Assembly (NCBI GenBank): GCA_029211065.1
Contig: JARGFK010000017.1
Coordinates: 1 to 56,949, forward strand
DNA length: 56,949 nt
Direction: 5' to 3'
Source: Desulfobacterales bacterium
GTDB taxonomy: Bacteria; Desulfobacterota; Desulfobacteria; Desulfobacterales; JARGFK01
This document shows, piece after piece, positions 1 to 56,949 of this stretch (positions are counted from its first letter, which is position 1; each line of letters opens with the position of its first letter). A program made the translations under genes and the position numbers. The notes under the pieces are model-generated. The model was not told the origin of the DNA. It worked only from the letters and a program-made list of their open reading frames with translations, and searched no databases.

Positions 1-155
1 ATTTTCTTTATGGGGCTTGATACTATATGTTGAAAACTGCTGCTCAATGTCGTCCTAAAAGAGCCGCACCCAAATGATTTTTCCCCAAATGCCTTCAGGC
101 ATCATAAAAACAAAGCTAATCCTTGAAAAGCAGTTGCAGAAGATTGAAGATCAAA

Positions 156-1133
156 TTAGGGAATCAGAATGGTTGATCCCGTTGTCTTACGGCCTTCAAG
201 ATCTCGATGCGCCTGGGCGGCCTCGCTCAGCGGGAAGCTCTGTTTCACAGCAATTTTGACGGCCCCGCTCTCAACAACGCTAAAAAGGTCGCGGGCATGT
301 TCCAGCAAATCTTCCCGCTTTTCGGTATATGTCATTAAACTCGGACGGGTCAGGAATAGTGAACCTTTGAGTCCCAGAATGCCGATATCAATGGGCGCAA
401 CCGCGCCCGAAGACTGGCCAAAAGATACCAGGGTCCCTTTGGGTCGTAAACATTCCAGCGATTTCATAAAGGTTGACCGTCCAACGGAATCATACACAAC
501 GTCAACCCCTTTGCCGGCGGTGATTTCCCTGACCTTTTCTACAAAATCTTCCTCATTGTAATTAATGGGATGGTCGCAGCCGTTTGTCCTGACAATATCT
601 GCCTTTTCCCAGGAACCGACCGTTCCAATGACGATGGCCCCGATATGTTTGGCCCATTGGCATACAATCGAACCGACCCCGCCGGCAGCGGCATGGATCA
701 GGATGCGACTGCCGACGGCAACCGGGTAGCACCCCCGCAGCAAATAGCGGGCGGTCATCCCCTGAAGCATCATGGCGGCGCCTTGCCGGAAAGAAATATT
801 TTCAGGGAGCTTGACGAGACGGTGCGCCGGAATTCGCCGCACCTCGGCATATGCGCCCGGCGGAACACCGGCATAGGCAATCCGGTCCCCAACTGCCGCT
901 TCCGTTACACCTTCGCCGACTGCTTCAACAATACCGGCGCCTTCCAACCCCAGTATCGCCGGCAGGGCCGGCGACGGATAAAGACCGGAGCGTTGGTATA
1001 CATCGATGAAATTCAGGCCCACTGCCTCATGGCGAATAAGCGCCTCTCTCGGCCCCGGTTTTCCCGGATCGTAATCTCGCCACTGCAACACTTCGGGCCC
1101 TCCATTTTTATCCATGATAATCGCTTTCGTCAT
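156..1133 (-). CDS. Zinc-free quinone oxidoreductase (MDR superfamily)
   Basis: A 325-residue medium-chain dehydrogenase/reductase of quinone oxidoreductase (Qor) type. Members transfer a hydride from NAD(P)H to quinones or enones in the cytoplasm. The N-terminal GroES-like fold includes the segment LGLEGAGIVEAVG (about 72-84), and a nucleotide-binding loop AAAGGVGS lies near residue 148, typical of the zinc-independent Qor branch. The four structural-zinc cysteines of alcohol dehydrogenases are not visible. Length fits the family. The ATG is preceded by AAGGAGG at a good distance, which fixes the start. It is transcribed alone, away from the small LapA-type gene upstream on the same strand. 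The true substrate cannot be told from sequence; crotonyl-CoA reductase-like or enone reductase roles remain possible. Confidence 0.85.
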   Translation of the reverse strand: MTKAIIMDKNGGPEVLQWRDYDPGKPGPREALIRHEAVGLNFIDVYQRSGLYPSPALPAILGLEGAGIVEAVGEGVTEAAVGDRIAYAGVPPGAYAEVRRIPAHRLVKLPENISFRQGAAMMLQGMTARYLLRGCYPVAVGSRILIHAAAGGVGSIVCQWAKHIGAIVIGTVGSWEKADIVRTNGCDHPINYNEEDFVEKVREITAGKGVDVVYDSVGRSTFMKSLECLRPKGTLVSFGQSSGAVAPIDIGILGLKGSLFLTRPSLMTYTEKREDLLEHARDLFSVVESGAVKIAVKQSFPLSEAAQAHRDLEGRKTTGSTILIP

Positions 1134-1235
1134 GACAGCCTCCTTGTTTAATTGTTTTATGAATAGTTTCCGATGGGATTATAAAAATGCAATCCCTATA
1201 GCCTTGAGGGTAAAACGGTGGACTCCGGCGTTATC

Positions 1236-1436
1236 CTATTTTTTTCGCAAAGCATGCAGGCTGTGAAGCAGCCATCCAATGAGGAATCCGATTGCCAACA
1301 ACAGAAACATCCATACCAGGCGGGACATCGAAACAGTCCAGAATAAAAAATGTAATTCCACCACAGCGGCATTTTGAATAATGAAAATCAGCGCCAAAGC
1401 AGCCAATATGAGGCTCAACCATAATTTAAAGTTCAT
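1236..1436 (-). CDS. Small LapA/DUF1049-domain membrane protein
   Basis: A 66-residue protein with two hydrophobic helices (about 4-22 and 38-58) around a short polar turn, ending in a basic tail HALRKK. The pattern FIIQNAAVVELHFLFW followed by a second helix matches the lipopolysaccharide-assembly LapA (DUF1049) family, whose members are inner-membrane proteins with the N-x-x-x-V-x-x-x-F/W signature. AGGAGG lies about 8 bases before the ATG. It stands alone between the Qor-like gene and a 296-base gap, with no lapB or LPS genes in view, so the family name does not establish a role in LPS here. Confidence 0.75.
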   Translation of the reverse strand: MNFKLWLSLILAALALIFIIQNAAVVELHFLFWTVSMSRLVWMFLLLAIGFLIGWLLHSLHALRKK

Positions 1437-1668
1437 TCACGGACCTCCTTGTTGGTTTCGATAATATGAATTGTAACACCGAAATCGTTCTCCGGTCCCA
1501 GAGACGGCCTGCCCCAGTCGCCATTTCAGACACACTCGCGCCGTTCAGGCTGTTTCATACATCGTTTATAACAAATAATAATCATCCTTAAAGACTATGC
1601 CACCGAAAAAATAAAAAAGGGACGGTCCGCATCGTTTCCCGATGCTCCCATCACAACGGGGTTTATAA

Positions 1669-1695
1669 TTGACATGCCCGCCTATTTTTTATTAT
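1669..1695 (+). promoter_or_regulatory. Candidate sigma-70 promoter for the adenosine-kinase-family gene
   Basis: A consensus -35 TTGACA (1669-1674) is followed after 15 bases by TATTAT (1690-1695); a 17-base spacing would instead give TTATCA. The ATG of the next gene lies about 38 bases beyond, behind an AGGAGG. The -35 is perfect; the short spacer keeps confidence moderate. Confidence 0.5.
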
Positions 1696-1732
1696 CATCT
1701 CCGGAATTAAGGACAAAAGACAGGAGGGTTAT

Positions 1733-2215
1733 ATGGATTTAAAAACAGTCAAAATTGAAAATCCCAATTCCTTGAATCTGATTTTGGGCCATTCCCATTT
1801 CATTAAATCAGTCGAGGACATTTACGAAGCCATGGTCAACGCGGTACCCATGCCGAATTTCGGCCTGGCCTTTTGCGAAGCTTCCGATAAATGCCTGATA
1901 CGTCATACCGGTACCGATGAAGAACTGATAGAACTGGCCAAAAAAAATGCCGGCGCATTGTCCGCCGGTCACAGCTTTATTTTGTTCATGAAAGACATTT
2001 TTCCGATAAATGTTCTAAATGCCATTAAAAATGTACCGGAAGTCTGCCGCATCTTCTGTGCAACCGCGAACCCCGTTGAGGTCATTATTGCTGAAACGCA
2101 ACAGGGTCGCGGAATTCTTGGGGTTATCGACGGGTACAGTTCAAAAGGGATTGAGTCCCAAACCGACATCGATTCCCGAAAGGATTTGCTCAGAAAATTT
2201 GGTTACAAGCAGTAA
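1733..2215 (+). CDS. Adenosine-specific kinase family protein (PF04008)
   Basis: A 160-residue soluble protein matching the compact PF04008 'adenosine specific kinase' family over its whole length. The family is best known from archaea and anaerobes. The N-terminal strand region, the middle segment with GLAFCEASDKCLIRHTG, the stretch AGHSFILFMKD and the C-terminal ANPVEVIIAET / GRGILGVIDG blocks are recognisable. Members bind adenosine or AMP, but their cellular role is poorly defined. The start is supported by AGGAGG eight bases upstream and by a good promoter. It is monocistronic: about 770 bases without a convincing gene follow. Confidence 0.82.
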   Translation: MDLKTVKIENPNSLNLILGHSHFIKSVEDIYEAMVNAVPMPNFGLAFCEASDKCLIRHTGTDEELIELAKKNAGALSAGHSFILFMKDIFPINVLNAIKNVPEVCRIFCATANPVEVIIAETQQGRGILGVIDGYSSKGIESQTDIDSRKDLLRKFGYKQ

Positions 2216-2833
2216 ACCCGGCAGAGCCGCCCGCCCGCCGAAGGCTTGCGCTTTTATCTTGTACGAATGTCACTTCATACACCCTTTTTCATTCAGAACC
2301 TGAATCCGCCATTGGCTGGATGAAAGCGGTCCAAGATTCGAAGGCTCAAGGGATCACGGTCCGGAAACCCCGCGTGTTTTGTTTGTACATTAGGGGATTG
2401 AAGACCAAGATGTTAGGGTATTTCCTTTTGAGCCTTCTTTGCTTCCAGGCTTTTAATCACTTTTGCTTTCCAGCCTCCCCGCTTCATAACCCATTCGCAT
2501 TTCAATTGAACTATAGACGCCTTTAGCTCTGGGGTTCCTGCCAGGAGCAGGCAGTCTTTCAGGATTATCAAATTATTTGGGCATTGCCAATTATTATATA
2601 TAAAAACAATTGGTTGAATTATATAATACCTTAAATTACCGGCCTAAACACCGCGAAGGATTTCCCTACAAACATTGTAGTTTTTCATCAACAAATGAAA
2701 TATAAACCCTTGTTAGCCCTTTCTGTAACGTTCAATTGTTATTTTTATTAATTGGAATACATAGTATAACTTATTATAAATACTGAAATAGTTTTTTTAT
2801 CAGCCCAACTCGCGGCCCAATAGTCACAATGAG
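2216..2833. other. Long intergenic stretch, no convincing gene
   Basis: Only a 68-codon open frame with low-complexity, Phe/Cys-rich content occurs here (2320-2526), without a ribosome site or recognisable similarity. The right half (2570-2830) is markedly AT-rich, as is common upstream of activator-dependent promoters, and leads into the sigma-54 promoter at 2834. Enhancer sites for the activator would be expected here, but no clear palindrome was found by eye. Confidence 0.6.
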
Positions 2834-2850
2834 TGGCACAATACTTGCTT
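2834..2850 (+). promoter_or_regulatory. Sigma-54 (RpoN) promoter
   Basis: The segment TGGCAC-AATAC-TTGCTT matches the -24/-12 consensus TGGCAC-N5-TTGCW exactly. The invariant GG (2835-2836) and GC (2847-2848) are ten bases apart, as required. It lies about 140 bases upstream of the small RR-rich gene and points towards it. This implies control by a bacterial enhancer-binding protein responding to a signal, surface state or nutrient cue. Confidence 0.8.
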
Positions 2851-2987
2851 TAAATTAAAGCAAGAGTGAACGCTGGCGGTTGATAAACTATCAATCCGGC
2901 CGTTAATAAAAGAGTTTAATTTTGTATAACCAACGAGCTATCCAAAAATTATTTATGCCCAAACAGGCAAAACAGGAATCAGAAGCC

Positions 2988-3176
2988 ATGTTGTTTAAAC
3001 GTTCCGGCGCTGACCGTCGCTCAGAAGTTGACCGACGACAGGTTTACAGCATCGACTACTTCATCCAGGGTGGAGTCGAGCGGCGCAGCGGTTTGGAGCG
3101 CAGAAAAAACCGGAGGGAGCGCAGAAAAGGCTGGGTGCGGGTGAATGAATGGATCAGCGTGCCGGTAAAATCCTGA
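2988..3176 (+). CDS. Small Arg-rich protein with repeated (G/x)xDRR motifs
   Basis: A 62-residue, very basic protein with no known enzymatic domain. It carries repeated arginine-pair motifs (GADRR, EVDRR, VERRSG, LERRKNRRERRKG) spaced about 7-20 residues apart and a WVRVNEWISVPV tail. Similar short 'DRRSGxDRR' proteins recur in deltaproteobacterial genomes, by general knowledge, but have no assigned function; an RNA- or nucleotide-binding role would be a guess. The ATG at 2988 is preferred because AGGAA lies nine bases upstream. Upstream in-frame starts exist at 2955 (ATG) and 2922 (TTG) but lack a ribosome site. A sigma-54 promoter lies upstream and a terminator follows directly. Confidence 0.6.
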   Translation: MLFKRSGADRRSEVDRRQVYSIDYFIQGGVERRSGLERRKNRRERRKGWVRVNEWISVPVKS

Positions 3177-3205
3177 TACAGAAAATAGTGTTTCTGGGAC
3201 TACGC

Positions 3206-3240
3206 AAAAAAGCAGCTGAATACCGGCTGCTTTTTATTTT
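3206..3240 (+). terminator. Intrinsic terminator after the RR-rich gene
   Basis: Stem AAAAAGCAGC (3206-3215) pairs perfectly with GCTGCTTTTT (3226-3235) around a ten-base loop and runs into a T-rich tail. It defines a short sigma-54-driven transcript of about 350-400 bases. Confidence 0.75.
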
Positions 3241-3302
3241 TTTCCTTTTTGCCCGGGGTTGTGGCAAAACGGAGCATAATTTAATAAAAGCCTTGTCGTC
3301 GG

Positions 3303-5219
3303 TCATACGGTCCCCCCCGCAACCGTTCCCTCATAAATCGCCTGTTTGATGCTCCTGGGCTCAATGCAGTCGCCAACACGATGGACTTCATAGCCTGACA
3401 AAGCGAGCTGTTGGTATAGCCTGTTATCGGGTCGATTGCCCATTGCCATCACCACCCGGTCGGCCGCAATGGAAGTTTCTGTCCCCTCATTTCCGCTGAT
3501 CTGCACGCCATTATCGAGAATGCGCACCAGTTTGGCGCCCGTCAGCATCGTAACCTTGTTTTCTTCCAGTTTTTTCAGGATCACTTTGCGGGTAATGGTT
3601 TCAAGATTGACCGCCATTTCGGAAAGCATCTCCACAATGGTGACATTGCAGCCGAGTTCGGCCAGGTACAGGGCCGTCTCGCACCCACTTGCACCGCCGC
3701 CGACAATAACCGTGTTGACCCAATCGGGCTGCCGGCCGTTTTGGATATCATCGACACAAACGACCATTTTACGGTCGACACCTTCTATCTGCGGCAGCAG
3801 CGGCATGGCACCGGTAGCCAGAATGACCACATCGGGACTCGCAGCGCGTATCACGTCCGGCGTGGCTTCACAATTTAAATGAAATTTCACGCCGGCCATG
3901 CGGTTCTGTTTTATAAGGAATTTAATCAGGTTGGAGATTTCTTTTTTAAACCCGGGGACACTCCCGACAATCAGCTTTCCGCCGATAGCCTCCTTTTTTT
4001 CGAACAGGTGGACCTCATGCCCCCTTTTAGCTGCTATCCGGGCGGCATTCAGCCCGCCGGGCCCACTGCCGATCACCAGCACCTTCCTTGCTTTTTCAGC
4101 CGGCTGAAAGTTCAAGCGTTTTTCCCTTCCCAGAACGGGATTGACCAGGCACTCGACCCGACCTTTTCGAAAGATGGACGCCATACAGGTGTTGCAGGCA
4201 ATGCACGACCGTATTTCTTCCAGGCGGCCTGCTTTGGCCTTTTTGGGCATCTCCGGGTCCGCCAAAAGCCCGCGTCCCATGCAGACCAGGTCGGCTGTTT
4301 TCTGCCTGATGATTTTATCGGCCAGAAGCGGATCGTTGATCCGGCCGACCGTCATCACCGGAATTTTCAGCGCGTGTTTAATCTTTGCAGCCGAATCCGC
4401 CAGGCATGCTTTTTTCATAAACATGGGCTGACAGATCCACTCGGGGGTGGCGTCATTGCCGGCGGAAACCTGCACGATATCAATTCCGGCGTTCACCAGA
4501 ATTTTCAGTATCTCGATGCTTTCGGCCACCGTCAGACCGCCGGGGACGAATTCCTGAGCGCTGATTTTAAAAGAAATCGGAAAGTCGCTGCCAACCCGTT
4601 GCCGGACTTCCCGAACAATTTCCCGGGCAAACCGGGCTCTTTTGACGGTATCGCCGCCATAAAGGTCGGTGCGGATGTTTGAAAACCCCGAGAGAAACTG
4701 ATTGATCAGATAACCATGGGCCCCATGGATTTCAATAAGTTCAAAACCGGCTTGGTGCGCCCTTTGGGCGGCAGCCCCGAATTTTTGGACCAGCCCATGA
4801 ATACCGTCAATGCTCAGGGGGGTCACCCGGCACTGAATGGATGGGCAGGGAAGTTCCGAAGGCGCCAGGGGGTCTTGCCCGATGACCCGGGCCGATGTCT
4901 GCCGGCCGCTGTGATGGATCTGAAGCGCCGCAACTGCCCCCTCGGATCTGATCGCAGCGCTTATTTTTGCAAACCCTTCAATGAAGCCGTCATCGTAAAT
5001 CCTGGCCTGGTGGGGGGAAACAATCCCTTCCGGAGAAACCGCGCAGGCCTCGGTGATGACCATGGCCGGCCCGCCGGCCGCCCGGCGGCGGTAATGTTCA
5101 ACGGTCCGGTCCGTGACCGAGCCGTCCGACTCAAACAGAAACGACGCCAGCCCCGGCATCACGATCCGGTTTTCCAGCTTAAGGCGCCGAATCTGAAAAG
5201 GTGTAAACAAGTGTTTCAT
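3303..5219 (-). CDS. NADH:flavin oxidoreductase / 2,4-dienoyl-CoA reductase-like (OYE family)
   Basis: A 638-residue multidomain flavoprotein. Residues 1-330 form an Old Yellow Enzyme TIM barrel (HGAHGYLINQFLS at 165-177, YGGD at 187-190, FMN-binding CMGRGLLADPE near 313-323). A [4Fe-4S] motif C339-x2-C342-x2-C345-x11-C357 follows. The C-terminal FAD/NAD(P)-binding half has dinucleotide folds at VIGSGPGG (382-389) and around IVGGGASGCE. This is the architecture of 2,4-dienoyl-CoA reductase (FadH), trimethylamine dehydrogenase and enoate reductases. The likely role is NAD(P)H-dependent reduction of an enoyl-CoA or related unsaturated substrate in the cytoplasm. Its start overlaps the region of the recD2 stop (TGATATG), so it is translated as the last gene of the trmO-recD2 operon. 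The substrate is not predictable. Confidence 0.88.
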   Translation of the reverse strand: MKHLFTPFQIRRLKLENRIVMPGLASFLFESDGSVTDRTVEHYRRRAAGGPAMVITEACAVSPEGIVSPHQARIYDDGFIEGFAKISAAIRSEGAVAALQIHHSGRQTSARVIGQDPLAPSELPCPSIQCRVTPLSIDGIHGLVQKFGAAAQRAHQAGFELIEIHGAHGYLINQFLSGFSNIRTDLYGGDTVKRARFAREIVREVRQRVGSDFPISFKISAQEFVPGGLTVAESIEILKILVNAGIDIVQVSAGNDATPEWICQPMFMKKACLADSAAKIKHALKIPVMTVGRINDPLLADKIIRQKTADLVCMGRGLLADPEMPKKAKAGRLEEIRSCIACNTCMASIFRKGRVECLVNPVLGREKRLNFQPAEKARKVLVIGSGPGGLNAARIAAKRGHEVHLFEKKEAIGGKLIVGSVPGFKKEISNLIKFLIKQNRMAGVKFHLNCEATPDVIRAASPDVVILATGAMPLLPQIEGVDRKMVVCVDDIQNGRQPDWVNTVIVGGGASGCETALYLAELGCNVTIVEMLSEMAVNLETITRKVILKKLEENKVTMLTGAKLVRILDNGVQISGNEGTETSIAADRVVMAMGNRPDNRLYQQLALSGYEVHRVGDCIEPRSIKQAIYEGTVAGGTV

Positions 5220-5220
5220 A

Positions 5221-7413
5221 TCAGCAAAGCCGGGACCTCAGATGGGTAAAACGTTTCTGGGTTTTGTCGTTGCGCACCGCCATGGCCAGTGCTTTGGGGG
5301 TCCCCACCATCACCACCAGGTTGCGGCCCCTGGTGACGGCCGTATAGATCAGGTTGCGCTGCAGCAGGATATAGTGCTGGGTTAAGACCGGCAAGACCAC
5401 GGCCGGATATTCAGACCCCTGGGATTTGTGCACCGACACGGCGTAGGCCAGCATGATTTCATCCAGTTCGGCATAGTCATAGACCACTTCACGTCCGTCA
5501 AATATTACGATAATTTCCTGGACATCGGCATAAATTCCGGCAATCCGGCCGATATCGCCGTTAAAGACCTCTTTGTCATAATTGTTGCGTACCTGCATCA
5601 CCTTATCGCCGGTGCGATAGGTTCTTTCTCCGCGCAGCACCCCTTCCTCCCCCGGATTCAATGCTTCCTGCAGGCGGGCGTTCAGGTTTCCGGCCCCCAC
5701 CACCCCCTTGTGCATGGGCGTCAACACCTGGATATCATCAACGGGATTCTTGATAAATTCCTTAAACCGGTCGTTGCGGGGGATCCTTTCTTTGACCAGG
5801 GTTAGGATAATATCCAAAACCTTTTCCGGATCTTCCTGCTGGATAAAATAAAAATCGCTTTCCAACCGATCATCGGGCGGTTCCATCGACGGGATAATCC
5901 CGCTGTTGATCTGGTGGGCAGAGACAATGATCCGGCTGGTTCGCTCCTGGCGGAAAATTTCATTTAATTCCACAACCGGCACACACTTGGAAGCAATGAT
6001 GTCGTTGAGTACATTCCCGGCCCCCACGGAAGGCAGCTGATTGACATCCCCCACCAGAATCACGGTGGCATCGTCCGGCACCGATTTTAATAAATGGTGC
6101 ATCAAAATGGTGTCGATCATGGAGGCCTCGTCCACGATCAAAAGATCGCAATCCAGCGGATTTTCAGCGCTGCGCTGAAATCCGCCCTTCTGAAAGCTGA
6201 ATTCCAGTAGCCGGTGAATGGTTTTGGCCTCCCGCCCGGTGGTTTCACTCAGGCGCTTGGCCGCCCGGCCGGTGGGGGCTGCCAGGGCGATCTGCAGATG
6301 CAGCCGGGCGAAAATTTTGATGATCGCCTGGGTGATGGTGGTCTTGCCGGTGCCGGGACCGCCGGTGATGACCATCATCTTGTTATCGAGGGCGCTGCGG
6401 ACAGCCGCCATCTGATTCCGGGCCAGGGTAATGTGAAGCTGTTGCTGAACCCAGGAGACGGCCTTGGCGGAATCGATTTTACGGATCGACTTGGGCGTGT
6501 TCAGCAGCCCTTTGATGCGGCCGGCGACTGCGGTTTCACTGACGTAATACCTGGCCAGGTAAACCGCCGGGTGGTTGCCGGCAAACTCCGCTGTGTTCCG
6601 TTTCAAGTCCTCAATCACAACTTTGCGGCCGGCCGCCAGGCTGGAAATGGCCCTTGCAACCACCCCTGGTTCGACTTGGAGCATTTCGCGACTTTTTTGC
6701 ACCAGCAGCTCATGGGGATAATACACGTGGCCTTCTTCGGCCAGCTGGTCCAGCACATAGAGTACGCCGGATTCGGCCCGCAGTTCGGAATCTTTGCTGA
6801 ATCCGAGTTTTTCGGCAATGCGATCGGCGATGAGAAATCCGATCCCGGAAATATCGCCGGCCAGGCGATACGGATTTTCACGCACAACGGCAATGGAACG
6901 ATTCTTGTATTGCCTAAATATTTTGGTGGCATACCCGGTGCTGACGCCCTGGGACTGTAAAAATACCATCACGTCGCGGATTTCACGCTGCTCGTCCCAG
7001 GCGGCCTTTATCATGGCAATGCGTTTATTACCAATGCCGTCAACCTCGGCCAGCTGTCCGATATTATGCTCGATGATATCCAGGGTTTTACCGCCGAATC
7101 TTTTAACGATGCGTTCGGCCATGACCGGTCCAAGCCCCTTGATCAGACCTGATCCCAGGTATTTTCTGATGCCGAAAATACTGGCCGGAACAACGCTTTT
7201 GTAGGCAGCAACCTTGAACTGCTCGCCGAATTTGGGATGCTGCATCCACTCGCCTTTCATCTCGAGGACTTCACCGGGAACCGGCGCCATCAATGCGCCC
7301 ACAACCGTTACCAGATCGGGCTTCCCGCTCACCTTGACCTTGGCGATGGTAAACCCATTGTCTTCGTTGCTGAAGGTGATTCTTTCGATTTGGCCGGCAA
7401 GATCCGTCAGCAT
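5221..7413 (-). CDS. recD2: RecD2-type ATP-dependent DNA helicase
   Basis: A 730-residue superfamily 1B helicase of the RecD2 subfamily, which acts 5'-3' without RecB and RecC. The N-terminal OB-like and helix-hairpin-helix region (about 1-200) contains repeated G-I-G/G-L-G turns (GLGPVMAERI, VDGIGNKRI). Walker A is GGPGTGKT at 351-358, Walker B is VDEAS at 427-431, and the C-terminal UvrD-like segment has YAVSVHKSQGSEYPAVVLP. Length fits the family. The protein probably unwinds DNA during repair or recombination. The ATG overlaps the end of trmO (ATGCTGA), indicating translational coupling, and the OYE-family gene follows without a gap. Why a helicase sits between a tRNA-modification gene and a flavoprotein is not evident. 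Confidence 0.93.
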   Translation of the reverse strand: MLTDLAGQIERITFSNEDNGFTIAKVKVSGKPDLVTVVGALMAPVPGEVLEMKGEWMQHPKFGEQFKVAAYKSVVPASIFGIRKYLGSGLIKGLGPVMAERIVKRFGGKTLDIIEHNIGQLAEVDGIGNKRIAMIKAAWDEQREIRDVMVFLQSQGVSTGYATKIFRQYKNRSIAVVRENPYRLAGDISGIGFLIADRIAEKLGFSKDSELRAESGVLYVLDQLAEEGHVYYPHELLVQKSREMLQVEPGVVARAISSLAAGRKVVIEDLKRNTAEFAGNHPAVYLARYYVSETAVAGRIKGLLNTPKSIRKIDSAKAVSWVQQQLHITLARNQMAAVRSALDNKMMVITGGPGTGKTTITQAIIKIFARLHLQIALAAPTGRAAKRLSETTGREAKTIHRLLEFSFQKGGFQRSAENPLDCDLLIVDEASMIDTILMHHLLKSVPDDATVILVGDVNQLPSVGAGNVLNDIIASKCVPVVELNEIFRQERTSRIIVSAHQINSGIIPSMEPPDDRLESDFYFIQQEDPEKVLDIILTLVKERIPRNDRFKEFIKNPVDDIQVLTPMHKGVVGAGNLNARLQEALNPGEEGVLRGERTYRTGDKVMQVRNNYDKEVFNGDIGRIAGIYADVQEIIVIFDGREVVYDYAELDEIMLAYAVSVHKSQGSEYPAVVLPVLTQHYILLQRNLIYTAVTRGRNLVVMVGTPKALAMAVRNDKTQKRFTHLRSRLC

Positions 7414-7838
7414 GGTTCATCCCCGATACGGATCCATTCAGGGACGCGAAAAGGTGGGGCTGCCTCATTTTTGGAATTGTAAGACTTGATATCAATAACC
7501 GGGGTGCCGTCAATGGCGTCGATCCTGTCAATCTCAATCATGTTTTCCCTGATCGCCACAATGCGACAAGTGGTCAGGGCGACCAGATTGGGCCTTATGG
7601 GAGAATGGGTGGCAAACACACCGGTCAGGGGGTTGCGTTTGTCTTTGCGGGGATGCACCTGCAGAACGCTGCGCTGCCGGGGGGTGTCGTTTTCATGGAA
7701 CCAGTAAATCACATAAATATGCGAGAAGCCGTCAAGCCCCAAAAGCGCCGCTTCAAATTTCTTTTGGATCTCAATCTGCGTCGTTTGACCCTTTTTCCTG
7801 ACAAAACCCACAGGGAATATTTTATAAGAATCAGTCAT
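7407..7838 (-). CDS. trmO: TrmO-like tRNA (t6A37) methyltransferase
   Basis: A 143-residue TrmO/YaeB-family protein. The family transfers a methyl group from S-adenosylmethionine to threonylcarbamoyladenosine at position 37 of certain tRNAs, using an all-beta fold. Signature blocks visible are LLGLDGFSHIYVIYWFH, the QVHPR segment, the core GVFATHSPIRPNLVALT and the C-terminal DGTPVIDIKSY. E. coli TrmO is longer (about 235 residues) with a C-terminal domain; this single-domain form resembles archaeal and anaerobe homologues, some of which may have other substrates. It is the first gene of a coupled operon with recD2, overlapping it by seven bases. AAGGAT precedes the ATG. Confidence 0.85.
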   Translation of the reverse strand: MTDSYKIFPVGFVRKKGQTTQIEIQKKFEAALLGLDGFSHIYVIYWFHENDTPRQRSVLQVHPRKDKRNPLTGVFATHSPIRPNLVALTTCRIVAIRENMIEIDRIDAIDGTPVIDIKSYNSKNEAAPPFRVPEWIRIGDEPC

Positions 7839-7981
7839 TATCCTTAGCTAACAGGCAAAAATAATATTTGTTTTTAAAAGGCCGATCAGTTAATAATTAT
7901 AATCATGATTTGCTCTATTTGACAATCATCAAATCCGAATCGACGGTGTTTCGGAAGAACTACTTTCAGGAGAATAATCTG

Positions 7982-8512
7982 ATGGGCGATACATTTCCGA
8001 AATTCAAAGTGGCGGCGGTCCAGGCAGCCCCTGTTTTTCTGGATCGCGAACGGACCCTCGACAAGGCCGTCGCCCTGATCCGCGAGGCCTCCCGAAACGG
8101 GGCCGACCTGATCACCTTTCCGGAAGTATTTATTGCCGGATATCCCTACTGGAACCGACTGGAAAATGTCTTTAAGACCACCCCGTTTTTCATCGAACTT
8201 CTTAAAAATTCAGTCTGCGTGCCCGGACCTGTCACCGATCGGTTATGCGAGGCTGCCAAACAGGCGTGCGTTCATGTCGTCATCGGCATCAACGAACGGC
8301 CGGACAACACCCTGAGAACCCTTTACAACACCAACCTTGTCATCGGCCCTGAGGGAAAAATTCTTCTGAAACACCGCAAACTGATGCCTACCTACGCAGA
8401 AAAAGATGTTTTCGCCCTAAAACTCAACCGCACCCCCTGTCTCCCCATCATTGAAGTCGGAAAACCACCGTCATCGATAGACCCCCCATCCGAGGACGAA
8501 CCGGAAAGTTAA
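7982..8512 (+). pseudogene. Nitrilase/carbon-nitrogen hydrolase fragment lacking the catalytic Cys
   Basis: A 176-codon frame clearly related to nitrilases. It begins FKVAAVQAAPVFLDRERTL, contains the catalytic Glu in TFPEVFIAGYPYW and the catalytic Lys in LKHRKLMPTYAEKDVF. Nitrilases run to about 310-350 residues with a C-W-E-N active-site Cys after this point. Here similarity stops right after AEKDVF and is replaced by a short tail rich in Pro, Glu and Ser. Only 35 bases separate it from the next gene, so the rest is not nearby. The ATG is chosen for AGGAG ten bases upstream; an in-frame TTG at 7868 has no support. It is probably a decayed gene, although a stable non-catalytic product cannot be excluded. 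Confidence 0.7.
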
Positions 8513-8547
8513 AAAATAGCACCCCTGATTCAGCAAAGGAGTTTCCC

Positions 8548-9621
8548 ATGACGACTGCACGCATTGATCCCCATAAACTAATCGATTTTGCTACCGCCGT
8601 GTATACCGGTGCGGGGGTGCCGGCAGACGATGCCGCCCTGATTGCCGATACGCTGGTCCAGGCAGACCTTTGGGGACATCAGTCCCATGGCGTGTTGCGC
8701 CTTGGGTGGTATCTGGATCGGCTGCGCAACGGTGTCATGAAGCCCGTGACCCGGCACGAGTTTGTGGTGGATGCCGGCGCCATTGCCGTTATCGACGGCC
8801 ATGACGGCGTCGGGCATGTATTGACCCGCCAGGCTACGCACGACGCTGTCCGGCGCGCCAAAGCCCACGGCATTGGCGCTGTCGGACTGCGCAACTCCAA
8901 CCACTTCGGCACATGTATGTATTACACGCTCATGGGCGCCCGGGAGGGTTGCGTGACGATGCTGATGTCCAACGGCGGGCCCGCAATGGCGCCCTGGGGC
9001 GGGCGCAAGAAGATCATCGGCACCAATCCCTGGTCTATCGCCGCGCCGGCCGGCTGCTACGCGCCCTTCGTGATGGATATGGCCAACACGGGGGTTGCCC
9101 GCGGCAAGATTTATCTGGCCCGACAAAAACGCCAGCCCATCCCCCTGGGCTGGGCAATCAACTCAGCCGGAGAGCCCACCATCGATCCCCAGGAGGCCAT
9201 CGACGGCATCATCCTGCCCATGGCCGAACACAAAGGCTACGCCATTGCAGCGGCCATCGACTTGTTGTCGGGAGTGCTGACCGGCAGCGGCTTCCTGTCT
9301 GCCGTGCACAGTCCTTACAAGACGGCTGAAAAAAGCAACTGCGGACACTTCCTGCTGGCCATCAACATCGAAGCCTTTCAGCCGCTGGCGCAATTCACCG
9401 ATCGGATGGAACGGTTTGTCCGTGAGATCAAATCGGTCCCGCCGGCAAAGGGATTTGACGAAATATTCTATCCGGGTGAAATGGAAGCGCACAATGATGC
9501 CGGCAATCGCAGAGAGGGGTTGGCACTTCCGGACGACACCCTCGCCGACCTCAGGCGGATCGCCGGCGAAACCGGACTTGAAGAGAAGCTGCCTGAACCT
9601 AAGGTTAAATCTGAGTCGTAA
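8548..9621 (+). CDS. Ldh2/malate dehydrogenase-family oxidoreductase (copy 1)
   Basis: A 357-residue NAD(P)-dependent 2-hydroxyacid dehydrogenase of the type-2 malate/L-lactate dehydrogenase family, which also covers ureidoglycolate and sulfolactate dehydrogenases and is unrelated to the classical Rossmann LDH. Conserved blocks are LWGHQSHGVLRL, IGAVGLRNSNHFG, the nucleotide/substrate loop GTNPWSIAAP and the Lys-Gly-Tyr segment MAEHKGYAIA. AAAGGAG precedes the ATG. It lies 35 bases after the nitrilase remnant and about 220 bases before a second family member. The substrate is unknown; sulfolactate or malate would suit a sulfate reducer, but the sequence does not decide. Confidence 0.88.
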   Translation: MTTARIDPHKLIDFATAVYTGAGVPADDAALIADTLVQADLWGHQSHGVLRLGWYLDRLRNGVMKPVTRHEFVVDAGAIAVIDGHDGVGHVLTRQATHDAVRRAKAHGIGAVGLRNSNHFGTCMYYTLMGAREGCVTMLMSNGGPAMAPWGGRKKIIGTNPWSIAAPAGCYAPFVMDMANTGVARGKIYLARQKRQPIPLGWAINSAGEPTIDPQEAIDGIILPMAEHKGYAIAAAIDLLSGVLTGSGFLSAVHSPYKTAEKSNCGHFLLAINIEAFQPLAQFTDRMERFVREIKSVPPAKGFDEIFYPGEMEAHNDAGNRREGLALPDDTLADLRRIAGETGLEEKLPEPKVKSES

Positions 9622-9844
9622 CGCATATCGCCTGATAATCCCTCACAATGAAAGGGTACATCGGGGCAAATTTTTGCTCAAACCCCACCGAAGTTCTGAT
9701 TTCGTGTTGATTTATTACAACAGACTTGACAGCCTGGGCAGGATATATAATTAGATTATAAAAAATGGCTTTTACAGAAAAGATTTAACGGCATGCAAAC
9801 GGCCGATTGAAACTAATTAAAATCCTGAGAGGGGGAATGGTTCT

Positions 9845-10900
9845 ATGGGTGATAACCGCGTTTTTGCCATTGAAGCGCTGCGGCAATTTATTGTTCAAGC
9901 CTTTGCAGCAGCCGACGTACCTGCTGCTGAAGGAAAGATGGTAGCCGACAACCTGATTCATGCCGATCTTTGGGGAATCGGAACCCATGGCGTCAGTCGA
10001 TTCCCGATTTATCTAAAAAGAATTCAAGCCGGGGCAGTCAACCCTCGCCCTGAGATCAGGATCGACAATTCCTACCCTGCCGTACTGTCGGTGGACGGAG
10101 ATAACGGACTGGGCGCAGTCGTTACCGTAAAGGCGCTGGATGCGGCCATAGCGGCTGCCGATAAATTCGGATTATGCGCCGCAGGCATTAAAGGGAGCAA
10201 TCACTTTGGGGCCGCAGGATATTATTGTGATATGGGCGCAAGGGCGGACTTCATTACGATTGTATTGACGGATGCACCGCCGGCCATTCCCCCCTGGGGC
10301 GGAAAGGAACCCTATTTCGGCACCAACCCGATAGCTGTCGGTTTGCCCCGCAAGGGAAAACCGCCTGTGGTGCTTGACTTGGCGACCAGTATCGTTGCAA
10401 GGGGAAAGATCATCGAGGCCGCAGGGCGGGGCGAAAACATACCGGAGGGGTGGGCCCTGAACAAGGAAGGAACACCCACGACCAATTCCCGGGAGGCTTT
10501 GGCAGGAACGCTTTTGCCCATGGCCGGACCTAAGGGATATGCGCTTGCCCTGGCTGTCGAGCATTTGGCAGGGGTGCTGACCGGAGCCGCTTTTGGCCGG
10601 GACGTGGCCTGGCAGTATGGTGATAAACAGTCGCCGGCCAATGTCGGGCATATTATTATCGTGCTGAAAGCAGACGCCTTTATCGGCCTGGACGATTACC
10701 ATGAGCGCAACGAACGTTTTTTCCGGGAAATTAAAGCGTGCGAAAAAGCGGCCGGCATCAGCGAGATCTATCTGCCTGGAGAACGGGAGCGGATATTAGC
10801 GCAGACCTTAACAAAGAGCGGGATAGAAGTGCCCGGGGGTCTCGTGAAGGAATTCGAAACGATTGCCCGCCAATATGGGCTGTCCTTAGCCGGCGCATAG
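9845..10900 (+). CDS. Ldh2/malate dehydrogenase-family oxidoreductase (copy 2)
   Basis: A 351-residue paralogue of the preceding dehydrogenase with the same blocks: LWGIGTHGVSRFPIYL, AAGIKGSNHFGAAGYY, GTNPIAVGLPRKGK and MAGPKGYALALAVE. Clear divergence between the two copies (for example GTNPIAVG against GTNPWSIA) suggests different substrates rather than recent duplication. A strong GAGAGGGGG ribosome site precedes the ATG. A 223-base gap separates it from copy 1, so it may have its own promoter. A pair of large hairpins lies immediately downstream. Confidence 0.88.
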   Translation: MGDNRVFAIEALRQFIVQAFAAADVPAAEGKMVADNLIHADLWGIGTHGVSRFPIYLKRIQAGAVNPRPEIRIDNSYPAVLSVDGDNGLGAVVTVKALDAAIAAADKFGLCAAGIKGSNHFGAAGYYCDMGARADFITIVLTDAPPAIPPWGGKEPYFGTNPIAVGLPRKGKPPVVLDLATSIVARGKIIEAAGRGENIPEGWALNKEGTPTTNSREALAGTLLPMAGPKGYALALAVEHLAGVLTGAAFGRDVAWQYGDKQSPANVGHIIIVLKADAFIGLDDYHERNERFFREIKACEKAAGISEIYLPGERERILAQTLTKSGIEVPGGLVKEFETIARQYGLSLAGA

Positions 10901-10928
10901 GCACATTTTTATACAACGAAATGATTGA

Positions 10929-11029
10929 TTATACCGCTTTCCATAATAAAGTTCCGAAACAATGAATTGCGGTATAAGCGGTTGTAAAAGAAAACGTTGG
11001 GATAACGGAACGTTTTTTTGACAACCGCT
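10929..11029. repeat. Two adjacent long inverted repeats (regulatory hairpins)
   Basis: First hairpin: TTATACCGC (10929-10937) pairs exactly with GCGGTATAA (10969-10977). Second, longer hairpin: arms from about 10977 and up to 11029 share AGCGGTTGT and an inner AAAACGTT, with a few mismatches, around the loop GGGATAACGG, and include a seven-T run at 11013-11019. The two share the AGCGG junction, so they could be alternative folds. Position just downstream of the dehydrogenase and about 40 bases before the ferredoxin-like gene suits an attenuator or terminator; a mobile inverted-repeat sequence is the alternative. Confidence 0.6.
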
Positions 11030-11066
11030 ATAGAAGCAAGCGAAATAATTATACAGGAGGAAGAAA

Positions 11067-11813
11067 ATGCTCGTAGATCAGGAAAAATGTATCGGGTGCG
11101 GCGTGTGTGTCCCCTATTGTCCGGCGGCAGCAATCTCCGTGGTGGATGAAAAGGCATCCATAGATCAGGAAGCCTGCCTGGAGTGCGGCAACTGCTTTCG
11201 AAATGATGTGGTTCCTTGTCCGACAGAGGCTTTTTACGAGAAGCCGGGCATTTACGAGGAGCCCCGGGGCATACGCCGATTTTTCAGCGATCCGACCACG
11301 ACGCACTCGGTTACGAAAGTCCCGGGTAGAGGCACTGAAGAAGTCAAGACCAACGATGTGACCGGCAGGATCTGTCGGGGAGAAATCGGCGTTGCGGTGG
11401 AATTGGGACGGCCGTGTCTGGGCACCAGCATGACGGAGTTTGAAAAGATGACCACGGCGCTGGCGGCAATAGGGGTTGTCTTTGAAGAGGCCAATCCGCT
11501 GACCCAGCTCTTGATCGATAAAAAAAAGGGAATAATCGATCCCAAATATAAAAATGAAAAGCTTGTTTCCGCAATTGTTGAATTTTCTGCGCCGATAGAA
11601 AGACTAACCAAAATAATGGAAACAATCAAGGAAGCGGCCAAAAGCCTTGATACCGTTTTTTCTTTGGATCTGATCTGCTGCTTTGAAGCGGACGGCACCC
11701 TGCCGGTGCTGCCGGTTCTTCAAAATATGGGTATCAAACCGCGGGTGAACTCCAAGGTCAATCTGGGACTTGGACGGCCCTATAAAATTATCAGACAACC
11801 GCAGGAGGTTTAA
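11067..11813 (+). CDS. Ferredoxin-like protein with a C-terminal domain of unknown function
   Basis: A 248-residue protein. Residues 8-19 hold a standard [4Fe-4S] motif (CIGCGVCVPYCP). A second cluster motif, CLECGNC followed by seven residues and then CP, has an unusual spacing before its last Cys (the usual spacing is three). From about residue 95 on there is an alpha/beta domain I do not recognise, with VAVELGRPCLG and later MGIKPRVNSKVNLGLG. The latter stretch resembles part of the next protein (EIKPHSVNLSLDIWG), suggesting related domains. AGGAGG precedes the ATG. The two genes are six bases apart and surely cotranscribed. An electron-transfer or sensing role with the upstream dehydrogenases is possible but unproven. 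Confidence 0.75.
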   Translation: MLVDQEKCIGCGVCVPYCPAAAISVVDEKASIDQEACLECGNCFRNDVVPCPTEAFYEKPGIYEEPRGIRRFFSDPTTTHSVTKVPGRGTEEVKTNDVTGRICRGEIGVAVELGRPCLGTSMTEFEKMTTALAAIGVVFEEANPLTQLLIDKKKGIIDPKYKNEKLVSAIVEFSAPIERLTKIMETIKEAAKSLDTVFSLDLICCFEADGTLPVLPVLQNMGIKPRVNSKVNLGLGRPYKIIRQPQEV

Positions 11814-11819
11814 TTCATT

Positions 11820-12449
11820 ATGACACACACATTGCATCGCCGCGGCACGGACGAGTCCCTGAAAAACGATTATGTTCTGCTGGTGACCGCAGCCTCCGGC
11901 ATTAATCATGTCGGATCATTGGATAAACTGCGCAAGGTTCTTGAAGTAATATGGGAGGTGGGTCCCGCGAATGTGGGGTCACAGCATCTGGGAACAATCC
12001 TTCAAGGTTACAGTCTTGAAGAAATCAAGGCTGCATTAAACGAAGTTCCGCGCATTCGCTGTGCTTTCTCCAGCAAAGAGAAAGTACGCGAAATAATCCG
12101 CCGTTTAAAGGAATTGGACCTGGGGATATCCGTTACCGTAGAAGGACCTACAACAGATATCGTTGAGATGAGCAACGAAATGGAGATCAAGCCGCATTCG
12201 GTGAATTTATCCCTGGATATCTGGGGGAAAAAGGAAGACCTGCCCTCCGAAGAAATTCTGGAGTTTGTCACCATGTGCGGCCACGGACTTGTATCCCAAT
12301 ATTTGGTGAAGGAAGTAACCGAAGACGTAAAAAACGGCAAAAAAACCCCGGAAAAAGCTGCAGTGGAAATCGGCATACCGTGCGTATGCGGCATATATAA
12401 TCCGGACAGGGCAATAGAGCTGTTGCAAAAATACGTTCCCCAAAAGTAG
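11820..12449 (+). CDS. Conserved hypothetical protein, partner of the ferredoxin-like gene
   Basis: A 209-residue soluble protein without recognised domain, signal peptide or membrane helix. The N-terminal part (about 20-75) reads like a helical regulator-type segment (DKLRKVLEVIWEVGPANVG). The middle part has a beta-alpha-beta pattern (RCAFSSKEKVREIIRRLKE ... IKPHSVNLSLDIWG) resembling the C-terminal domain of the upstream protein. The last third has two close cysteines (IPCVCGIYN) and a conserved-looking CGHGLVSQYLV. A strong GCAGGAGG overlaps the end of the preceding gene. It probably acts together with the ferredoxin-like protein. No function can be named. Confidence 0.72.
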   Translation: MTHTLHRRGTDESLKNDYVLLVTAASGINHVGSLDKLRKVLEVIWEVGPANVGSQHLGTILQGYSLEEIKAALNEVPRIRCAFSSKEKVREIIRRLKELDLGISVTVEGPTTDIVEMSNEMEIKPHSVNLSLDIWGKKEDLPSEEILEFVTMCGHGLVSQYLVKEVTEDVKNGKKTPEKAAVEIGIPCVCGIYNPDRAIELLQKYVPQK

Positions 12450-12558
12450 TTTTTGCCCGGCTACTGCAAAAGGCCGCTGAAGATATCGCTAATGTTAAAG
12501 AGGGGGAACCTGACAGGATGCGTTTGGTTCCCGCCGGCCCGGCGCCAGCCTTAAACCT

Positions 12559-15069
12559 TTAAACCTCCCCCTCCGGTCCAAAAGGCTTTAAGCCCACTAT
12601 CAGGCGGGGCAGGAGGGTTAATGCCGCCACCAGGGCCACGGTCATGGCAAATCCCGTTAACAAACCGAAATAGATCGTCGGGATAAAATTGGATAGGGAC
12701 AGGATCGAAAAGCCTATAATGATGGTCAGGGAAGTGTAGAACATGGCATTGCCGATGCTGCCGTGACACCGGTACATGGTATTCAAATAGCTCCGGTTTT
12801 TGGCAAATTCGCGCTTAAATCGATAAATGTAGTGGATGGTGTTGTCCACGGCAATGCCGATGCTCACAGCCACGATCGTAATGGTCATCATGTCCAGCGG
12901 GGTTCCGGTCAGCCCGAGAACACCCAGTACCGACAGCGAAGAGATCAAGTTGGGAATAATGGCAATAATCGTTATTTTCAAGGAACGAAACAGCACCATG
13001 AACATGGCCATCAGCAGCAGGACCGTTAGACCGATGGTTTTGATTTGGGAATAAAAGAGACTTTGCAGCATGTTGTTATAAAGTACGATCATGCTGGTCA
13101 GGCGAAACTGGTCCTTTTCCAGAGAGAGTTTGTTTAGCAGATCCGATTGAACTTTTTTTAAAAAAGCATCCCGACGAAGTGTTTCCAGTGAATCCACAAT
13201 CCGAATGGAAATTCGCGCCTGATTATCTTTTATCGACACATAGGGGTCCACCAGGATTTTCCTGGATTCTTCGGGCAATTCGTTGAACAAAAGGGCCAGT
13301 TCAAAATTATCCAAAGACCGTCCGTCAAAAAGCTGCGAGGCGACCTTCAACATCGTGGCCAGGGACAAAACCTTTCCGGTCTCCTCCATGCGATCAAGAT
13401 GGTCATGGATTCTTTCGATAAGCGCCAGTTTGTCTTGTGTAAACCAATACCGTTTCGTATCCTGCGCAGTGGTTTCCTTGAATTCTTCGAAGGCGTTAAA
13501 CTCGTTATCTTCCTTAGCGCCGCTGACCGCTTCTGACGGATTCGGCGTTATGTCCTTGAAGTTGACAACGACATCCAGCGGATAGGTGCCGCCCAGCTCA
13601 CGATCAATAAACTGCATGCCCCGGTATATTTCCGTTGATTTTTTAAAATAATTGATAAAACTGTTTTCCACCTCAAGACGCGAAACCCCCCAGCCGATCA
13701 GCAGCGTCATCACCAGGGCCGTGGCAAATATCATTTTGCCGTATTTTTCAGTGATACGCGCAAAAAAAGAGGTGATGAAGACCCCGAAGGGCCTTTCGAT
13801 GTCGGGCGCCGTCTTCGGCAGGCAAAGCAGACCGGCAGGGAAGAAGGTGAAGGTGACGGCCAGCGAAACACAAAGCCCCATGACCATCATCCACCCGAAA
13901 TTGATGATCGGAAGAATGTCACAAACCAGCAGTGAGCTGAAACCCGCGATGGTGGTCAGGCAGGAAAACAGACACGGCAGAAAAATAACCCGGACACTCT
14001 CACGTATCAGGTCCCTGTTTTCAATTTCAGGCTGGTTCCTTAGAAGTTCACGATAGCGCACAATCAGATGGATGGTAAAGGACATGGTGATAATCAGCTG
14101 CAGCGATATGAAATTGGAAGAAATGACGGTTACCTCCCAACCGAAAATTCCGAGAAAACCGATCATGACAACCGTCGAAAAAGCGCAACAGGACATGGGC
14201 AAAACGACCCAGCGCCATTTCTTAAAAATAACACCCAGCGTAAAAACCAAAAAAAACAACATCCCAAGGCCAAAAACCTTAAGATCGCTCTTTATATAAG
14301 AAATCATGTCGTCAACGACCATCGGAACCCCGCCCAGAAACAGAGCGGCCTCGGAACGATGACGGTCCATAATCTTCCGGACCGTCACAATATCTTCATG
14401 TTGCAGCGTTCGCCTTCGGTCTTGATGCTGTTTGTATTGCGCCGATAACTTTTCCAGCTCGGAAGCTTCGGCCGGCGTCAGTGTTCCTTCGTATTTTTTT
14501 TCATGCAACTGTGACCGCCGATTCACCACCGCCTCATATTTTTCCTCCCGGGCATAATTAATGACCAGGGCCGTTGTCTTCATGTCCGGGCTTACCAGCA
14601 TTTGTTGATATATGGGACTTTCCGCAAATTCTAGCCGAGCCAGTTCCAGCTCCACATCCGCTGATTCGAGGTTTTTGACGGCGCTTCTGATTTCTTTAAG
14701 GGAAATCGGCGGACTCCTGAGCAGGGGTACGTCCAGGATCGTAATAACAGAGGCCACCCTGTCCATCTGCTTCAATTCATCCCGTAATTTTTTTAAATTA
14801 CCCAGCACGCGGTTGGAAAAAAGATCTTCATGGGGGGTGTAAGTGAGCAACAGAAATTCGGCGGTTTCATAGCGGGAGATTATTTTGCGGAAATAGCGCA
14901 GGTCCTCATCGTGTTCAAGGATCAATGAATCCGCGGAAGCGTCGAGCCGGAAATCCCTGGTAAAATATCCTAGTATGGCAAAAACCGCCAGGAGTATCAA
15001 AATCACGATTTTGGGCCGGCTTAAAACGAGCTTGCTGTATAACCCCAGGAACGAATGGCTATTTGACAT
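12559..15069 (-). CDS. RND/MMPL-family exporter (HpnN-like)
   Basis: An 836-residue inner-membrane RND transporter of the MMPL/HAE3 type, with two halves. Each has one leading helix (residues about 18-38 and 440-460), a large periplasmic loop, then a block of five helices with sterol-sensing-like character. The motif DNTIHYIYRFKRE after the GIAVD segment in the second half is characteristic. The family moves lipids, hopanoids or other hydrophobic molecules towards the outer membrane. It sits directly downstream of mlaC and mlaA on the same strand, 64 bases from mlaC. This arrangement suggests lipid traffic across the periplasm, with MlaC as shuttle and MlaA in the outer membrane. No hopanoid biosynthesis genes are in view. 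Confidence 0.85.
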   Translation of the reverse strand: MSNSHSFLGLYSKLVLSRPKIVILILLAVFAILGYFTRDFRLDASADSLILEHDEDLRYFRKIISRYETAEFLLLTYTPHEDLFSNRVLGNLKKLRDELKQMDRVASVITILDVPLLRSPPISLKEIRSAVKNLESADVELELARLEFAESPIYQQMLVSPDMKTTALVINYAREEKYEAVVNRRSQLHEKKYEGTLTPAEASELEKLSAQYKQHQDRRRTLQHEDIVTVRKIMDRHRSEAALFLGGVPMVVDDMISYIKSDLKVFGLGMLFFLVFTLGVIFKKWRWVVLPMSCCAFSTVVMIGFLGIFGWEVTVISSNFISLQLIITMSFTIHLIVRYRELLRNQPEIENRDLIRESVRVIFLPCLFSCLTTIAGFSSLLVCDILPIINFGWMMVMGLCVSLAVTFTFFPAGLLCLPKTAPDIERPFGVFITSFFARITEKYGKMIFATALVMTLLIGWGVSRLEVENSFINYFKKSTEIYRGMQFIDRELGGTYPLDVVVNFKDITPNPSEAVSGAKEDNEFNAFEEFKETTAQDTKRYWFTQDKLALIERIHDHLDRMEETGKVLSLATMLKVASQLFDGRSLDNFELALLFNELPEESRKILVDPYVSIKDNQARISIRIVDSLETLRRDAFLKKVQSDLLNKLSLEKDQFRLTSMIVLYNNMLQSLFYSQIKTIGLTVLLLMAMFMVLFRSLKITIIAIIPNLISSLSVLGVLGLTGTPLDMMTITIVAVSIGIAVDNTIHYIYRFKREFAKNRSYLNTMYRCHGSIGNAMFYTSLTIIIGFSILSLSNFIPTIYFGLLTGFAMTVALVAALTLLPRLIVGLKPFGPEGEV

Positions 15070-15133
15070 CAGTTGAGATCCAAGTCATATGGGTTGCCGT
15101 CAGTTTGTCGGAACAAGATATGTCGCTTTTTCC

Positions 15134-15736
15134 TTATTTGGAAGATTCACTTTCGTTTTGCACTATCTTTTCCTTCAACTTGCGAATGAGATCGGCGCTG
15201 GAACCCTCTTTTAATATCTGGTTGTATTGAAGCCCGTATGATTTAACAATACTCACATCCTGTATCTCAACATCGTAGACCCGCCACTTGTCGCTGCTTT
15301 TATACAGCTTATATAAAATTTTAATGGGTTCGTCTTTTGTTGCCGCGCGGGTCAGCATATAAACCTTTTTTTCCTCCTGGACCGGTTCCTCAAATGAAAC
15401 CGTTGCGTCAACCGCCAGTTCCAGCTGGTTGAGATAAATGCCCTGCATCTGTTTAATAAACAGATCCGTAAATTCCGCTCTTTGCTGTTCATTCAAATTG
15501 GTCCAGTGTGTTTGGCCCAAAGTGAGTTTTGCCATCAGCGGCAAATTAAAAATCCGGTTGACCACATCCATAACCTGTTTTTTTTTGTCTTCCTTGCCTA
15601 AATCACTGGTGCGGACAATCTTTAATACCTTGTCGACGTTTTCCCGGATCAGTTGGCCCACTTCCTGAACATCGCTGGAAAGTACCGGCTGAGCAAAAAA
15701 CGCTAAAAGGAAAATGAGCAAGCATATTTTTTTCAT
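15134..15736 (-). CDS. mlaC: MlaC/Ttg2D-family periplasmic phospholipid-binding protein
   Basis: A 200-residue exported protein. Residues 1-20 are a signal peptide (MKKICLLIFLLAFFAQPVLS), followed by the MlaC domain with the LTLGQTHWTNLNEQQRAEFTDLF block near 75-97 and the C-terminal DVEIQDVSIVKSYGLQYNQIL segment. MlaC carries phospholipids across the periplasm between the inner-membrane complex and MlaA. The gene starts three bases after mlaA stops, with GGGAG before the ATG. Instead of mlaFED, an RND exporter gene follows, so the energising partner may differ from that of E. coli. Confidence 0.9.
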   Translation of the reverse strand: MKKICLLIFLLAFFAQPVLSSDVQEVGQLIRENVDKVLKIVRTSDLGKEDKKKQVMDVVNRIFNLPLMAKLTLGQTHWTNLNEQQRAEFTDLFIKQMQGIYLNQLELAVDATVSFEEPVQEEKKVYMLTRAATKDEPIKILYKLYKSSDKWRVYDVEIQDVSIVKSYGLQYNQILKEGSSADLIRKLKEKIVQNESESSK

Positions 15737-15739
15737 ATA

Positions 15740-16840
15740 TTACTCCCTGATTCTGGCATCCCGGTTTTGTTTATAGGAATCTCTCATCAACGTATAGGGA
15801 TCCAGGGCTTCTTTTTTTAAGTTTTCATAGACACCGATACGCAAGGATGTCTTATTGACGGTCTCCAGAATAAAGGCGCCCCAAAATATCGGGTTTACGA
15901 CCTGGCTGCCCTGGTAAATAAAATTGATGGGGTGTAAAAACGTATCCGGTACAAGCCCCACGGTGTCCCGCAGATTGGATGGTCCCAATAAAGGCAACTG
16001 CAGGGGGGCCCCGTCACCTGCGCCATAATGACCGAGGGTTTGGCCGAAATCCTCTTCATAAGGTTTGAGGTCGCACCATTCATCGGCCGGGTCAAAAAGC
16101 CCCAAAATTCCCACCGTTGTATTTACCACAAAACGTGCGGTTTCTATCCCCACTCGCTTTAGTTTTCCCTGGAGCACGTTATTAACAAACCGGACAGGAA
16201 AGCTCAAGTTTTTAAAAAATCGACTAATGCCGACCCTTCCCCCTTCCGGTATAACGGCCCCATACCCGCTTGCCACCGGTTTTAGAATCCAGAAATACAG
16301 CTTGTCGTTAACGTTAAACATGAAACGATTATAACCGCCCAAAGGGTCGGAAACATCTTTTTCCTGGGTGTCCAGCGTTACATCGCCGAATTCTTTTTCA
16401 AATGCGTTAAAATCTTCCGCCCCCGTTTTTTCCTGAGCAAAGATATAACGATCGGGGATAAGATTCATCCTGTCGCTGCTGTTATCATCCTGGCTGCAAC
16501 ACTCTTGATATTCCGCTATGGGGCTGAATGAAATATCGGACATGGTGTTTCCCGGACCATTCTGATCTGCCCAAAAAGAGGCGCTGACAAGATGTCTTTC
16601 GGCGTTATCTGGCGTTTGAGTTGATGTTGAGTCAAATACCGATGAAACATCTGTATTCGGAGAAAATGGCTCATTTTTCAGTCTCTCTGTTCCACTTCCA
16701 ACGTCCGTATAAATCGTGGCAGCTTCATCCGAGGAGTGCCCCAAAGACTGTGTTGACGATTTAATTCCCGTTGCAGCACACCCGGTAAAAACAAGCGCCA
16801 ATAAAAGGGAAACGGTAAAGCAAAGCTTTTTCATTGACAT
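15740..16840 (-). CDS. mlaA: MlaA/VacJ-family outer-membrane lipoprotein with long N-terminal linker
   Basis: A lipoprotein beginning MSMKKLCF with the lipobox LVFTGC near residue 20. The conserved MlaA domain (DPLGGYNRFMFNVNDKLYFWILKPVASGY onward) begins only after roughly 130 residues of polar, probably unstructured linker; usual MlaA proteins have a very short one. The rest shows RFVVNTTVGILGLFDPA, DFGQTLGHYG and LPLLGPSNLRDTVG. MlaA sits in the inner face of the outer membrane and removes misplaced phospholipids. The start is uncertain: ATG at 16840 or 16834 gives a proper signal, while a GTG at 16861 would add seven residues. No strong ribosome site distinguishes them. First gene of the mlaA-mlaC-RND operon. 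Confidence 0.88.
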   Translation of the reverse strand: MSMKKLCFTVSLLLALVFTGCAATGIKSSTQSLGHSSDEAATIYTDVGSGTERLKNEPFSPNTDVSSVFDSTSTQTPDNAERHLVSASFWADQNGPGNTMSDISFSPIAEYQECCSQDDNSSDRMNLIPDRYIFAQEKTGAEDFNAFEKEFGDVTLDTQEKDVSDPLGGYNRFMFNVNDKLYFWILKPVASGYGAVIPEGGRVGISRFFKNLSFPVRFVNNVLQGKLKRVGIETARFVVNTTVGILGLFDPADEWCDLKPYEEDFGQTLGHYGAGDGAPLQLPLLGPSNLRDTVGLVPDTFLHPINFIYQGSQVVNPIFWGAFILETVNKTSLRIGVYENLKKEALDPYTLMRDSYKQNRDARIRE

Positions 16841-17184
16841 TTGATTAGGATTTGAGGCCACAGTTGAATCTCGTATTATGATTTAAGCAAATCGGAAAAA
16901 ACAAACAACCAGCTATGTGGTGATATTTTGTCTCGTTCCAGCTGATGGTTATCCGTCAGACTTCTTACTATAAGATAAAATGTAAGTCAATTTACCGTTG
17001 CCGTCGGCAAGTCCGGCTGAAGTGACAATTGACACCCCGACGCATGTCTGATATTTGGAATTTTTCATGTTCCGGCCAAGGCGGTTTTGTCATACGGTCG
17101 GCCTGGGCGATATGCCCATACAGTTTTAAAGACACCCCGCATAAAAGAAACTTATGAAACGATTAACACGCATCATTAGAGATT
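16841..17184. other. Divergent intergenic region between mlaA and the histidine phosphatase
   Basis: About 340 bases with no coding frame of note. It must hold promoters for both directions, but none with a good -35/-10 pair could be picked out. Several AT-rich patches are present. Confidence 0.5.
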
Positions 17185-17826
17185 ATGACGACACTATATA
17201 TCACCCGCCACGGCGAAACCTTATGGAACACGGAACGCCGAATGCAGGGCCACAAAGACTCGGAACTCTCTGAATTGGGCCTGCAGCAGGCCCGATGGCT
17301 GCAAGAAAGGCTTACAGTCATTCCTTTAGATGCCGTCTACAGCAGTCCCTGTCTGCGAGCGGTGCGAACGGCTGAAATCGTCTGTAACAGCCGCGAAATT
17401 GAAATAGCCCGAGAACAGGGACTTATCGAAATCGGTCTGGGGGTCTGGGAAGGGAGAAATATCGACGCAGTAGCGCGCTTATACCCCCAACAGAGTGCGG
17501 ATTTCTGGAATGCGCCCACCCGCTTCCAGCCCACAGAAGGCGGCGAAACTTTCAGGCAGGTACAAAACAGGGTGGTTCAAGCAGTTGAAGAGATCGTCCA
17601 AAAACACCCCATTCAAAATGTGCTGCTGGTATCGCATGCCGTAGTGCTGAAAACCCTGATGGCCTTTATAGAACAGATTCTCCTTGATGAATACTGGCAA
17701 CGACCCTTTCTCACCCAGGCATCGCTCAGTGTGGTTAAAGCCTGCAACGGCTCATTCCGTATCGTACTGGCCAACGACACTTCGCACCATGATTTCATCC
17801 GCAACCGCAATGTTAACACCTGGTGA
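17185..17826 (+). CDS. Histidine phosphatase family protein (phosphoglycerate-mutase-like)
   Basis: A 213-residue branch-1 histidine phosphatase. The phosphorylated His lies in the RHGET motif at residues 8-12. The substrate-pocket Arg in SSPCLRAVRTAEI and the second catalytic His in VLLVSHAVVLKTLM (about 150-163) are present. The IEIGLGVWEGRN segment is that of cobalamin/alpha-ribazole phosphatase (CobC) and GpmB-like proteins. It acts in the cytoplasm as a phosphomonoesterase; the substrate cannot be chosen between alpha-ribazole phosphate and small sugar phosphates. It is transcribed alone and convergent with the methyltransferase gene. The start at 17185 lacks a strong ribosome site but fits the family N-terminus. 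Confidence 0.87.
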   Translation: MTTLYITRHGETLWNTERRMQGHKDSELSELGLQQARWLQERLTVIPLDAVYSSPCLRAVRTAEIVCNSREIEIAREQGLIEIGLGVWEGRNIDAVARLYPQQSADFWNAPTRFQPTEGGETFRQVQNRVVQAVEEIVQKHPIQNVLLVSHAVVLKTLMAFIEQILLDEYWQRPFLTQASLSVVKACNGSFRIVLANDTSHHDFIRNRNVNTW

Positions 17827-17868
17827 AACTCCGACCAAACGCATATTGAAATTCGGAACGCCCGGCTG

Positions 17869-18882
17869 CTAAGGAACGATTCCTGAAATCAGTCCGGAAT
17901 CATTAGGAGAATCAAAGGGAATGCGCTTTATTTCTTTTAGCCCGGCTTCGGCCAGCATGTCCATAATTTCTTTTTCCGAATAGGCCTGCCCGTCATCGGT
18001 TCCCAGCAGCATATTCAGGGAAAACAGCGCCGGAAAAAGCGGACCGTTCATTTCATTGTTTAAAATGAAATCATGCACGATCAGCATGCCGCCGGGTTCC
18101 AGCACCACCGCTGCCTTTTGAATGATCTGCCGGCATGTCTGCGGCCCCTCCCCGTGAAGAATATGCGACAGCCAGGCTGCGTCGTAGGATCCTTTGATGC
18201 GTTCTTGCGCCACATAATCGCCGTCCATGAATTGAATCCGGTCCGCTAAACTGAATTTTGCGATGGTCTTTTCGGCAAACGGCCGCGTGGTGGCAAGATC
18301 ATAGACTGTGGCTTTAAGCCCGGGGTTGGCCTGACAATAATGGATGCTGTAAGTTCCCGGCCCGCCCCCCAGATCAAGCAAATGCCTTCGGCCGGAAAGT
18401 TCTATGGTTTTTACGATGCCCGGAGCCACACTCATCGCCATGTTGAACATTCCCATCAAAAAGGCCTCCCGCCATTCCGCATCGCTGAAAGAAGCACGCG
18501 TCCTTACCGCCCGGCCGGTCAAAACCGCCTTGTCCAGTTGAAACCAGGACTCCACCAAATGGTAATGGTGCATAATGATAAAGCCGATATAACGGGGCGA
18601 CTGTTTCGAAAGAAATGCCGCGCTGGCAGGAGTGTTGGCATAAGCCCCCCCTTTTTTCTCCAGCAGGCCCATGGCGGTCAGGGCGTTCAGCAGCATGACC
18701 AGCGCCCGTTTGTCCGCCGATAGTTTTTCGGATAAGGCTTCGGCGCTTTTTGGTTCATCCCCCATCGCCGTAAACACGTCCAGTTTCACGCCGGCATGCA
18801 GGGTGCACGTCCGCCAGTAGCTCCCGGATATCTCCAGCAGTTTTCCCGGATTCATTTCCTGAACAGTCATTTTTTCCACCAT
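17869..18882 (-). CDS. SAM-dependent methyltransferase, O-methyltransferase/dimerisation type
   Basis: A 337-residue class I methyltransferase with an N-terminal winged-helix dimerisation domain (about 10-90) like plant and polyketide O-methyltransferases and hydroxyneurosporene methyltransferase. The SAM-binding motif LLDLGGGPGTYSIHY lies near 170-184, motif II VYDLATT near 195, and MLIVHDFILNN near 267. AWLSHILHGEG carries a His at the place of the catalytic base of O-methyltransferases. An ATG at 18870 (MTVQEM) is an alternative start, with GGTGG upstream. No pathway genes surround it, so the methylated product is unknown. Confidence 0.82.
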   Translation of the reverse strand: MVEKMTVQEMNPGKLLEISGSYWRTCTLHAGVKLDVFTAMGDEPKSAEALSEKLSADKRALVMLLNALTAMGLLEKKGGAYANTPASAAFLSKQSPRYIGFIIMHHYHLVESWFQLDKAVLTGRAVRTRASFSDAEWREAFLMGMFNMAMSVAPGIVKTIELSGRRHLLDLGGGPGTYSIHYCQANPGLKATVYDLATTRPFAEKTIAKFSLADRIQFMDGDYVAQERIKGSYDAAWLSHILHGEGPQTCRQIIQKAAVVLEPGGMLIVHDFILNNEMNGPLFPALFSLNMLLGTDDGQAYSEKEIMDMLAEAGLKEIKRIPFDSPNDSGLISGIVP

Positions 18883-18989
18883 TAAATACTTTGAATTATT
18901 ATCAAATTAAAATATGGGCCGGAATATAGACCTCTTATCTGTTACAATAAGTCCCCAAAAACCACAACAATAATTTGGCAAATTTATCC

Positions 18990-19016
18990 TTTACACAAAA
19001 TTAAAAATGGTATACT
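18990..19016 (+). promoter_or_regulatory. Promoter of the pyruvate:ferredoxin oxidoreductase gene
   Basis: TTTACA (18990-18995) and, after 15 bases, an extended -10 of TGG-TATACT (19008-19016). The extended TGn element compensates for the short spacer. It lies about 100 bases before the nifJ start. Confidence 0.55.
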
Positions 19017-19047
19017 GGTAAGACCTTTTGCAGGACAATAGATTTTT

Positions 19048-19065
19048 TGTCACCGTTATGTGACA
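19048..19065. promoter_or_regulatory. Operator-like palindrome downstream of the nifJ promoter
   Basis: TGTCAC-CGTTAT-GTGACA is a perfect 6+6 inverted repeat with a six-base spacer, about 32 bases past the -10 element and 52 bases before the gene. The geometry (half-sites 12 bases apart centre to centre) fits CRP/FNR- or Rex-sized dimeric regulators. The half-site is not the classical one of either, so the factor is unnamed. Confidence 0.5.
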
Positions 19066-19075
19066 CGGTTATTAA

Positions 19076-22654
<3,579 letters not shown>

Positions 22655-22681
22655 TACTGAACCCGCTTTTTTGTCCTTGAC

Positions 22682-22716
22682 AAAAGGCCGCCTGCAAGAG
22701 CAGGCGGCCTTTTGTA
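22682..22716 (+). terminator. Strong intrinsic terminator after nifJ
   Basis: A perfect 14-base stem: AAAAGGCCGCCTGC (22682-22695) and its complement at 22700-22713, around the loop AAGA, with a T-rich 3' side. It isolates nifJ from ridA. Confidence 0.9.
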
Positions 22717-22748
22717 TTTATCAAATACCGACTAACCGTAAAATTTTG

Positions 22749-22777
22749 TTGACGAGATATGTTTTGTTACATATCCA
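22749..22777 (+). promoter_or_regulatory. Promoter with embedded palindrome upstream of ridA
   Basis: TTGACG (22749-22754) and TATCCA (22772-22777) are 17 bases apart. Between and overlapping them lies the perfect palindrome GATATGT-TTTGTT-ACATATC (22756-22775). A repressor bound there would block polymerase. The regulator is not identifiable. Confidence 0.5.
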
Positions 22778-22871
22778 TGATTTGAATTGTGACGCTGGTG
22801 TTAAATCCCGCGATATAAAGATCAAAAGGGGTTATCTGTTTCAATGACGATTTAAAAAAAGGAGATTTTTT

Positions 22872-23276
22872 ATGCTTCCCGCAGCAAAAAGCATTGTAAA
22901 GACCGAAAAAGCCCCCGGCGCCATCGGGCCGTATTCCCAGGCGGTCCGGGCCGGTTCCATTGTCTTTGTCTCCGGACAACTGGCATTATTGCCGGAAACC
23001 GGAAAACTGGTTGATCACGATATCCAGGCCGAAACCCGACAGGCCGTCACCAACCTGAAAAACATCCTCATCGCAGCGGGAAGTTCTCTGGATCATGTGG
23101 TCAAGACGACGTTGTTTATCAGAAAGATGGATGATTTTTCCAAAATCAATGAGGTTTACGGAGAATTTTTCCTGTCCGATCCTCCGGCCCGTTCCTGTGT
23201 CGAGGTTTCTTGTCTTCCCAAAAATGCCAATATCGAGATCGAAGCAATCGCTCTTTTAATCTCACAAACGGATTAA
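22872..23276 (+). CDS. ridA: RidA-family (YjgF/UK114) imine/enamine deaminase
   Basis: A 134-residue RidA protein that forms a trimer in the cytoplasm and hydrolyses reactive 2-aminoacrylate-type enamines formed by PLP enzymes. The family blocks GAIGPYSQAV, FVSGQLAL, the T-x-x-x-N-L-K-N-I-L segment, the catalytic Arg in DPPARSCVEVSCLP and the C-terminal IEIEAIALL are all present. AAAGGAG lies upstream of the ATG. It has its own promoter, with an operator-like palindrome, after the nifJ terminator. The MBL-fold gene follows 47 bases later and may be cotranscribed. Confidence 0.93.
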   Translation: MLPAAKSIVKTEKAPGAIGPYSQAVRAGSIVFVSGQLALLPETGKLVDHDIQAETRQAVTNLKNILIAAGSSLDHVVKTTLFIRKMDDFSKINEVYGEFFLSDPPARSCVEVSCLPKNANIEIEAIALLISQTD

Positions 23277-23323
23277 ATGAAAATTTTTATCAAGCTATCA
23301 AGAAAAACGCTGAGGAGGAAACC

Positions 23324-24070
23324 ATGACTTCCCAAGAGATCGAGTTCACCGTGGCCTATGACGATGTCCCCATAGACCCCCTTGTAGAAACTTCGCACGG
23401 CTTCTCGTGCCTGATTGAGGGAATGGACAAGACCATCCTCTTCGATACCGGTGGTGATGGCCATCTGCTTCTTGACAATCTTCGGAAACTGAACAAGGAC
23501 CCTAATCATATCGATATCCTGGTTCTGTCCCACCAGCATTGGGACCACAGCGGCGGCTTGTTTACCGTGCTGCGTTCCATAGGACCCGTCGCAGTGTACA
23601 TGACGAAGGCCTTTCCAGACTCTCTCGCTTCTCACGCGGAAAGGCTCGGCGCGGATGTCACAATTGTCGACGGTCCGATCGAGATCATTCCCGGTATCCA
23701 CTCGACGGGACAGATGGGAGGCGACGAACTTGCCAGGGGACGGCGGGAGCAGTCACTCGTATTGGATACCGCCGACGGCACTGTTGTGCTGACCGGCTGC
23801 GCGCATCCCGGAATCGTAAATATCGTTAACCGGGCAAGAGATCTCCGCTCGGGAAATATCGCCTACGCGCTGGGCGGGTTTCACCTAAAAGATACGGACG
23901 ATCCCGCGGTGAAAAATGTCATCGGTGAGTTAAAGGCGCTGGGCATCAAGAAAATGGGTGCCTCCCATTGCACCGGAACGCGTCAGATCGAGATGTTCCG
24001 AGACGTTTGGGACATGGACTTCATCCCGTTCGGCTGCGGGGCGACGCTTCGGCTGCCGCTCCGGCAATGA
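23324..24070 (+). CDS. MBL-fold metallo-hydrolase
   Basis: A 248-residue metallo-beta-lactamase-fold protein of the group annotated as 7,8-dihydropterin-6-methyl-4-(ribofuranosyl)aminobenzene-5'-phosphate synthase-like. The metal motif reads LSHQHWDHSGG, followed by a further metal ligand in LTGCAHPGIVNI and a C-terminal GASHCTGTRQ. The His in the usual HxHxDH is replaced at its first place by HQHWDH, as is common in this subgroup. The ATG at 23324 has GAGGAGG just upstream; an in-frame start at 23210 inside ridA is not supported. It is probably cotranscribed with ridA. The substrate is unknown. Confidence 0.82.
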   Translation: MTSQEIEFTVAYDDVPIDPLVETSHGFSCLIEGMDKTILFDTGGDGHLLLDNLRKLNKDPNHIDILVLSHQHWDHSGGLFTVLRSIGPVAVYMTKAFPDSLASHAERLGADVTIVDGPIEIIPGIHSTGQMGGDELARGRREQSLVLDTADGTVVLTGCAHPGIVNIVNRARDLRSGNIAYALGGFHLKDTDDPAVKNVIGELKALGIKKMGASHCTGTRQIEMFRDVWDMDFIPFGCGATLRLPLRQ

Positions 24071-24372
24071 GAATCCGATCTCGGCATCGACGGCCGCAGC
24101 GAAACGACTATATCGCATCCTTGAAAAACAGAAGTGTGAAACTATATATTCTGCCCCTTACAGTTTTTCTTGAACGTCTCGTATCTTAAAGAGTAGAGGG
24201 GAAACAAGCGCCACAGGCCCCTACCAGTCAGTCAGACATATATCAGGTTTTCCGATGGACTGATACTTTGAGAGTTTGAAGTGCTATCTGAAAATATAAT
24301 TTTAAACACCTGCCGGATTCATCCAAATAGCCTGAAAGCCTTTGCTGGGGAATAGCATAAAATGAGTTGACA
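24071..24372. other. Intergenic stretch before the defence-like island
   Basis: No gene is convincing here. A short inverted repeat TATCAG (24241-24246) / CTGATA (24260-24265) lies in the middle. The sequence becomes more AT-rich towards the ATPase gene. Confidence 0.5.
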
Positions 24373-24412
24373 GGTAAACAATTTCACTTTAATCTGTTTA
24401 CCGAGGTAAACA
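24373..24412 (+). promoter_or_regulatory. Triple GGTAAACA motif with palindrome over the ribosome site
   Basis: GGTAAACA occurs at 24373-24380, inverted at 24395-24402 (TGTTTACC), and again at 24405-24412. The last two form a perfect palindrome with a GA spacer that includes the GAGG ribosome site of the ATPase gene, whose ATG follows at 24415. It could be an operator bound by a regulator or a hairpin that hides the ribosome site. Confidence 0.6.
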
Positions 24413-24414
24413 AA

Positions 24415-25728
24415 ATGAAAAAAGATGCCTTGCTCACCATCATCGCTGAATGGCTGGAAGAGTGGGAGATGCCGTCGCTGATTCCACGGAATCAGCCGGT
24501 TATAGAGCCCGCCGACATCAAACGCATTTTAGCCATCGTAGGGCCCAGACGGGCGGGCAAAACATACTTTATGTACCAGCTTATTCAGTCCCTGCTAAGG
24601 AACAGCCGGCATTCGAAAGAAGACATCCTTTTTCTGGATTTCGAAGATTATCGGCTGGGCGAATTGACCGGGAATGCCATGGACACAATTTTCACGGCCT
24701 TTCATCAGGTTGCGGGACGATATCCTCTTTTTCTTTTCTTTGATGAAATCCAGAATCTTCCAGACTGGAGCCGTGTGCTTCGTACGCTTCACAATCGGGG
24801 GCAATTCAAGATCATCGTTTCGGGCAGCAATTCGGAGTTGCTTGGCAGTGAAATCGCAACCGAACTCCGCGGACGTTATGAAGATATTCTTATGCTTCCC
24901 TTTTCTTTTCAGGAACATCTTCGCTTCCGGGATATTGTCCCTACCCCGGCTTCGCTTCGCACGGCGGCCCGCGGCAGCATGCTGGCTGCTTTTGATGACT
25001 ATGTAAAACACGGCGGATTCCCGGAAGTTGCCATGGCCGGCAGCGAGATGGAACGACGGAAACTCCTCCAGAGTTATTTTAAAACGGTCTTCTACAAAGA
25101 TATACTTGAACGGTACAATATTAAAGCGCGGTATGTTCTTGATGCACTGATGAACGACATGCTGGAAAATTACGCAGGGCTATTTTCCATCAGCCGATTC
25201 GAAAAGCAAATGAAAAGCAATAATCTCGCCGGCAGCAAACGCACGATTGCCAATTATTTTCATTACCTCACCGAAGCGTTTTTCGTCATTGCCCACGAAA
25301 AATTTTCCTTTTCGCCACGGAAAAGGAGCATGAATCCGAAAAAGGCGTATCTGACCGATACCGGTTTTGCCGCCATGGGGCGTCCCTTTACAGAAAATCG
25401 GGGGAGAATTATTGAAAATATGATTGCCATTGATTTGTTCCGTCGCGGAATGGAAACCTACTACTTCAAAAATAGAAACGAATGCGACTTTATTATCAAG
25501 CAGGGCCGCAAGCCCACGCAGGCAATACAGGTCTGCTGGGAGCTCACCAGTCGGAATGAGAAACGCGAGATCGCCGGTCTCGTGGAGGCCTGCACTTTCC
25601 TGGGGCTGACTTCCGGCACCATACTGACATATGCTCAAGACGAGGCGCTTGAGAAAGACGGATTAAAGATATCCGTTCGGCCGGTATGGGAATGGCTGCT
25701 GGAAGCCGACATGAATAAAATCAATTAA
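24415..25728 (+). CDS. AAA-type ATPase with C-terminal DUF4143 domain
   Basis: A 437-residue ATPase of the large prokaryotic AAA_14/DUF4143 family. Walker A is GPRRAGKT at 43-50, Walker B is LFLFFDEIQNL near 105-115, and the sensor-like IVSGSNSELL follows. The C-terminal DUF4143 domain has PKKAYLTDTGFAAMG and YYFKNRNECDFII, the latter resembling a nuclease-fold ExD/ExK core (NECDFIIK). The molecular job of the family is unclear; toxin- or defence-related roles have been suggested by context. The ATG is preferred over a TTG sixteen codons upstream because GAGG sits before it. It ends 31 bases before the Mod gene, suggesting it belongs to the same island. Confidence 0.85.
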   Translation: MKKDALLTIIAEWLEEWEMPSLIPRNQPVIEPADIKRILAIVGPRRAGKTYFMYQLIQSLLRNSRHSKEDILFLDFEDYRLGELTGNAMDTIFTAFHQVAGRYPLFLFFDEIQNLPDWSRVLRTLHNRGQFKIIVSGSNSELLGSEIATELRGRYEDILMLPFSFQEHLRFRDIVPTPASLRTAARGSMLAAFDDYVKHGGFPEVAMAGSEMERRKLLQSYFKTVFYKDILERYNIKARYVLDALMNDMLENYAGLFSISRFEKQMKSNNLAGSKRTIANYFHYLTEAFFVIAHEKFSFSPRKRSMNPKKAYLTDTGFAAMGRPFTENRGRIIENMIAIDLFRRGMETYYFKNRNECDFIIKQGRKPTQAIQVCWELTSRNEKREIAGLVEACTFLGLTSGTILTYAQDEALEKDGLKISVRPVWEWLLEADMNKIN

Positions 25729-25759
25729 TCCGCAATAGGTAAATGGGGATCAAGTAGAC

Positions 25760-28700
25760 ATGAATTCTTTTGAAAAGCTTAAGGCAAAGCTCTCCGAGCT
25801 GTTCCAGCTTGACCAGGCCGACCTGGACTTCGGCATTTACCGGGTCATGAATGCGCGGCGGGACGAGGTCAACCGGTTTTTGGAAAGTGACCTTCTGCCC
25901 CAGGTCCGAAAAGCGTTCAAGCAATATCAGTCAGCCGATAAGGCAACGCTCAAGCAGGAACTGGATAAAGCCATTGAAGGCGCGCGTGCACTGGGTATCG
26001 AACCGGAAAATGTTCCAAAGGTAAAGGAACTCCAGGCTGAATATGAATCGTCCGCTGTTGATATTGCGGCTCTGGAGAACGAGGTCTACGACCACCTCTT
26101 CAGTTTCTTCAGCCGCTACTACGACGGGGGCGACTTTATTTCGCTGCGCCGTTACAAAAAAGGAGTTTACGCCATTCCTTACGAGGGCGAAGAGGTCAAG
26201 CTTCACTGGACCAACCACGACCAGTACTACATCAAAACATCTGAATACTTCCGGGATTATGCCTTTAAAACCCCAAGCGGGCATTGCGTGCACTTTAAGA
26301 TAATTGAAGCCGATACGGAGAAGGATAATATTAAGGCGGCCAACGGCAACGACCGGCGTTTCCTTTTGCATGGCGACAAGCCGGCAGCCGAGGAAAACGG
26401 CGAACTTATCATCCGCTTCGAGTACCGCCCGGATGATGAAAAACGCAGACAGGACGCCATCAACGCCAAAACCTCCGGACGCATCTTCGCAGACCTGAAC
26501 GATAAGAAACGCTTGGATTGGAAGGAACGCCTGGATGTTATGTGGAAACGGGTCGACGGCAAGGAAACCGACAAGACCATTCTTGACAAACACCTGTTCG
26601 ACTATACCCGGCGAAACACCTTTGATTATTTCATCCACAAGGACTTGGGCGCCTTCCTTCGGCGGGAGCTTGATTTTTACATTAAAAACGAGGTTATGCG
26701 GCTGGACGACATCGAGGAAGAGACCGCACCGCGCGTGGAACAGTATCTTTTAAAGATAAAGGTCATCCGCCAGATTGCCCATAAAATCATCGCCTTTCTG
26801 GCGCAGATCGAGGATTTTCAGAAAAAGCTCTGGCTCAAGAAAAAATTTGTGATTGAAACCAACTACTGCGTGACCCTCGATCGGGTGCCGGAGAAACTTT
26901 ACCCTGAAATTACCGCCAATGAGGCTCAAAGAGAGGAATGGGTTCGCCTCTTTGCTATTGATGAGATCAAAACCAAAAGCGGTCAGCTTAAGATCAATGA
27001 GAAGACGACAGTTGTGTACTCGGAACCGCTGACGGTGGAGTTCCTGAAGGCAAATCCATTTCTGGTAATAGATACGGAGTTCTTTAATACGGATTTCAAG
27101 GAAAAGCTGCTTGCAAGTTTTGATGATGTAGAGGATCAGTGCGATGGTGTGTTAGTGCGAGGGGAGAACTTTCAATCACTTAACATGATGCAAAATATGT
27201 ATCGAGGGCAAGTAAAATGCGTTTACATTGATCCACCATATAACACGAGTGCCTCAGAGATTATTTATAAAAATGATTTTAAACATTCATCTTGGTTGGC
27301 ATTTATTACCGGCCGGCTTCTGGCAACGGAAAGTCTAATGTGTGGAGAAAGCATTCTCTGTATAACCATCGATGATTTTGAATTTTCTAAGCTTTTCACT
27401 TTCATGGAAGGCCGGTATTCAAGAGATAGGCTCCTTGGTGTTGCAGCCATCAAGAACAATCCTTCTGGCAGAGCTACGCCTAAGGGATTCTCCATTGCAC
27501 ATGAATACGCCATATTTTTGTCAAAAGGGGAGCAATCGGCTGTTGGCAGGCTTTCACATACAGAAGAACAGGTTAGTAGGTACAAATACGAAGATCAAAA
27601 GGGACGATATGAATGGGTTAATCTTAGGAAGCATGGTGGAGCAAATGCCAACCGTTCAGCAAGACCGAAGCTGTTCTACCCAATTTTTGTATCTGAAGAG
27701 GTTTTACGCTTTCCAAAAGCTGATTGGGATGTGAAATCTAAATCATGGATTCTATTTGAGAAACCAAACAAAGATGAACAAGTTGTTTGGCCAATAGATG
27801 CCAAAGGCGGAGAGAAAACATGGAAATTAGGAATTGATACTGCAAAAGCTTCACTTGATGAATTAAGCGTGAGGAGAGACCAACAAGGTCAATTAGGTGT
27901 ATACCGAAAAGCGAGAATAAGAACAGAAGGAACATTGCCAAGAACTCTCTGGGACAAAAAAGAGTATTCGGCTACTGAATACGGGACTAATCTACTTACA
28001 AATATACTTGGGTCATCTCAGGTTTTTTCATTTCCTAAATCACTATACGCGGTTAAAGACTGTCTGCTTGTCGCTGGCGCGGATCCTGGTGCTGTAGTTC
28101 TTGATTATTTCGCCGGTTCCGGTACGACTGGCCATGCCGTTATCGACTTGAACCGTGAAGATGAAGGTGGTCGCAAGTACATCCTCGTTGAAATGGGAGA
28201 GCACTTCGATACAGCCTTGAAACCTCGTATTCTGAAGGTCGTCTACTCAAAGGGTTGGAAAAACGGCAAGCCTGTTTCACGCGATGGCGTAAGCCACATG
28301 TTTAAATACATCCGTCTGGAATCCTACGAAGACGCATTAACTAATATCGAACTTCAACGTAACGATCACCAGCAACTGCTCCTCAATAAAGCTGATGGCT
28401 TTCGGGAATCTTATATGTTGAAATACATGCTCGATGTAGAATCCCGGGGCAGCCAGACCTTGCTCAACATAGATAACTTCGACGATCCGTGGAACTACCA
28501 ACTGCTCGTGGGCGCGGGATCGGTGGGTGAGACAAAACCCGTAAATGTGGACCTGGTCGAAACATTTAACTGGCTTCTGGGTCTGAAGGCAACACGCATC
28601 GAAAGGATCAACAGTTTCCAGTTGGTCAAAGGCGAAAACCCGGCGGGTGAAAAGGTCCTTGTCATCTGGCGCAAGATTCGGGACCTTGACGAGAGGGATC

Positions 28701-28933
28701 CCGCAAAGATTGCTGCTGCACGGCAGAATGCCAACATTGAGCTTGAGGCCTTTTTCAAAAAGCAGCAATACAACAGGCTCGATTCCGAATTTGACATCAT
28801 TTATGTCAATGGCGACAACAACCTCATGAACGTGCCGCTCGATCCGGATAAAAAAGGCTTGGAGCCGCGCTATAAGGTGCGGCTGATAGAAGAGGAATTC
28901 AAGCAGCTTATGTTCGATGTTAAGGATATATAA
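25760..28933 (+). CDS. mod: Type III-like adenine-specific DNA methyltransferase (Mod)
   Basis: A 1057-residue DNA N6-adenine methyltransferase of beta class: the catalytic DPPY (491-494) precedes the SAM-binding FAGSGTT (784-790), with about 290 residues between that should hold the target-recognition domain. Typical type III Mod proteins are about 600-700 residues. Here an extra N-terminal region of about 400 residues is rich in charged helices. The recognition segment (roughly 27080-28080) is much more AT-rich than the flanks, pointing to exchange of specificity. Together with the Res-type protein downstream it should form a two-subunit restriction-modification system. Start: ATG 31 bases after the ATPase gene, with weak ribosome site GGGG. 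Confidence 0.88.
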   Translation: MNSFEKLKAKLSELFQLDQADLDFGIYRVMNARRDEVNRFLESDLLPQVRKAFKQYQSADKATLKQELDKAIEGARALGIEPENVPKVKELQAEYESSAVDIAALENEVYDHLFSFFSRYYDGGDFISLRRYKKGVYAIPYEGEEVKLHWTNHDQYYIKTSEYFRDYAFKTPSGHCVHFKIIEADTEKDNIKAANGNDRRFLLHGDKPAAEENGELIIRFEYRPDDEKRRQDAINAKTSGRIFADLNDKKRLDWKERLDVMWKRVDGKETDKTILDKHLFDYTRRNTFDYFIHKDLGAFLRRELDFYIKNEVMRLDDIEEETAPRVEQYLLKIKVIRQIAHKIIAFLAQIEDFQKKLWLKKKFVIETNYCVTLDRVPEKLYPEITANEAQREEWVRLFAIDEIKTKSGQLKINEKTTVVYSEPLTVEFLKANPFLVIDTEFFNTDFKEKLLASFDDVEDQCDGVLVRGENFQSLNMMQNMYRGQVKCVYIDPPYNTSASEIIYKNDFKHSSWLAFITGRLLATESLMCGESILCITIDDFEFSKLFTFMEGRYSRDRLLGVAAIKNNPSGRATPKGFSIAHEYAIFLSKGEQSAVGRLSHTEEQVSRYKYEDQKGRYEWVNLRKHGGANANRSARPKLFYPIFVSEEVLRFPKADWDVKSKSWILFEKPNKDEQVVWPIDAKGGEKTWKLGIDTAKASLDELSVRRDQQGQLGVYRKARIRTEGTLPRTLWDKKEYSATEYGTNLLTNILGSSQVFSFPKSLYAVKDCLLVAGADPGAVVLDYFAGSGTTGHAVIDLNREDEGGRKYILVEMGEHFDTALKPRILKVVYSKGWKNGKPVSRDGVSHMFKYIRLESYEDALTNIELQRNDHQQLLLNKADGFRESYMLKYMLDVESRGSQTLLNIDNFDDPWNYQLLVGAGSVGETKPVNVDLVETFNWLLGLKATRIERINSFQLVKGENPAGEKVLVIWRKIRDLDERDPAKIAAARQNANIELEAFFKKQQYNRLDSEFDIIYVNGDNNLMNVPLDPDKKGLEPRYKVRLIEEEFKQLMFDVKDI

Positions 28934-28954
28934 TAAAATTTATGGAGGTAAAAT

Positions 28955-29263
28955 ATGAGCATCGCCGGTGATACCAAAGAAAAAGTGAAGCGGGAAGTTG
29001 CCGCCGTATTATCCGGTTTCTCCGAAGTGCGGCGGGTGGTTATTTTCGGCTCATTCGTGACCTCCGAGCATCCGCATGATCTAGACATCGCCGTGTTTCA
29101 GGACTCGGACGAGGGCTATTACCCTCTCGCCAGAAAGTATCGCCGAACCCTTCGGAATATCGCACGGATCATTCCTCTGGATGTCATACCTGTCCGACCG
29201 AACCCCGATCCGGGGCCTTTTATGAAAGAAATTGAAAAAGGCGAGGTGATTTATGAAGGATGA
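28955..29263 (+). CDS. MNT-type nucleotidyltransferase-domain protein
   Basis: A 102-residue minimal nucleotidyltransferase of polymerase-beta fold. The active-site pattern FGSFVTSEHPHDLDIAVF supplies the GS motif and both aspartates (DLD), so it is probably active. Such proteins usually pair with a HEPN-domain partner in MNT-HEPN toxin-antitoxin modules, where the MNT enzyme adenylylates the toxin. No HEPN gene follows here; instead a 19-codon micro-ORF overlaps its end and leads into Res. GGAGG precedes the ATG, 21 bases after mod. Its place between mod and res is unusual. Confidence 0.82.
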   Translation: MSIAGDTKEKVKREVAAVLSGFSEVRRVVIFGSFVTSEHPHDLDIAVFQDSDEGYYPLARKYRRTLRNIARIIPLDVIPVRPNPDPGPFMKEIEKGEVIYEG

Positions 29264-29312
29264 AACACGAAGGGATTTTGTCCATAGCATCATAGAGTCC
29301 GGGAAGGTGTAA
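29253..29312 (+). CDS. 19-residue micro-ORF bridging MNT and Res
   Basis: An ATG at 29253 lies within the last codons of the MNT gene and is preceded by GGCGAGGTG. It opens a 19-residue frame (begins MKDETRRDFV) whose TAA overlaps the first ATG of res (TAATG). The start resembles the beginning of small helical HEPN-type proteins, so it may be what remains of the usual MNT partner. Alternatively it is a device that couples translation of MNT to res. No direct evidence of a stable product. Confidence 0.35.
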   Translation: MKDETRRDFVHSIIESGKV

Positions 29313-32300
29313 TGATGGCCCGAAGGGAAACATCACCCCGTCGTCCCGCTCACCGGTCTCCCCATCTCAAATTCGATCACCGCTTGGTACTGGTCAACTG
29401 GATGCTCGACTTATTTGATATGGCCACCTTCGACGACATGGGCAAACACCTGCGCGATCCGGCGTTTGAGGGTTTCAATGAGGACGGCGTTTCGCGTTTC
29501 CACCAATGTTTGAAACTCATTTTCGATCTTCCGGAATTACCGCGCGATATTCTTTTGGTTTACGACGGAAACATTGTCCGGCACTGGAGACAGATTACAG
29601 ATAAAAGAAATGCTGATGGTCAAAACCTGTATCCTAAGTATTTTCAGTATTTGTGTCTGCTGTTTACTGAAATCTACCTGGACCGCTATTTCCGTGATCC
29701 CGAGGGGCTCCTGGCTGATCTGAATGCCTATGCAGAACGTTTCAACGCCGGCGATACCCTCCAGCAAAAGGCGATGGGCCAACTATTTGCAGCAGGCCTG
29801 CCGAAGGACGCCCAAATCAAGACCTATACGCCGCAGGACCTGCGGAAGCTTGCTTTTTGGAGCGCCACCGGTTCAGGCAAAACGCTTCTCATGCACGTCA
29901 ATATCCTGCAGTACCTGCATTACCAGAAGCTGAACGGCCGGGACGGCGACATCAACCGGACCATTCTGCTGACGCCGAATGAGAGTTTAAGTTTTCAACA
30001 TCGCGATGAATTCAGGCTGTCCGGTATATTCGCCGATCTCTTTGATAAGGATGCCGGAGGATTGTTTTCGAGGAGCAGCGTTGAAATTATTGACATTCAT
30101 AAGTTGCGCGAAACCACCGGGGAAAAGACCGTATCCATTGACGCCTTTGAAGGCAACAACCTTGTTTTGGTGGATGAAGGCCATCGGGGTACAAGCGGCG
30201 CGGAAGTCGGCCACTGGATGCAGATGCGCAACCGGCTCTGCGAGAAAGGCTTTTCTTTTGAGTATTCCGCCACTTTCGGGCAGGCGATGAAGGCAAGCGG
30301 CAACAAAGATCTGGCCCATGAGTACGCCAAGTGCATCCTCTTCGATTATTCGTACAAGTATTTCTACGGTGACGGTTATGGCAAGGAATATCGCATTCTC
30401 AACCTTGAAGACGACTCGAATAAAGAACACCGGCGGCGGTATCTGACGGCCTGTCTCTTGGCGTTTTACCAGCAGCAGAAGCTGTTTCTGGACAGGCGAG
30501 ATGAACTGCGAAGCTTCCTGATCGAAAAGCCCCTCTGGATATTCGTAGGCGGAAGCGTCACCAAGACGCCGAGAAAGAGGGACGTTTCGGACGTGGTTGA
30601 CATTCTCCTGCTCCTTGCTCGTTTTGTAAGGAATCGCAGCGAAAGCATCCGTTACATAGAAATGCTCCTTAGCGGCAATTCAGGTCTCCATGATGCCAAG
30701 GGGCGCGAGCTTTTTAAAGGGGCTTTCACCTACCTCGGAAAACTCGGGCTTTCCGGGGAACAGGCTTATCAGGACATCTTAATGGTCCTTTTCAACACGC
30801 AGGTAACCGGTGCGCTGCACGTGCGGCGGCTCAAGGCAGGAGGTGAAGCCGAAGGCGAAGTTGCTTTGCATATTGGCGAGGACAATGACCCATTCGGATT
30901 AATTAATGTCGGCGATTCATCGGGTCTGTGCAAGCTTTGCGAAGAGCACGCCAAGGATTTGGCGGTGTCGGATAGTGAATTTTCTGATTCGCTTTTCCGT
31001 CGCGTAAATTCCGGTGATTCAACACTAAACGTACTGATAGGATCAAAAAAATTTTCAGAGGGCTGGTCGAGTTGGCGCGTGAGTACCATGGGCCTCATGA
31101 ACATCGGCAAGAAGGAAGGCTCGCAGATTATCCAGCTTTTCGGCCGCGGCGTCCGCTTGAAGGGATTTGATTTTTGCCTTAAACGAAGCCATCGCATTGT
31201 CGGTTTCATACCGCCAAAGGACATGGAACGCTTGGAAACACTCAACGTATTCGGAATCCACGCGGATTATATGCGGCAGTTCAAAGAATATATGGAAGAC
31301 GAAGGGCTCCCGGCCAATGAAGACCGCATAGAATTTGTACTGCCGGTGGTTAAGAATCTCGGCAAGAAACCACTGAAGACAATCCGCCTAAGGGAAGGCG
31401 TTGACTTCAAAAAACAGGGACCGAAGCCAACCCTTGAGATACCGGATGAACATCTCAAAAAAAACCCTCTTATCATTGATTGGTATCCAAAAATTCAGGC
31501 GCTTGCAAGCGCCCGGGGTCAGGCGGCACTTGATGCGACCGCACCGAACGAAGCCTGGTTCACCGAAGAGCACCTTGCATTCCTTGACATCGAGAAGCTC
31601 TATTTCGATCTTCAAAGGTTTAAGAGCGAGCGCGCCTGGTACAACCTGAACCTGAGTATGGACAGGATACCGGAATTTCTCATTGATAATAGCTGGTATG
31701 TGCTCCATATACCGCAGGAAGAGATGGAAGCGCAGTCATTTGAGCAGGTGCTTCGGTGGCAGGAGATTGCGTCAATGCTACTCCGTAAATACTGTGACCG
31801 GTTTTATAGGGTCAAAAAGGCCGAATTTGAAAAGGATCATCTTGAATACAAGGTGCTTACCGAAAACGATCCCAACTTCATTGAAAACTATATGTTCATG
31901 GTCGATCAGTCGAGGCAGGACATTGTGACCAAGCTTGCGGAGATCAAAAGTATCATTGAAAGGGGGGAATTACGAAACATCGAATTTCAGGGATTTGCCA
32001 CCGTCATGCTGGGACAGCATCTCTATCAGCCGCTGATCTATGTGAACAGCGCTGTCATAGAGGTGAAACCCGTGTCTCTGAATGAGGGCGAGCGGGATTT
32101 CGTTCTGGATCTCCAGCAAAATTGCTCGCAGAACAAGGATTTCTTTAAGGGCAAAGAGCTCTACCTGCTGCGGAACATGTCTCGAGGAAGGGGAATTGGA
32201 TTTTTTGAAGCGGGAAACTTCTATCCGGATTTCATCATGTGGTTGCTCGCGGATGGGAAACAGTACATCAACTTTATCGACCCTAAAGGCTTGCGCAATT

Positions 32301-32545
32301 TGAAAGGTCCTGACGATCCTAAAATCGCGTTTTACAAGACAATTAAATCCATAGAAGATGATCTCCGGTCTCAGGATTCAATGATTACGTTGAATTCCTT
32401 CATCGTTTCCAATACCCGTTTGCCCGAGGTCGGGTGGTGGGACGGTGGTATGACAAAAGAACAGTTCGATGAACAGCACGTTTTCTTCCAGAAGGAAGAC
32501 AAGGATACTTATATTGAAAAGATGCTAAGGATGACGGTTGCGTAA
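29312..32545 (+). CDS. res: Type III-like restriction subunit (Res): DEAD/DEAH helicase-nuclease
   Basis: A 1077-residue superfamily 2 helicase with restriction nuclease. Motif I ATGSGKT is at 185-191, motif II DEGH at 288-291 and a helicase C-terminal motif IIQLFGRGVRLKG near 610. The C-terminal PD-(D/E)xK nuclease has PDF (972-974) and D990-P-K992 in INFIDPKG. Length and order suit type III Res subunits, which translocate on DNA from unmethylated sites and cut with their Mod partner. A second ATG at 29315 has better spacing from GGAAGG and could be the real start. It is the last gene of the island and ends before a strong terminator. Confidence 0.88.
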   Translation: MMARRETSPRRPAHRSPHLKFDHRLVLVNWMLDLFDMATFDDMGKHLRDPAFEGFNEDGVSRFHQCLKLIFDLPELPRDILLVYDGNIVRHWRQITDKRNADGQNLYPKYFQYLCLLFTEIYLDRYFRDPEGLLADLNAYAERFNAGDTLQQKAMGQLFAAGLPKDAQIKTYTPQDLRKLAFWSATGSGKTLLMHVNILQYLHYQKLNGRDGDINRTILLTPNESLSFQHRDEFRLSGIFADLFDKDAGGLFSRSSVEIIDIHKLRETTGEKTVSIDAFEGNNLVLVDEGHRGTSGAEVGHWMQMRNRLCEKGFSFEYSATFGQAMKASGNKDLAHEYAKCILFDYSYKYFYGDGYGKEYRILNLEDDSNKEHRRRYLTACLLAFYQQQKLFLDRRDELRSFLIEKPLWIFVGGSVTKTPRKRDVSDVVDILLLLARFVRNRSESIRYIEMLLSGNSGLHDAKGRELFKGAFTYLGKLGLSGEQAYQDILMVLFNTQVTGALHVRRLKAGGEAEGEVALHIGEDNDPFGLINVGDSSGLCKLCEEHAKDLAVSDSEFSDSLFRRVNSGDSTLNVLIGSKKFSEGWSSWRVSTMGLMNIGKKEGSQIIQLFGRGVRLKGFDFCLKRSHRIVGFIPPKDMERLETLNVFGIHADYMRQFKEYMEDEGLPANEDRIEFVLPVVKNLGKKPLKTIRLREGVDFKKQGPKPTLEIPDEHLKKNPLIIDWYPKIQALASARGQAALDATAPNEAWFTEEHLAFLDIEKLYFDLQRFKSERAWYNLNLSMDRIPEFLIDNSWYVLHIPQEEMEAQSFEQVLRWQEIASMLLRKYCDRFYRVKKAEFEKDHLEYKVLTENDPNFIENYMFMVDQSRQDIVTKLAEIKSIIERGELRNIEFQGFATVMLGQHLYQPLIYVNSAVIEVKPVSLNEGERDFVLDLQQNCSQNKDFFKGKELYLLRNMSRGRGIGFFEAGNFYPDFIMWLLADGKQYINFIDPKGLRNLKGPDDPKIAFYKTIKSIEDDLRSQDSMITLNSFIVSNTRLPEVGWWDGGMTKEQFDEQHVFFQKEDKDTYIEKMLRMTVA

Positions 32546-32621
32546 GAAATGGATGCGTATTCAGGTGGAGTGCGACAAAGCTACAGCACCGGAGTAAACA
32601 TGAAACAGATCGAAAACAGCA

Positions 32622-32653
32622 AAAAAGGAGGCATCTTTGGATGCCTCCTTTTT
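32622..32653 (+). terminator. Intrinsic terminator closing the Mod-Res island
   Basis: A perfect 14-base stem, AAAAAGGAGGCATC (32622-32635) with its complement at 32640-32653, around TTTG. A-rich and T-rich flanks make it usable from both sides, including for the convergent FAH gene. Confidence 0.88.
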
Positions 32654-32687
32654 GGATTTTAATCCCGTATTCGCCGGCAGGCTGATT

Positions 32688-33632
32688 TTATTCTTTCGTA
32701 ATGGGATTTCGCATGACCCCGAGTTTCTCGATCTCGGTTTCCATGATATCCCCGGGGTTCATAAATGTCGGCGGCTTGCGATCCTTGGCCAGACCGCCGG
32801 GCGTGCCGGTTGCCACCACGTCGCCGGGTTCCAGTGTAAAAACTTGCGAGCAGAAGGCCATGAGCTGGGGAACCGTGTGCACCAGCTGCTTCGTATTCGA
32901 TTCCTGCAAAACCTTGCCGTTCACCTTCAGCTTCACGGAAAGATTGTGCGGATCGGGCAATTCATCGGTCGTCAGCAGAAAGGGCCCCATCGGGGCAAAG
33001 GCGTCAAAGCTCTTTCCCCTGAGATTTTGCCCATCCCGCTTGGTCAGGTCGCTGGCGCTGACGTCATTAAGCGCCATGTAGCCGGCAATGTAATCGTAAG
33101 CCTTTTCTTCCGGCACATGCTTGCAGCGCTTGCCCACAACAAATGCGAGCTCCGCTTCATATCCCAGGCAGATGGTCATGGCCGGCCGGGGAATCGGATC
33201 ATCATAGGCGGCCACCGCATTGGCAAACTTGGCGAACAGCATGGGTTCTTTATGGGGCTGCATGCCGAGCTCCTTTAGAAAATCGTGATAATTATGGCCC
33301 ACGCAAATAATCTTGGAGGGCTTTAGAACCGGCGCCAGCAGTTTAACCTGATCCAGCGGAGAAACGATATTCAAGCCTCTTACCTGACTCGATTTCGCCC
33401 CCTGGGACGCGACCCAGCGCAGCGCTTCCCGGGCGGCCTGCATGGATTCGCCTTCACCTTCCAAAAACCGGACGGTTTCCGGCGGAACCATGAGAGCCGC
33501 CTTCTGACGCGCCCGGCCTTCTCCCCGGCTCTCCAGCACGGCCTCACAGGCCAGATTCAAATCAACAACTTCATTTTCATTCAGGGAGCCGAGCCTTGCA
33601 TCCCCGGTCTTTTGAAACATTACCAACTTCAT
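32688..33632 (-). CDS. Fumarylacetoacetate hydrolase-family protein
   Basis: A 314-residue FAH-superfamily enzyme. Members hydrolyse or decarboxylate 2-oxo acids such as acylpyruvates, 2-oxo-hept-3-ene-dioate or oxaloacetate, using a divalent metal. The C-terminal FAH domain shows ICVGHNYHDFLKELG, metal-ligand region YEAELAFVVGKRC (two acidic ligands), GYMALNDVSASDLT, and the late block FTLEPGDVVATGTPGGLA. Of two near ATGs, the inner one (33632) has GGAG at the right distance; the outer (33638) abuts it. It is followed by the shared terminator. Neighbours do not reveal the pathway. Confidence 0.87.
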   Translation of the reverse strand: MKLVMFQKTGDARLGSLNENEVVDLNLACEAVLESRGEGRARQKAALMVPPETVRFLEGEGESMQAAREALRWVASQGAKSSQVRGLNIVSPLDQVKLLAPVLKPSKIICVGHNYHDFLKELGMQPHKEPMLFAKFANAVAAYDDPIPRPAMTICLGYEAELAFVVGKRCKHVPEEKAYDYIAGYMALNDVSASDLTKRDGQNLRGKSFDAFAPMGPFLLTTDELPDPHNLSVKLKVNGKVLQESNTKQLVHTVPQLMAFCSQVFTLEPGDVVATGTPGGLAKDRKPPTFMNPGDIMETEIEKLGVMRNPITKE

Positions 33633-33827
33633 GGTCATCTCCTTTGAATTTTTTGTATGACAGTGAAATTATTAAAATATTGGCAACTGCGCGTGGTACC
33701 AGCCAAAGCGGTATGCCGACAGTGTTGCGGTCAGAACCAAGTATAGTCACGAAAAAATCAGAAACAACCCGGGCACCACTGCGCTATGGGCAGCATAACG
33801 CCGCCGGTTTAGGGACGAAGCGGGGGA

Positions 33828-34232
33828 CTATGCCGGGAATTTAAACAGACGAACATGCAGCTTTCGGGTGCGCGGACCGTCAAATTCACAAAAAAATATG
33901 CCCTGCCAGGTTCCCAGCTGCAGGCTGCCGCTTTCAATGGCGATCATTTCTGAAGCGCCCACTAGGGTCGCCTTGACGTGGGCCGCTGAATTTCCCTCCA
34001 GGTGCCGGTAGCCCGCCTCCCAGGGAACGATTTTATTCAACACCATCAGAATGTCCGACCGGACGCTGGGGTCCGCGCTTTCATTTATCGTAACAGCCGC
34101 CGTGGTGTGGGGCACATACAGCATGCAAAGCCCGTCGGCAACCCCCTGTGAACGAACCAAGTGCTGTATTTCAGCGGTGATGTCAATCAGTTCCGTTTTT
34201 GCTTTGGTTTTTACCGTTATCGAAGTTTTCAT
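33828..34232 (-). CDS. YjbQ/UPF0047 family protein
   Basis: A 134-residue member of the YjbQ (UPF0047) family, a compact beta-barrel trimer. A role as secondary thiamine-phosphate synthase has been reported for the E. coli member. Conserved blocks are LCMLYVPHTTAAVTINESADPSVRSD, HLEGNSAAHVKATLVG and the C-terminal GTWQGIFFCEFDGPRTRKL. Length is typical. It lies downstream of the dsrC terminator and is probably transcribed separately. No thiamine genes are near. Confidence 0.9.
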   Translation of the reverse strand: MKTSITVKTKAKTELIDITAEIQHLVRSQGVADGLCMLYVPHTTAAVTINESADPSVRSDILMVLNKIVPWEAGYRHLEGNSAAHVKATLVGASEMIAIESGSLQLGTWQGIFFCEFDGPRTRKLHVRLFKFPA

Positions 34233-34337
34233 AAATATCCCACGACCAAATCGGCTTTTGAAAAGGGTTATAATTGAAACGGAATTGTCCGGCGGCTGAA
34301 TCGGAAAGTATTGTTGGCAACCATATACCAGCCCCCC

Positions 34338-34375
34338 TAAAAAAAGAGGCCCTGCGATTTTCGCAGGGCCTCTTT
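34338..34375 (-). terminator. Terminator downstream of dsrC
   Basis: A 15-base stem (34343-34357 with 34361-34375; core GAGGCCCTGCG) around a three-base loop, with a run of A on the plus strand at 34339-34345 giving the U-tract for minus-strand transcripts. It separates dsrC from yjbQ. Confidence 0.88.
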
Positions 34376-34409
34376 ACGGTCTTATAAAGGTATGTACCGA
34401 CTTGTGGTG

Positions 34410-34727
34410 TTACACGCAGCCGGTCGGTTTGGGGAGACCGGCCATCTTGCATGCGCCCTTGCCGGGTCCGGACGGAAACAGTTCGTAGATATGTTTCAGC
34501 TTAAAACCCGTTACCTTGGAAAGTACCCGGACCATCGGCGCAATTCCGTTTTTCTTGTAATAGTCCTGGAGTACATTGAGGACTTGCCAGTGTTCTTCCG
34601 ACAACTCATCAATCCCTTCTTCTTTTTTGACAAATTGAACCCATTCGGGGCACCAGTTTTCAAAATTGTCAATAAATCCGTCTTCATCTATAACAAACTT
34701 TTTTCCTCCAAAATCAACTTCTGGCAT
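34410..34727 (-). CDS. dsrC: DsrC, sulfur-carrier partner of dissimilatory sulfite reductase
   Basis: A 105-residue DsrC/TusE-family protein. The flexible C-terminal arm carries both conserved cysteines, Cys93 and Cys104, in GPGKGACKMAGLPKPTGCV. Two cysteines separate true DsrC from TusE. In sulfate reducers it accepts the sulfur formed by DsrAB as a trisulfide, which is then reduced by membrane or Hdr-like complexes. Earlier blocks (FIDNFENWCPEWVQFV, YKKNGIAPMVRVLSK) fit the family. AAAAGGAGG precedes the ATG. The gene lies directly after the hdr-flx cluster but has its own promoter and terminator, so high independent expression is expected. The position supports DsrC as a partner of the Hdr complex. 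Confidence 0.95.
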   Translation of the reverse strand: MPEVDFGGKKFVIDEDGFIDNFENWCPEWVQFVKKEEGIDELSEEHWQVLNVLQDYYKKNGIAPMVRVLSKVTGFKLKHIYELFPSGPGKGACKMAGLPKPTGCV

Positions 34728-34801
34728 TAAACAACCCTCCTTTTATGGAATAATTATATATTGGCTTGCCGCCTTATCAGGCTTTGATTTTATATCGTGC
34801 T

Positions 34802-34830
34802 TATCTATACGATAGAATCCTCAATGTCAA
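34802..34830 (-). promoter_or_regulatory. Promoter of dsrC
   Basis: On the minus strand TTGACA (34825-34830) is followed by TAGATA at 17 bases (34802-34807) or TATAGA at 15 bases. It sits in the 114-base gap between flxA and dsrC. Confidence 0.6.
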
Positions 34831-34841
34831 TATGAAATTTA

Positions 34842-35687
34842 TCAGTATTCCCTGGGCATCCCGTTGAGCTGGGCCAGGGTAAAAACCGGGCCGTCCTTGC
34901 AGACAAATTCCTTGCCGATATTGCACCGGCCGCAGATGCCGATGCCGCATTTCATCCGCATCTCCAGGGACATGATGATATGGTCGTGCCCGTAATTGAG
35001 CTTGTCCAGAACCGGCTGGGTAAACTTGATCATGATCGGCGGTCCGCACACGATCGCATAGGTGTCGGCATTCCCGGGCGGGGCCTTTTGCTCGGTAATG
35101 GTGGGGACAAATCCCACATTGTATTTCCAATCCGGGTCATCGCTGGCATCTACGGTAATGTGAACGTTGATGTCGTCACGTTCTTCCCAGGCCGCCAGTT
35201 CTTTCCGGTAAAGGAGCATGCCGGGCGACCGCGCCCCGTAGATCACATGGATATCCTTAAAATCCTTTCGGTTGGCCGGGTCCAGCATGTAGACAATGGA
35301 GGACCGCAGGGTGGTAAAGGCAAAACCGCCGCCGATAATGACAACGTTTTTTCCTTTCAGCCTCTCCCAGGGATACCAGTTGCCCAGCGGGCCCCGGAGG
35401 CCCATGATGTCCCCCGCCTTCATGGCGTGCAGATAAGACGACACCAGGCCGACCTTGTTGACGGTGAACATGACAAATCCCTTCTCGGTGGGAGACGACG
35501 CAATTCCGATGGGGATTTCGCCCTTGCCGGTCACGGAGAGCTCGGCAAACTGCCCGGCCTGGTATGCAAATTTCTGCTCATCTTCAGGATTTAAAAAAAC
35601 AAAACGGAATGTTTTAAGATTTTTATCTACGGTTTCAGTGATGATTTCATCAATGCGAACCGGATATGGCAAATATGGATTGAGCAC
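34842..35687 (-). CDS. flxA: FAD/NAD(P)-binding oxidoreductase subunit (FlxA-like)
   Basis: A 281-residue ferredoxin-reductase-fold subunit: FAD domain (about 10-100, with GQFAELSV and GLRGPLGNWYP), NAD-binding domain with NVVIIGGGFAFTTLRS, and a C-terminal cysteine cluster MRMKCGIGICGRCNIGKEFVCKDG for a [2Fe-2S] centre, as in dihydroorotate dehydrogenase electron-transfer and sulfhydrogenase gamma subunits. In Desulfovibrio FlxA brings NADH electrons into the FlxABCD-HdrABC complex. A GTG at 35687 is chosen because AAGGGGG precedes it by six bases; a GTG five codons upstream is less well placed. It is the last gene of the hdr-flx run before dsrC. Confidence 0.88.
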   Translation of the reverse strand: MLNPYLPYPVRIDEIITETVDKNLKTFRFVFLNPEDEQKFAYQAGQFAELSVTGKGEIPIGIASSPTEKGFVMFTVNKVGLVSSYLHAMKAGDIMGLRGPLGNWYPWERLKGKNVVIIGGGFAFTTLRSSIVYMLDPANRKDFKDIHVIYGARSPGMLLYRKELAAWEERDDINVHITVDASDDPDWKYNVGFVPTITEQKAPPGNADTYAIVCGPPIMIKFTQPVLDKLNYGHDHIIMSLEMRMKCGIGICGRCNIGKEFVCKDGPVFTLAQLNGMPREY

Positions 35688-35732
35688 CGCATCCCCCTTC
35701 ACCCGGAAATTTTACCGGGGCAACACGAAATG

Positions 35733-36773
35733 TTACCGGCAAGTTTCGTAACTGTTCATCAGTTCACAGACGCGTCGGATATCAATATTGACCGGGCACT
35801 GGCGAATACACCGGCCGCAGCCCACGCATTGAATGCCGCTGCTGTATTTATCTAAATAATATTTAAGTTTGTGCATAAACCGCTGCCGCACCCGCTTGGT
35901 CTTTGTATTTCGCGGATTGTGGCCGGACCCGTGAAAGGTAAAGAGCGGATACATGCAGCTGTCCCAGTTGCGCATCCGAAGGCCCGACTTTCCGCTGACC
36001 TCGTCCTGAATGTCGAAACACCAGCAGGTCGGACAGACATAGGTACAGGTCCCGCAATTGATGCAGCTAAAGGCCACTTCGTCCCAAAAAGGGGCGTCAA
36101 ACAACTCCGGAATGGTCTTTTCCGCCAGCCGGTCGGTTTGAACGGCCGTGCGGATTCGGCTCTCAGCCTCGGTTTTCAGCGCGTCGATGGGGCCGCTGTC
36201 AGCCGCTTCGCCCCACCCTGCAGTTTTCAAAAAACTTTCCCCTTTAGCGGTAATCGCCTTTGCCAGAAAAGCGTCCGTCTCTTCCACCAGCAGGACATCC
36301 AGCCCTTCCTCGCCAAACGGACCGCAGCCGGCCGTGGTGCAGAAACAGGTCTGACAGGGCTGCCGGCAGGCCAGCCCCACCAGGGTTGTGCCCTCATAGG
36401 CCCGCACCCAGTAAATATCCCGGTATTCGGGCGTGTCAAAATTTCTTTTTACCAGCAAAAAAGCGGCCGCATCACAGGGCCGGATGCCGAGGATCGCCAT
36501 GGGCATGGTATTGCCGGCAACCTCTTTCAGGATATGATGGTCTTCCTTGTTTTCATCCAGGGTGTAGTGAAACATCACCTCTGTCTGGGGATAAATGATC
36601 GCTTTGGGGGACAACCGGGTATTCTGAAAATTAAAATCCGGGAGAATGCCTTTTTCCAGCAGGTCAAAGTTGTGAAACCCGTCCGCTTTAACCGGACCGT
36701 ACAGGCGATACCCGCTTTTCAATGCCTCGATTCCTTCGGTCCACTTTTGCTTGTCTATTCTTACACCCTTCAT
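35733..36773 (-). CDS. 4Fe-4S dicluster subunit of the Flx/Hdr complex (hydrogenase-beta-like)
   Basis: A 346-residue iron-sulfur protein like the beta subunits of sulfhydrogenases and Flx proteins. A first set of cysteines (ACRQPCQTCFCTTAGCG, near 130-147) is followed by two [4Fe-4S] motifs, CINCGTCTYVCPTCWCFD (near 235-252) and CVGCGRCIRQCP (near 320-331). It should pass electrons between FlxA, which starts 46 bases downstream, and the other Fe-S subunits. The ATG at 36773 has AAGGG eight bases upstream; a GTG three codons earlier is possible. The Hdr-like order of genes makes it FlxB or FlxC; the exact letter is not certain. Confidence 0.85.
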   Translation of the reverse strand: MKGVRIDKQKWTEGIEALKSGYRLYGPVKADGFHNFDLLEKGILPDFNFQNTRLSPKAIIYPQTEVMFHYTLDENKEDHHILKEVAGNTMPMAILGIRPCDAAAFLLVKRNFDTPEYRDIYWVRAYEGTTLVGLACRQPCQTCFCTTAGCGPFGEEGLDVLLVEETDAFLAKAITAKGESFLKTAGWGEAADSGPIDALKTEAESRIRTAVQTDRLAEKTIPELFDAPFWDEVAFSCINCGTCTYVCPTCWCFDIQDEVSGKSGLRMRNWDSCMYPLFTFHGSGHNPRNTKTKRVRQRFMHKLKYYLDKYSSGIQCVGCGRCIRQCPVNIDIRRVCELMNSYETCR

Positions 36774-36858
36774 GTGATGCACCCTTTATCTCAAAGCGGT
36801 CACTTGTTAGCAATGGCGCCTTGCGCCAAACAGCCCTGGACGAACGACAGCCATGAAT

Positions 36859-37806
36859 TTATTTGATAAATTTATCCGGATCATCGGGTCTATAGGTATC
36901 CAGCGGCGGTCTGACCTCCAGCGACAGGCCCGCCTCCCATTTGAACAGCGCCAGACAGTCTTTTTCCAGTTTTTTGGTCAGGAGCCGGACCCTGATCCCC
37001 ACCGGGCAGGCCCGTTCACAGGCGCCGCAGTCCGTACAGCGGCCGGCGCAATGATACGCCCTTAAGAAATGAAATGTTCTGACATCGGTCGGGTCCTGGC
37101 CTTTGCCGACCCACTGGGGCCGGGATTCATCCACAAAGCAGGTGGGGCAGTAGCACAGGGGGCAGGCATTGCGGCAGGCATAGCAGCGGATGCACCCGGC
37201 CAGCAGCTCGTCAAAAAATTGATATTTTTCTTCCGCCGGCAGCCCTTCGATCCGGCGGACGTCCGCATACCGGTCCACGCCCTCCTGCTCCTTAACCGGC
37301 TCTGCCGCCAGTTCATCGTATTCCACCGGATTGCGGTGGCTGCAGGTGGTGCAGTTGTCCTGGAGCACGTCCGGTTTTTTAAAGGTCTTTTCAGTTTCGC
37401 CCCCCTTGACCACGATCCCGTCGCCCGTCTCAGCAACGCTCTCTATTTCAGCATACAACATCCCGGCAATTTTCCGCCGGTCGATCATCCCTTTGCAGGG
37501 GACCCCGATAATATAGAGCTGCTCCCTTTTGATCTTGTTTTCAATGACATGGGTGACAATATTGCGGGAATCGCACCCCTTGGCCACAATGCCGATTTTT
37601 CCCTTGCGGTCGGCCAGGTAATTCGCCAGATTGATGCCGCAGTTGCTGTCCCACACCAGATTTTTCACATCCTCGGGCTTTTGGACGAAGTGCGGTTCAT
37701 TCATCAGCGGCACGGTCCCCCTGCGAAACCCGATCACCATTTCGACCGTGCCTTCCTTTAAAATCTTTTCGGCTATTTTCCGGATGGTATCAATGTATTC
37801 CAGCAT
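36859..37806 (-). CDS. 4Fe-4S dicluster subunit of the Flx/Hdr complex (FrhB-like N-terminus)
   Basis: A 315-residue protein. Its N-terminal 200 residues resemble coenzyme F420-hydrogenase beta/FrhB-like folds (GIVAKGCDSRNIVTHVIENKI, IGVPCKGMIDRRKI), including a cysteine pair DNCTTCSHRNP. The C-terminal part has CIRCYACRNACPLCYCPTC and CTDCGACERACPVGI, for two [4Fe-4S] clusters. It starts three bases after the mvhD stop, so the two are coupled. In Hdr-linked complexes such subunits often bind flavin or hand electrons to the HdrA flavin. It is the second Flx Fe-S subunit. Confidence 0.85.
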   Translation of the reverse strand: MLEYIDTIRKIAEKILKEGTVEMVIGFRRGTVPLMNEPHFVQKPEDVKNLVWDSNCGINLANYLADRKGKIGIVAKGCDSRNIVTHVIENKIKREQLYIIGVPCKGMIDRRKIAGMLYAEIESVAETGDGIVVKGGETEKTFKKPDVLQDNCTTCSHRNPVEYDELAAEPVKEQEGVDRYADVRRIEGLPAEEKYQFFDELLAGCIRCYACRNACPLCYCPTCFVDESRPQWVGKGQDPTDVRTFHFLRAYHCAGRCTDCGACERACPVGIRVRLLTKKLEKDCLALFKWEAGLSLEVRPPLDTYRPDDPDKFIK

Positions 37807-37808
37807 GT

Positions 37809-38240
37809 TTAAGCCACCTTAGCCATGTTCTTTACAAATCGTTTATTGGGACCCAGGGCCTTGACCGCCTCCGTGACCCTTTTGACCACATCGACAAACT
37901 TGGTCGACTCGGCCGAAGAAATCCAGGAGAAATGAATGCGGCCGGGCTCAATCCCCATGTATTCCGCCAGGTTTTCAAAAAGTGCGAACTTGCGTCGAGC
38001 GTAATAATTACCTTCCAGGTAATGGCAGTCGCCGGGATGTCAGCCGGACACCCAGACGCCGTCGGCCCCCTCGCGCAGGGCCGCCAGAAAAAATTTGGGG
38101 CTCATGCGGCCGGCACAGGGAATGCGAATCACCCGGATGTTGGCCGGATAGGACATCCGGCCGACGCCGGCCAGATCGGCGGCGCCGTAGCTGCACCAGT
38201 TGCACAGAAAACTGATGATTTTAGGTTCCCAATCGGTCAT
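37809..38240 (-). CDS. mvhD: MvhD/FlxD-family selenoprotein (hydrogenase iron-sulfur subunit), Sec67
   Basis: A 143-residue protein read through an in-frame UGA. Translation from ATG 38240 (GGAG five bases upstream) gives the MvhD family fold with Cys13 and Cys16 ([15 protein letters not shown]), Cys42 (IPCAGRMSP) and then VWVSG-U67-HPGDC72[12 protein letters not shown]. Family members have Cys at position 67 in the G-C-H-P-G-D-C motif, and the frame continues to a normal family end after the UGA. MvhD binds a [2Fe-2S] cluster and passes electrons to HdrA. The Sec form is known for VhuD of Methanococcus. The next gene starts three bases after the stop. Confidence 0.9.
38007..38042 (-). promoter_or_regulatory. 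UGA Sec codon with candidate bacterial SECIS hairpin in mvhD
   Basis: The UGA is at 38040-38042 (complement). Beginning 17 bases after it, ATTACC-TGGAA-GGTAAT (38007-38023) forms a clean six-pair hairpin, in the 16-37-base window where bacterial SECIS elements lie. The stem is shorter than that of fdhF, so only experiment can confirm it. Confidence 0.65.
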
Positions 38241-38318
38241 GTTGTCTCCTTCGACTGTATGAAATTCCAACCCCCGGGATCATTGCCCCGGAGAAACAAT
38301 GTTTGCATTACATAATCC

Positions 38319-38388
38319 TTGGAATATTGGAATGATGGAAAATTTGAAATAGGAAGCAGAAGTCGCCCTGCCAAACCCAATATTCCAA
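38319..38388. repeat. Inverted repeat of TTGGAATATTGG type between hdrA and mvhD
   Basis: TTGGAATATTGG (38319-38330) recurs as its exact complement at 38377-38388, with extended partial similarity (GGAATG blocks) on both sides. It lies in the 250-base gap within an otherwise tight operon and looks like a dispersed extragenic repeat. It could also fold in the message. Confidence 0.6.
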
Positions 38389-38490
38389 CATTCCATTTTT
38401 CCCCCGTCCCATCGCATGCGATCACCGCAGAGACTGTTACCTTTATGCTGGTCCTGAATGACAGGTTTTACAAAAAGTTATTCTAACCTA

Positions 38491-41400
38491 TCAAACCGCT
38501 TCGCGCAAAGAAAAAATCTGCGCGAAGATCTGGTCATTGTCAAACCCCCTTAACCGAATGGCGCCGGAGCGGCAGGAGGCCACGCACAGGCCGCAGCCTT
38601 TGCACAAGACCGGATTGATCTCGGCCTTGCCGGTAAAGGGGCCCTTCTGGATGAAGGACGGGGCCGAATACGGGCAGAGCGCCACACAGGCGCCGCAACT
38701 GCTGCAGCTCATCGCATCCGTATGCGCCACCGTGCCGCTCATCTGGATGGTTTTTTTGGCCAGCAGGGTTACCGCCCGGGTGGCCGCCGCCTGGGCCTGG
38801 GCGATCGATTCGTCCAGGGGTTTGGGGGCATGGGCCAGGCCGCAGATAAACACGCCGTCCGTGGCACAATCCACCGGCCGGAGCTTGACATGCGCCTCCA
38901 TAAAAAACCCGTCGTCATTCAGGGTCACCTTGTACTGCTGGGCCAGGGGATTTTCCCTGGGCGGGGTAATCGCCGTCGCCAGCACCACCATGTCCGGGCT
39001 GATCTCCATCCGGCGCCGCAGAATCGTATCCGTAAACCGGAGTTTCAGGTTCCCGTCTTCGGCAGCCACGTCCAGCCCTTTATCAAAGTCGTGGCGGATA
39101 AAAATAATGCCCCGGGCACGGGCCTCGCGATACAGATCTTCGCGCAGCCCGTAGGAACGCAGGTCCCGGTATAGAATAAACACGTCCATGTCCGGGTTCA
39201 GTTCTTTCAGCTTAAGGGCGCTGCCGATGGAATGGGTGCAGCAGACCTTGGAGCAGTAGGGGCGCTCCGGGATGCGCGAGCCGACGCATTGAATGAAAAG
39301 CGCCGTCTTTTTCTCTTTCAGGGCCGGATCGTTTTCAATAAATTTTTGATCGAGCTCAAGGGCCGTCAAAACGCGCGGATCCTTTCCGTAAAGATACAGG
39401 TCCGGTTTCAGCTCGGTTGCACCCGAGGCGATGATCGTCACCCCGTGGGTCAGCTCATGCGCTTTGTCGCCGGTCTTGATGGTGGTCTTAAAATTTCCCA
39501 CAAAACCATCCACCTTCGTGATTTCGGCATTCAGATAAACCTCGATCTTTTCATCGGCGGTTACCGCCCGGGTCAGTTTTAGAAGGTTCTGCTGGATATC
39601 TTCCCTTCGCCAGGTCTCATACAGGTGCCGGGCCTGTCCCCCCAGCCGGTCCGCCTTCTCGACGATGATGGCGTAAAAACCCTGCTGTGAAAGGGTTTGG
39701 GCGGCCGTCATTCCCGTAAAGCCGCCGCCGATGACCAGGGCGGTCTGATTGATCTCCAGTACCGGTTCGCTCAAGGCTTCCAGCAGGGCCACCTTGGCCA
39801 CGGCCATGCGCGTCAGTTCCTTGCTTTTTTCAGTGGCCTCGGCCGGAATGGCGCCGTGAACCCATGAGCACTGGTTGCGGATATTGGCCATTTCAAACAG
39901 GTATTTATTGATGCCCGCATTGGTTACGGTTTCCTGAAAAAGCGGTTCATGGGTTTTAGGCGTGCAGGCCGCCACCACAATGCGGTTCAGGTTCTTTTCC
40001 TTGATCAGCTTGGCCATATTGTTCTGGGTGTCCTGGGAGCAGCTGAACATGTTCTCCTCGGCGTAGACGACATAGGGAAGCGTCCGGGCGAATTCAACCA
40101 CCCCGGGCACATCCACCACGCCGCCGATGTTGGTGCCGCAGTGGCAGACAAAGACCCCGACCCGGGGCGATTCCCCCCGGGTGTCCGTCTGGACGGGGAT
40201 TTCCTTTTTCTTTGTCAGGGTCCAGCGCGATTCGATCAGGCTGCTGCCGGCCATGCCGGCGGCTGCGCTGGATTCGATCACCGAAGACGGAATGTCTTTG
40301 GGCGCTTCCACGGCGCCGCAGACATAAATACCGGGTGCTGAGGTTTGGACCGGCGTAAAGCTGCTGGTAACGACAAACTGGTACGGATCCAGGGCGACTT
40401 TCATCCGGTTGGCCAGTTCCACCGCCGATGGGCTCACCCCCAGACCGACGGACAAGACCACCATGTCAAACGCTTCTTCCACCCGCCGGCCGGACGCGTC
40501 GATGTAGCGGATGAGCTGTCGGCCGTCGTCGGACTGGGGAACAATATTCGTGATTTTCGACTTGATAAACCGAACGCCGGCGTCCTTGCTGCGGTTGTAA
40601 TACTTTTCGAAATCCTTGCCGTGGGTGCGCATATCCATATAAAAGATGGCCGTATCCAAAGGCGCTTTGCTGTGCTCTTTGGCCAGCATCGCTTCTTTAA
40701 CGGCATAGGTGCAGCACACCGACGAACAGTACCCCCTGGCGCCGATATGCACATCGCGGGACCCGACGCACTGGAGCCAGGCGATTTTTTTAGGCTCCTG
40801 CTCGTCGGACGGCCGAACCAGGTGGCCGCCGTAGGGCCCGGAGGCCGAAAGGATGCGCTCAAATTCGAGGCTGGTAACGACATCCGGGGATTTGCCGTAC
40901 CCGTACACATCATGGCCCTTGGGATCATAGGCTTCACAGCCGCTGGTGATGATGACCGATCCGACCTCAAGGATTCTTTCGCTTTGCCGGTCTTCAAAAT
41001 TGATCGCATCCGTGGGACAGAATTTTTCGCAGGCCTTGCACTTTCCCTTTATCAGATAGATGCACTCCCGGGGATCGATGGCGTATTTCAGGGGAACCGC
41101 CTGGGCATACCGGACATAAACGGCCTTGCGTTTTATCAGGCCGCTGTCATACTCGCTGGTGACTTTTTTGGGGCACTTTTCCGCGCACAGACCGCAGGCA
41201 ATGCACTTTTCAACATCCACATAGCGCGGGTGCCGGGTAACCGTCACGCTGAAATTTCCGGCCTCCCCGGAGATGCCCTGTACCTCTGAAAGCGTCAGCA
41301 GTTCGATATTAATGTGCCGGCCGACCTCGACCAGCTTGGGTGAAATAATTCACATGGCGCAGTCGTTGGTGGGAAATGTCTTGTCCAGTTGAGACATCAC

Positions 41401-41529
41401 GCCGCCGATGGAAGCGGTCCGCTCAACCAGGTAGACATAATATCCGGAATCGGCCGCATCCAGTGCAGCCTGCATCCCGGCAATCCCGCCGCCGACAACC
41501 ATAACCGAACCAATCTTTTGTTGAGACAT
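38491..41529 (-). CDS. hdrA: HdrA selenoprotein (heterodisulfide reductase subunit A), Sec60
   Basis: A 1012-residue HdrA read through an in-frame UGA at codon 60. The start at 41529 (GGAGTAAAA-ATG) opens a FAD fold ([17 protein letters not shown]), then NDCAM-U60[13 protein letters not shown], where ordinary HdrA has Cys, then [15 protein letters not shown] and a second domain with [15 protein letters not shown]. The C-terminus has [12 protein letters not shown] and [11 protein letters not shown]. It looks like a fused double-HdrA, with two flavin-type folds and several [4Fe-4S] motifs. In Hdr complexes HdrA carries the flavin that bifurcates electrons between ferredoxin and the disulfide substrate. 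Without recoding, a gene caller would start at 41247 and lose 94 residues. hdrB ends three bases upstream. Confidence 0.93.
41350..41352 (-). other. In-frame UGA selenocysteine codon of hdrA
   Basis: The UGA falls exactly where HdrA proteins have the Cys of D-C-A-M-C, and reading resumes with perfect family similarity. Methanococcus HdrA is an established selenoprotein at this family position. I could not pick out a clean SECIS hairpin by eye downstream. Confidence 0.85.
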
Positions 41530-41531
41530 TT

Positions 41532-42407
41532 TTACTCCTGCACGAAATAAGCTTCGATACCGCTGATATCCATTTTATTCATGTCTATTCCCAGCGCCCG
41601 GCGGTCAATCCCCATGGCAAGCCCCAGAAGCTGCGGGTAAAGGATCGCGGGGAGATTGTCCACCCCGCCGCGGTCCGCCGTCATCATCTGTTGAACCGCA
41701 TCAAACTGCATCTGGCAATAGGGACAGGCGACGGACAGATAGTTTGCACCGGCCGCTTTGGCGTCCGCCAGTTTTCGCGCGGTCAGGTCCATGGAAAGCT
41801 CATCGTTGCTTCCCAAAAGCGGCGCCCCGCAACATTCCAGCCGGGTCGCCCAGTCGATGCTTTTGCTGCCGGTGGCCGCCACCAGTTCGTCAAAAACAAC
41901 CGGCGCCACCGGGTTGTCAAACTGCATGATGTCGCTGGGCCGCAGCGCGTGGCAGCCGTAATGGGTTGCAATTTTTAAATTTTTGAATGTCCGCGTCATT
42001 TTTTCCTTTAAGGCCGGCAGGCCGATATCGTGATACAGCACCGACAGAAAATGCTTGACAACCATCGTCCCGCTGACAGCCAGCCCTTCTTTTGCCAGAA
42101 ACGCATTGACTTCGTTGCGCAGGGCCGCGTCCTCCCTGAGCACGTGGGCGGCCTTTTTCAGGCTGCCGAAGCAGCACTTGCAAAGCGTCAGCATGTCCAC
42201 CCCCTGTTGCTCGGCCAGGGCTATATTCCGGGCGGACAACATCAGGTACAATTTAAAATCGATATTGCGGATGGGGTAGCCACAGCATTTAAATTCAGGC
42301 AGGTCCACCACCTCCACCGCGAGCCTGTCCAGGACCGCCCGGGCCGACAATTCATATTGTTTGACGCGGGCCGGAATATTACAGCCCAGAAATAACGCAA
42401 ATTTCAT
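41532..42407 (-). CDS. hdrB: HdrB, heterodisulfide reductase subunit B
   Basis: A 291-residue protein with two CCG domains, each holding the C-x(n)-CC-G-x-P/C-x-x-C pattern: [13 protein letters not shown] with CKCCFGSLK in the first half, [11 protein letters not shown] with [10 protein letters not shown] in the second. These bind the non-cubane [4Fe-4S] clusters that split a disulfide in HdrB. In sulfate reducers the substrate is thought to be the DsrC disulfide or trisulfide rather than CoM-S-S-CoB; the dsrC gene at the end of the cluster fits. It lies directly upstream of hdrA (two-base gap) and 175 bases downstream of the HdrC-like gene. Confidence 0.93.
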
Positions 42408-42489
42408 ATCGGATTCCCATCATCTAAGTACAGGTTTTCGTAAATTCACACGCGTATTCTGCAACCTGGAATTTTGAACACTTTCTTGA

Positions 42490-42536
42490 AAAATCCCCCT
42501 TGCCCCCTTTATTAAAGGGAAGTCGGGAGGGATTTT
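42490..42536. repeat. Imperfect inverted repeat of the AAAATCCCCC type
   Basis: AAAATCCCCCTTGCCCCC pairs imperfectly with GGGAAGTCGGGAGGGATTTT, with AAAATCCC/GGGATTTT as its tips. Such C-run/G-run palindromes are common dispersed intergenic repeats in Desulfobacterota. It sits in the hdrC-hdrB gap of the operon. Confidence 0.65.
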
Positions 42537-42582
42537 AAAATGTTATTGTAATCATCAAATAGAGTACTAAACCTTTTTTGCA

Positions 42583-44352
42583 TCAGTTGATTCGATCTTC
42601 CCCGGAAGCCCGTTGGGCTTCCTTTAGCGCCAGGTTTTTAAGCTCATAGAGCACATCGGTTACCTTGACGCCCTGGGGACAATGCTCCTGGCATTGATAG
42701 CAGGTCAGACAATTCCACAGCATGTTTGACCCCATAGCCAGGTCCTTTAACCCGAGACCCACCGAACGCATGATCTGGTGCGGCAGAAGTTTTAAAACCG
42801 CCTGGGGGTTTTCATAGTTTTCCACAACCGGGCAAACCGTGCTGCAGTTTTCACAGGCAAAACAGTAGGCATAGGTGTTGGCCTGTGACGACGCATCGGC
42901 CTGCCCCTTCAAGTCTTTATCCAGGGTATTCAAGGCGACGACATGGTCGGGCGCATCTATCATTTTAAAATTGGCCGCAACCGCTTCGGCGGCAGCCGTC
43001 AGCGGCTGTCTATACGTTTCAGCATCCAGGCCCTGCCGGTTCAACCCCCGGTAAAAAGAAAACGGCGTGAGCATCATCGCAACCGGGAGCCCTTTGTGAA
43101 TGAGCTCCTCGCGCACATTAAACCACAGTTCGCGTAAATTGATTCCGGCCGGGCACACCACGGTACAGCGATCACAGTTGGTGCACAGGTAAATACCCTC
43201 TTGAATGGCCCGCAGTCCCTTTTCATCAAGGGTTTTATCGGCGGCATAGGCTTTTAAAAAAATCAGTTTTTCCGAAGGAAGAATGTTGGCATTGTTTAAC
43301 CGGTCAAAAGCAGGCGCAACCGAACAGCGCAGGCTGCAGGTGCCGCAGTGGGTGCAGGCATCCAGCTCCATGACCTGGCGGGTGGCGATATTGGCCGGGT
43401 GGGACTTTTCCTTATCCATGACCGCCCCGGCCATCAGGCTGACGGGACTGGCGATGATATGAAACATCTTGCTGAACGGCAGATAGGCCAGCCCCAAAAA
43501 ACAGGCCAGGATATGAATGGTCCAGAGGATGTCGGCCGCACCGGCGCTGTCCAATCCCAAAGCGATCGGTCGCATTGCTTTGGCGGCAGCAAACCCGGTA
43601 AAGGCCCATTTCGGTGAGGAATGACAGGCGGCGCAACTCTCCTCATGGATTTCACCGCCCTGTTCCAGGACCGCTTCGTCAAAGGGCGCCTCGACTTCTT
43701 CAGAAACCACCCCGAACTCATAGACCCACAGGCTCTCCAGCGCCTTGACCTGTTCGTCGTCATCCAGGCTGCTATAGCTGTCCACCATGGCGCGAAATAC
43801 CGTTGGCGACGTGATTTTGACACCCTCCAGCAAAACCCCCGAAATCATGATAACGGCCACAATCAGGATCGCATAAAGATCCATGGCATTGGTTTTCAGC
43901 CGCGGCACCTTTAAGATAAACCGGCGATAAATGGCGATGGCAACCCCCACGATCACCATCAACCCGAAAAGGTCGCGCAGGAACATGAACGGGTTCAGGG
44001 TGCTATAATAATCGCTGAAAATGTTAACCGTAATCAGCTTGTCCAGGGCATGCATCAGGAGCAGCAGCATAAATCCGGCAAAAATGAGCATGTGCATCAG
44101 CCAGCGCAGAAAATCCTCTTTGAATATGCGCATCTGCAAGAGCACTTCGACGATAAAAACCCTGATCAGCGTGAATACATCCCGGCTAAAAAAAACCCCC
44201 ACGATCCCTTTGGCCGCCTCTGAGAACCGTGTAGCTGCAGAATAGTTGTCCGCCTGCATTCCGATATTGCGGCGAAACCAGGTGGAAATTTTGTAAACCA
44301 GGCCGAATCCAAAGATGATGAGCGCAGCTGTCAGCGCCAAATTAAAAAACAT
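42583..44352 (-). CDS. Membrane HdrC-like protein: cytochrome b, heme c site and four 4Fe-4S motifs
   Basis: A 589-residue fusion. Five hydrophobic helices (about 2-22, 82-107, 122-142, 156-178, 273-310) resemble NarI/DsrM-type cytochrome b. Between the last two lies a single heme c motif C240-A-A-C-H244. After the membrane part come four [4Fe-4S] motifs: C333/336/339/343, C390/393/396/400, C497/500/503/507 and C548/551/554/558; the last pair is the usual HdrC module. Soluble HdrC has only two clusters and no membrane part. The protein probably links the Hdr complex to the quinone pool or a periplasmic cytochrome, as QmoC or Tmc/Hme subunits do. AAGGA precedes the ATG. First gene of the minus-strand cluster. 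Confidence 0.85.
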   Translation of the reverse strand: MFFNLALTAALIIFGFGLVYKISTWFRRNIGMQADNYSAATRFSEAAKGIVGVFFSRDVFTLIRVFIVEVLLQMRIFKEDFLRWLMHMLIFAGFMLLLLMHALDKLITVNIFSDYYSTLNPFMFLRDLFGLMVIVGVAIAIYRRFILKVPRLKTNAMDLYAILIVAVIMISGVLLEGVKITSPTVFRAMVDSYSSLDDDEQVKALESLWVYEFGVVSEEVEAPFDEAVLEQGGEIHEESCAACHSSPKWAFTGFAAAKAMRPIALGLDSAGAADILWTIHILACFLGLAYLPFSKMFHIIASPVSLMAGAVMDKEKSHPANIATRQVMELDACTHCGTCSLRCSVAPAFDRLNNANILPSEKLIFLKAYAADKTLDEKGLRAIQEGIYLCTNCDRCTVVCPAGINLRELWFNVREELIHKGLPVAMMLTPFSFYRGLNRQGLDAETYRQPLTAAAEAVAANFKMIDAPDHVVALNTLDKDLKGQADASSQANTYAYCFACENCSTVCPVVENYENPQAVLKLLPHQIMRSVGLGLKDLAMGSNMLWNCLTCYQCQEHCPQGVKVTDVLYELKNLALKEAQRASGEDRIN

Positions 44353-44409
44353 ATGAGAATTCCTTTATGCGATAATATCAGCAGCTTTTTACGGAAAAAT
44401 AATAATAGT

Positions 44410-44438
44410 TTTTAATTAAAAAATCGTGTTGTTGTCAA
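44410..44438 (-). promoter_or_regulatory. Weak candidate promoter of the hdr-flx operon
   Basis: On the minus strand a perfect TTGACA (44433-44438) is followed at 17 bases by TTAAAA, a poor -10. The position about 60 bases before the first gene is right. Confidence 0.35.
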
Positions 44439-44986
44439 CCTTTATTAGATGAAATATTTGGCCATTTACTTCCAGAATATCATTAATTTGCCGGTTTTTT
44501 TGTGAAGTGCTGAGCAGGGTTCCGGCTGCCAGTGCCGTCACCCTGCTCTATCGAAATGGAGGTATCGAAATGCCCCTCATGGAGCCCTTGAAACGCTTCC
44601 TTGGCAATAAAAATCAGAAAGCATTAAGTCTGCAGTTGTTCTCGCAAAACATGTGCCCGGTTGTACAGAAAAAAAAGATGTCGGCAAGCAGAACACCCAC
44701 CCATCGATCAACCATTTGAAAATATAAGCAATTCATAAATATCTGTCGCTAACTGCCAGAATGACGCAAATGATGCCGCCTCATTTTCGGCCCAATTTGA
44801 TGACAGTCTTGTATACTATTTGTGGACAATCCGGTTGTGGTGGCAAGAAAATCATTTCTAAGTCTTTAAAATTCTTAAAATTGGTGGCTAACTCCGAAAA
44901 TATTATATTTAATATTGATCTTATAGGATTATATATGGTCTCTTTGTGGTGGTTCTAACAAAAATTTACGATTGAAACGGAACTGA
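44439..44986. other. Divergent intergenic region between hdr cluster and miaA
   Basis: About 550 bases without a supported gene. A 70-codon frame at 44507-44719 has no ribosome site or similarity. A perfect nine-base inverted repeat, GAGCAGGGT (44512-44520) with ACCCTGCTC (44540-44548), is present without a T-run. The region nearest miaA is AT-rich and probably holds its promoter. Confidence 0.5.
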
Positions 44987-45925
44987 ATGAATCGGGATAA
45001 ATCGAAACCGAAAGTGATCGTCATCTGCGGCCCCACCGGCAGCGGCAAAACCGCTGCCGCCATTGAGTTGGCCGTCCGGTTTAACGGACAGATCATCAGT
45101 GCCGATTCCATGCAGATTTACCGCTTTATGGATATCGGCACCGCCAAACCCACCCTCCTGGAGCAGCAGCAGGTTCAACACCACCTGATAGATGTGGTGA
45201 CGCCGGATGAACCCTTCAATGCCGCCCGCTTTGCCGATATGGCCCAAAGCCTCATCAGCGGGCTTCAAGGGAAAGGATTCGTTCCCTTTGTAGTGGGCGG
45301 AACCGGCCTTTACATCAAAGCCCTGCTAAAAGGGCTGTTTCCGGCCGAACCGGTTGATCCGGCCCTGCGCAGCCGCCTGAAAAAAGAGGCCGCCGCCCAT
45401 GGCGCCGCATTTTTACACCGGCGCCTGGGGGAGTGTGACCCTGAAGCCGCCGGCAGAATTCATCCCAATGACACCTACCGGATCCTGCGGGCGCTGGAAA
45501 TCTATGAATCAACCGGCCAATCGATTTCGCAGTTTCAGTCCGATCATGGATTCAGCGAGAAACCTTTCTCTGTTTTAAAAATCGGGCTGGACACCGACCG
45601 GATTGAATTATATGAAAGAATCAATGGGCGGGTGGACCGTATGATCGCGGCCGGCTTGCTGCCGGAGGTCAAAAACCTGCTGGACCGGGGGTATGCCCCC
45701 ACCCTTAAATCCATGCAGTCCATCGGCTATCGCCACCTGGTCGATTTTCTTGAAGGCCGCCTGTCCTGGCCCGAAGCCCTCAGAACCTTTAAACGCGACA
45801 CCCGGCGGTATGCCAAACGACAGCTGACCTGGTTTAAATCCGACGGCGAAATCAACTGGGTAGCGGCTGAAGACACAACCCGCATGATGGATCTTGCAAA
45901 TAACTTTTTAACGGATGCATGTTAA
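44987..45925 (+). CDS. miaA: tRNA dimethylallyltransferase MiaA
   Basis: A 312-residue MiaA enzyme that adds a dimethylallyl group to A37 of tRNAs reading UNN codons. The P-loop GPTGSGKT is at 15-22. The DSMQIYRFMDIGTAKPT segment, GGTGLYIKALLKG, the tRNA-binding insertion with IHPNDTYRILRALEIY, and the C-terminal KSMQSIGYRHLVDFLEG and DTRRYAKRQLTWF are all present. Length is typical. It starts the plus-strand run of genes leading to the Rnf operon. The DsrE-like gene follows 19 bases after its stop and may be cotranscribed. Confidence 0.95.
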   Translation: MNRDKSKPKVIVICGPTGSGKTAAAIELAVRFNGQIISADSMQIYRFMDIGTAKPTLLEQQQVQHHLIDVVTPDEPFNAARFADMAQSLISGLQGKGFVPFVVGGTGLYIKALLKGLFPAEPVDPALRSRLKKEAAAHGAAFLHRRLGECDPEAAGRIHPNDTYRILRALEIYESTGQSISQFQSDHGFSEKPFSVLKIGLDTDRIELYERINGRVDRMIAAGLLPEVKNLLDRGYAPTLKSMQSIGYRHLVDFLEGRLSWPEALRTFKRDTRRYAKRQLTWFKSDGEINWVAAEDTTRMMDLANNFLTDAC

Positions 45926-45944
45926 ATATCAAAAGGAGGCGCTT

Positions 45945-46277
45945 ATGGCATCGAAAGTTGTCGTCATTCTATCCACCGGTGAAAAGGAAAAAGCATTTAC
46001 CGGCATGATGTACGCACTCAACGCCCAGAAAAATAAATGGCTCGATGAGGTCAAGGTGATCTTTTTCGGCCCCTTTGAAGATTTGCTTTGCCGGGACTCG
46101 GAAGTCGCCGATTTTGCATCGCAACTGCTCGATTATGAAACACCCGTCGCCTGCAAACGACTGTCCGACACGGCCGGCATCAGCGACCGGCTCAAGGAAC
46201 TGGGGTGTCAGGTGGAATATGTGGGAACGATTATTTCAGACTACATTAAAAAAGGGTATATTCCCATGGTTTTTTAG
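45945..46277 (+). CDS. DsrE-like small protein
   Basis: A 110-residue soluble protein with a DsrE/DsrEFH-like alpha/beta fold: MASKVVVILSTGEKEKAFTGMMYALNA at the N-terminus and a C-terminal segment with VEYVGTIISDYIKKGY. Cysteines at residues 46, 66 and 86 (LCRDSE, VACKRL, LGCQVEYVG) may serve in sulfur transfer, though the classical DsrE active-site context is not clear. AGGAGG lies seven bases before the ATG at 45945; an upstream in-frame start inside miaA is not preferred. In a sulfate reducer with dsrC nearby, a sulfur-handling role is plausible but inferred. Confidence 0.7.
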   Translation: MASKVVVILSTGEKEKAFTGMMYALNAQKNKWLDEVKVIFFGPFEDLLCRDSEVADFASQLLDYETPVACKRLSDTAGISDRLKELGCQVEYVGTIISDYIKKGYIPMVF

Positions 46278-46411
46278 CCGGCGCGTGATTTGATTTTTGC
46301 CGGATTCTCATTTATATGCTATTTTACTGTTGATCCTTTCGCCCAGGGTTCTGATAAACGGCCGCAAATGCCGCCACGGTCCAGTAGAGAACAAAATCTT
46401 TTGGTGATAAA

Positions 46412-47380
46412 GTGATGATTCCCCGACCCGCTACATTTTTGCGTTGTCATTCACATATCTTGTTACCATTCTTTTTTCTATGTTTTGTCATTTTTTTCCC
46501 GATACTGCAGAATCTGTCTTATGCCGGAGCAGTCATCCAGATCGATGCCGACACACAGTACGATTTTGCCGAGCAGTATTTTTTAAAAGGTGAATATTCA
46601 CGGGCCGTGGATGAATACAAACGGTTTGTCTATTTCTTTCCCGGAGACGATCGTGTCGAACGGGCCATGTATCAGTGCGGCATGGCCTTTTATTCAGGCC
46701 GGCGGTATGGGGATGCCATTGCCGCCTTTCATGCGGTTATTGATAAATTTTTTGTCAGCGAATGGGCCGTTAAATCCTATTTCATGGTCAGTGAAAGCCA
46801 TGTCCGGCTGAACCAGTTCGGCGCTGCCGCCATAAACCTTCACAATTTGATTGCGTTGTCGAAAGACGCCGATATTAAGGATGAAGCCAATTACCGCCTG
46901 GGATGGATCTATGTCGACACCGCCTCATGGGATAATGCCCGGTTATATTTCGACAAAATAAGCCCGCCCAACCGTGAAAAATTCAGACTCGAACGGCTTT
47001 CCGCCGAACTGGCCCGGGAAGCCGGCATCGCCCGAAAGAATCCCGCCCTGGCCGGCGCCCTTTCGATTGTCCCCGGCGGCGGCTACATCTATTGCGAACG
47101 GTACCAGGATGCCCTGATCGCATTTTTGCTCAACGGCGCCCTGATCTGGGCGGCAGTTGAGTCTTTTGACAATGACAGCCCTGCCCTGGGCGCACTCCTC
47201 ACCTTTGTTGAAGTGGGGTTTTATGCCGGCAACATCTATGGCGCCGTCGGCAGCGCCCACAAGTACAATCGCGCCAAAACAGAACAATTTATTGAAAATT
47301 TGAAACAAAACACAAAAATTGACCTTTCAGGCGATCTTGAATCAAAATCCATCCGGCTTTCCCTGCGATTTACCTTCTAG
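46412..47380 (+). CDS. Exported TPR-repeat protein
   Basis: A 322-residue exported protein. Residues 1-38 hold a hydrophobic signal (LLPFFFLCFVIFFPIL... ending near SYAGA). Residues 45-190 are tetratricopeptide-like (YDFAEQYFLKGEYSRAVDEYKRFVYFFPGD, then YRLGWIYVDTASWDNARLYFDKI), as in YfiO/YbgF-like proteins. The C-terminal third has a glycine-rich GALSIVPGGGYIYC segment and two hydrophobic stretches (about 225-265), a combination seen in proteins found near yidD. It probably acts in the periplasm or at the outer membrane. It stands before the cytochrome-rnf operon without obvious functional tie. Confidence 0.7.
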   Translation: MMIPRPATFLRCHSHILLPFFFLCFVIFFPILQNLSYAGAVIQIDADTQYDFAEQYFLKGEYSRAVDEYKRFVYFFPGDDRVERAMYQCGMAFYSGRRYGDAIAAFHAVIDKFFVSEWAVKSYFMVSESHVRLNQFGAAAINLHNLIALSKDADIKDEANYRLGWIYVDTASWDNARLYFDKISPPNREKFRLERLSAELAREAGIARKNPALAGALSIVPGGGYIYCERYQDALIAFLLNGALIWAAVESFDNDSPALGALLTFVEVGFYAGNIYGAVGSAHKYNRAKTEQFIENLKQNTKIDLSGDLESKSIRLSLRFTF

Positions 47381-47491
47381 CTGAATAAAAAATACTTGAA
47401 AGCCTATTGCCGTTGTGTTAACCGATTTCTTTGGTTTTCGTTTTGCGCCCACGGTTTGGTCAATATCAAAAACGTTGAAAGGACTGTTTAG

Positions 47492-47884
47492 ATGGTTTCA
47501 AAAAAAGAGCTGCAGATGGCTTATGGACTGGCTATCGTTTTGTTTATTGTGGGTGTCGTCAGCTACGCCGCGTTTCCTGCAAAAACGCCGGACCGCCCGG
47601 TAAGGCTCATGTTTCAGAGCATTGCCGGAAATGTCCTGTTCGACCACAAGACCCATACAGGTGCCTCGGGCTACGGCCTTTCCTGCCGCGATTGTCACCA
47701 TACCCTGGAAGCAGGCGAAACAGAGGCAACGGCCTGCATCGAATGCCACGAACGTGAAAGCGAAGACCCCAGTGTGCCCAAGCGATCGGATGCATTCCAC
47801 ACGCAGTGTACCAAGTGCCATAAGGAAATCGAAGCTGGCCCTCAGGAGGGTCCTGATGGCTGCGCGTCGTGCCATGTCAGGTAA
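47492..47884 (+). CDS. Tetraheme cytochrome c (c3 type) of the Rnf operon
   Basis: A 130-residue class III-type cytochrome with an N-terminal anchor or signal (residues 12-28) and four CxxCH sites: 65-69, 82-86, 106-110, 124-128. Extra histidines (His52, His55, His70, His103) can act as sixth ligands. It should be periplasmic, perhaps membrane-tethered because no clear cleavage site follows the helix. In Desulfovibrio and relatives a multiheme cytochrome gene precedes rnfC, and is thought to exchange electrons between Rnf and the periplasmic cytochrome pool. The gap to rnfC is 66 bases. Confidence 0.9.
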   Translation: MVSKKELQMAYGLAIVLFIVGVVSYAAFPAKTPDRPVRLMFQSIAGNVLFDHKTHTGASGYGLSCRDCHHTLEAGETEATACIECHERESEDPSVPKRSDAFHTQCTKCHKEIEAGPQEGPDGCASCHVR

Positions 47885-47950
47885 CTTTGTATGATTTAGC
47901 AGATGTTATGCGCTTTCATTTTATACTTTTAACAACAAAAGGTTGAAACC

Positions 47951-49234
47951 ATGCTAAAAAAATTATTTGGCGGTTTGGCAACGCCCCGGATTGATTACAT
48001 TCCCCTGGAAGGCAGGCTTCCCGTACCGGTCAACATTTTGCTGCCGCCTAAAGTGACCCTGGTCCTGGATATTGCCATGGATGCTAAAGATGCGATTTTA
48101 CCCAAAATCGGCGACACGGTCAAAACCGGCCAGAAATTGACACTTGTCGAAGACGGTCGCGTGTACGCCATTTCTCCGGCAACCGGAACCATCTCTGCCG
48201 TCACACCTTTCCGGGGTGAAATGGGCCAGGTCGGCACAGCCGTTTTGATAGATACCGCCAAAAAAGAAGATCCCGACGATCAGTTTGCCGCTGCCGCCCA
48301 GGAACCCGCGCTGGCTTCCGCTGCCGCTTTTCTGGCCGGTCTTCCCGGCAACCCGCCCTTTAAAGTGTTCGGCGATCCGGAAAAATCGATCCATACCATC
48401 GTCATCAACGGCGCCGACGGGGACCTGCTGGTTGCCACCCAACAGTTTGTCGTTCAATCCCGGATAGACGCCATCGCCAAAGGTATCGCCGTATTGAAAA
48501 GAATCACCGGCATTGAAAACGTAACCCTGGCTGTTCCGGTAAACGTCATGGGCGGGTATGGTTCCATTGGCGCGGAGGTAAAATTCGTTGACACGGCCTA
48601 TCCTTCGGCCCTGCCGCATATGATCCTGAAAGACGTCCTGGGCAAGGTGATCCCGGCCGGCAAAGGGGCGGAGGACTTAGGCGTCTGCATCTTTAATGCC
48701 GAAGCCGTCGCGTCCATCGGGCGCGCCTATGAAGACGGCAAAATCCCCTTTCAAAAGCTCTTGACGGTCATTAAAAAAGACGGCAGCAAAGGTCTGGTCT
48801 CCGCCCGGATCGGCACACCGGTTAAAGATATATTAAAGGCGGTCGGCGAGACCGTCGCCGACAGGGACCGGGTCATTCTGGGCGGCCCGATGACGGGCGT
48901 TTCGATTTATACCCTTGATTATCCGGTCCGGCCGGATACCGATGCCCTCATGATCCAGGATAAAGACAGCATCCCCTTTGTGTCCGATTATCCCTGCATC
49001 AACTGCGGGGAATGCCTGCGTGTCTGCCCGGCCAAAATTCCCATCAACATGCTGGTTCGCTTTCTGGAGGCCGGACAGTACCAGGAAGCCGTCGATCTGT
49101 ATGACCTTTATGCCTGCTTTGAATGCGGGTTGTGCAGTTATGTCTGTGTTTCCCGAATCCCGATTTTTCAATATATCCGGCTGGCAAAATATGAGCTCAA
49201 TCGAATCGAAACAGCGGAGGTAACGAATGTTTAA
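47951..49234 (+). CDS. rnfC: Rnf complex subunit C
   Basis: A 427-residue RnfC, the peripheral cytoplasmic subunit that binds NAD(H) and FMN and carries two [4Fe-4S] clusters. An N-terminal barrel-sandwich (IGDTVKTGQKLTLVEDGRVYAISPATGTI), the central Rossmann-like domain with VILGGPMTGVSIYTLDYPV, and the Fe-S motifs CINCGECLRVCP and CFECGLCSYVC near the end are visible. The usual extreme N-terminus with GGIHPP is not found; the gene starts more directly. It overlaps rnfD by eight bases. Confidence 0.94.
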   Translation: MLKKLFGGLATPRIDYIPLEGRLPVPVNILLPPKVTLVLDIAMDAKDAILPKIGDTVKTGQKLTLVEDGRVYAISPATGTISAVTPFRGEMGQVGTAVLIDTAKKEDPDDQFAAAAQEPALASAAAFLAGLPGNPPFKVFGDPEKSIHTIVINGADGDLLVATQQFVVQSRIDAIAKGIAVLKRITGIENVTLAVPVNVMGGYGSIGAEVKFVDTAYPSALPHMILKDVLGKVIPAGKGAEDLGVCIFNAEAVASIGRAYEDGKIPFQKLLTVIKKDGSKGLVSARIGTPVKDILKAVGETVADRDRVILGGPMTGVSIYTLDYPVRPDTDALMIQDKDSIPFVSDYPCINCGECLRVCPAKIPINMLVRFLEAGQYQEAVDLYDLYACFECGLCSYVCVSRIPIFQYIRLAKYELNRIETAEVTNV

Positions 49235-50186
49235 CCAGAAGAAATTCATCGTATCCCATGCACCCTTCTGGCACGATGAAAGCAAGGTTTCTGTTCGCTA
49301 TTATAACATTTTAATAGCGACCCTGCCGGCCGTCATCTTCGGCATCATACAGTATGGCATGCCGGCAGTGGCAGTGGTCTCGCTGTCCGTTTCCTCTGCG
49401 ATCTTCTGGGAACTGCTGATGAACCGTTTGACCAAACGCCCCATCACCATCACAGACGGCAATGCAGCGCTTATCGGCATGTTATTTGCCATGCTGCTGC
49501 CGGCAACCTCCCCCTGGTGGCTGGTGGTCACCGGCACCTTTGTGGCGATCGTCATCGGCAAGCACATCTATGGCGGTATCGGCGCCAACCCCTTTAACCC
49601 GGTCATGGTGGGAATCGCCATACTGACCCTCTCCTGGAAGGGTTTTTTGAATTTTGACCAGGCCCTGCTCAATTATGACCTTGGTTATAGTATGGTTTAC
49701 CCCCTGGCCGCACTTAAAAATTTCGGGACGGTTGCAATCGGGGCTTTCAGCCCGGGAGACCTTTTACTGGGCCGCCAGTCCGGCGGAATCGGCGCAACTT
49801 TTGGACTGGGTCTTATCATCGGGGGCATCTATCTGATGCTGAGAGGTTTTATCCGCTGGGAAATATCGGTATCGTTCCTGGCCGGCGTGTTCATCACCGC
49901 CCTGATATTTCACCTGTTTGACGGCGCCCGCTTTGGCGGACCCGTTTTTCACATTCTGACCGGCTATACCCTCATCGGCGCTATATTTCTGGCCACCGAA
50001 GATTCGTCCTCTCCGGCGAACCTGATCCCGATGTTTATCTATGGCGCCGGCGGCGGGATCTTAACGATGTTGATCCGAAATATTGGTATTTTTCATGATG
50101 GGGTTGTTTTTGCAATCCTGATCATGAATATCTTAAACCCTCTCCTGGACAAAATCCGGCCAAAAGCGATTGGAAAGGTTGTATAA
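49227..50186 (+). CDS. rnfD: Rnf complex subunit D (without canonical flavinylation Thr)
   Basis: A 319-residue polytopic membrane subunit of the NqrB/RnfD family with about ten helices; family blocks YNILIATLPAVIFGI, GGIGANPFNPVMVGIA and GGPVFHILTGYTLIGAIFLATEDSSSP are clear. In most RnfD proteins FMN is attached to Thr in the S-G-A-T-P-L motif. The matching place here reads GYSMVY158-PLAALK, with Tyr158 instead of Thr. Covalent flavin at this site is therefore unlikely. It overlaps rnfC and is followed by rnfG with one base between. Confidence 0.92.
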   Translation: MFNQKKFIVSHAPFWHDESKVSVRYYNILIATLPAVIFGIIQYGMPAVAVVSLSVSSAIFWELLMNRLTKRPITITDGNAALIGMLFAMLLPATSPWWLVVTGTFVAIVIGKHIYGGIGANPFNPVMVGIAILTLSWKGFLNFDQALLNYDLGYSMVYPLAALKNFGTVAIGAFSPGDLLLGRQSGGIGATFGLGLIIGGIYLMLRGFIRWEISVSFLAGVFITALIFHLFDGARFGGPVFHILTGYTLIGAIFLATEDSSSPANLIPMFIYGAGGGILTMLIRNIGIFHDGVVFAILIMNILNPLLDKIRPKAIGKVV

Positions 50187-50187
50187 C

Positions 50188-50781
50188 ATGCGTGAAATGA
50201 TAAAAATGATTGTTGTACTAACGGTCTTAAGCGTTTTTTCCGGCGGGCTGCTGGCTGCCGTCCGAAATGGAACAATGGATAAAATCGAAAATCAGCAGCT
50301 CCAATTCGTCAAGGGCCCCGCTATCAGTGCGATTTTAGAGGGCGCCTCCAACAATCCCATCTCCGACAGGTTCAAGTTAAAAGATGCCGAATCAGAACGA
50401 AGTTTTTTTGTCGGCGTTTTTAACGGCGAAGCCAATGCCGTCGCCTTTGAGAGCTTCGGCAAGGGGTTCGGCGGAGAACTGGGTGTCATGATCGGCGTCA
50501 ATACCAAGGACGATAAAATTGTCGGCGTCGGTATCACCACCCACAGTGAAACTCCCGGGGTCGGCTCCCGGGCAAAATCAGACCCTTCTTTCGCGGCCCA
50601 ATTCAAAGGGGTCCCTTTGGCCGAGGAATTCAAAGTCAAATCCGACGGCGGTCAGGTGGATGCGGTCAGCGGTGCGACGGTGACATCGCGTGCCGTTTCT
50701 GCTGCCCTGACGGACGCCGGCAAGGTATATCAGCGAATGAAACCTCAACTTTCTGAAAAATTAAAAAGTTTTACAAAATAG
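50188..50781 (+). CDS. rnfG: Rnf complex subunit G (FMN-binding)
   Basis: A 197-residue subunit with one N-terminal helix (about 5-24) and a periplasmic FMN-binding domain. The flavinylation motif SGATVT ends in Thr166, the expected covalent FMN site. TPGVG (GITTHSETPGVGSRA) is the other family block. The ATG at 50188 is preferred; an in-frame TTG at 50170 lies within rnfD. FMN on RnfG is normally attached by ApbE, which is not encoded in this window. Confidence 0.93.
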   Translation: MREMIKMIVVLTVLSVFSGGLLAAVRNGTMDKIENQQLQFVKGPAISAILEGASNNPISDRFKLKDAESERSFFVGVFNGEANAVAFESFGKGFGGELGVMIGVNTKDDKIVGVGITTHSETPGVGSRAKSDPSFAAQFKGVPLAEEFKVKSDGGQVDAVSGATVTSRAVSAALTDAGKVYQRMKPQLSEKLKSFTK

Positions 50782-50806
50782 AGCAGTATCCACAGGGAGA
50801 TTCAAG

Positions 50807-51463
50807 ATGGCAAAGACGATTGTTCAGGAATTTACAAAAGGGCTTTGGGATGAAATACCGCCGTTTCGACTCGTGCTGGGTCTGTGTCCCACCCTGGCGG
50901 TAACCAAAACAGTGGAAAACGGTATCGGCATGGGAGTGGCCTTTACCTTTGTGCTGGTATGCTCCAATATCCTCGTATCGGCACTGCGCAAAGTCATTCC
51001 GCCGAAAGTCCGGATTGCCTGCTTTATCATCATCATCGCCACATTTGTAACCGTGGTGGAGCTCCTGATGCAGGCCTATGCCTATCCGCTGTTTCTCAAG
51101 CTGGGCATTTTTATCCCGCTGATCGTCGTAAACTGTATCGTCCTGGGGCGCGCCGAAGCCTTTGCCTCCAAAAAAGGGATTGCAGCCTCATTTGTCGATG
51201 CCATGGGCATGGGAATCGGTTTTACCCTGTCGCTGATTGCCCTTGGCTCCCTCAGGGAAATATTCGGCAGCGGCACCTTTACGCTGGGCTCCATGTCAGG
51301 CGCCGTCCTGAGCAAATTCGGACTCGGAACCCTCTCTTTCTGGGAAACCCCCTTGCAGGTTTTCGGCCCGTCCTTTCAACCGTTTCAATTCATGGTCGAA
51401 GCCCCCGGCGCCTTTGTCTGCCTGGGCCTGATGCTCTGTATCATGAATCTTTTCAAAAAATAG
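50807..51463 (+). CDS. rnfE: Rnf complex subunit E
   Basis: A 218-residue membrane protein of the RnfA/RnfE (NqrD/NqrE) family with six helices: LVLGLCPTLAVTKTVENGIGMG, RIACFIIIIATFVTVVELLMQA and IPLIVVNCIVLGRAEAFASKK contain the conserved half-channel segments and the Cys residues (Cys27-equivalent LCPTLA and NCIVLGRA) that bind the intramembrane iron centre. GGGAG precedes the ATG. It forms an inverted-topology pair with RnfA. Confidence 0.94.
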   Translation: MAKTIVQEFTKGLWDEIPPFRLVLGLCPTLAVTKTVENGIGMGVAFTFVLVCSNILVSALRKVIPPKVRIACFIIIIATFVTVVELLMQAYAYPLFLKLGIFIPLIVVNCIVLGRAEAFASKKGIAASFVDAMGMGIGFTLSLIALGSLREIFGSGTFTLGSMSGAVLSKFGLGTLSFWETPLQVFGPSFQPFQFMVEAPGAFVCLGLMLCIMNLFKK

Positions 51464-51473
51464 GAGAATATCC

Positions 51474-52049
51474 ATGGGCGACTATCTAGTCCTGGCGATC
51501 AGCTGTATTCTGGTTAACAACATCCTGCTGGCGCAGTATCTGGGCAACTGCCCTTTCCTGGGAACATCCAAAAAAATGGAAACCGCCATCGGCATGGCCA
51601 TGGCGGTGGTCTTTGTTCTGGTGCTGGCCGGCGTTTTTACCTGGATTACGGAAGCATACGTATTAAAAAAATTCGGCCTGGAATATCTGCGGACCATCGC
51701 ATTTATTCTCGTCATTGCCGCTCTGGTTCAGTTTGTCGAGATGTTCCTGAAAAAGAGCATTCCGGCGCTGTATGCCGGACTGGGCATCTTCCTGCCGCTC
51801 ATCACCACCAACTGCGCGGTCCTTGGCGTGGTGCTCATCAACGTCAACGAAGAGTATAATTTCATGCAGGCCCTGGTGTCGTCTTTTGCCTATGCCGTCG
51901 GTTTCGGCCTGGCGCTGATTCTGTTTGCGGGCATCCGTGAAAAGATCCTGCTGGCCCGGGTGCCGCGGCCGCTGCTGGATACATCCATCGGCCTCATTAC
52001 GGCCGGCATGTTCTCGCTCGCGTTTTTCGCTTTCAAGGGGATGGTATAA
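51474..52049 (+). CDS. rnfA: Rnf complex subunit A
   Basis: A 191-residue six-helix partner of RnfE. NNILLAQYLGNCPFLGTSKKMETAIGM and GIFLPLITTNCAVLGV carry the paired cysteines for the membrane-embedded [2Fe-2S] centre found in Rnf and Nqr. AGGAG lies before the ATG, ten bases after the rnfE stop. Rnf moves electrons between ferredoxin and NAD+ or quinone/cytochrome coupled to Na+ or H+ transport. Confidence 0.95.
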   Translation: MGDYLVLAISCILVNNILLAQYLGNCPFLGTSKKMETAIGMAMAVVFVLVLAGVFTWITEAYVLKKFGLEYLRTIAFILVIAALVQFVEMFLKKSIPALYAGLGIFLPLITTNCAVLGVVLINVNEEYNFMQALVSSFAYAVGFGLALILFAGIREKILLARVPRPLLDTSIGLITAGMFSLAFFAFKGMV

Positions 52050-52060
52050 GGGAGGTATGT

Positions 52061-54130
52061 GTGACCGAAGCTATCATTTTCATGCTGGTCCTGGGAGCAG
52101 CCTGCGGTTCGCTCTTGAGCGTCGCTTCTAAAATATTTTATGTCTATGAAGATCCTCGCATTGCCGAGGTAGAAGGCTTTTTAGCCGGCGCCAATTGCGG
52201 CGGATGCGGCTACACCGGCTGTGGGGCTGCTGCCGCCGCAGTGGTGGGTGGAAAGGCCAAACCGAGCGTCTGCATGGTGGGCGGGGCAGAGTCGGCCGCC
52301 AATGTCGCCAGTGTCATGGGGCTGGACCCCGGATCGGTGGAACCGCTTAAATCCTTAAACAGTTGTGACGGCGGCAACCGTGCTGATGACAATTTTTATT
52401 ATATGGGCGTCAACACCTGCCAGGCCCTGGCCGCAATCTACGGCGGCAAGCGCGTGTGCCGCATCGGCTGCCTGGGGTTTGGCGACTGTGTCAAATCCTG
52501 CATTTTCAACGCCATCGCCATGGAGCCGGACGGCTATCCGGTGGTTGACGAGCAAAAATGTGTCGGCTGCGGCGCCTGCGAAAAAGCGTGCCCGAAAAAT
52601 ATCCTGGATGTCAAAACCATGTCCGAACGCCTCTTGCAGCTCAACCGGGAAGACCAGGCCCTGGCGCCCTGCCAGCAGACCTGTCCGGCGGAAATCGACA
52701 TCCCGGAATATATCGCCCGGATCAAGGCCGGCGATTACAAGGGCGCTGTGGATACCATCCGCAAACGCAATCCGCTCCTGCTGGCCTGCGGCCGGGTCTG
52801 CCCGCACCCCTGTGAAGACTACTGCCGCAGGGGACTTGAAGACGAAGCGGTCTCCATTAACCAGTTAAAGCGATTTGCCGCCGATTTTGAAATGAATTCC
52901 GGAAAGCGCTACCCCATCACCTGCGCACCGGATACCGGCAAAAAAGTCGCGGTCATCGGCGGCGGCCCGGCTGGTTTAAGCTGCGCCTATTTTCTGCGCC
53001 GGGTCGGCCACGGCGTTACCATCTTTGAAGCCATGCCGAAACTCGGCGGCATGATCCGCTACGGCATCCCGGAATACCGGCTGCCTAAGAAGGTGCTGGA
53101 ATGGGAGGTCGACAGTATTTTAAACTTGGGCGTCCAAGCCAAAACCGATGTGAAGCTGGGGCGCGACTTTACCATGAAATCCCTTCTGGAAGAAGGCTTT
53201 GACGCCGTCTTTCTGGGCATCGGCGCCTGGCAGGACTATGCCTTGAAGGTGGACGGCGAGGATCTGAACGGCTGCTTTACCGGCATCGACTTTCTGGCAC
53301 GGATCGGCCTGGGTGAAAAAGTTCCCATCGGCCGCAAGTGCGCCGTCATCGGCGGCGGCAACACCGCCATTGACTGCGTGCGCACGCTGGTGCGGCTGGG
53401 TGCGGAAGAAATCACCATTGTGTATCGCCGCACCCGCGCGGAAATGCCCGCCAACCAAGTTGAGATCGTCGCAGCCGAACACGAAGGCGTCAAGTTCCAT
53501 TTTCTGGCAGCCCCTGTCCGGGTCATTGGCGACGACCGGAAAAAAGCGACGCATCTGGAATATCTTAAAATGGAGCTGGGCGAACCGGACGCCAGCGGTC
53601 GGCGCCGGCCCGTGCCGGTTGAAGGGTCTGAAACCCTGATCGAGGTCGATATGCTGATTACCGCCATCGGCCAGGGACCGGATGTGGGCTTTGTGAAGAC
53701 CGACAAGGATCTTGAAGAACTTAAAATTACCCGCTGGAATACCATCGACGCCGACCCGGAAACGCTCCAGGCCAACATCCCCAATATCTTTACCGGCGGC
53801 GATGCCGCCACCGGCGCCTCGCTGGTGGTGGAGGCCATCGGCGGCGGCAGAAGAGCGGCCCGCTCGATCCATCGGTTCCTGGCCGGCGAAGACGTCACGG
53901 CCGTTTCCAAATCGCTGCGCAAAAAACATATTCCGGAATCGATCTTTAAAACCGTTGCAGGCGTTGTACCGTCCCCCCGGGCCAAAATGCCCGAGCTGCC
54001 GGTGGATGAACGCATCAAGTCCTTTGTGGAAGCCGACCTGGTCCTGAGTGAAGCATCCGCCCTGGGCGAAGCCAACCGCTGCCTGTCCTGCTGCCGGCTG
54101 TGCTACAACAAAGACAAAGCCGCGGCCTGA
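52061..54130 (+). CDS. rnfB: RnfB fused to a GltD/NfnB-like FAD-NAD(P) oxidoreductase
   Basis: A 689-residue fusion. Residues 1-185 are RnfB: one anchor helix (about 4-24), the cluster-binding motif with Cys46, 49, 54 and 71, and two [4Fe-4S] motifs (C133/137/143/147 and C167/170/173/177). Residues about 195-680 match the small subunit of glutamate synthase and NfnB: CQQTCPAEIDIPEYI with CGRVCPHPCEDYC for Fe-S clusters, an FAD fold at VAVIGGGPAG (296-305), an NAD(P) fold with CAVIGGGNTAID, and IFTGGDAATGASLVVEAIGGG. A C-terminal cysteine tail CLSCCRLCYNKD closes it. Ordinary RnfB has 180-330 residues. GTG start, with GGGAGG six bases ahead. It is the last gene of the operon, before a terminator. 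Confidence 0.93.
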   Translation: MTEAIIFMLVLGAACGSLLSVASKIFYVYEDPRIAEVEGFLAGANCGGCGYTGCGAAAAAVVGGKAKPSVCMVGGAESAANVASVMGLDPGSVEPLKSLNSCDGGNRADDNFYYMGVNTCQALAAIYGGKRVCRIGCLGFGDCVKSCIFNAIAMEPDGYPVVDEQKCVGCGACEKACPKNILDVKTMSERLLQLNREDQALAPCQQTCPAEIDIPEYIARIKAGDYKGAVDTIRKRNPLLLACGRVCPHPCEDYCRRGLEDEAVSINQLKRFAADFEMNSGKRYPITCAPDTGKKVAVIGGGPAGLSCAYFLRRVGHGVTIFEAMPKLGGMIRYGIPEYRLPKKVLEWEVDSILNLGVQAKTDVKLGRDFTMKSLLEEGFDAVFLGIGAWQDYALKVDGEDLNGCFTGIDFLARIGLGEKVPIGRKCAVIGGGNTAIDCVRTLVRLGAEEITIVYRRTRAEMPANQVEIVAAEHEGVKFHFLAAPVRVIGDDRKKATHLEYLKMELGEPDASGRRRPVPVEGSETLIEVDMLITAIGQGPDVGFVKTDKDLEELKITRWNTIDADPETLQANIPNIFTGGDAATGASLVVEAIGGGRRAARSIHRFLAGEDVTAVSKSLRKKHIPESIFKTVAGVVPSPRAKMPELPVDERIKSFVEADLVLSEASALGEANRCLSCCRLCYNKDKAAA

Positions 54131-54184
54131 TATAAGGCTTTACGTCCGAATCGCGTATCAGTTACATATTGCCCTAAAAAATCC

Positions 54185-54226
54185 GGAGCCCGCTGCAGTC
54201 ACCATGCAGTGGGCTCCTATTTTTTT
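54185..54226 (+). terminator. Terminator of the cytochrome-rnf operon
   Basis: A 13-pair stem with one G-U pair (54185-54197 with 54205-54217; arms GGAGCCCGCTGCA and its near complement), loop of seven, then a run of seven T. It lies 55 bases after rnfB. Confidence 0.9.
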
Positions 54227-54429
54227 AAGCGTCAAACTTGATAAAACTGTAAAAAGTCGAAACTGCACACTTGTCGACATTACCGCGAAGGCGAAGATCC
54301 AGTGGTTTCGCCACGCTAAAGCGTATTTGGATGTCTGCTGAAGTTTATCCCGCATTCGATGCGGGGCAGGCATGACGGGGATTGAGGGCTTTTTACGAAT
54401 AAGTCAAATTTTACATTCATCAACTTTTA

Positions 54430-55188
54430 TTACGAAGACAGGCAACTTATCTTTTTGGCATCTTCCCGGCAGCGCTCTTCATAATACTGCCGCTTGAGCT
54501 GATACCATTTTAATTCGTAGTCAAAGGCCCGTTGAATACCCTCCTCCAGGTTAAGCGCCGCCTTGCCGTAATCCCCGAAAACGACTTTCAGCGTCTCAAA
54601 ACCGTCCACCATCCCTTCGAGCCTTTGTAAAAACGGAGCTGTTGCGGGTGTTACGCCACCGCCTACCATGCATCGGATCGAGCGCTGTCGCAACGTGGCA
54701 AAAAGCGCTCGCGCCATTTCCAGAACTTGCGGTGCGTTGACGTCTTTTATGTTCATGGAATTGCATAGGTCCGTACGGCCCAAGACCACGGTGTCCAGCA
54801 TCTTTACATTATAGGTCGATGTGATCTCTTCGATCCGCCTGCAGCCATCAACCGTTTCAATGTTGATCAGATACTTGACGTCCTCTTCTGGCGCAAAGGT
54901 CCGCTCGCACAACTCCAGATATTTTTCCAGGGCGAATCTTGATTCGATCATGGGGCCTAAAATCGCCGTAGCCCCCAGCATCTTTGCCAGCCGGATATCC
55001 GTCAGCGCCTCGCCGCCCCCCAGTTTCACCACAATGCCGACACCGGCGCGCGCGGCAAGTTCAACGATTCTCAGCTGTTCAAACAGTTGAATATCTTCGG
55101 TTTCAAAAGACGCCTCAATGGCCGTAATGCCGTGGGTTTTCTTCAAATCCTTTAATATCCGGGTCATTTCTTTTGTTAATGATTTCAT
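54430..55188 (-). CDS. HpcH/HpaI (citrate lyase beta-like) aldolase-family protein
   Basis: A 252-residue TIM-barrel protein of the HpcH/HpaI aldolase/citrate lyase beta superfamily, cleaving C-C bonds with a divalent metal. The segment VKLGGGEALTDIRLAKMLGA, acidic metal ligands in IGP-type MIESRFALEKY and in INIETVDGCRRI, and LGRTDLCNSM are visible. It starts within the stop of the aconitase-small-subunit remnant (ATGA overlap), so both were once one operon. A substrate such as a methylmalate, citramalate-type or other hydroxy acid is likely but not definable. Its operon promoter has probably been lost through the insertion upstream. Confidence 0.75.
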   Translation of the reverse strand: MKSLTKEMTRILKDLKKTHGITAIEASFETEDIQLFEQLRIVELAARAGVGIVVKLGGGEALTDIRLAKMLGATAILGPMIESRFALEKYLELCERTFAPEEDVKYLINIETVDGCRRIEEITSTYNVKMLDTVVLGRTDLCNSMNIKDVNAPQVLEMARALFATLRQRSIRCMVGGGVTPATAPFLQRLEGMVDGFETLKVVFGDYGKAALNLEEGIQRAFDYELKWYQLKRQYYEERCREDAKKISCLSS

Positions 55189-55497
55189 ATTAGTCGGCTC
55201 CTCTGTTTAACCTGATTCATCACCCCACCGGCTTTAACCGAATCGAGGTCTATCTGACATAAGGGAGAAACAACTGGAAATATAAAATTTTGAGTCTCGT
55301 TTTTAACGCTGTATTCTTTTCCCTCTTTTAGTTCAGTGGTATCAATGGACAATCGGTCCCCCTGTTTGATCCTTTCATAGTCTTTTCCATTCACAAACAC
55401 CAGCGGCAGAAGCCCCCAGTTGACCATATTGGCCAGATGCAGGCGGGCAAAATCTTTGGCGATAACGGCCTTGATCCCTAGTGTCACGTCAACCTTG
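55185..55497 (-). pseudogene. C-terminal remnant of an aconitase/LeuD-type small subunit
   Basis: About 104 codons of the swivel domain of aconitase/3-isopropylmalate dehydratase small subunits: GIKAVIAKDFARLHLANMVNWGLLPLVFVNGKDYERI aligns with the conserved A-K-S-F-A-R-I segment and what follows. Everything upstream (the N-terminal G-S-S-R-E-H loop) is missing, because similarity breaks at about 55497 where an IS630-type element begins. The remnant ends at 55185, overlapping the start of the aldolase gene. Without the N-terminal half and the large subunit it is presumed non-functional. Confidence 0.8.
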
Positions 55498-56161
55498 TAA
55501 TGTCGTAAAAAATGTGGTAAGTATGCTTCATAATCAACCCGGGAGGATTGGATATGAAGAAATACATCGTGACGCTTACCGAAGAGGAGCGTAAAATGCT
55601 CGGCGAGCTCGCTTCCAAGGGTAAGCATAAATCACAGAAGATTCTGGACGCATTGACTCTGCTTGGGTGCGATGAGGGAGAGTTCCAGGAAAAACGTTCG
55701 ACTAACGAAGAAATATCCCGCGTACTGAACACAAGCATGAGAAAAATTGACCGTGTGAAGAAGCGATTTATTGAGGAAGGTATCGATGTTGCACTCAATA
55801 GGAGAAAGGGAAGCCGCATCTATGTTAAAAAGGCAGACGGAGACTTCGAAGCCCACCTGGTTGCCTTGAGTTGCAGCGAGCCACCTGAGGGTTTCGCACG
55901 ATGGTCTCTGAGGTTGTTAGCCGACAAGGTTGTCGAACTTGCCTACATAGACAGCATTTCTCATGAAGCGGTACGCCGCGTTTTAAAAAAAACGAAATCA
56001 AGCCTTGGCAGCACAAGGGGTGGGTAATTCCACCGGAGCAAAACGGCAGCTTTGTTGCGAATATGGAGATGGTGTTGGATGTTTACAAGCGTCCGTTCGA
56101 TCCACTTTATCCGGTTGTTTGCATGGACGAATCCCCAAAGCAGCTGATTGGTGAAACCAAG
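55498..56161. mobile_element. IS630-family element, 3' part missing
   Basis: The left boundary is placed at a TA (55498-55499), the target of IS630/Tc1-type elements, where the aconitase-like gene is broken. The element encodes a transposase on the plus strand and is cut at about 56161 by an IS256-type fragment, so its right end is not in the window. Confidence 0.65.
55554..56161 (+). pseudogene. IS630-type transposase with frameshift, truncated
   Basis: The first frame (55554-56027) holds the helix-turn-helix part (RSTNEEISRVLNTSMRKIDRVKKRFIEEG, then ALNRRKGSR). At a run of eight A (55985-55992) the reading continues in the -1 frame with KGWVIPPEQNGSFVANMEMVLDVY and CMDESPKQL, where D is the first acid of the DDE triad. 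A -1 slip on an A-run is a usual expression mode in this family, so the shift may be programmed. The second D and the E are lost where an IS256-type sequence begins. AGGAGG-type site GGGAGG precedes the ATG. Confidence 0.8.
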
Positions 56162-56485
56162 GGGTGCTGTCAAGTTTTTTGTGTAAAATTTTTATCAGCC
56201 AGTTTTTTGAAGAATGGCAGATTCTTGCGCACTTTTCCGATAGGGTTTGATTTCCAGTGTAACTCCATTTTAAGGCAGATAAATGCCAGGAGAGTATAGC
56301 AGGCGTTCTCCCCGGCTACGATCTCCATCGGCTTTGTTCTGCGTTTAAATTCCTTGTTGAGGCGTTCAATAATGTTCGTGGTCCTTAAAGAAATCCACTC
56401 TTCTTCGGGGCAGATAAAAAACGTCAGGCACGCTTCTATGGAGTTTTCCAGACATTTGACGGCAGAGGGAAGATCCAACAGCCCG
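56162..56485 (-). mobile_element. IS256-family element fragment
   Basis: The right end GGGTGCTGTCAAG near 56162 resembles IS256-type terminal repeats. The fragment runs to about 56485, where similarity to a transposase ends. Only the 3' end of the element is left. Confidence 0.6.
56170..56478 (-). pseudogene. C-terminal part of an IS256/Mutator transposase
   Basis: About 102 codons matching the end of IS256-type transposases: AVKCLENSIEACLTFFICPEEEW, then the hallmark LRTTNIIERLNKEFKRRTK, with the conserved Glu, and the ACYTLLAFICLKMEL stretch. Full transposases have about 400 residues, so three quarters including most of the catalytic triad are gone. Confidence 0.82.
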
Positions 56486-56681
56486 GGGTCGGACCACGGT
56501 AACTTACTATAATACCAGGGAAAGAATCCTAAAATAGGCCCTAAAACCGTCTAAAACGATGCTTTTTGACCCCAAAAAGGACCGTTTAAGCCAAACAGTA
56601 TTTTGTTAAAAATCCTTAGACCAGCAATTTTGTACCCAAAAACGGGTATCCTTTAGGGTCGGTCCAAGCTAACATACTGTA
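56486..56681. repeat. Imperfect direct repeat next to the tyrosine transposase gene
   Basis: Two 25-base copies (56486-56510 and 56657-56681), each beginning GGTCGG and ending in TA, agree at 20 of 25 places and are 171 bases apart. They lie downstream of the RAYT-type transposase gene, where such enzymes often have their REP-like substrates. The space between is rich in CCCAAAAA-type words and has no gene. Confidence 0.5.
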
Positions 56682-56692
56682 TTTTTAAGGTT

Positions 56693-56949
56693 TCAATCCC
56701 AAACATAGGTGTTATCAGGGGCTATATCGCTCTTTTTGGCCCCCAAAAGAGCGATATAGGAACTTTGCGTTTCTCGAAGTTGAAATGATTCTCCTGATTC
56801 AATGCGCCTGCGCCCTAACGCCATTCCACCCATCAAGGCTTTTATATTCCCGATAAAGCGCTCGCTGCCAACGGCAATGCTGTCGGTCCATTTATCTTCA
56901 CGAAAATTGTCGCCATTTTCCAAACGACTCTCAACCCATTTCCGATGAG
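56693..56949 (-). CDS. REP-associated tyrosine transposase (IS200/Y1 type), partial
   Basis: The C-terminal 85 codons of a Y1-type transposase: HRKWVESRLENGDNF, then KWTDSIAVGSERFIGNIKALMGG, the block W-x-x-S-I-A-V-G-S that marks the RAYT/IS200-like 'transposase' group. The frame is open through the window edge, so the gene continues beyond 56949 and holds its catalytic His-x-His and Tyr there. Such transposases are domesticated and act on REP sequences. Confidence 0.78.
   Translation of the reverse strand, partial: HRKWVESRLENGDNFREDKWTDSIAVGSERFIGNIKALMGGMALGRRRIESGESFQLRETQSSYIALLGAKKSDIAPDNTYVWD

What the first reader, a model, noticed from the sequence alone, without database searches (positions are those of the whole stretch)
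34410..44352. Hdr-Flx cluster with two adjacent selenoproteins and dsrC
Ten kilobases encode a membrane HdrC-like protein, HdrB, HdrA, MvhD/FlxD, two Fe-S subunits, FlxA and finally DsrC. Seen in sequence: in-frame UGA codons exactly at the family Cys of HdrA (codon 60) and MvhD (codon 67). Known: Hdr-Flx in sulfate reducers oxidises NADH with flavin-based bifurcation and DsrC is the proposed disulfide partner; HdrA and VhuD are selenoproteins in Methanococcus. Inference: here the Sec residues sit along one electron path (FlxD to HdrA), a bacterial parallel to the archaeal case, and dsrC in the cluster argues for the DsrC disulfide as the acceptor.
Basis: partly seen in the sequence, partly recalled or inferred. 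Interest (0 to 1): 0.85.

Follow-up and report, generated by a model that had tools for sequence, protein, structure and literature searches.

The report
Membrane-anchored selenoprotein Hdr-Flx with DsrC
A sulfate-reducing bacterium carries genes for an NADH-oxidising enzyme with two selenocysteine subunits, next to its only detected gene for the sulfur-carrier protein DsrC, and in this lineage one subunit is a membrane cytochrome-like protein that probably also ties the enzyme to the respiratory chain.

Summary
hdrA codon 60 and mvhD/flxD codon 67 are in-frame UGAs at a family Cys. The assembly has selA, selB, tRNA-Sec and selD, and the hairpin after each UGA is nearly frozen in UGA homologues but relaxed in Cys homologues, so selenocysteine is near certain at sequence level. 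Sec HdrA with Sec FrhD/MvhD in Deltaproteobacteria has been in print since 2006; that part is not new.

It is a 589-aa NarI-like membrane protein with four conserved heme-b-type His, a CxxCH in 81 of 81 rows, and 16 invariant Fe-S Cys; with HdrB it precedes HdrA.

dsrC is the assembly's only hit; dsrA lies elsewhere. In 63 of 86 order genomes with both genes listed, dsrC follows flxD by 3.0-3.7 kb.

In 115 of 126 distinct pairs HdrA-60 and FlxD-67 are both Sec or both Cys; 11 are mixed, so the coupling is real but loose.

Verdict: a new variant of Flx-Hdr, a Sec-dependent, membrane-anchored complex probably linking NADH, ferredoxin, DsrC and menaquinone or cytochrome c. Protein-level proof is lacking.

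The parts
42583..44352 (-). HdrC-like membrane subunit, 589 aa: NarI-like cytochrome-b domain, acidic loop with CxxCH, then two dicluster [4Fe-4S] modules
   Evidence: Pfam Nitrate_red_gam, Fer4_8, Fer4_10; His 87/101/280/298 and 16 Fe-S Cys conserved in 81 rows; hydropathy
43621..43635 (-). CAACH (CxxCH) heme-c motif of the HdrC-like subunit, residues 240-244
   Evidence: present in 81 of 81 aligned rows, window included
41532..42407 (-). HdrB, 291 aa, two CCG stretches
   Evidence: Pfam CCG, two stretches; 224.7 bits to 5odc_B
38491..41529 (-). HdrA selenoprotein, 1012 aa, two pyridine-nucleotide-disulfide-oxidoreductase-like halves
   Evidence: 634 bits in three stretches to 5odc_A; UGA at codon 60
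41350..41352 (-). in-frame UGA, Sec60 of HdrA (CAMU)
   Evidence: Cys197 position of 5odc_A
41316..41335 (-). SECIS-like hairpin of hdrA, 8-bp stem, loop AGGU
   Evidence: z -2.70 for 42 nt, -1.76 for 62 nt; conservation contrast Sec vs Cys
37809..38240 (-). FlxD/MvhD selenoprotein, 143 aa
   Evidence: Pfam FlpD 6.5e-51; AlphaFold model mean pLDDT 82.8, best PDB match 5odc_D, TM 0.84
38040..38042 (-). in-frame UGA, Sec67 of FlxD (UHPGDC)
   Evidence: Cys67 of 5odc_D
38007..38023 (-). SECIS-like hairpin of flxD, 7-bp stem, loop GGA
   Evidence: z -1.46 for 42 nt, +0.84 for 62 nt; six stem pairs and the loop identical in 63 of 63 distinct UGA sequences, loop-closing T-A in 54
36859..37806 (-). 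FlxC, 315 aa Fe-S protein
   Evidence: Fer4_8; same order in relatives
35733..36782 (-). FlxB, 349 aa Fe-S protein, AsrA/HydB-like
   Evidence: Fer4_22; AsrA and sulfhydrogenase-beta models matched below cut-off
34842..35702 (-). FlxA, 286 aa, FAD- and NAD-binding, DHODB-type Fe-S domain
   Evidence: NAD_binding_1, FAD_binding_6, DHODB_Fe-S_bind
34410..34727 (-). DsrC, 105 aa, both C-terminal Cys; only DsrC hit of the assembly
   Evidence: 179.3 bits, ungapped to 2v4j_C; one PF04358 hit in own genome
34753..34780 (-). promoter-like site between flxA and dsrC
   Evidence: 10 of 12 consensus matches, but the scan as a whole is near chance: 12 found, 9.2 expected; promoter-like sites in relatives

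Best explanation
A selenocysteine-dependent, membrane-anchored variant of the NADH-oxidising Flx-Hdr complex of sulfate reducers. Inferred path: NADH gives electrons to FlxA; they pass FlxB/FlxC to the [2Fe-2S] protein FlxD (Sec67), then to the bifurcating FAD in the first half of HdrA (Sec60). One branch reduces ferredoxin; the other runs through HdrA, the HdrC-like Fe-S clusters and HdrB. HdrB, with two CCG stretches, reduces the DsrC disulfide, and the same chain is wired through HdrC's b hemes and a periplasmic c heme to menaquinone or periplasmic cytochrome c. Shown here: gene content, Sec codons, Sec machinery, hairpin conservation, conserved heme and Fe-S motifs, single linked dsrC. Inferred: complex formation, direction, topology, and that both DsrC and the membrane are real partners.
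For: Sec. Membrane HdrC. HdrC-HdrB-HdrA order recurs in named loci; the full HdrCBA-FlxDCBA-DsrC layout is seen in 11 of the 126 distinct pairs examined, window included, many stretches being too short to show it. DsrC: only hit in an assembly rated 100% complete, with dsrA and a dsrB-like neighbour on another contig; 63 of 86 order genomes with flxD and dsrC listed have them within 7 kb on the same strand. Literature: passages in PMC10553843 and PMC6687939 treat DsrC as a partner of Flx-Hdr in sulfate reducers.
Against: No protein, activity or transcript data. 74 of 95 pairs with at least 2.9 kb upstream show no HdrB and membrane HdrC by the window queries (more divergent ones would be missed, and L251 and L254 have weak HdrC-like hits), though many have DsrC, so HdrCB is not needed for the DsrC linkage. 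The HdrC-HdrB pair also occurs with an HdrA without Flx downstream (L067, L095) or with a short Sec HdrA piece followed by NuoEF-like genes (L046, L071). dsrC may have its own promoter and is also the sulfite-reductase partner, so linkage alone does not prove interaction. Of 15 pairs with membrane HdrC, full FlxCBA and at least 4.2 kb downstream, 4 show no DsrC.
Confidence: 0.58

Rival explanations
1. Soluble-type Flx-Hdr chemistry only: NADH is bifurcated to ferredoxin and DsrC disulfide, and the membrane HdrC is just an anchor with no exchange with quinone or periplasm.
For: Flx and Hdr catalytic parts are present; dsrC linkage; DsrC treated as Flx-Hdr partner in PMC10553843.
Against: Four heme-b-type His at 99-100% and a CxxCH in 81 of 81 rows are not needed for a mere anchor.
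Confidence: 0.2
2. A DsrC-independent quinone enzyme, or one running in reverse: it works like a membrane NADH:quinone bifurcase (as FixABCX does, recalled), with ferredoxin re-oxidised by Rnf; dsrC is a neighbour with its own promoter.
For: Cytochrome-b/c-type HdrC; Rnf genes 3-10 kb away in the window; promoter-like sites before dsrC in relatives.
Against: dsrC linkage holds in much of the order (63 of 86); HdrB keeps two CCG stretches, as in the disulfide-reducing HdrB; no RnfC hit in the 80 named loci, many of which have little upstream sequence.
Confidence: 0.16
3. The UGA codons are real stops or sequencing errors, giving truncated HdrA and FlxD.
For: With table 11 the hdrA frame is open only from the GTG at 41247.
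Against: 57 of 68 HdrA copies in 63 loci have UGA at the same codon; 70 Sec/Sec distinct pairs; hairpins nearly frozen in UGA copies; selA, selB, selC, selD present.
Confidence: 0.02

Closest known systems
FlxABCD-HdrABC of Desulfovibrio vulgaris (Ramos 2015; seen only as a reference and as described in PMC6687939, PMC10553843 and PMC6470260)
   Same: FlxA, FlxB, FlxC, FlxD, HdrA and HdrB homologues; proposed NADH donor, ferredoxin and DsrC acceptors
   Different: HdrC here is a 589-aa membrane protein with two dicluster modules and heme motifs; Sec in HdrA and FlxD; dsrC adjacent. That the D. vulgaris HdrC is short and soluble is recalled
Selenoprotein HdrA/FrhD operons of Deltaproteobacteria and methanogens (PMC1794560; PMC2702500; PMC13188914)
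   Same: Sec at the HdrA CxxU and in the adjacent FrhD/MvhD delta subunit
   Different: Those operons carry FrhG/FrhA hydrogenase and GlpC; here FlxABC, membrane HdrC and DsrC. The 2026 review lists the MvhD/VhuD motif as CxxU with two Sec; here the one Sec is in UHPGDC and CNWC keeps both Cys
HdrL1-MvhD-Dsr cluster and HdrF proteins of Desulfobacterium autotrophicum (PMC2702500)
   Same: Sec HdrL1 followed by MvhD and genes named DsrA, DsrB, DsrC; HdrF has transmembrane plus HdrC/HdrB domains
   Different: HdrF there is clustered with GlpAB or EtfBA; no heme-c motif in the passages I read. My guess that those 'DsrA/DsrB' could be FlxB/FlxA was not tested
HotSeep-1 HdrA complex with a c-heme and CCG-domain protein (PMC10553843, passage)
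   Same: HdrA with a partner that binds heme c and has a CCG domain, proposed to pass electrons between cytochromes c and DsrC or ferredoxin
   Different: There heme c and CCG are in one protein and no Flx is mentioned; here heme-c motif and Fe-S are in HdrC, CCG in HdrB, with FlxABCD. The sequences were not compared
DsrMK(J), TmcBC, QmoC
   Same: cytochrome b joined to Fe-S and CCG modules, exchange with DsrC or quinone (recalled)
   Different: NCBIfam cut-offs not met: QmoC 91.8 of 300 bits, DsrK 23.8 of 400, TmcC 19.4 of 240

Membership tests
FlxABCD-HdrABC | FlxA with FAD and NAD-binding domains | tested here: met
FlxABCD-HdrABC | FlxB and FlxC Fe-S proteins, FlxD MvhD-like, adjacent to HdrA | tested here: met
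FlxABCD-HdrABC | HdrB with two CCG domains | tested here: met
FlxABCD-HdrABC | short soluble HdrC (183-191 aa in the solved HdrC chains) | tested here: not met
   589-aa membrane protein; only residues 466-582 match solved HdrC
FlxABCD-HdrABC | NADH-driven bifurcation to ferredoxin and a disulfide | not testable with these tools
   needs purified complex
Sec-containing HdrA and FrhD/MvhD selenoproteins | in-frame UGA at a family Cys | tested here: met
Sec-containing HdrA and FrhD/MvhD selenoproteins | selA, selB, selC, selD in the genome | tested here: met
Sec-containing HdrA and FrhD/MvhD selenoproteins | bacterial SECIS-like hairpin just downstream of UGA | tested here: met
   by conservation, not covariation; Rfam gathering scan found nothing in the window
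Sec-containing HdrA and FrhD/MvhD selenoproteins | Se in the protein | not testable with these tools
   needs 75Se or mass spectrometry
DsrC | both C-terminal Cys and ungapped match to DsrC of solved DsrABC | tested here: met
   dsrA and a dsrB-like neighbour in the genome
QmoC / DsrK / TmcC | curated NCBIfam score cut-off | tested here: not met

The most novel reading that the evidence does not exclude
The two Sec/Cys sites are one functional unit: the HdrA CxxU near the bifurcating FAD and the FlxD/MvhD UxxxxC near the [2Fe-2S] cluster form a selenol/thiol relay that carries electrons across the roughly 25 A gap between MvhD and HdrA, a step that a 2025 structure paper (PMC12350162, passages) leaves to 'an unknown mechanism'. 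That is why the two sites tend to switch between Sec and Cys together. In this lineage the relay feeds a four-way junction of NADH, ferredoxin, DsrC and menaquinone or periplasmic cytochrome c. The nearness of the two sites to FAD and cluster is inferred from motif position; no distance was measured.
Probability: 0.11. Interest if true: 0.88.

Novelty: new variant of a known kind. Interest (0 to 1): 0.6.

Why it matters
What accepts the high-potential electron in Flx-Hdr, and how electrons get from MvhD to the bifurcating flavin, are open questions. This cluster ties the enzyme to the cell's only detected DsrC and, in this clade, to a conserved b/c-type membrane protein, so a cytoplasmic bifurcase and the respiratory chain may meet in one complex. 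The tendency of two residues in two subunits to switch between Sec and Cys together names exact residues to mutate when testing how electrons reach the flavin.

Tried and rejected
Stop-codon or sequencing-error reading: rejected. Strict obligate Sec-Sec pairing: rejected; 11 of 126 distinct pairs are mixed (7 Sec HdrA with Cys FlxD, 4 the reverse), and in 4-5 of 11 contrasts where FlxD differs HdrA does not. Rnf as a conserved neighbour: no RnfC hit in 80 loci, many with short upstream. Covariation in the hairpins: none; the columns hardly vary and the partner shuffle gives the same value, so the argument rests on the contrast with Cys copies, which share part of the coding constraint. Folding energy alone separates the copies weakly: mean z -0.99 vs -0.53 for hdrA, -1.43 vs -0.39 for flxD. 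AlphaFold of FlxD gave no coordinates I could measure, so which of the five invariant Cys (13, 16, 42, 67, 72) do not bind the [2Fe-2S] stays open. Rows not used: of 109 regions, 15 because the 'codon 60' came from HdrA's second half and 30 because no codon was covered; searches dropped both L282 pairs (one misaligned, one Sec/Sec), which still contained.
Full report
What is there. The window is contig 17 of a 4.94 Mb, 269-contig assembly rated 100% complete and 4.29% contaminated; the best named relatives of its HdrC are mostly MAGs titled Desulfobacterales, Desulfobacteraceae or Deltaproteobacteria. UGA codons stand at hdrA codon 60 and flxD codon 67, aligned with Cys197 of Methanothermococcus HdrA and Cys67 of its MvhD. 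hdrA and flxA also end in UGA (read), so HdrA is 1012 aa.

Sec is near certain at sequence level. The assembly has tRNA-Sec (77.2 bits), selB (391.6 bits), selA (610.3 bits) and three selD hits over the cut-off, each with one in-frame TGA. The RNA after each UGA can fold into a SECIS-like hairpin, 17-36 nt downstream in hdrA and 19-35 nt in flxD (z -2.70 and -1.46 for 42 nt; -1.76 and +0.84 for 62 nt, so the longer flxD stretch is no better than shuffles). Comparison is more telling. Among distinct 42-nt contexts, 96% of 93 UGA hdrA sequences keep the stem with at most one mismatch, against 37% of 30 Cys ones; the loop is AGGU in 88 of 93 against 6 of 30. For flxD, six of seven stem pairs and the GGA loop are identical in 63 of 63 UGA sequences; of 29 Cys sequences 41% keep the stem with at most one mismatch and 7 keep the loop. 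In the Cys copies L024, L025, L051, L061 and L235 the hdrA loop G is replaced by a synonymous change. There is no covariation, because the UGA columns hardly vary.

The two sites tend to switch together. Among pairs from the 109 stretches taken from order genomes and the 80 named loci, 82 of 83 distinct adjacent HdrA/FlxD pairs agree (60 Sec/Sec, 22 Cys/Cys, 1 mixed); on the HdrA tree HdrA changes state 5 times and FlxD 6, and the 5 independent contrasts agree in nearly all pairings (median p 0.0625). With 60 phylum-wide stretches added, 115 of 126 agree (70 Sec/Sec, 45 Cys/Cys; 7 Sec/Cys, 4 Cys/Sec). On that tree HdrA changes 8 times and FlxD 11; where HdrA differs, FlxD goes the same way in 5-6 of 7 independent contrasts (4 in one of 200 pairings), never the other way; where FlxD differs, HdrA goes the same way in 6 of 11, the other way in 0-1, and does not differ in 4-5 (median p 0.03 both, which still held the two L282 rows, was similar with 9 and 11 contrasts). 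So HdrA switches mostly with FlxD, while FlxD also switches alone. These are FastTree trees. All 23 pairs with the membrane HdrC agree (16 Sec/Sec, 7 Cys/Cys). Several order genomes carry both a Sec-type and a Cys-type FlxD, reminiscent of Vhu/Vhc in methanogens (named in PMC2702500).

HdrC is a different thing. Solved HdrC chains are 183-191 aa and match only residues 466-582. The window protein has a NarI-like domain, two dicluster modules and a CxxCH. In 81 aligned rows, window included, the CxxCH is present in all, His 87, 101, 280 and 298 are 99-100% conserved, and 16 Fe-S Cys are invariant. Hydropathy finds six hydrophobic stretches; with 50-68 taken as not spanning, they fit a NarI-like five-helix arrangement (recalled), with the acidic 176-274 loop and its CxxCH outside and the Fe-S part inside (inference). 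NCBIfam cut-offs for QmoC, DsrK, TmcC and HdrC are not met. The HdrC-HdrB pair precedes hdrA in 21 of 95 pairs with at least 2.9 kb upstream. Of the 23 pairs with it, 22 fall in one starred 23-row set of the HdrA tree, whose other row (L156) shows no HdrCB in the stretch held; L070 lies apart. In the order search 46 of 116 genomes have an HdrC match at E 1e-60. Elsewhere hdrA starts directly beside miaA (L154), carries what looks like a GltD-type insertion (L164), or stands behind NuoEF-like genes (L204) (names by eye).

DsrC. The gene encodes a genuine DsrC: 179.3 bits, ungapped to 2v4j_C, both C-terminal Cys. It is the only PF04358 hit of the assembly, while dsrA and a dsrB-like neighbour lie on contig 106. 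In the order, 105 of 116 genomes have a DsrC hit at E 1e-6 and 97 of these 105 have exactly one (counted). Of 86 genomes with both a listed Flx-type FlxD and DsrC, 63, the window's included, have dsrC 2,959-3,657 bp after flxD on the same strand. Of the other 23, about 15 have flxD contigs that end too soon, three of them borderline (my reading of contig lengths), and 8 appear unlinked, one of them (G053) in a stretch with masked bases. Outside the order linkage is rarer: of the 85 distinct pairs with full FlxCBA and at least 4.2 kb downstream, order and phylum together, 42 show DsrC and 43 do not. A promoter-like site tends to recur before dsrC: mean best score 9.0 against 8.3 shuffled over 71 upstream regions, 26 with 10 or more matches, many starting TTGACA. 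So dsrC may have its own promoter.

Mechanism. Shown: parts, Sec codons, conserved cofactor motifs, linkage. Inferred: NADH to FlxA, FlxB/C, FlxD, the HdrA FAD, then ferredoxin on one branch and HdrC/HdrB on the other, with HdrB serving DsrC and HdrC exchanging with menaquinone or periplasmic cytochrome c. Direction may be either way.

Literature, all seen as search listings and passages. PMC1794560 (Sec HdrA/FrhD/FrhA/GlpC operons in Deltaproteobacteria), PMC2702500 (D. autotrophicum Sec HdrA, HdrL, MvhD; HdrL1-MvhD followed by Dsr genes; HdrF membrane proteins), PMC13188914 (2026 review), PMC5109826 (D. multivorans Sec hdrA and mvhD), PMC10553843 (Flx-Hdr and DsrC; HotSeep-1 HdrA with a heme-c/CCG protein), PMC6687939, PMC9430772 (Sporomusa HdrCBA-MvhD, 22-kDa HdrC, membrane-integral partner unidentified), PMC12350162 (unknown MvhD-to-FAD step, 25 A), PMC6019823, PMC12054007, PMC6129605, PMC12142623, PMC6470260, PMC5861303. 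A search for papers with HdrA, FlxD and selenocysteine gave 0. One for HdrC, cytochrome b, FlxABCD and membrane-bound gave 4; I read passages of three, none of which described a heme-c HdrC, and saw PMC8578096 only in the listing. Ramos 2015, Appel 2021 and Ferreira 2023 were seen only as references, so novelty of the membrane HdrC is provisional.

Verdict. Observation confirmed; interpretation partly supported; a new variant of a known kind.

Noticed in passing
window 47492-54130 (+): Rnf gene cluster preceded by a class III cytochrome c gene (47492-47884); its RnfB ORF (52061-54130, 689 aa) looks fused to a GltD-like oxidoreductase by eye.
   Followed up: partly
G000 contigs C7, C26, C37 (L017-L019): Three selD hits over the cut-off, each with an in-frame TGA, in one assembly; paralogues or contamination (4.29%).
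   Followed up: no
L204 (-5.8 to 0 kb before flxD) and L046 (13298-18937): NuoE/NuoF-like genes directly before an HdrA whose N-terminus looks like a [2Fe-2S] domain; in L204 it still stands before a Sec FlxD. In L046 and L071 a short Sec HdrA piece precedes the NuoE-like gene.
   Followed up: partly
order genomes G013, G017, G046, G066, G067, G071, G081, G089, G095 and others: Sec-type and Cys-type FlxD copies in the same genome.
   Followed up: partly
L276-L279: Reverse mixed pairs: HdrA with CSAC at the site and FlxD with UGA, in genomes outside the order.
   Followed up: no
window 24367-32545 (+): Type III restriction-modification-like pair (N6_N4_Mtase 25760-28933, ResIII 29312-32545) next to an AAA_14/DUF4143 ATPase.
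   Followed up: partly
window 33828-34232 (-): YjbQ-like gene (name by eye) after dsrC, also found after dsrC in L028, L033, L035 and L059.
   Followed up: partly
window 44987-45925 (+): miaA-like gene (by eye) divergent beside the cluster; a similar neighbour stands beside hdrA in L154 and beside hdrC in L028.
   Followed up: partly
dsrC upstream regions of relatives: Recurring TTGACA-type site roughly 100 nt before dsrC in many relatives, and a different promoter-like site nearer the gene in the window.
   Followed up: partly
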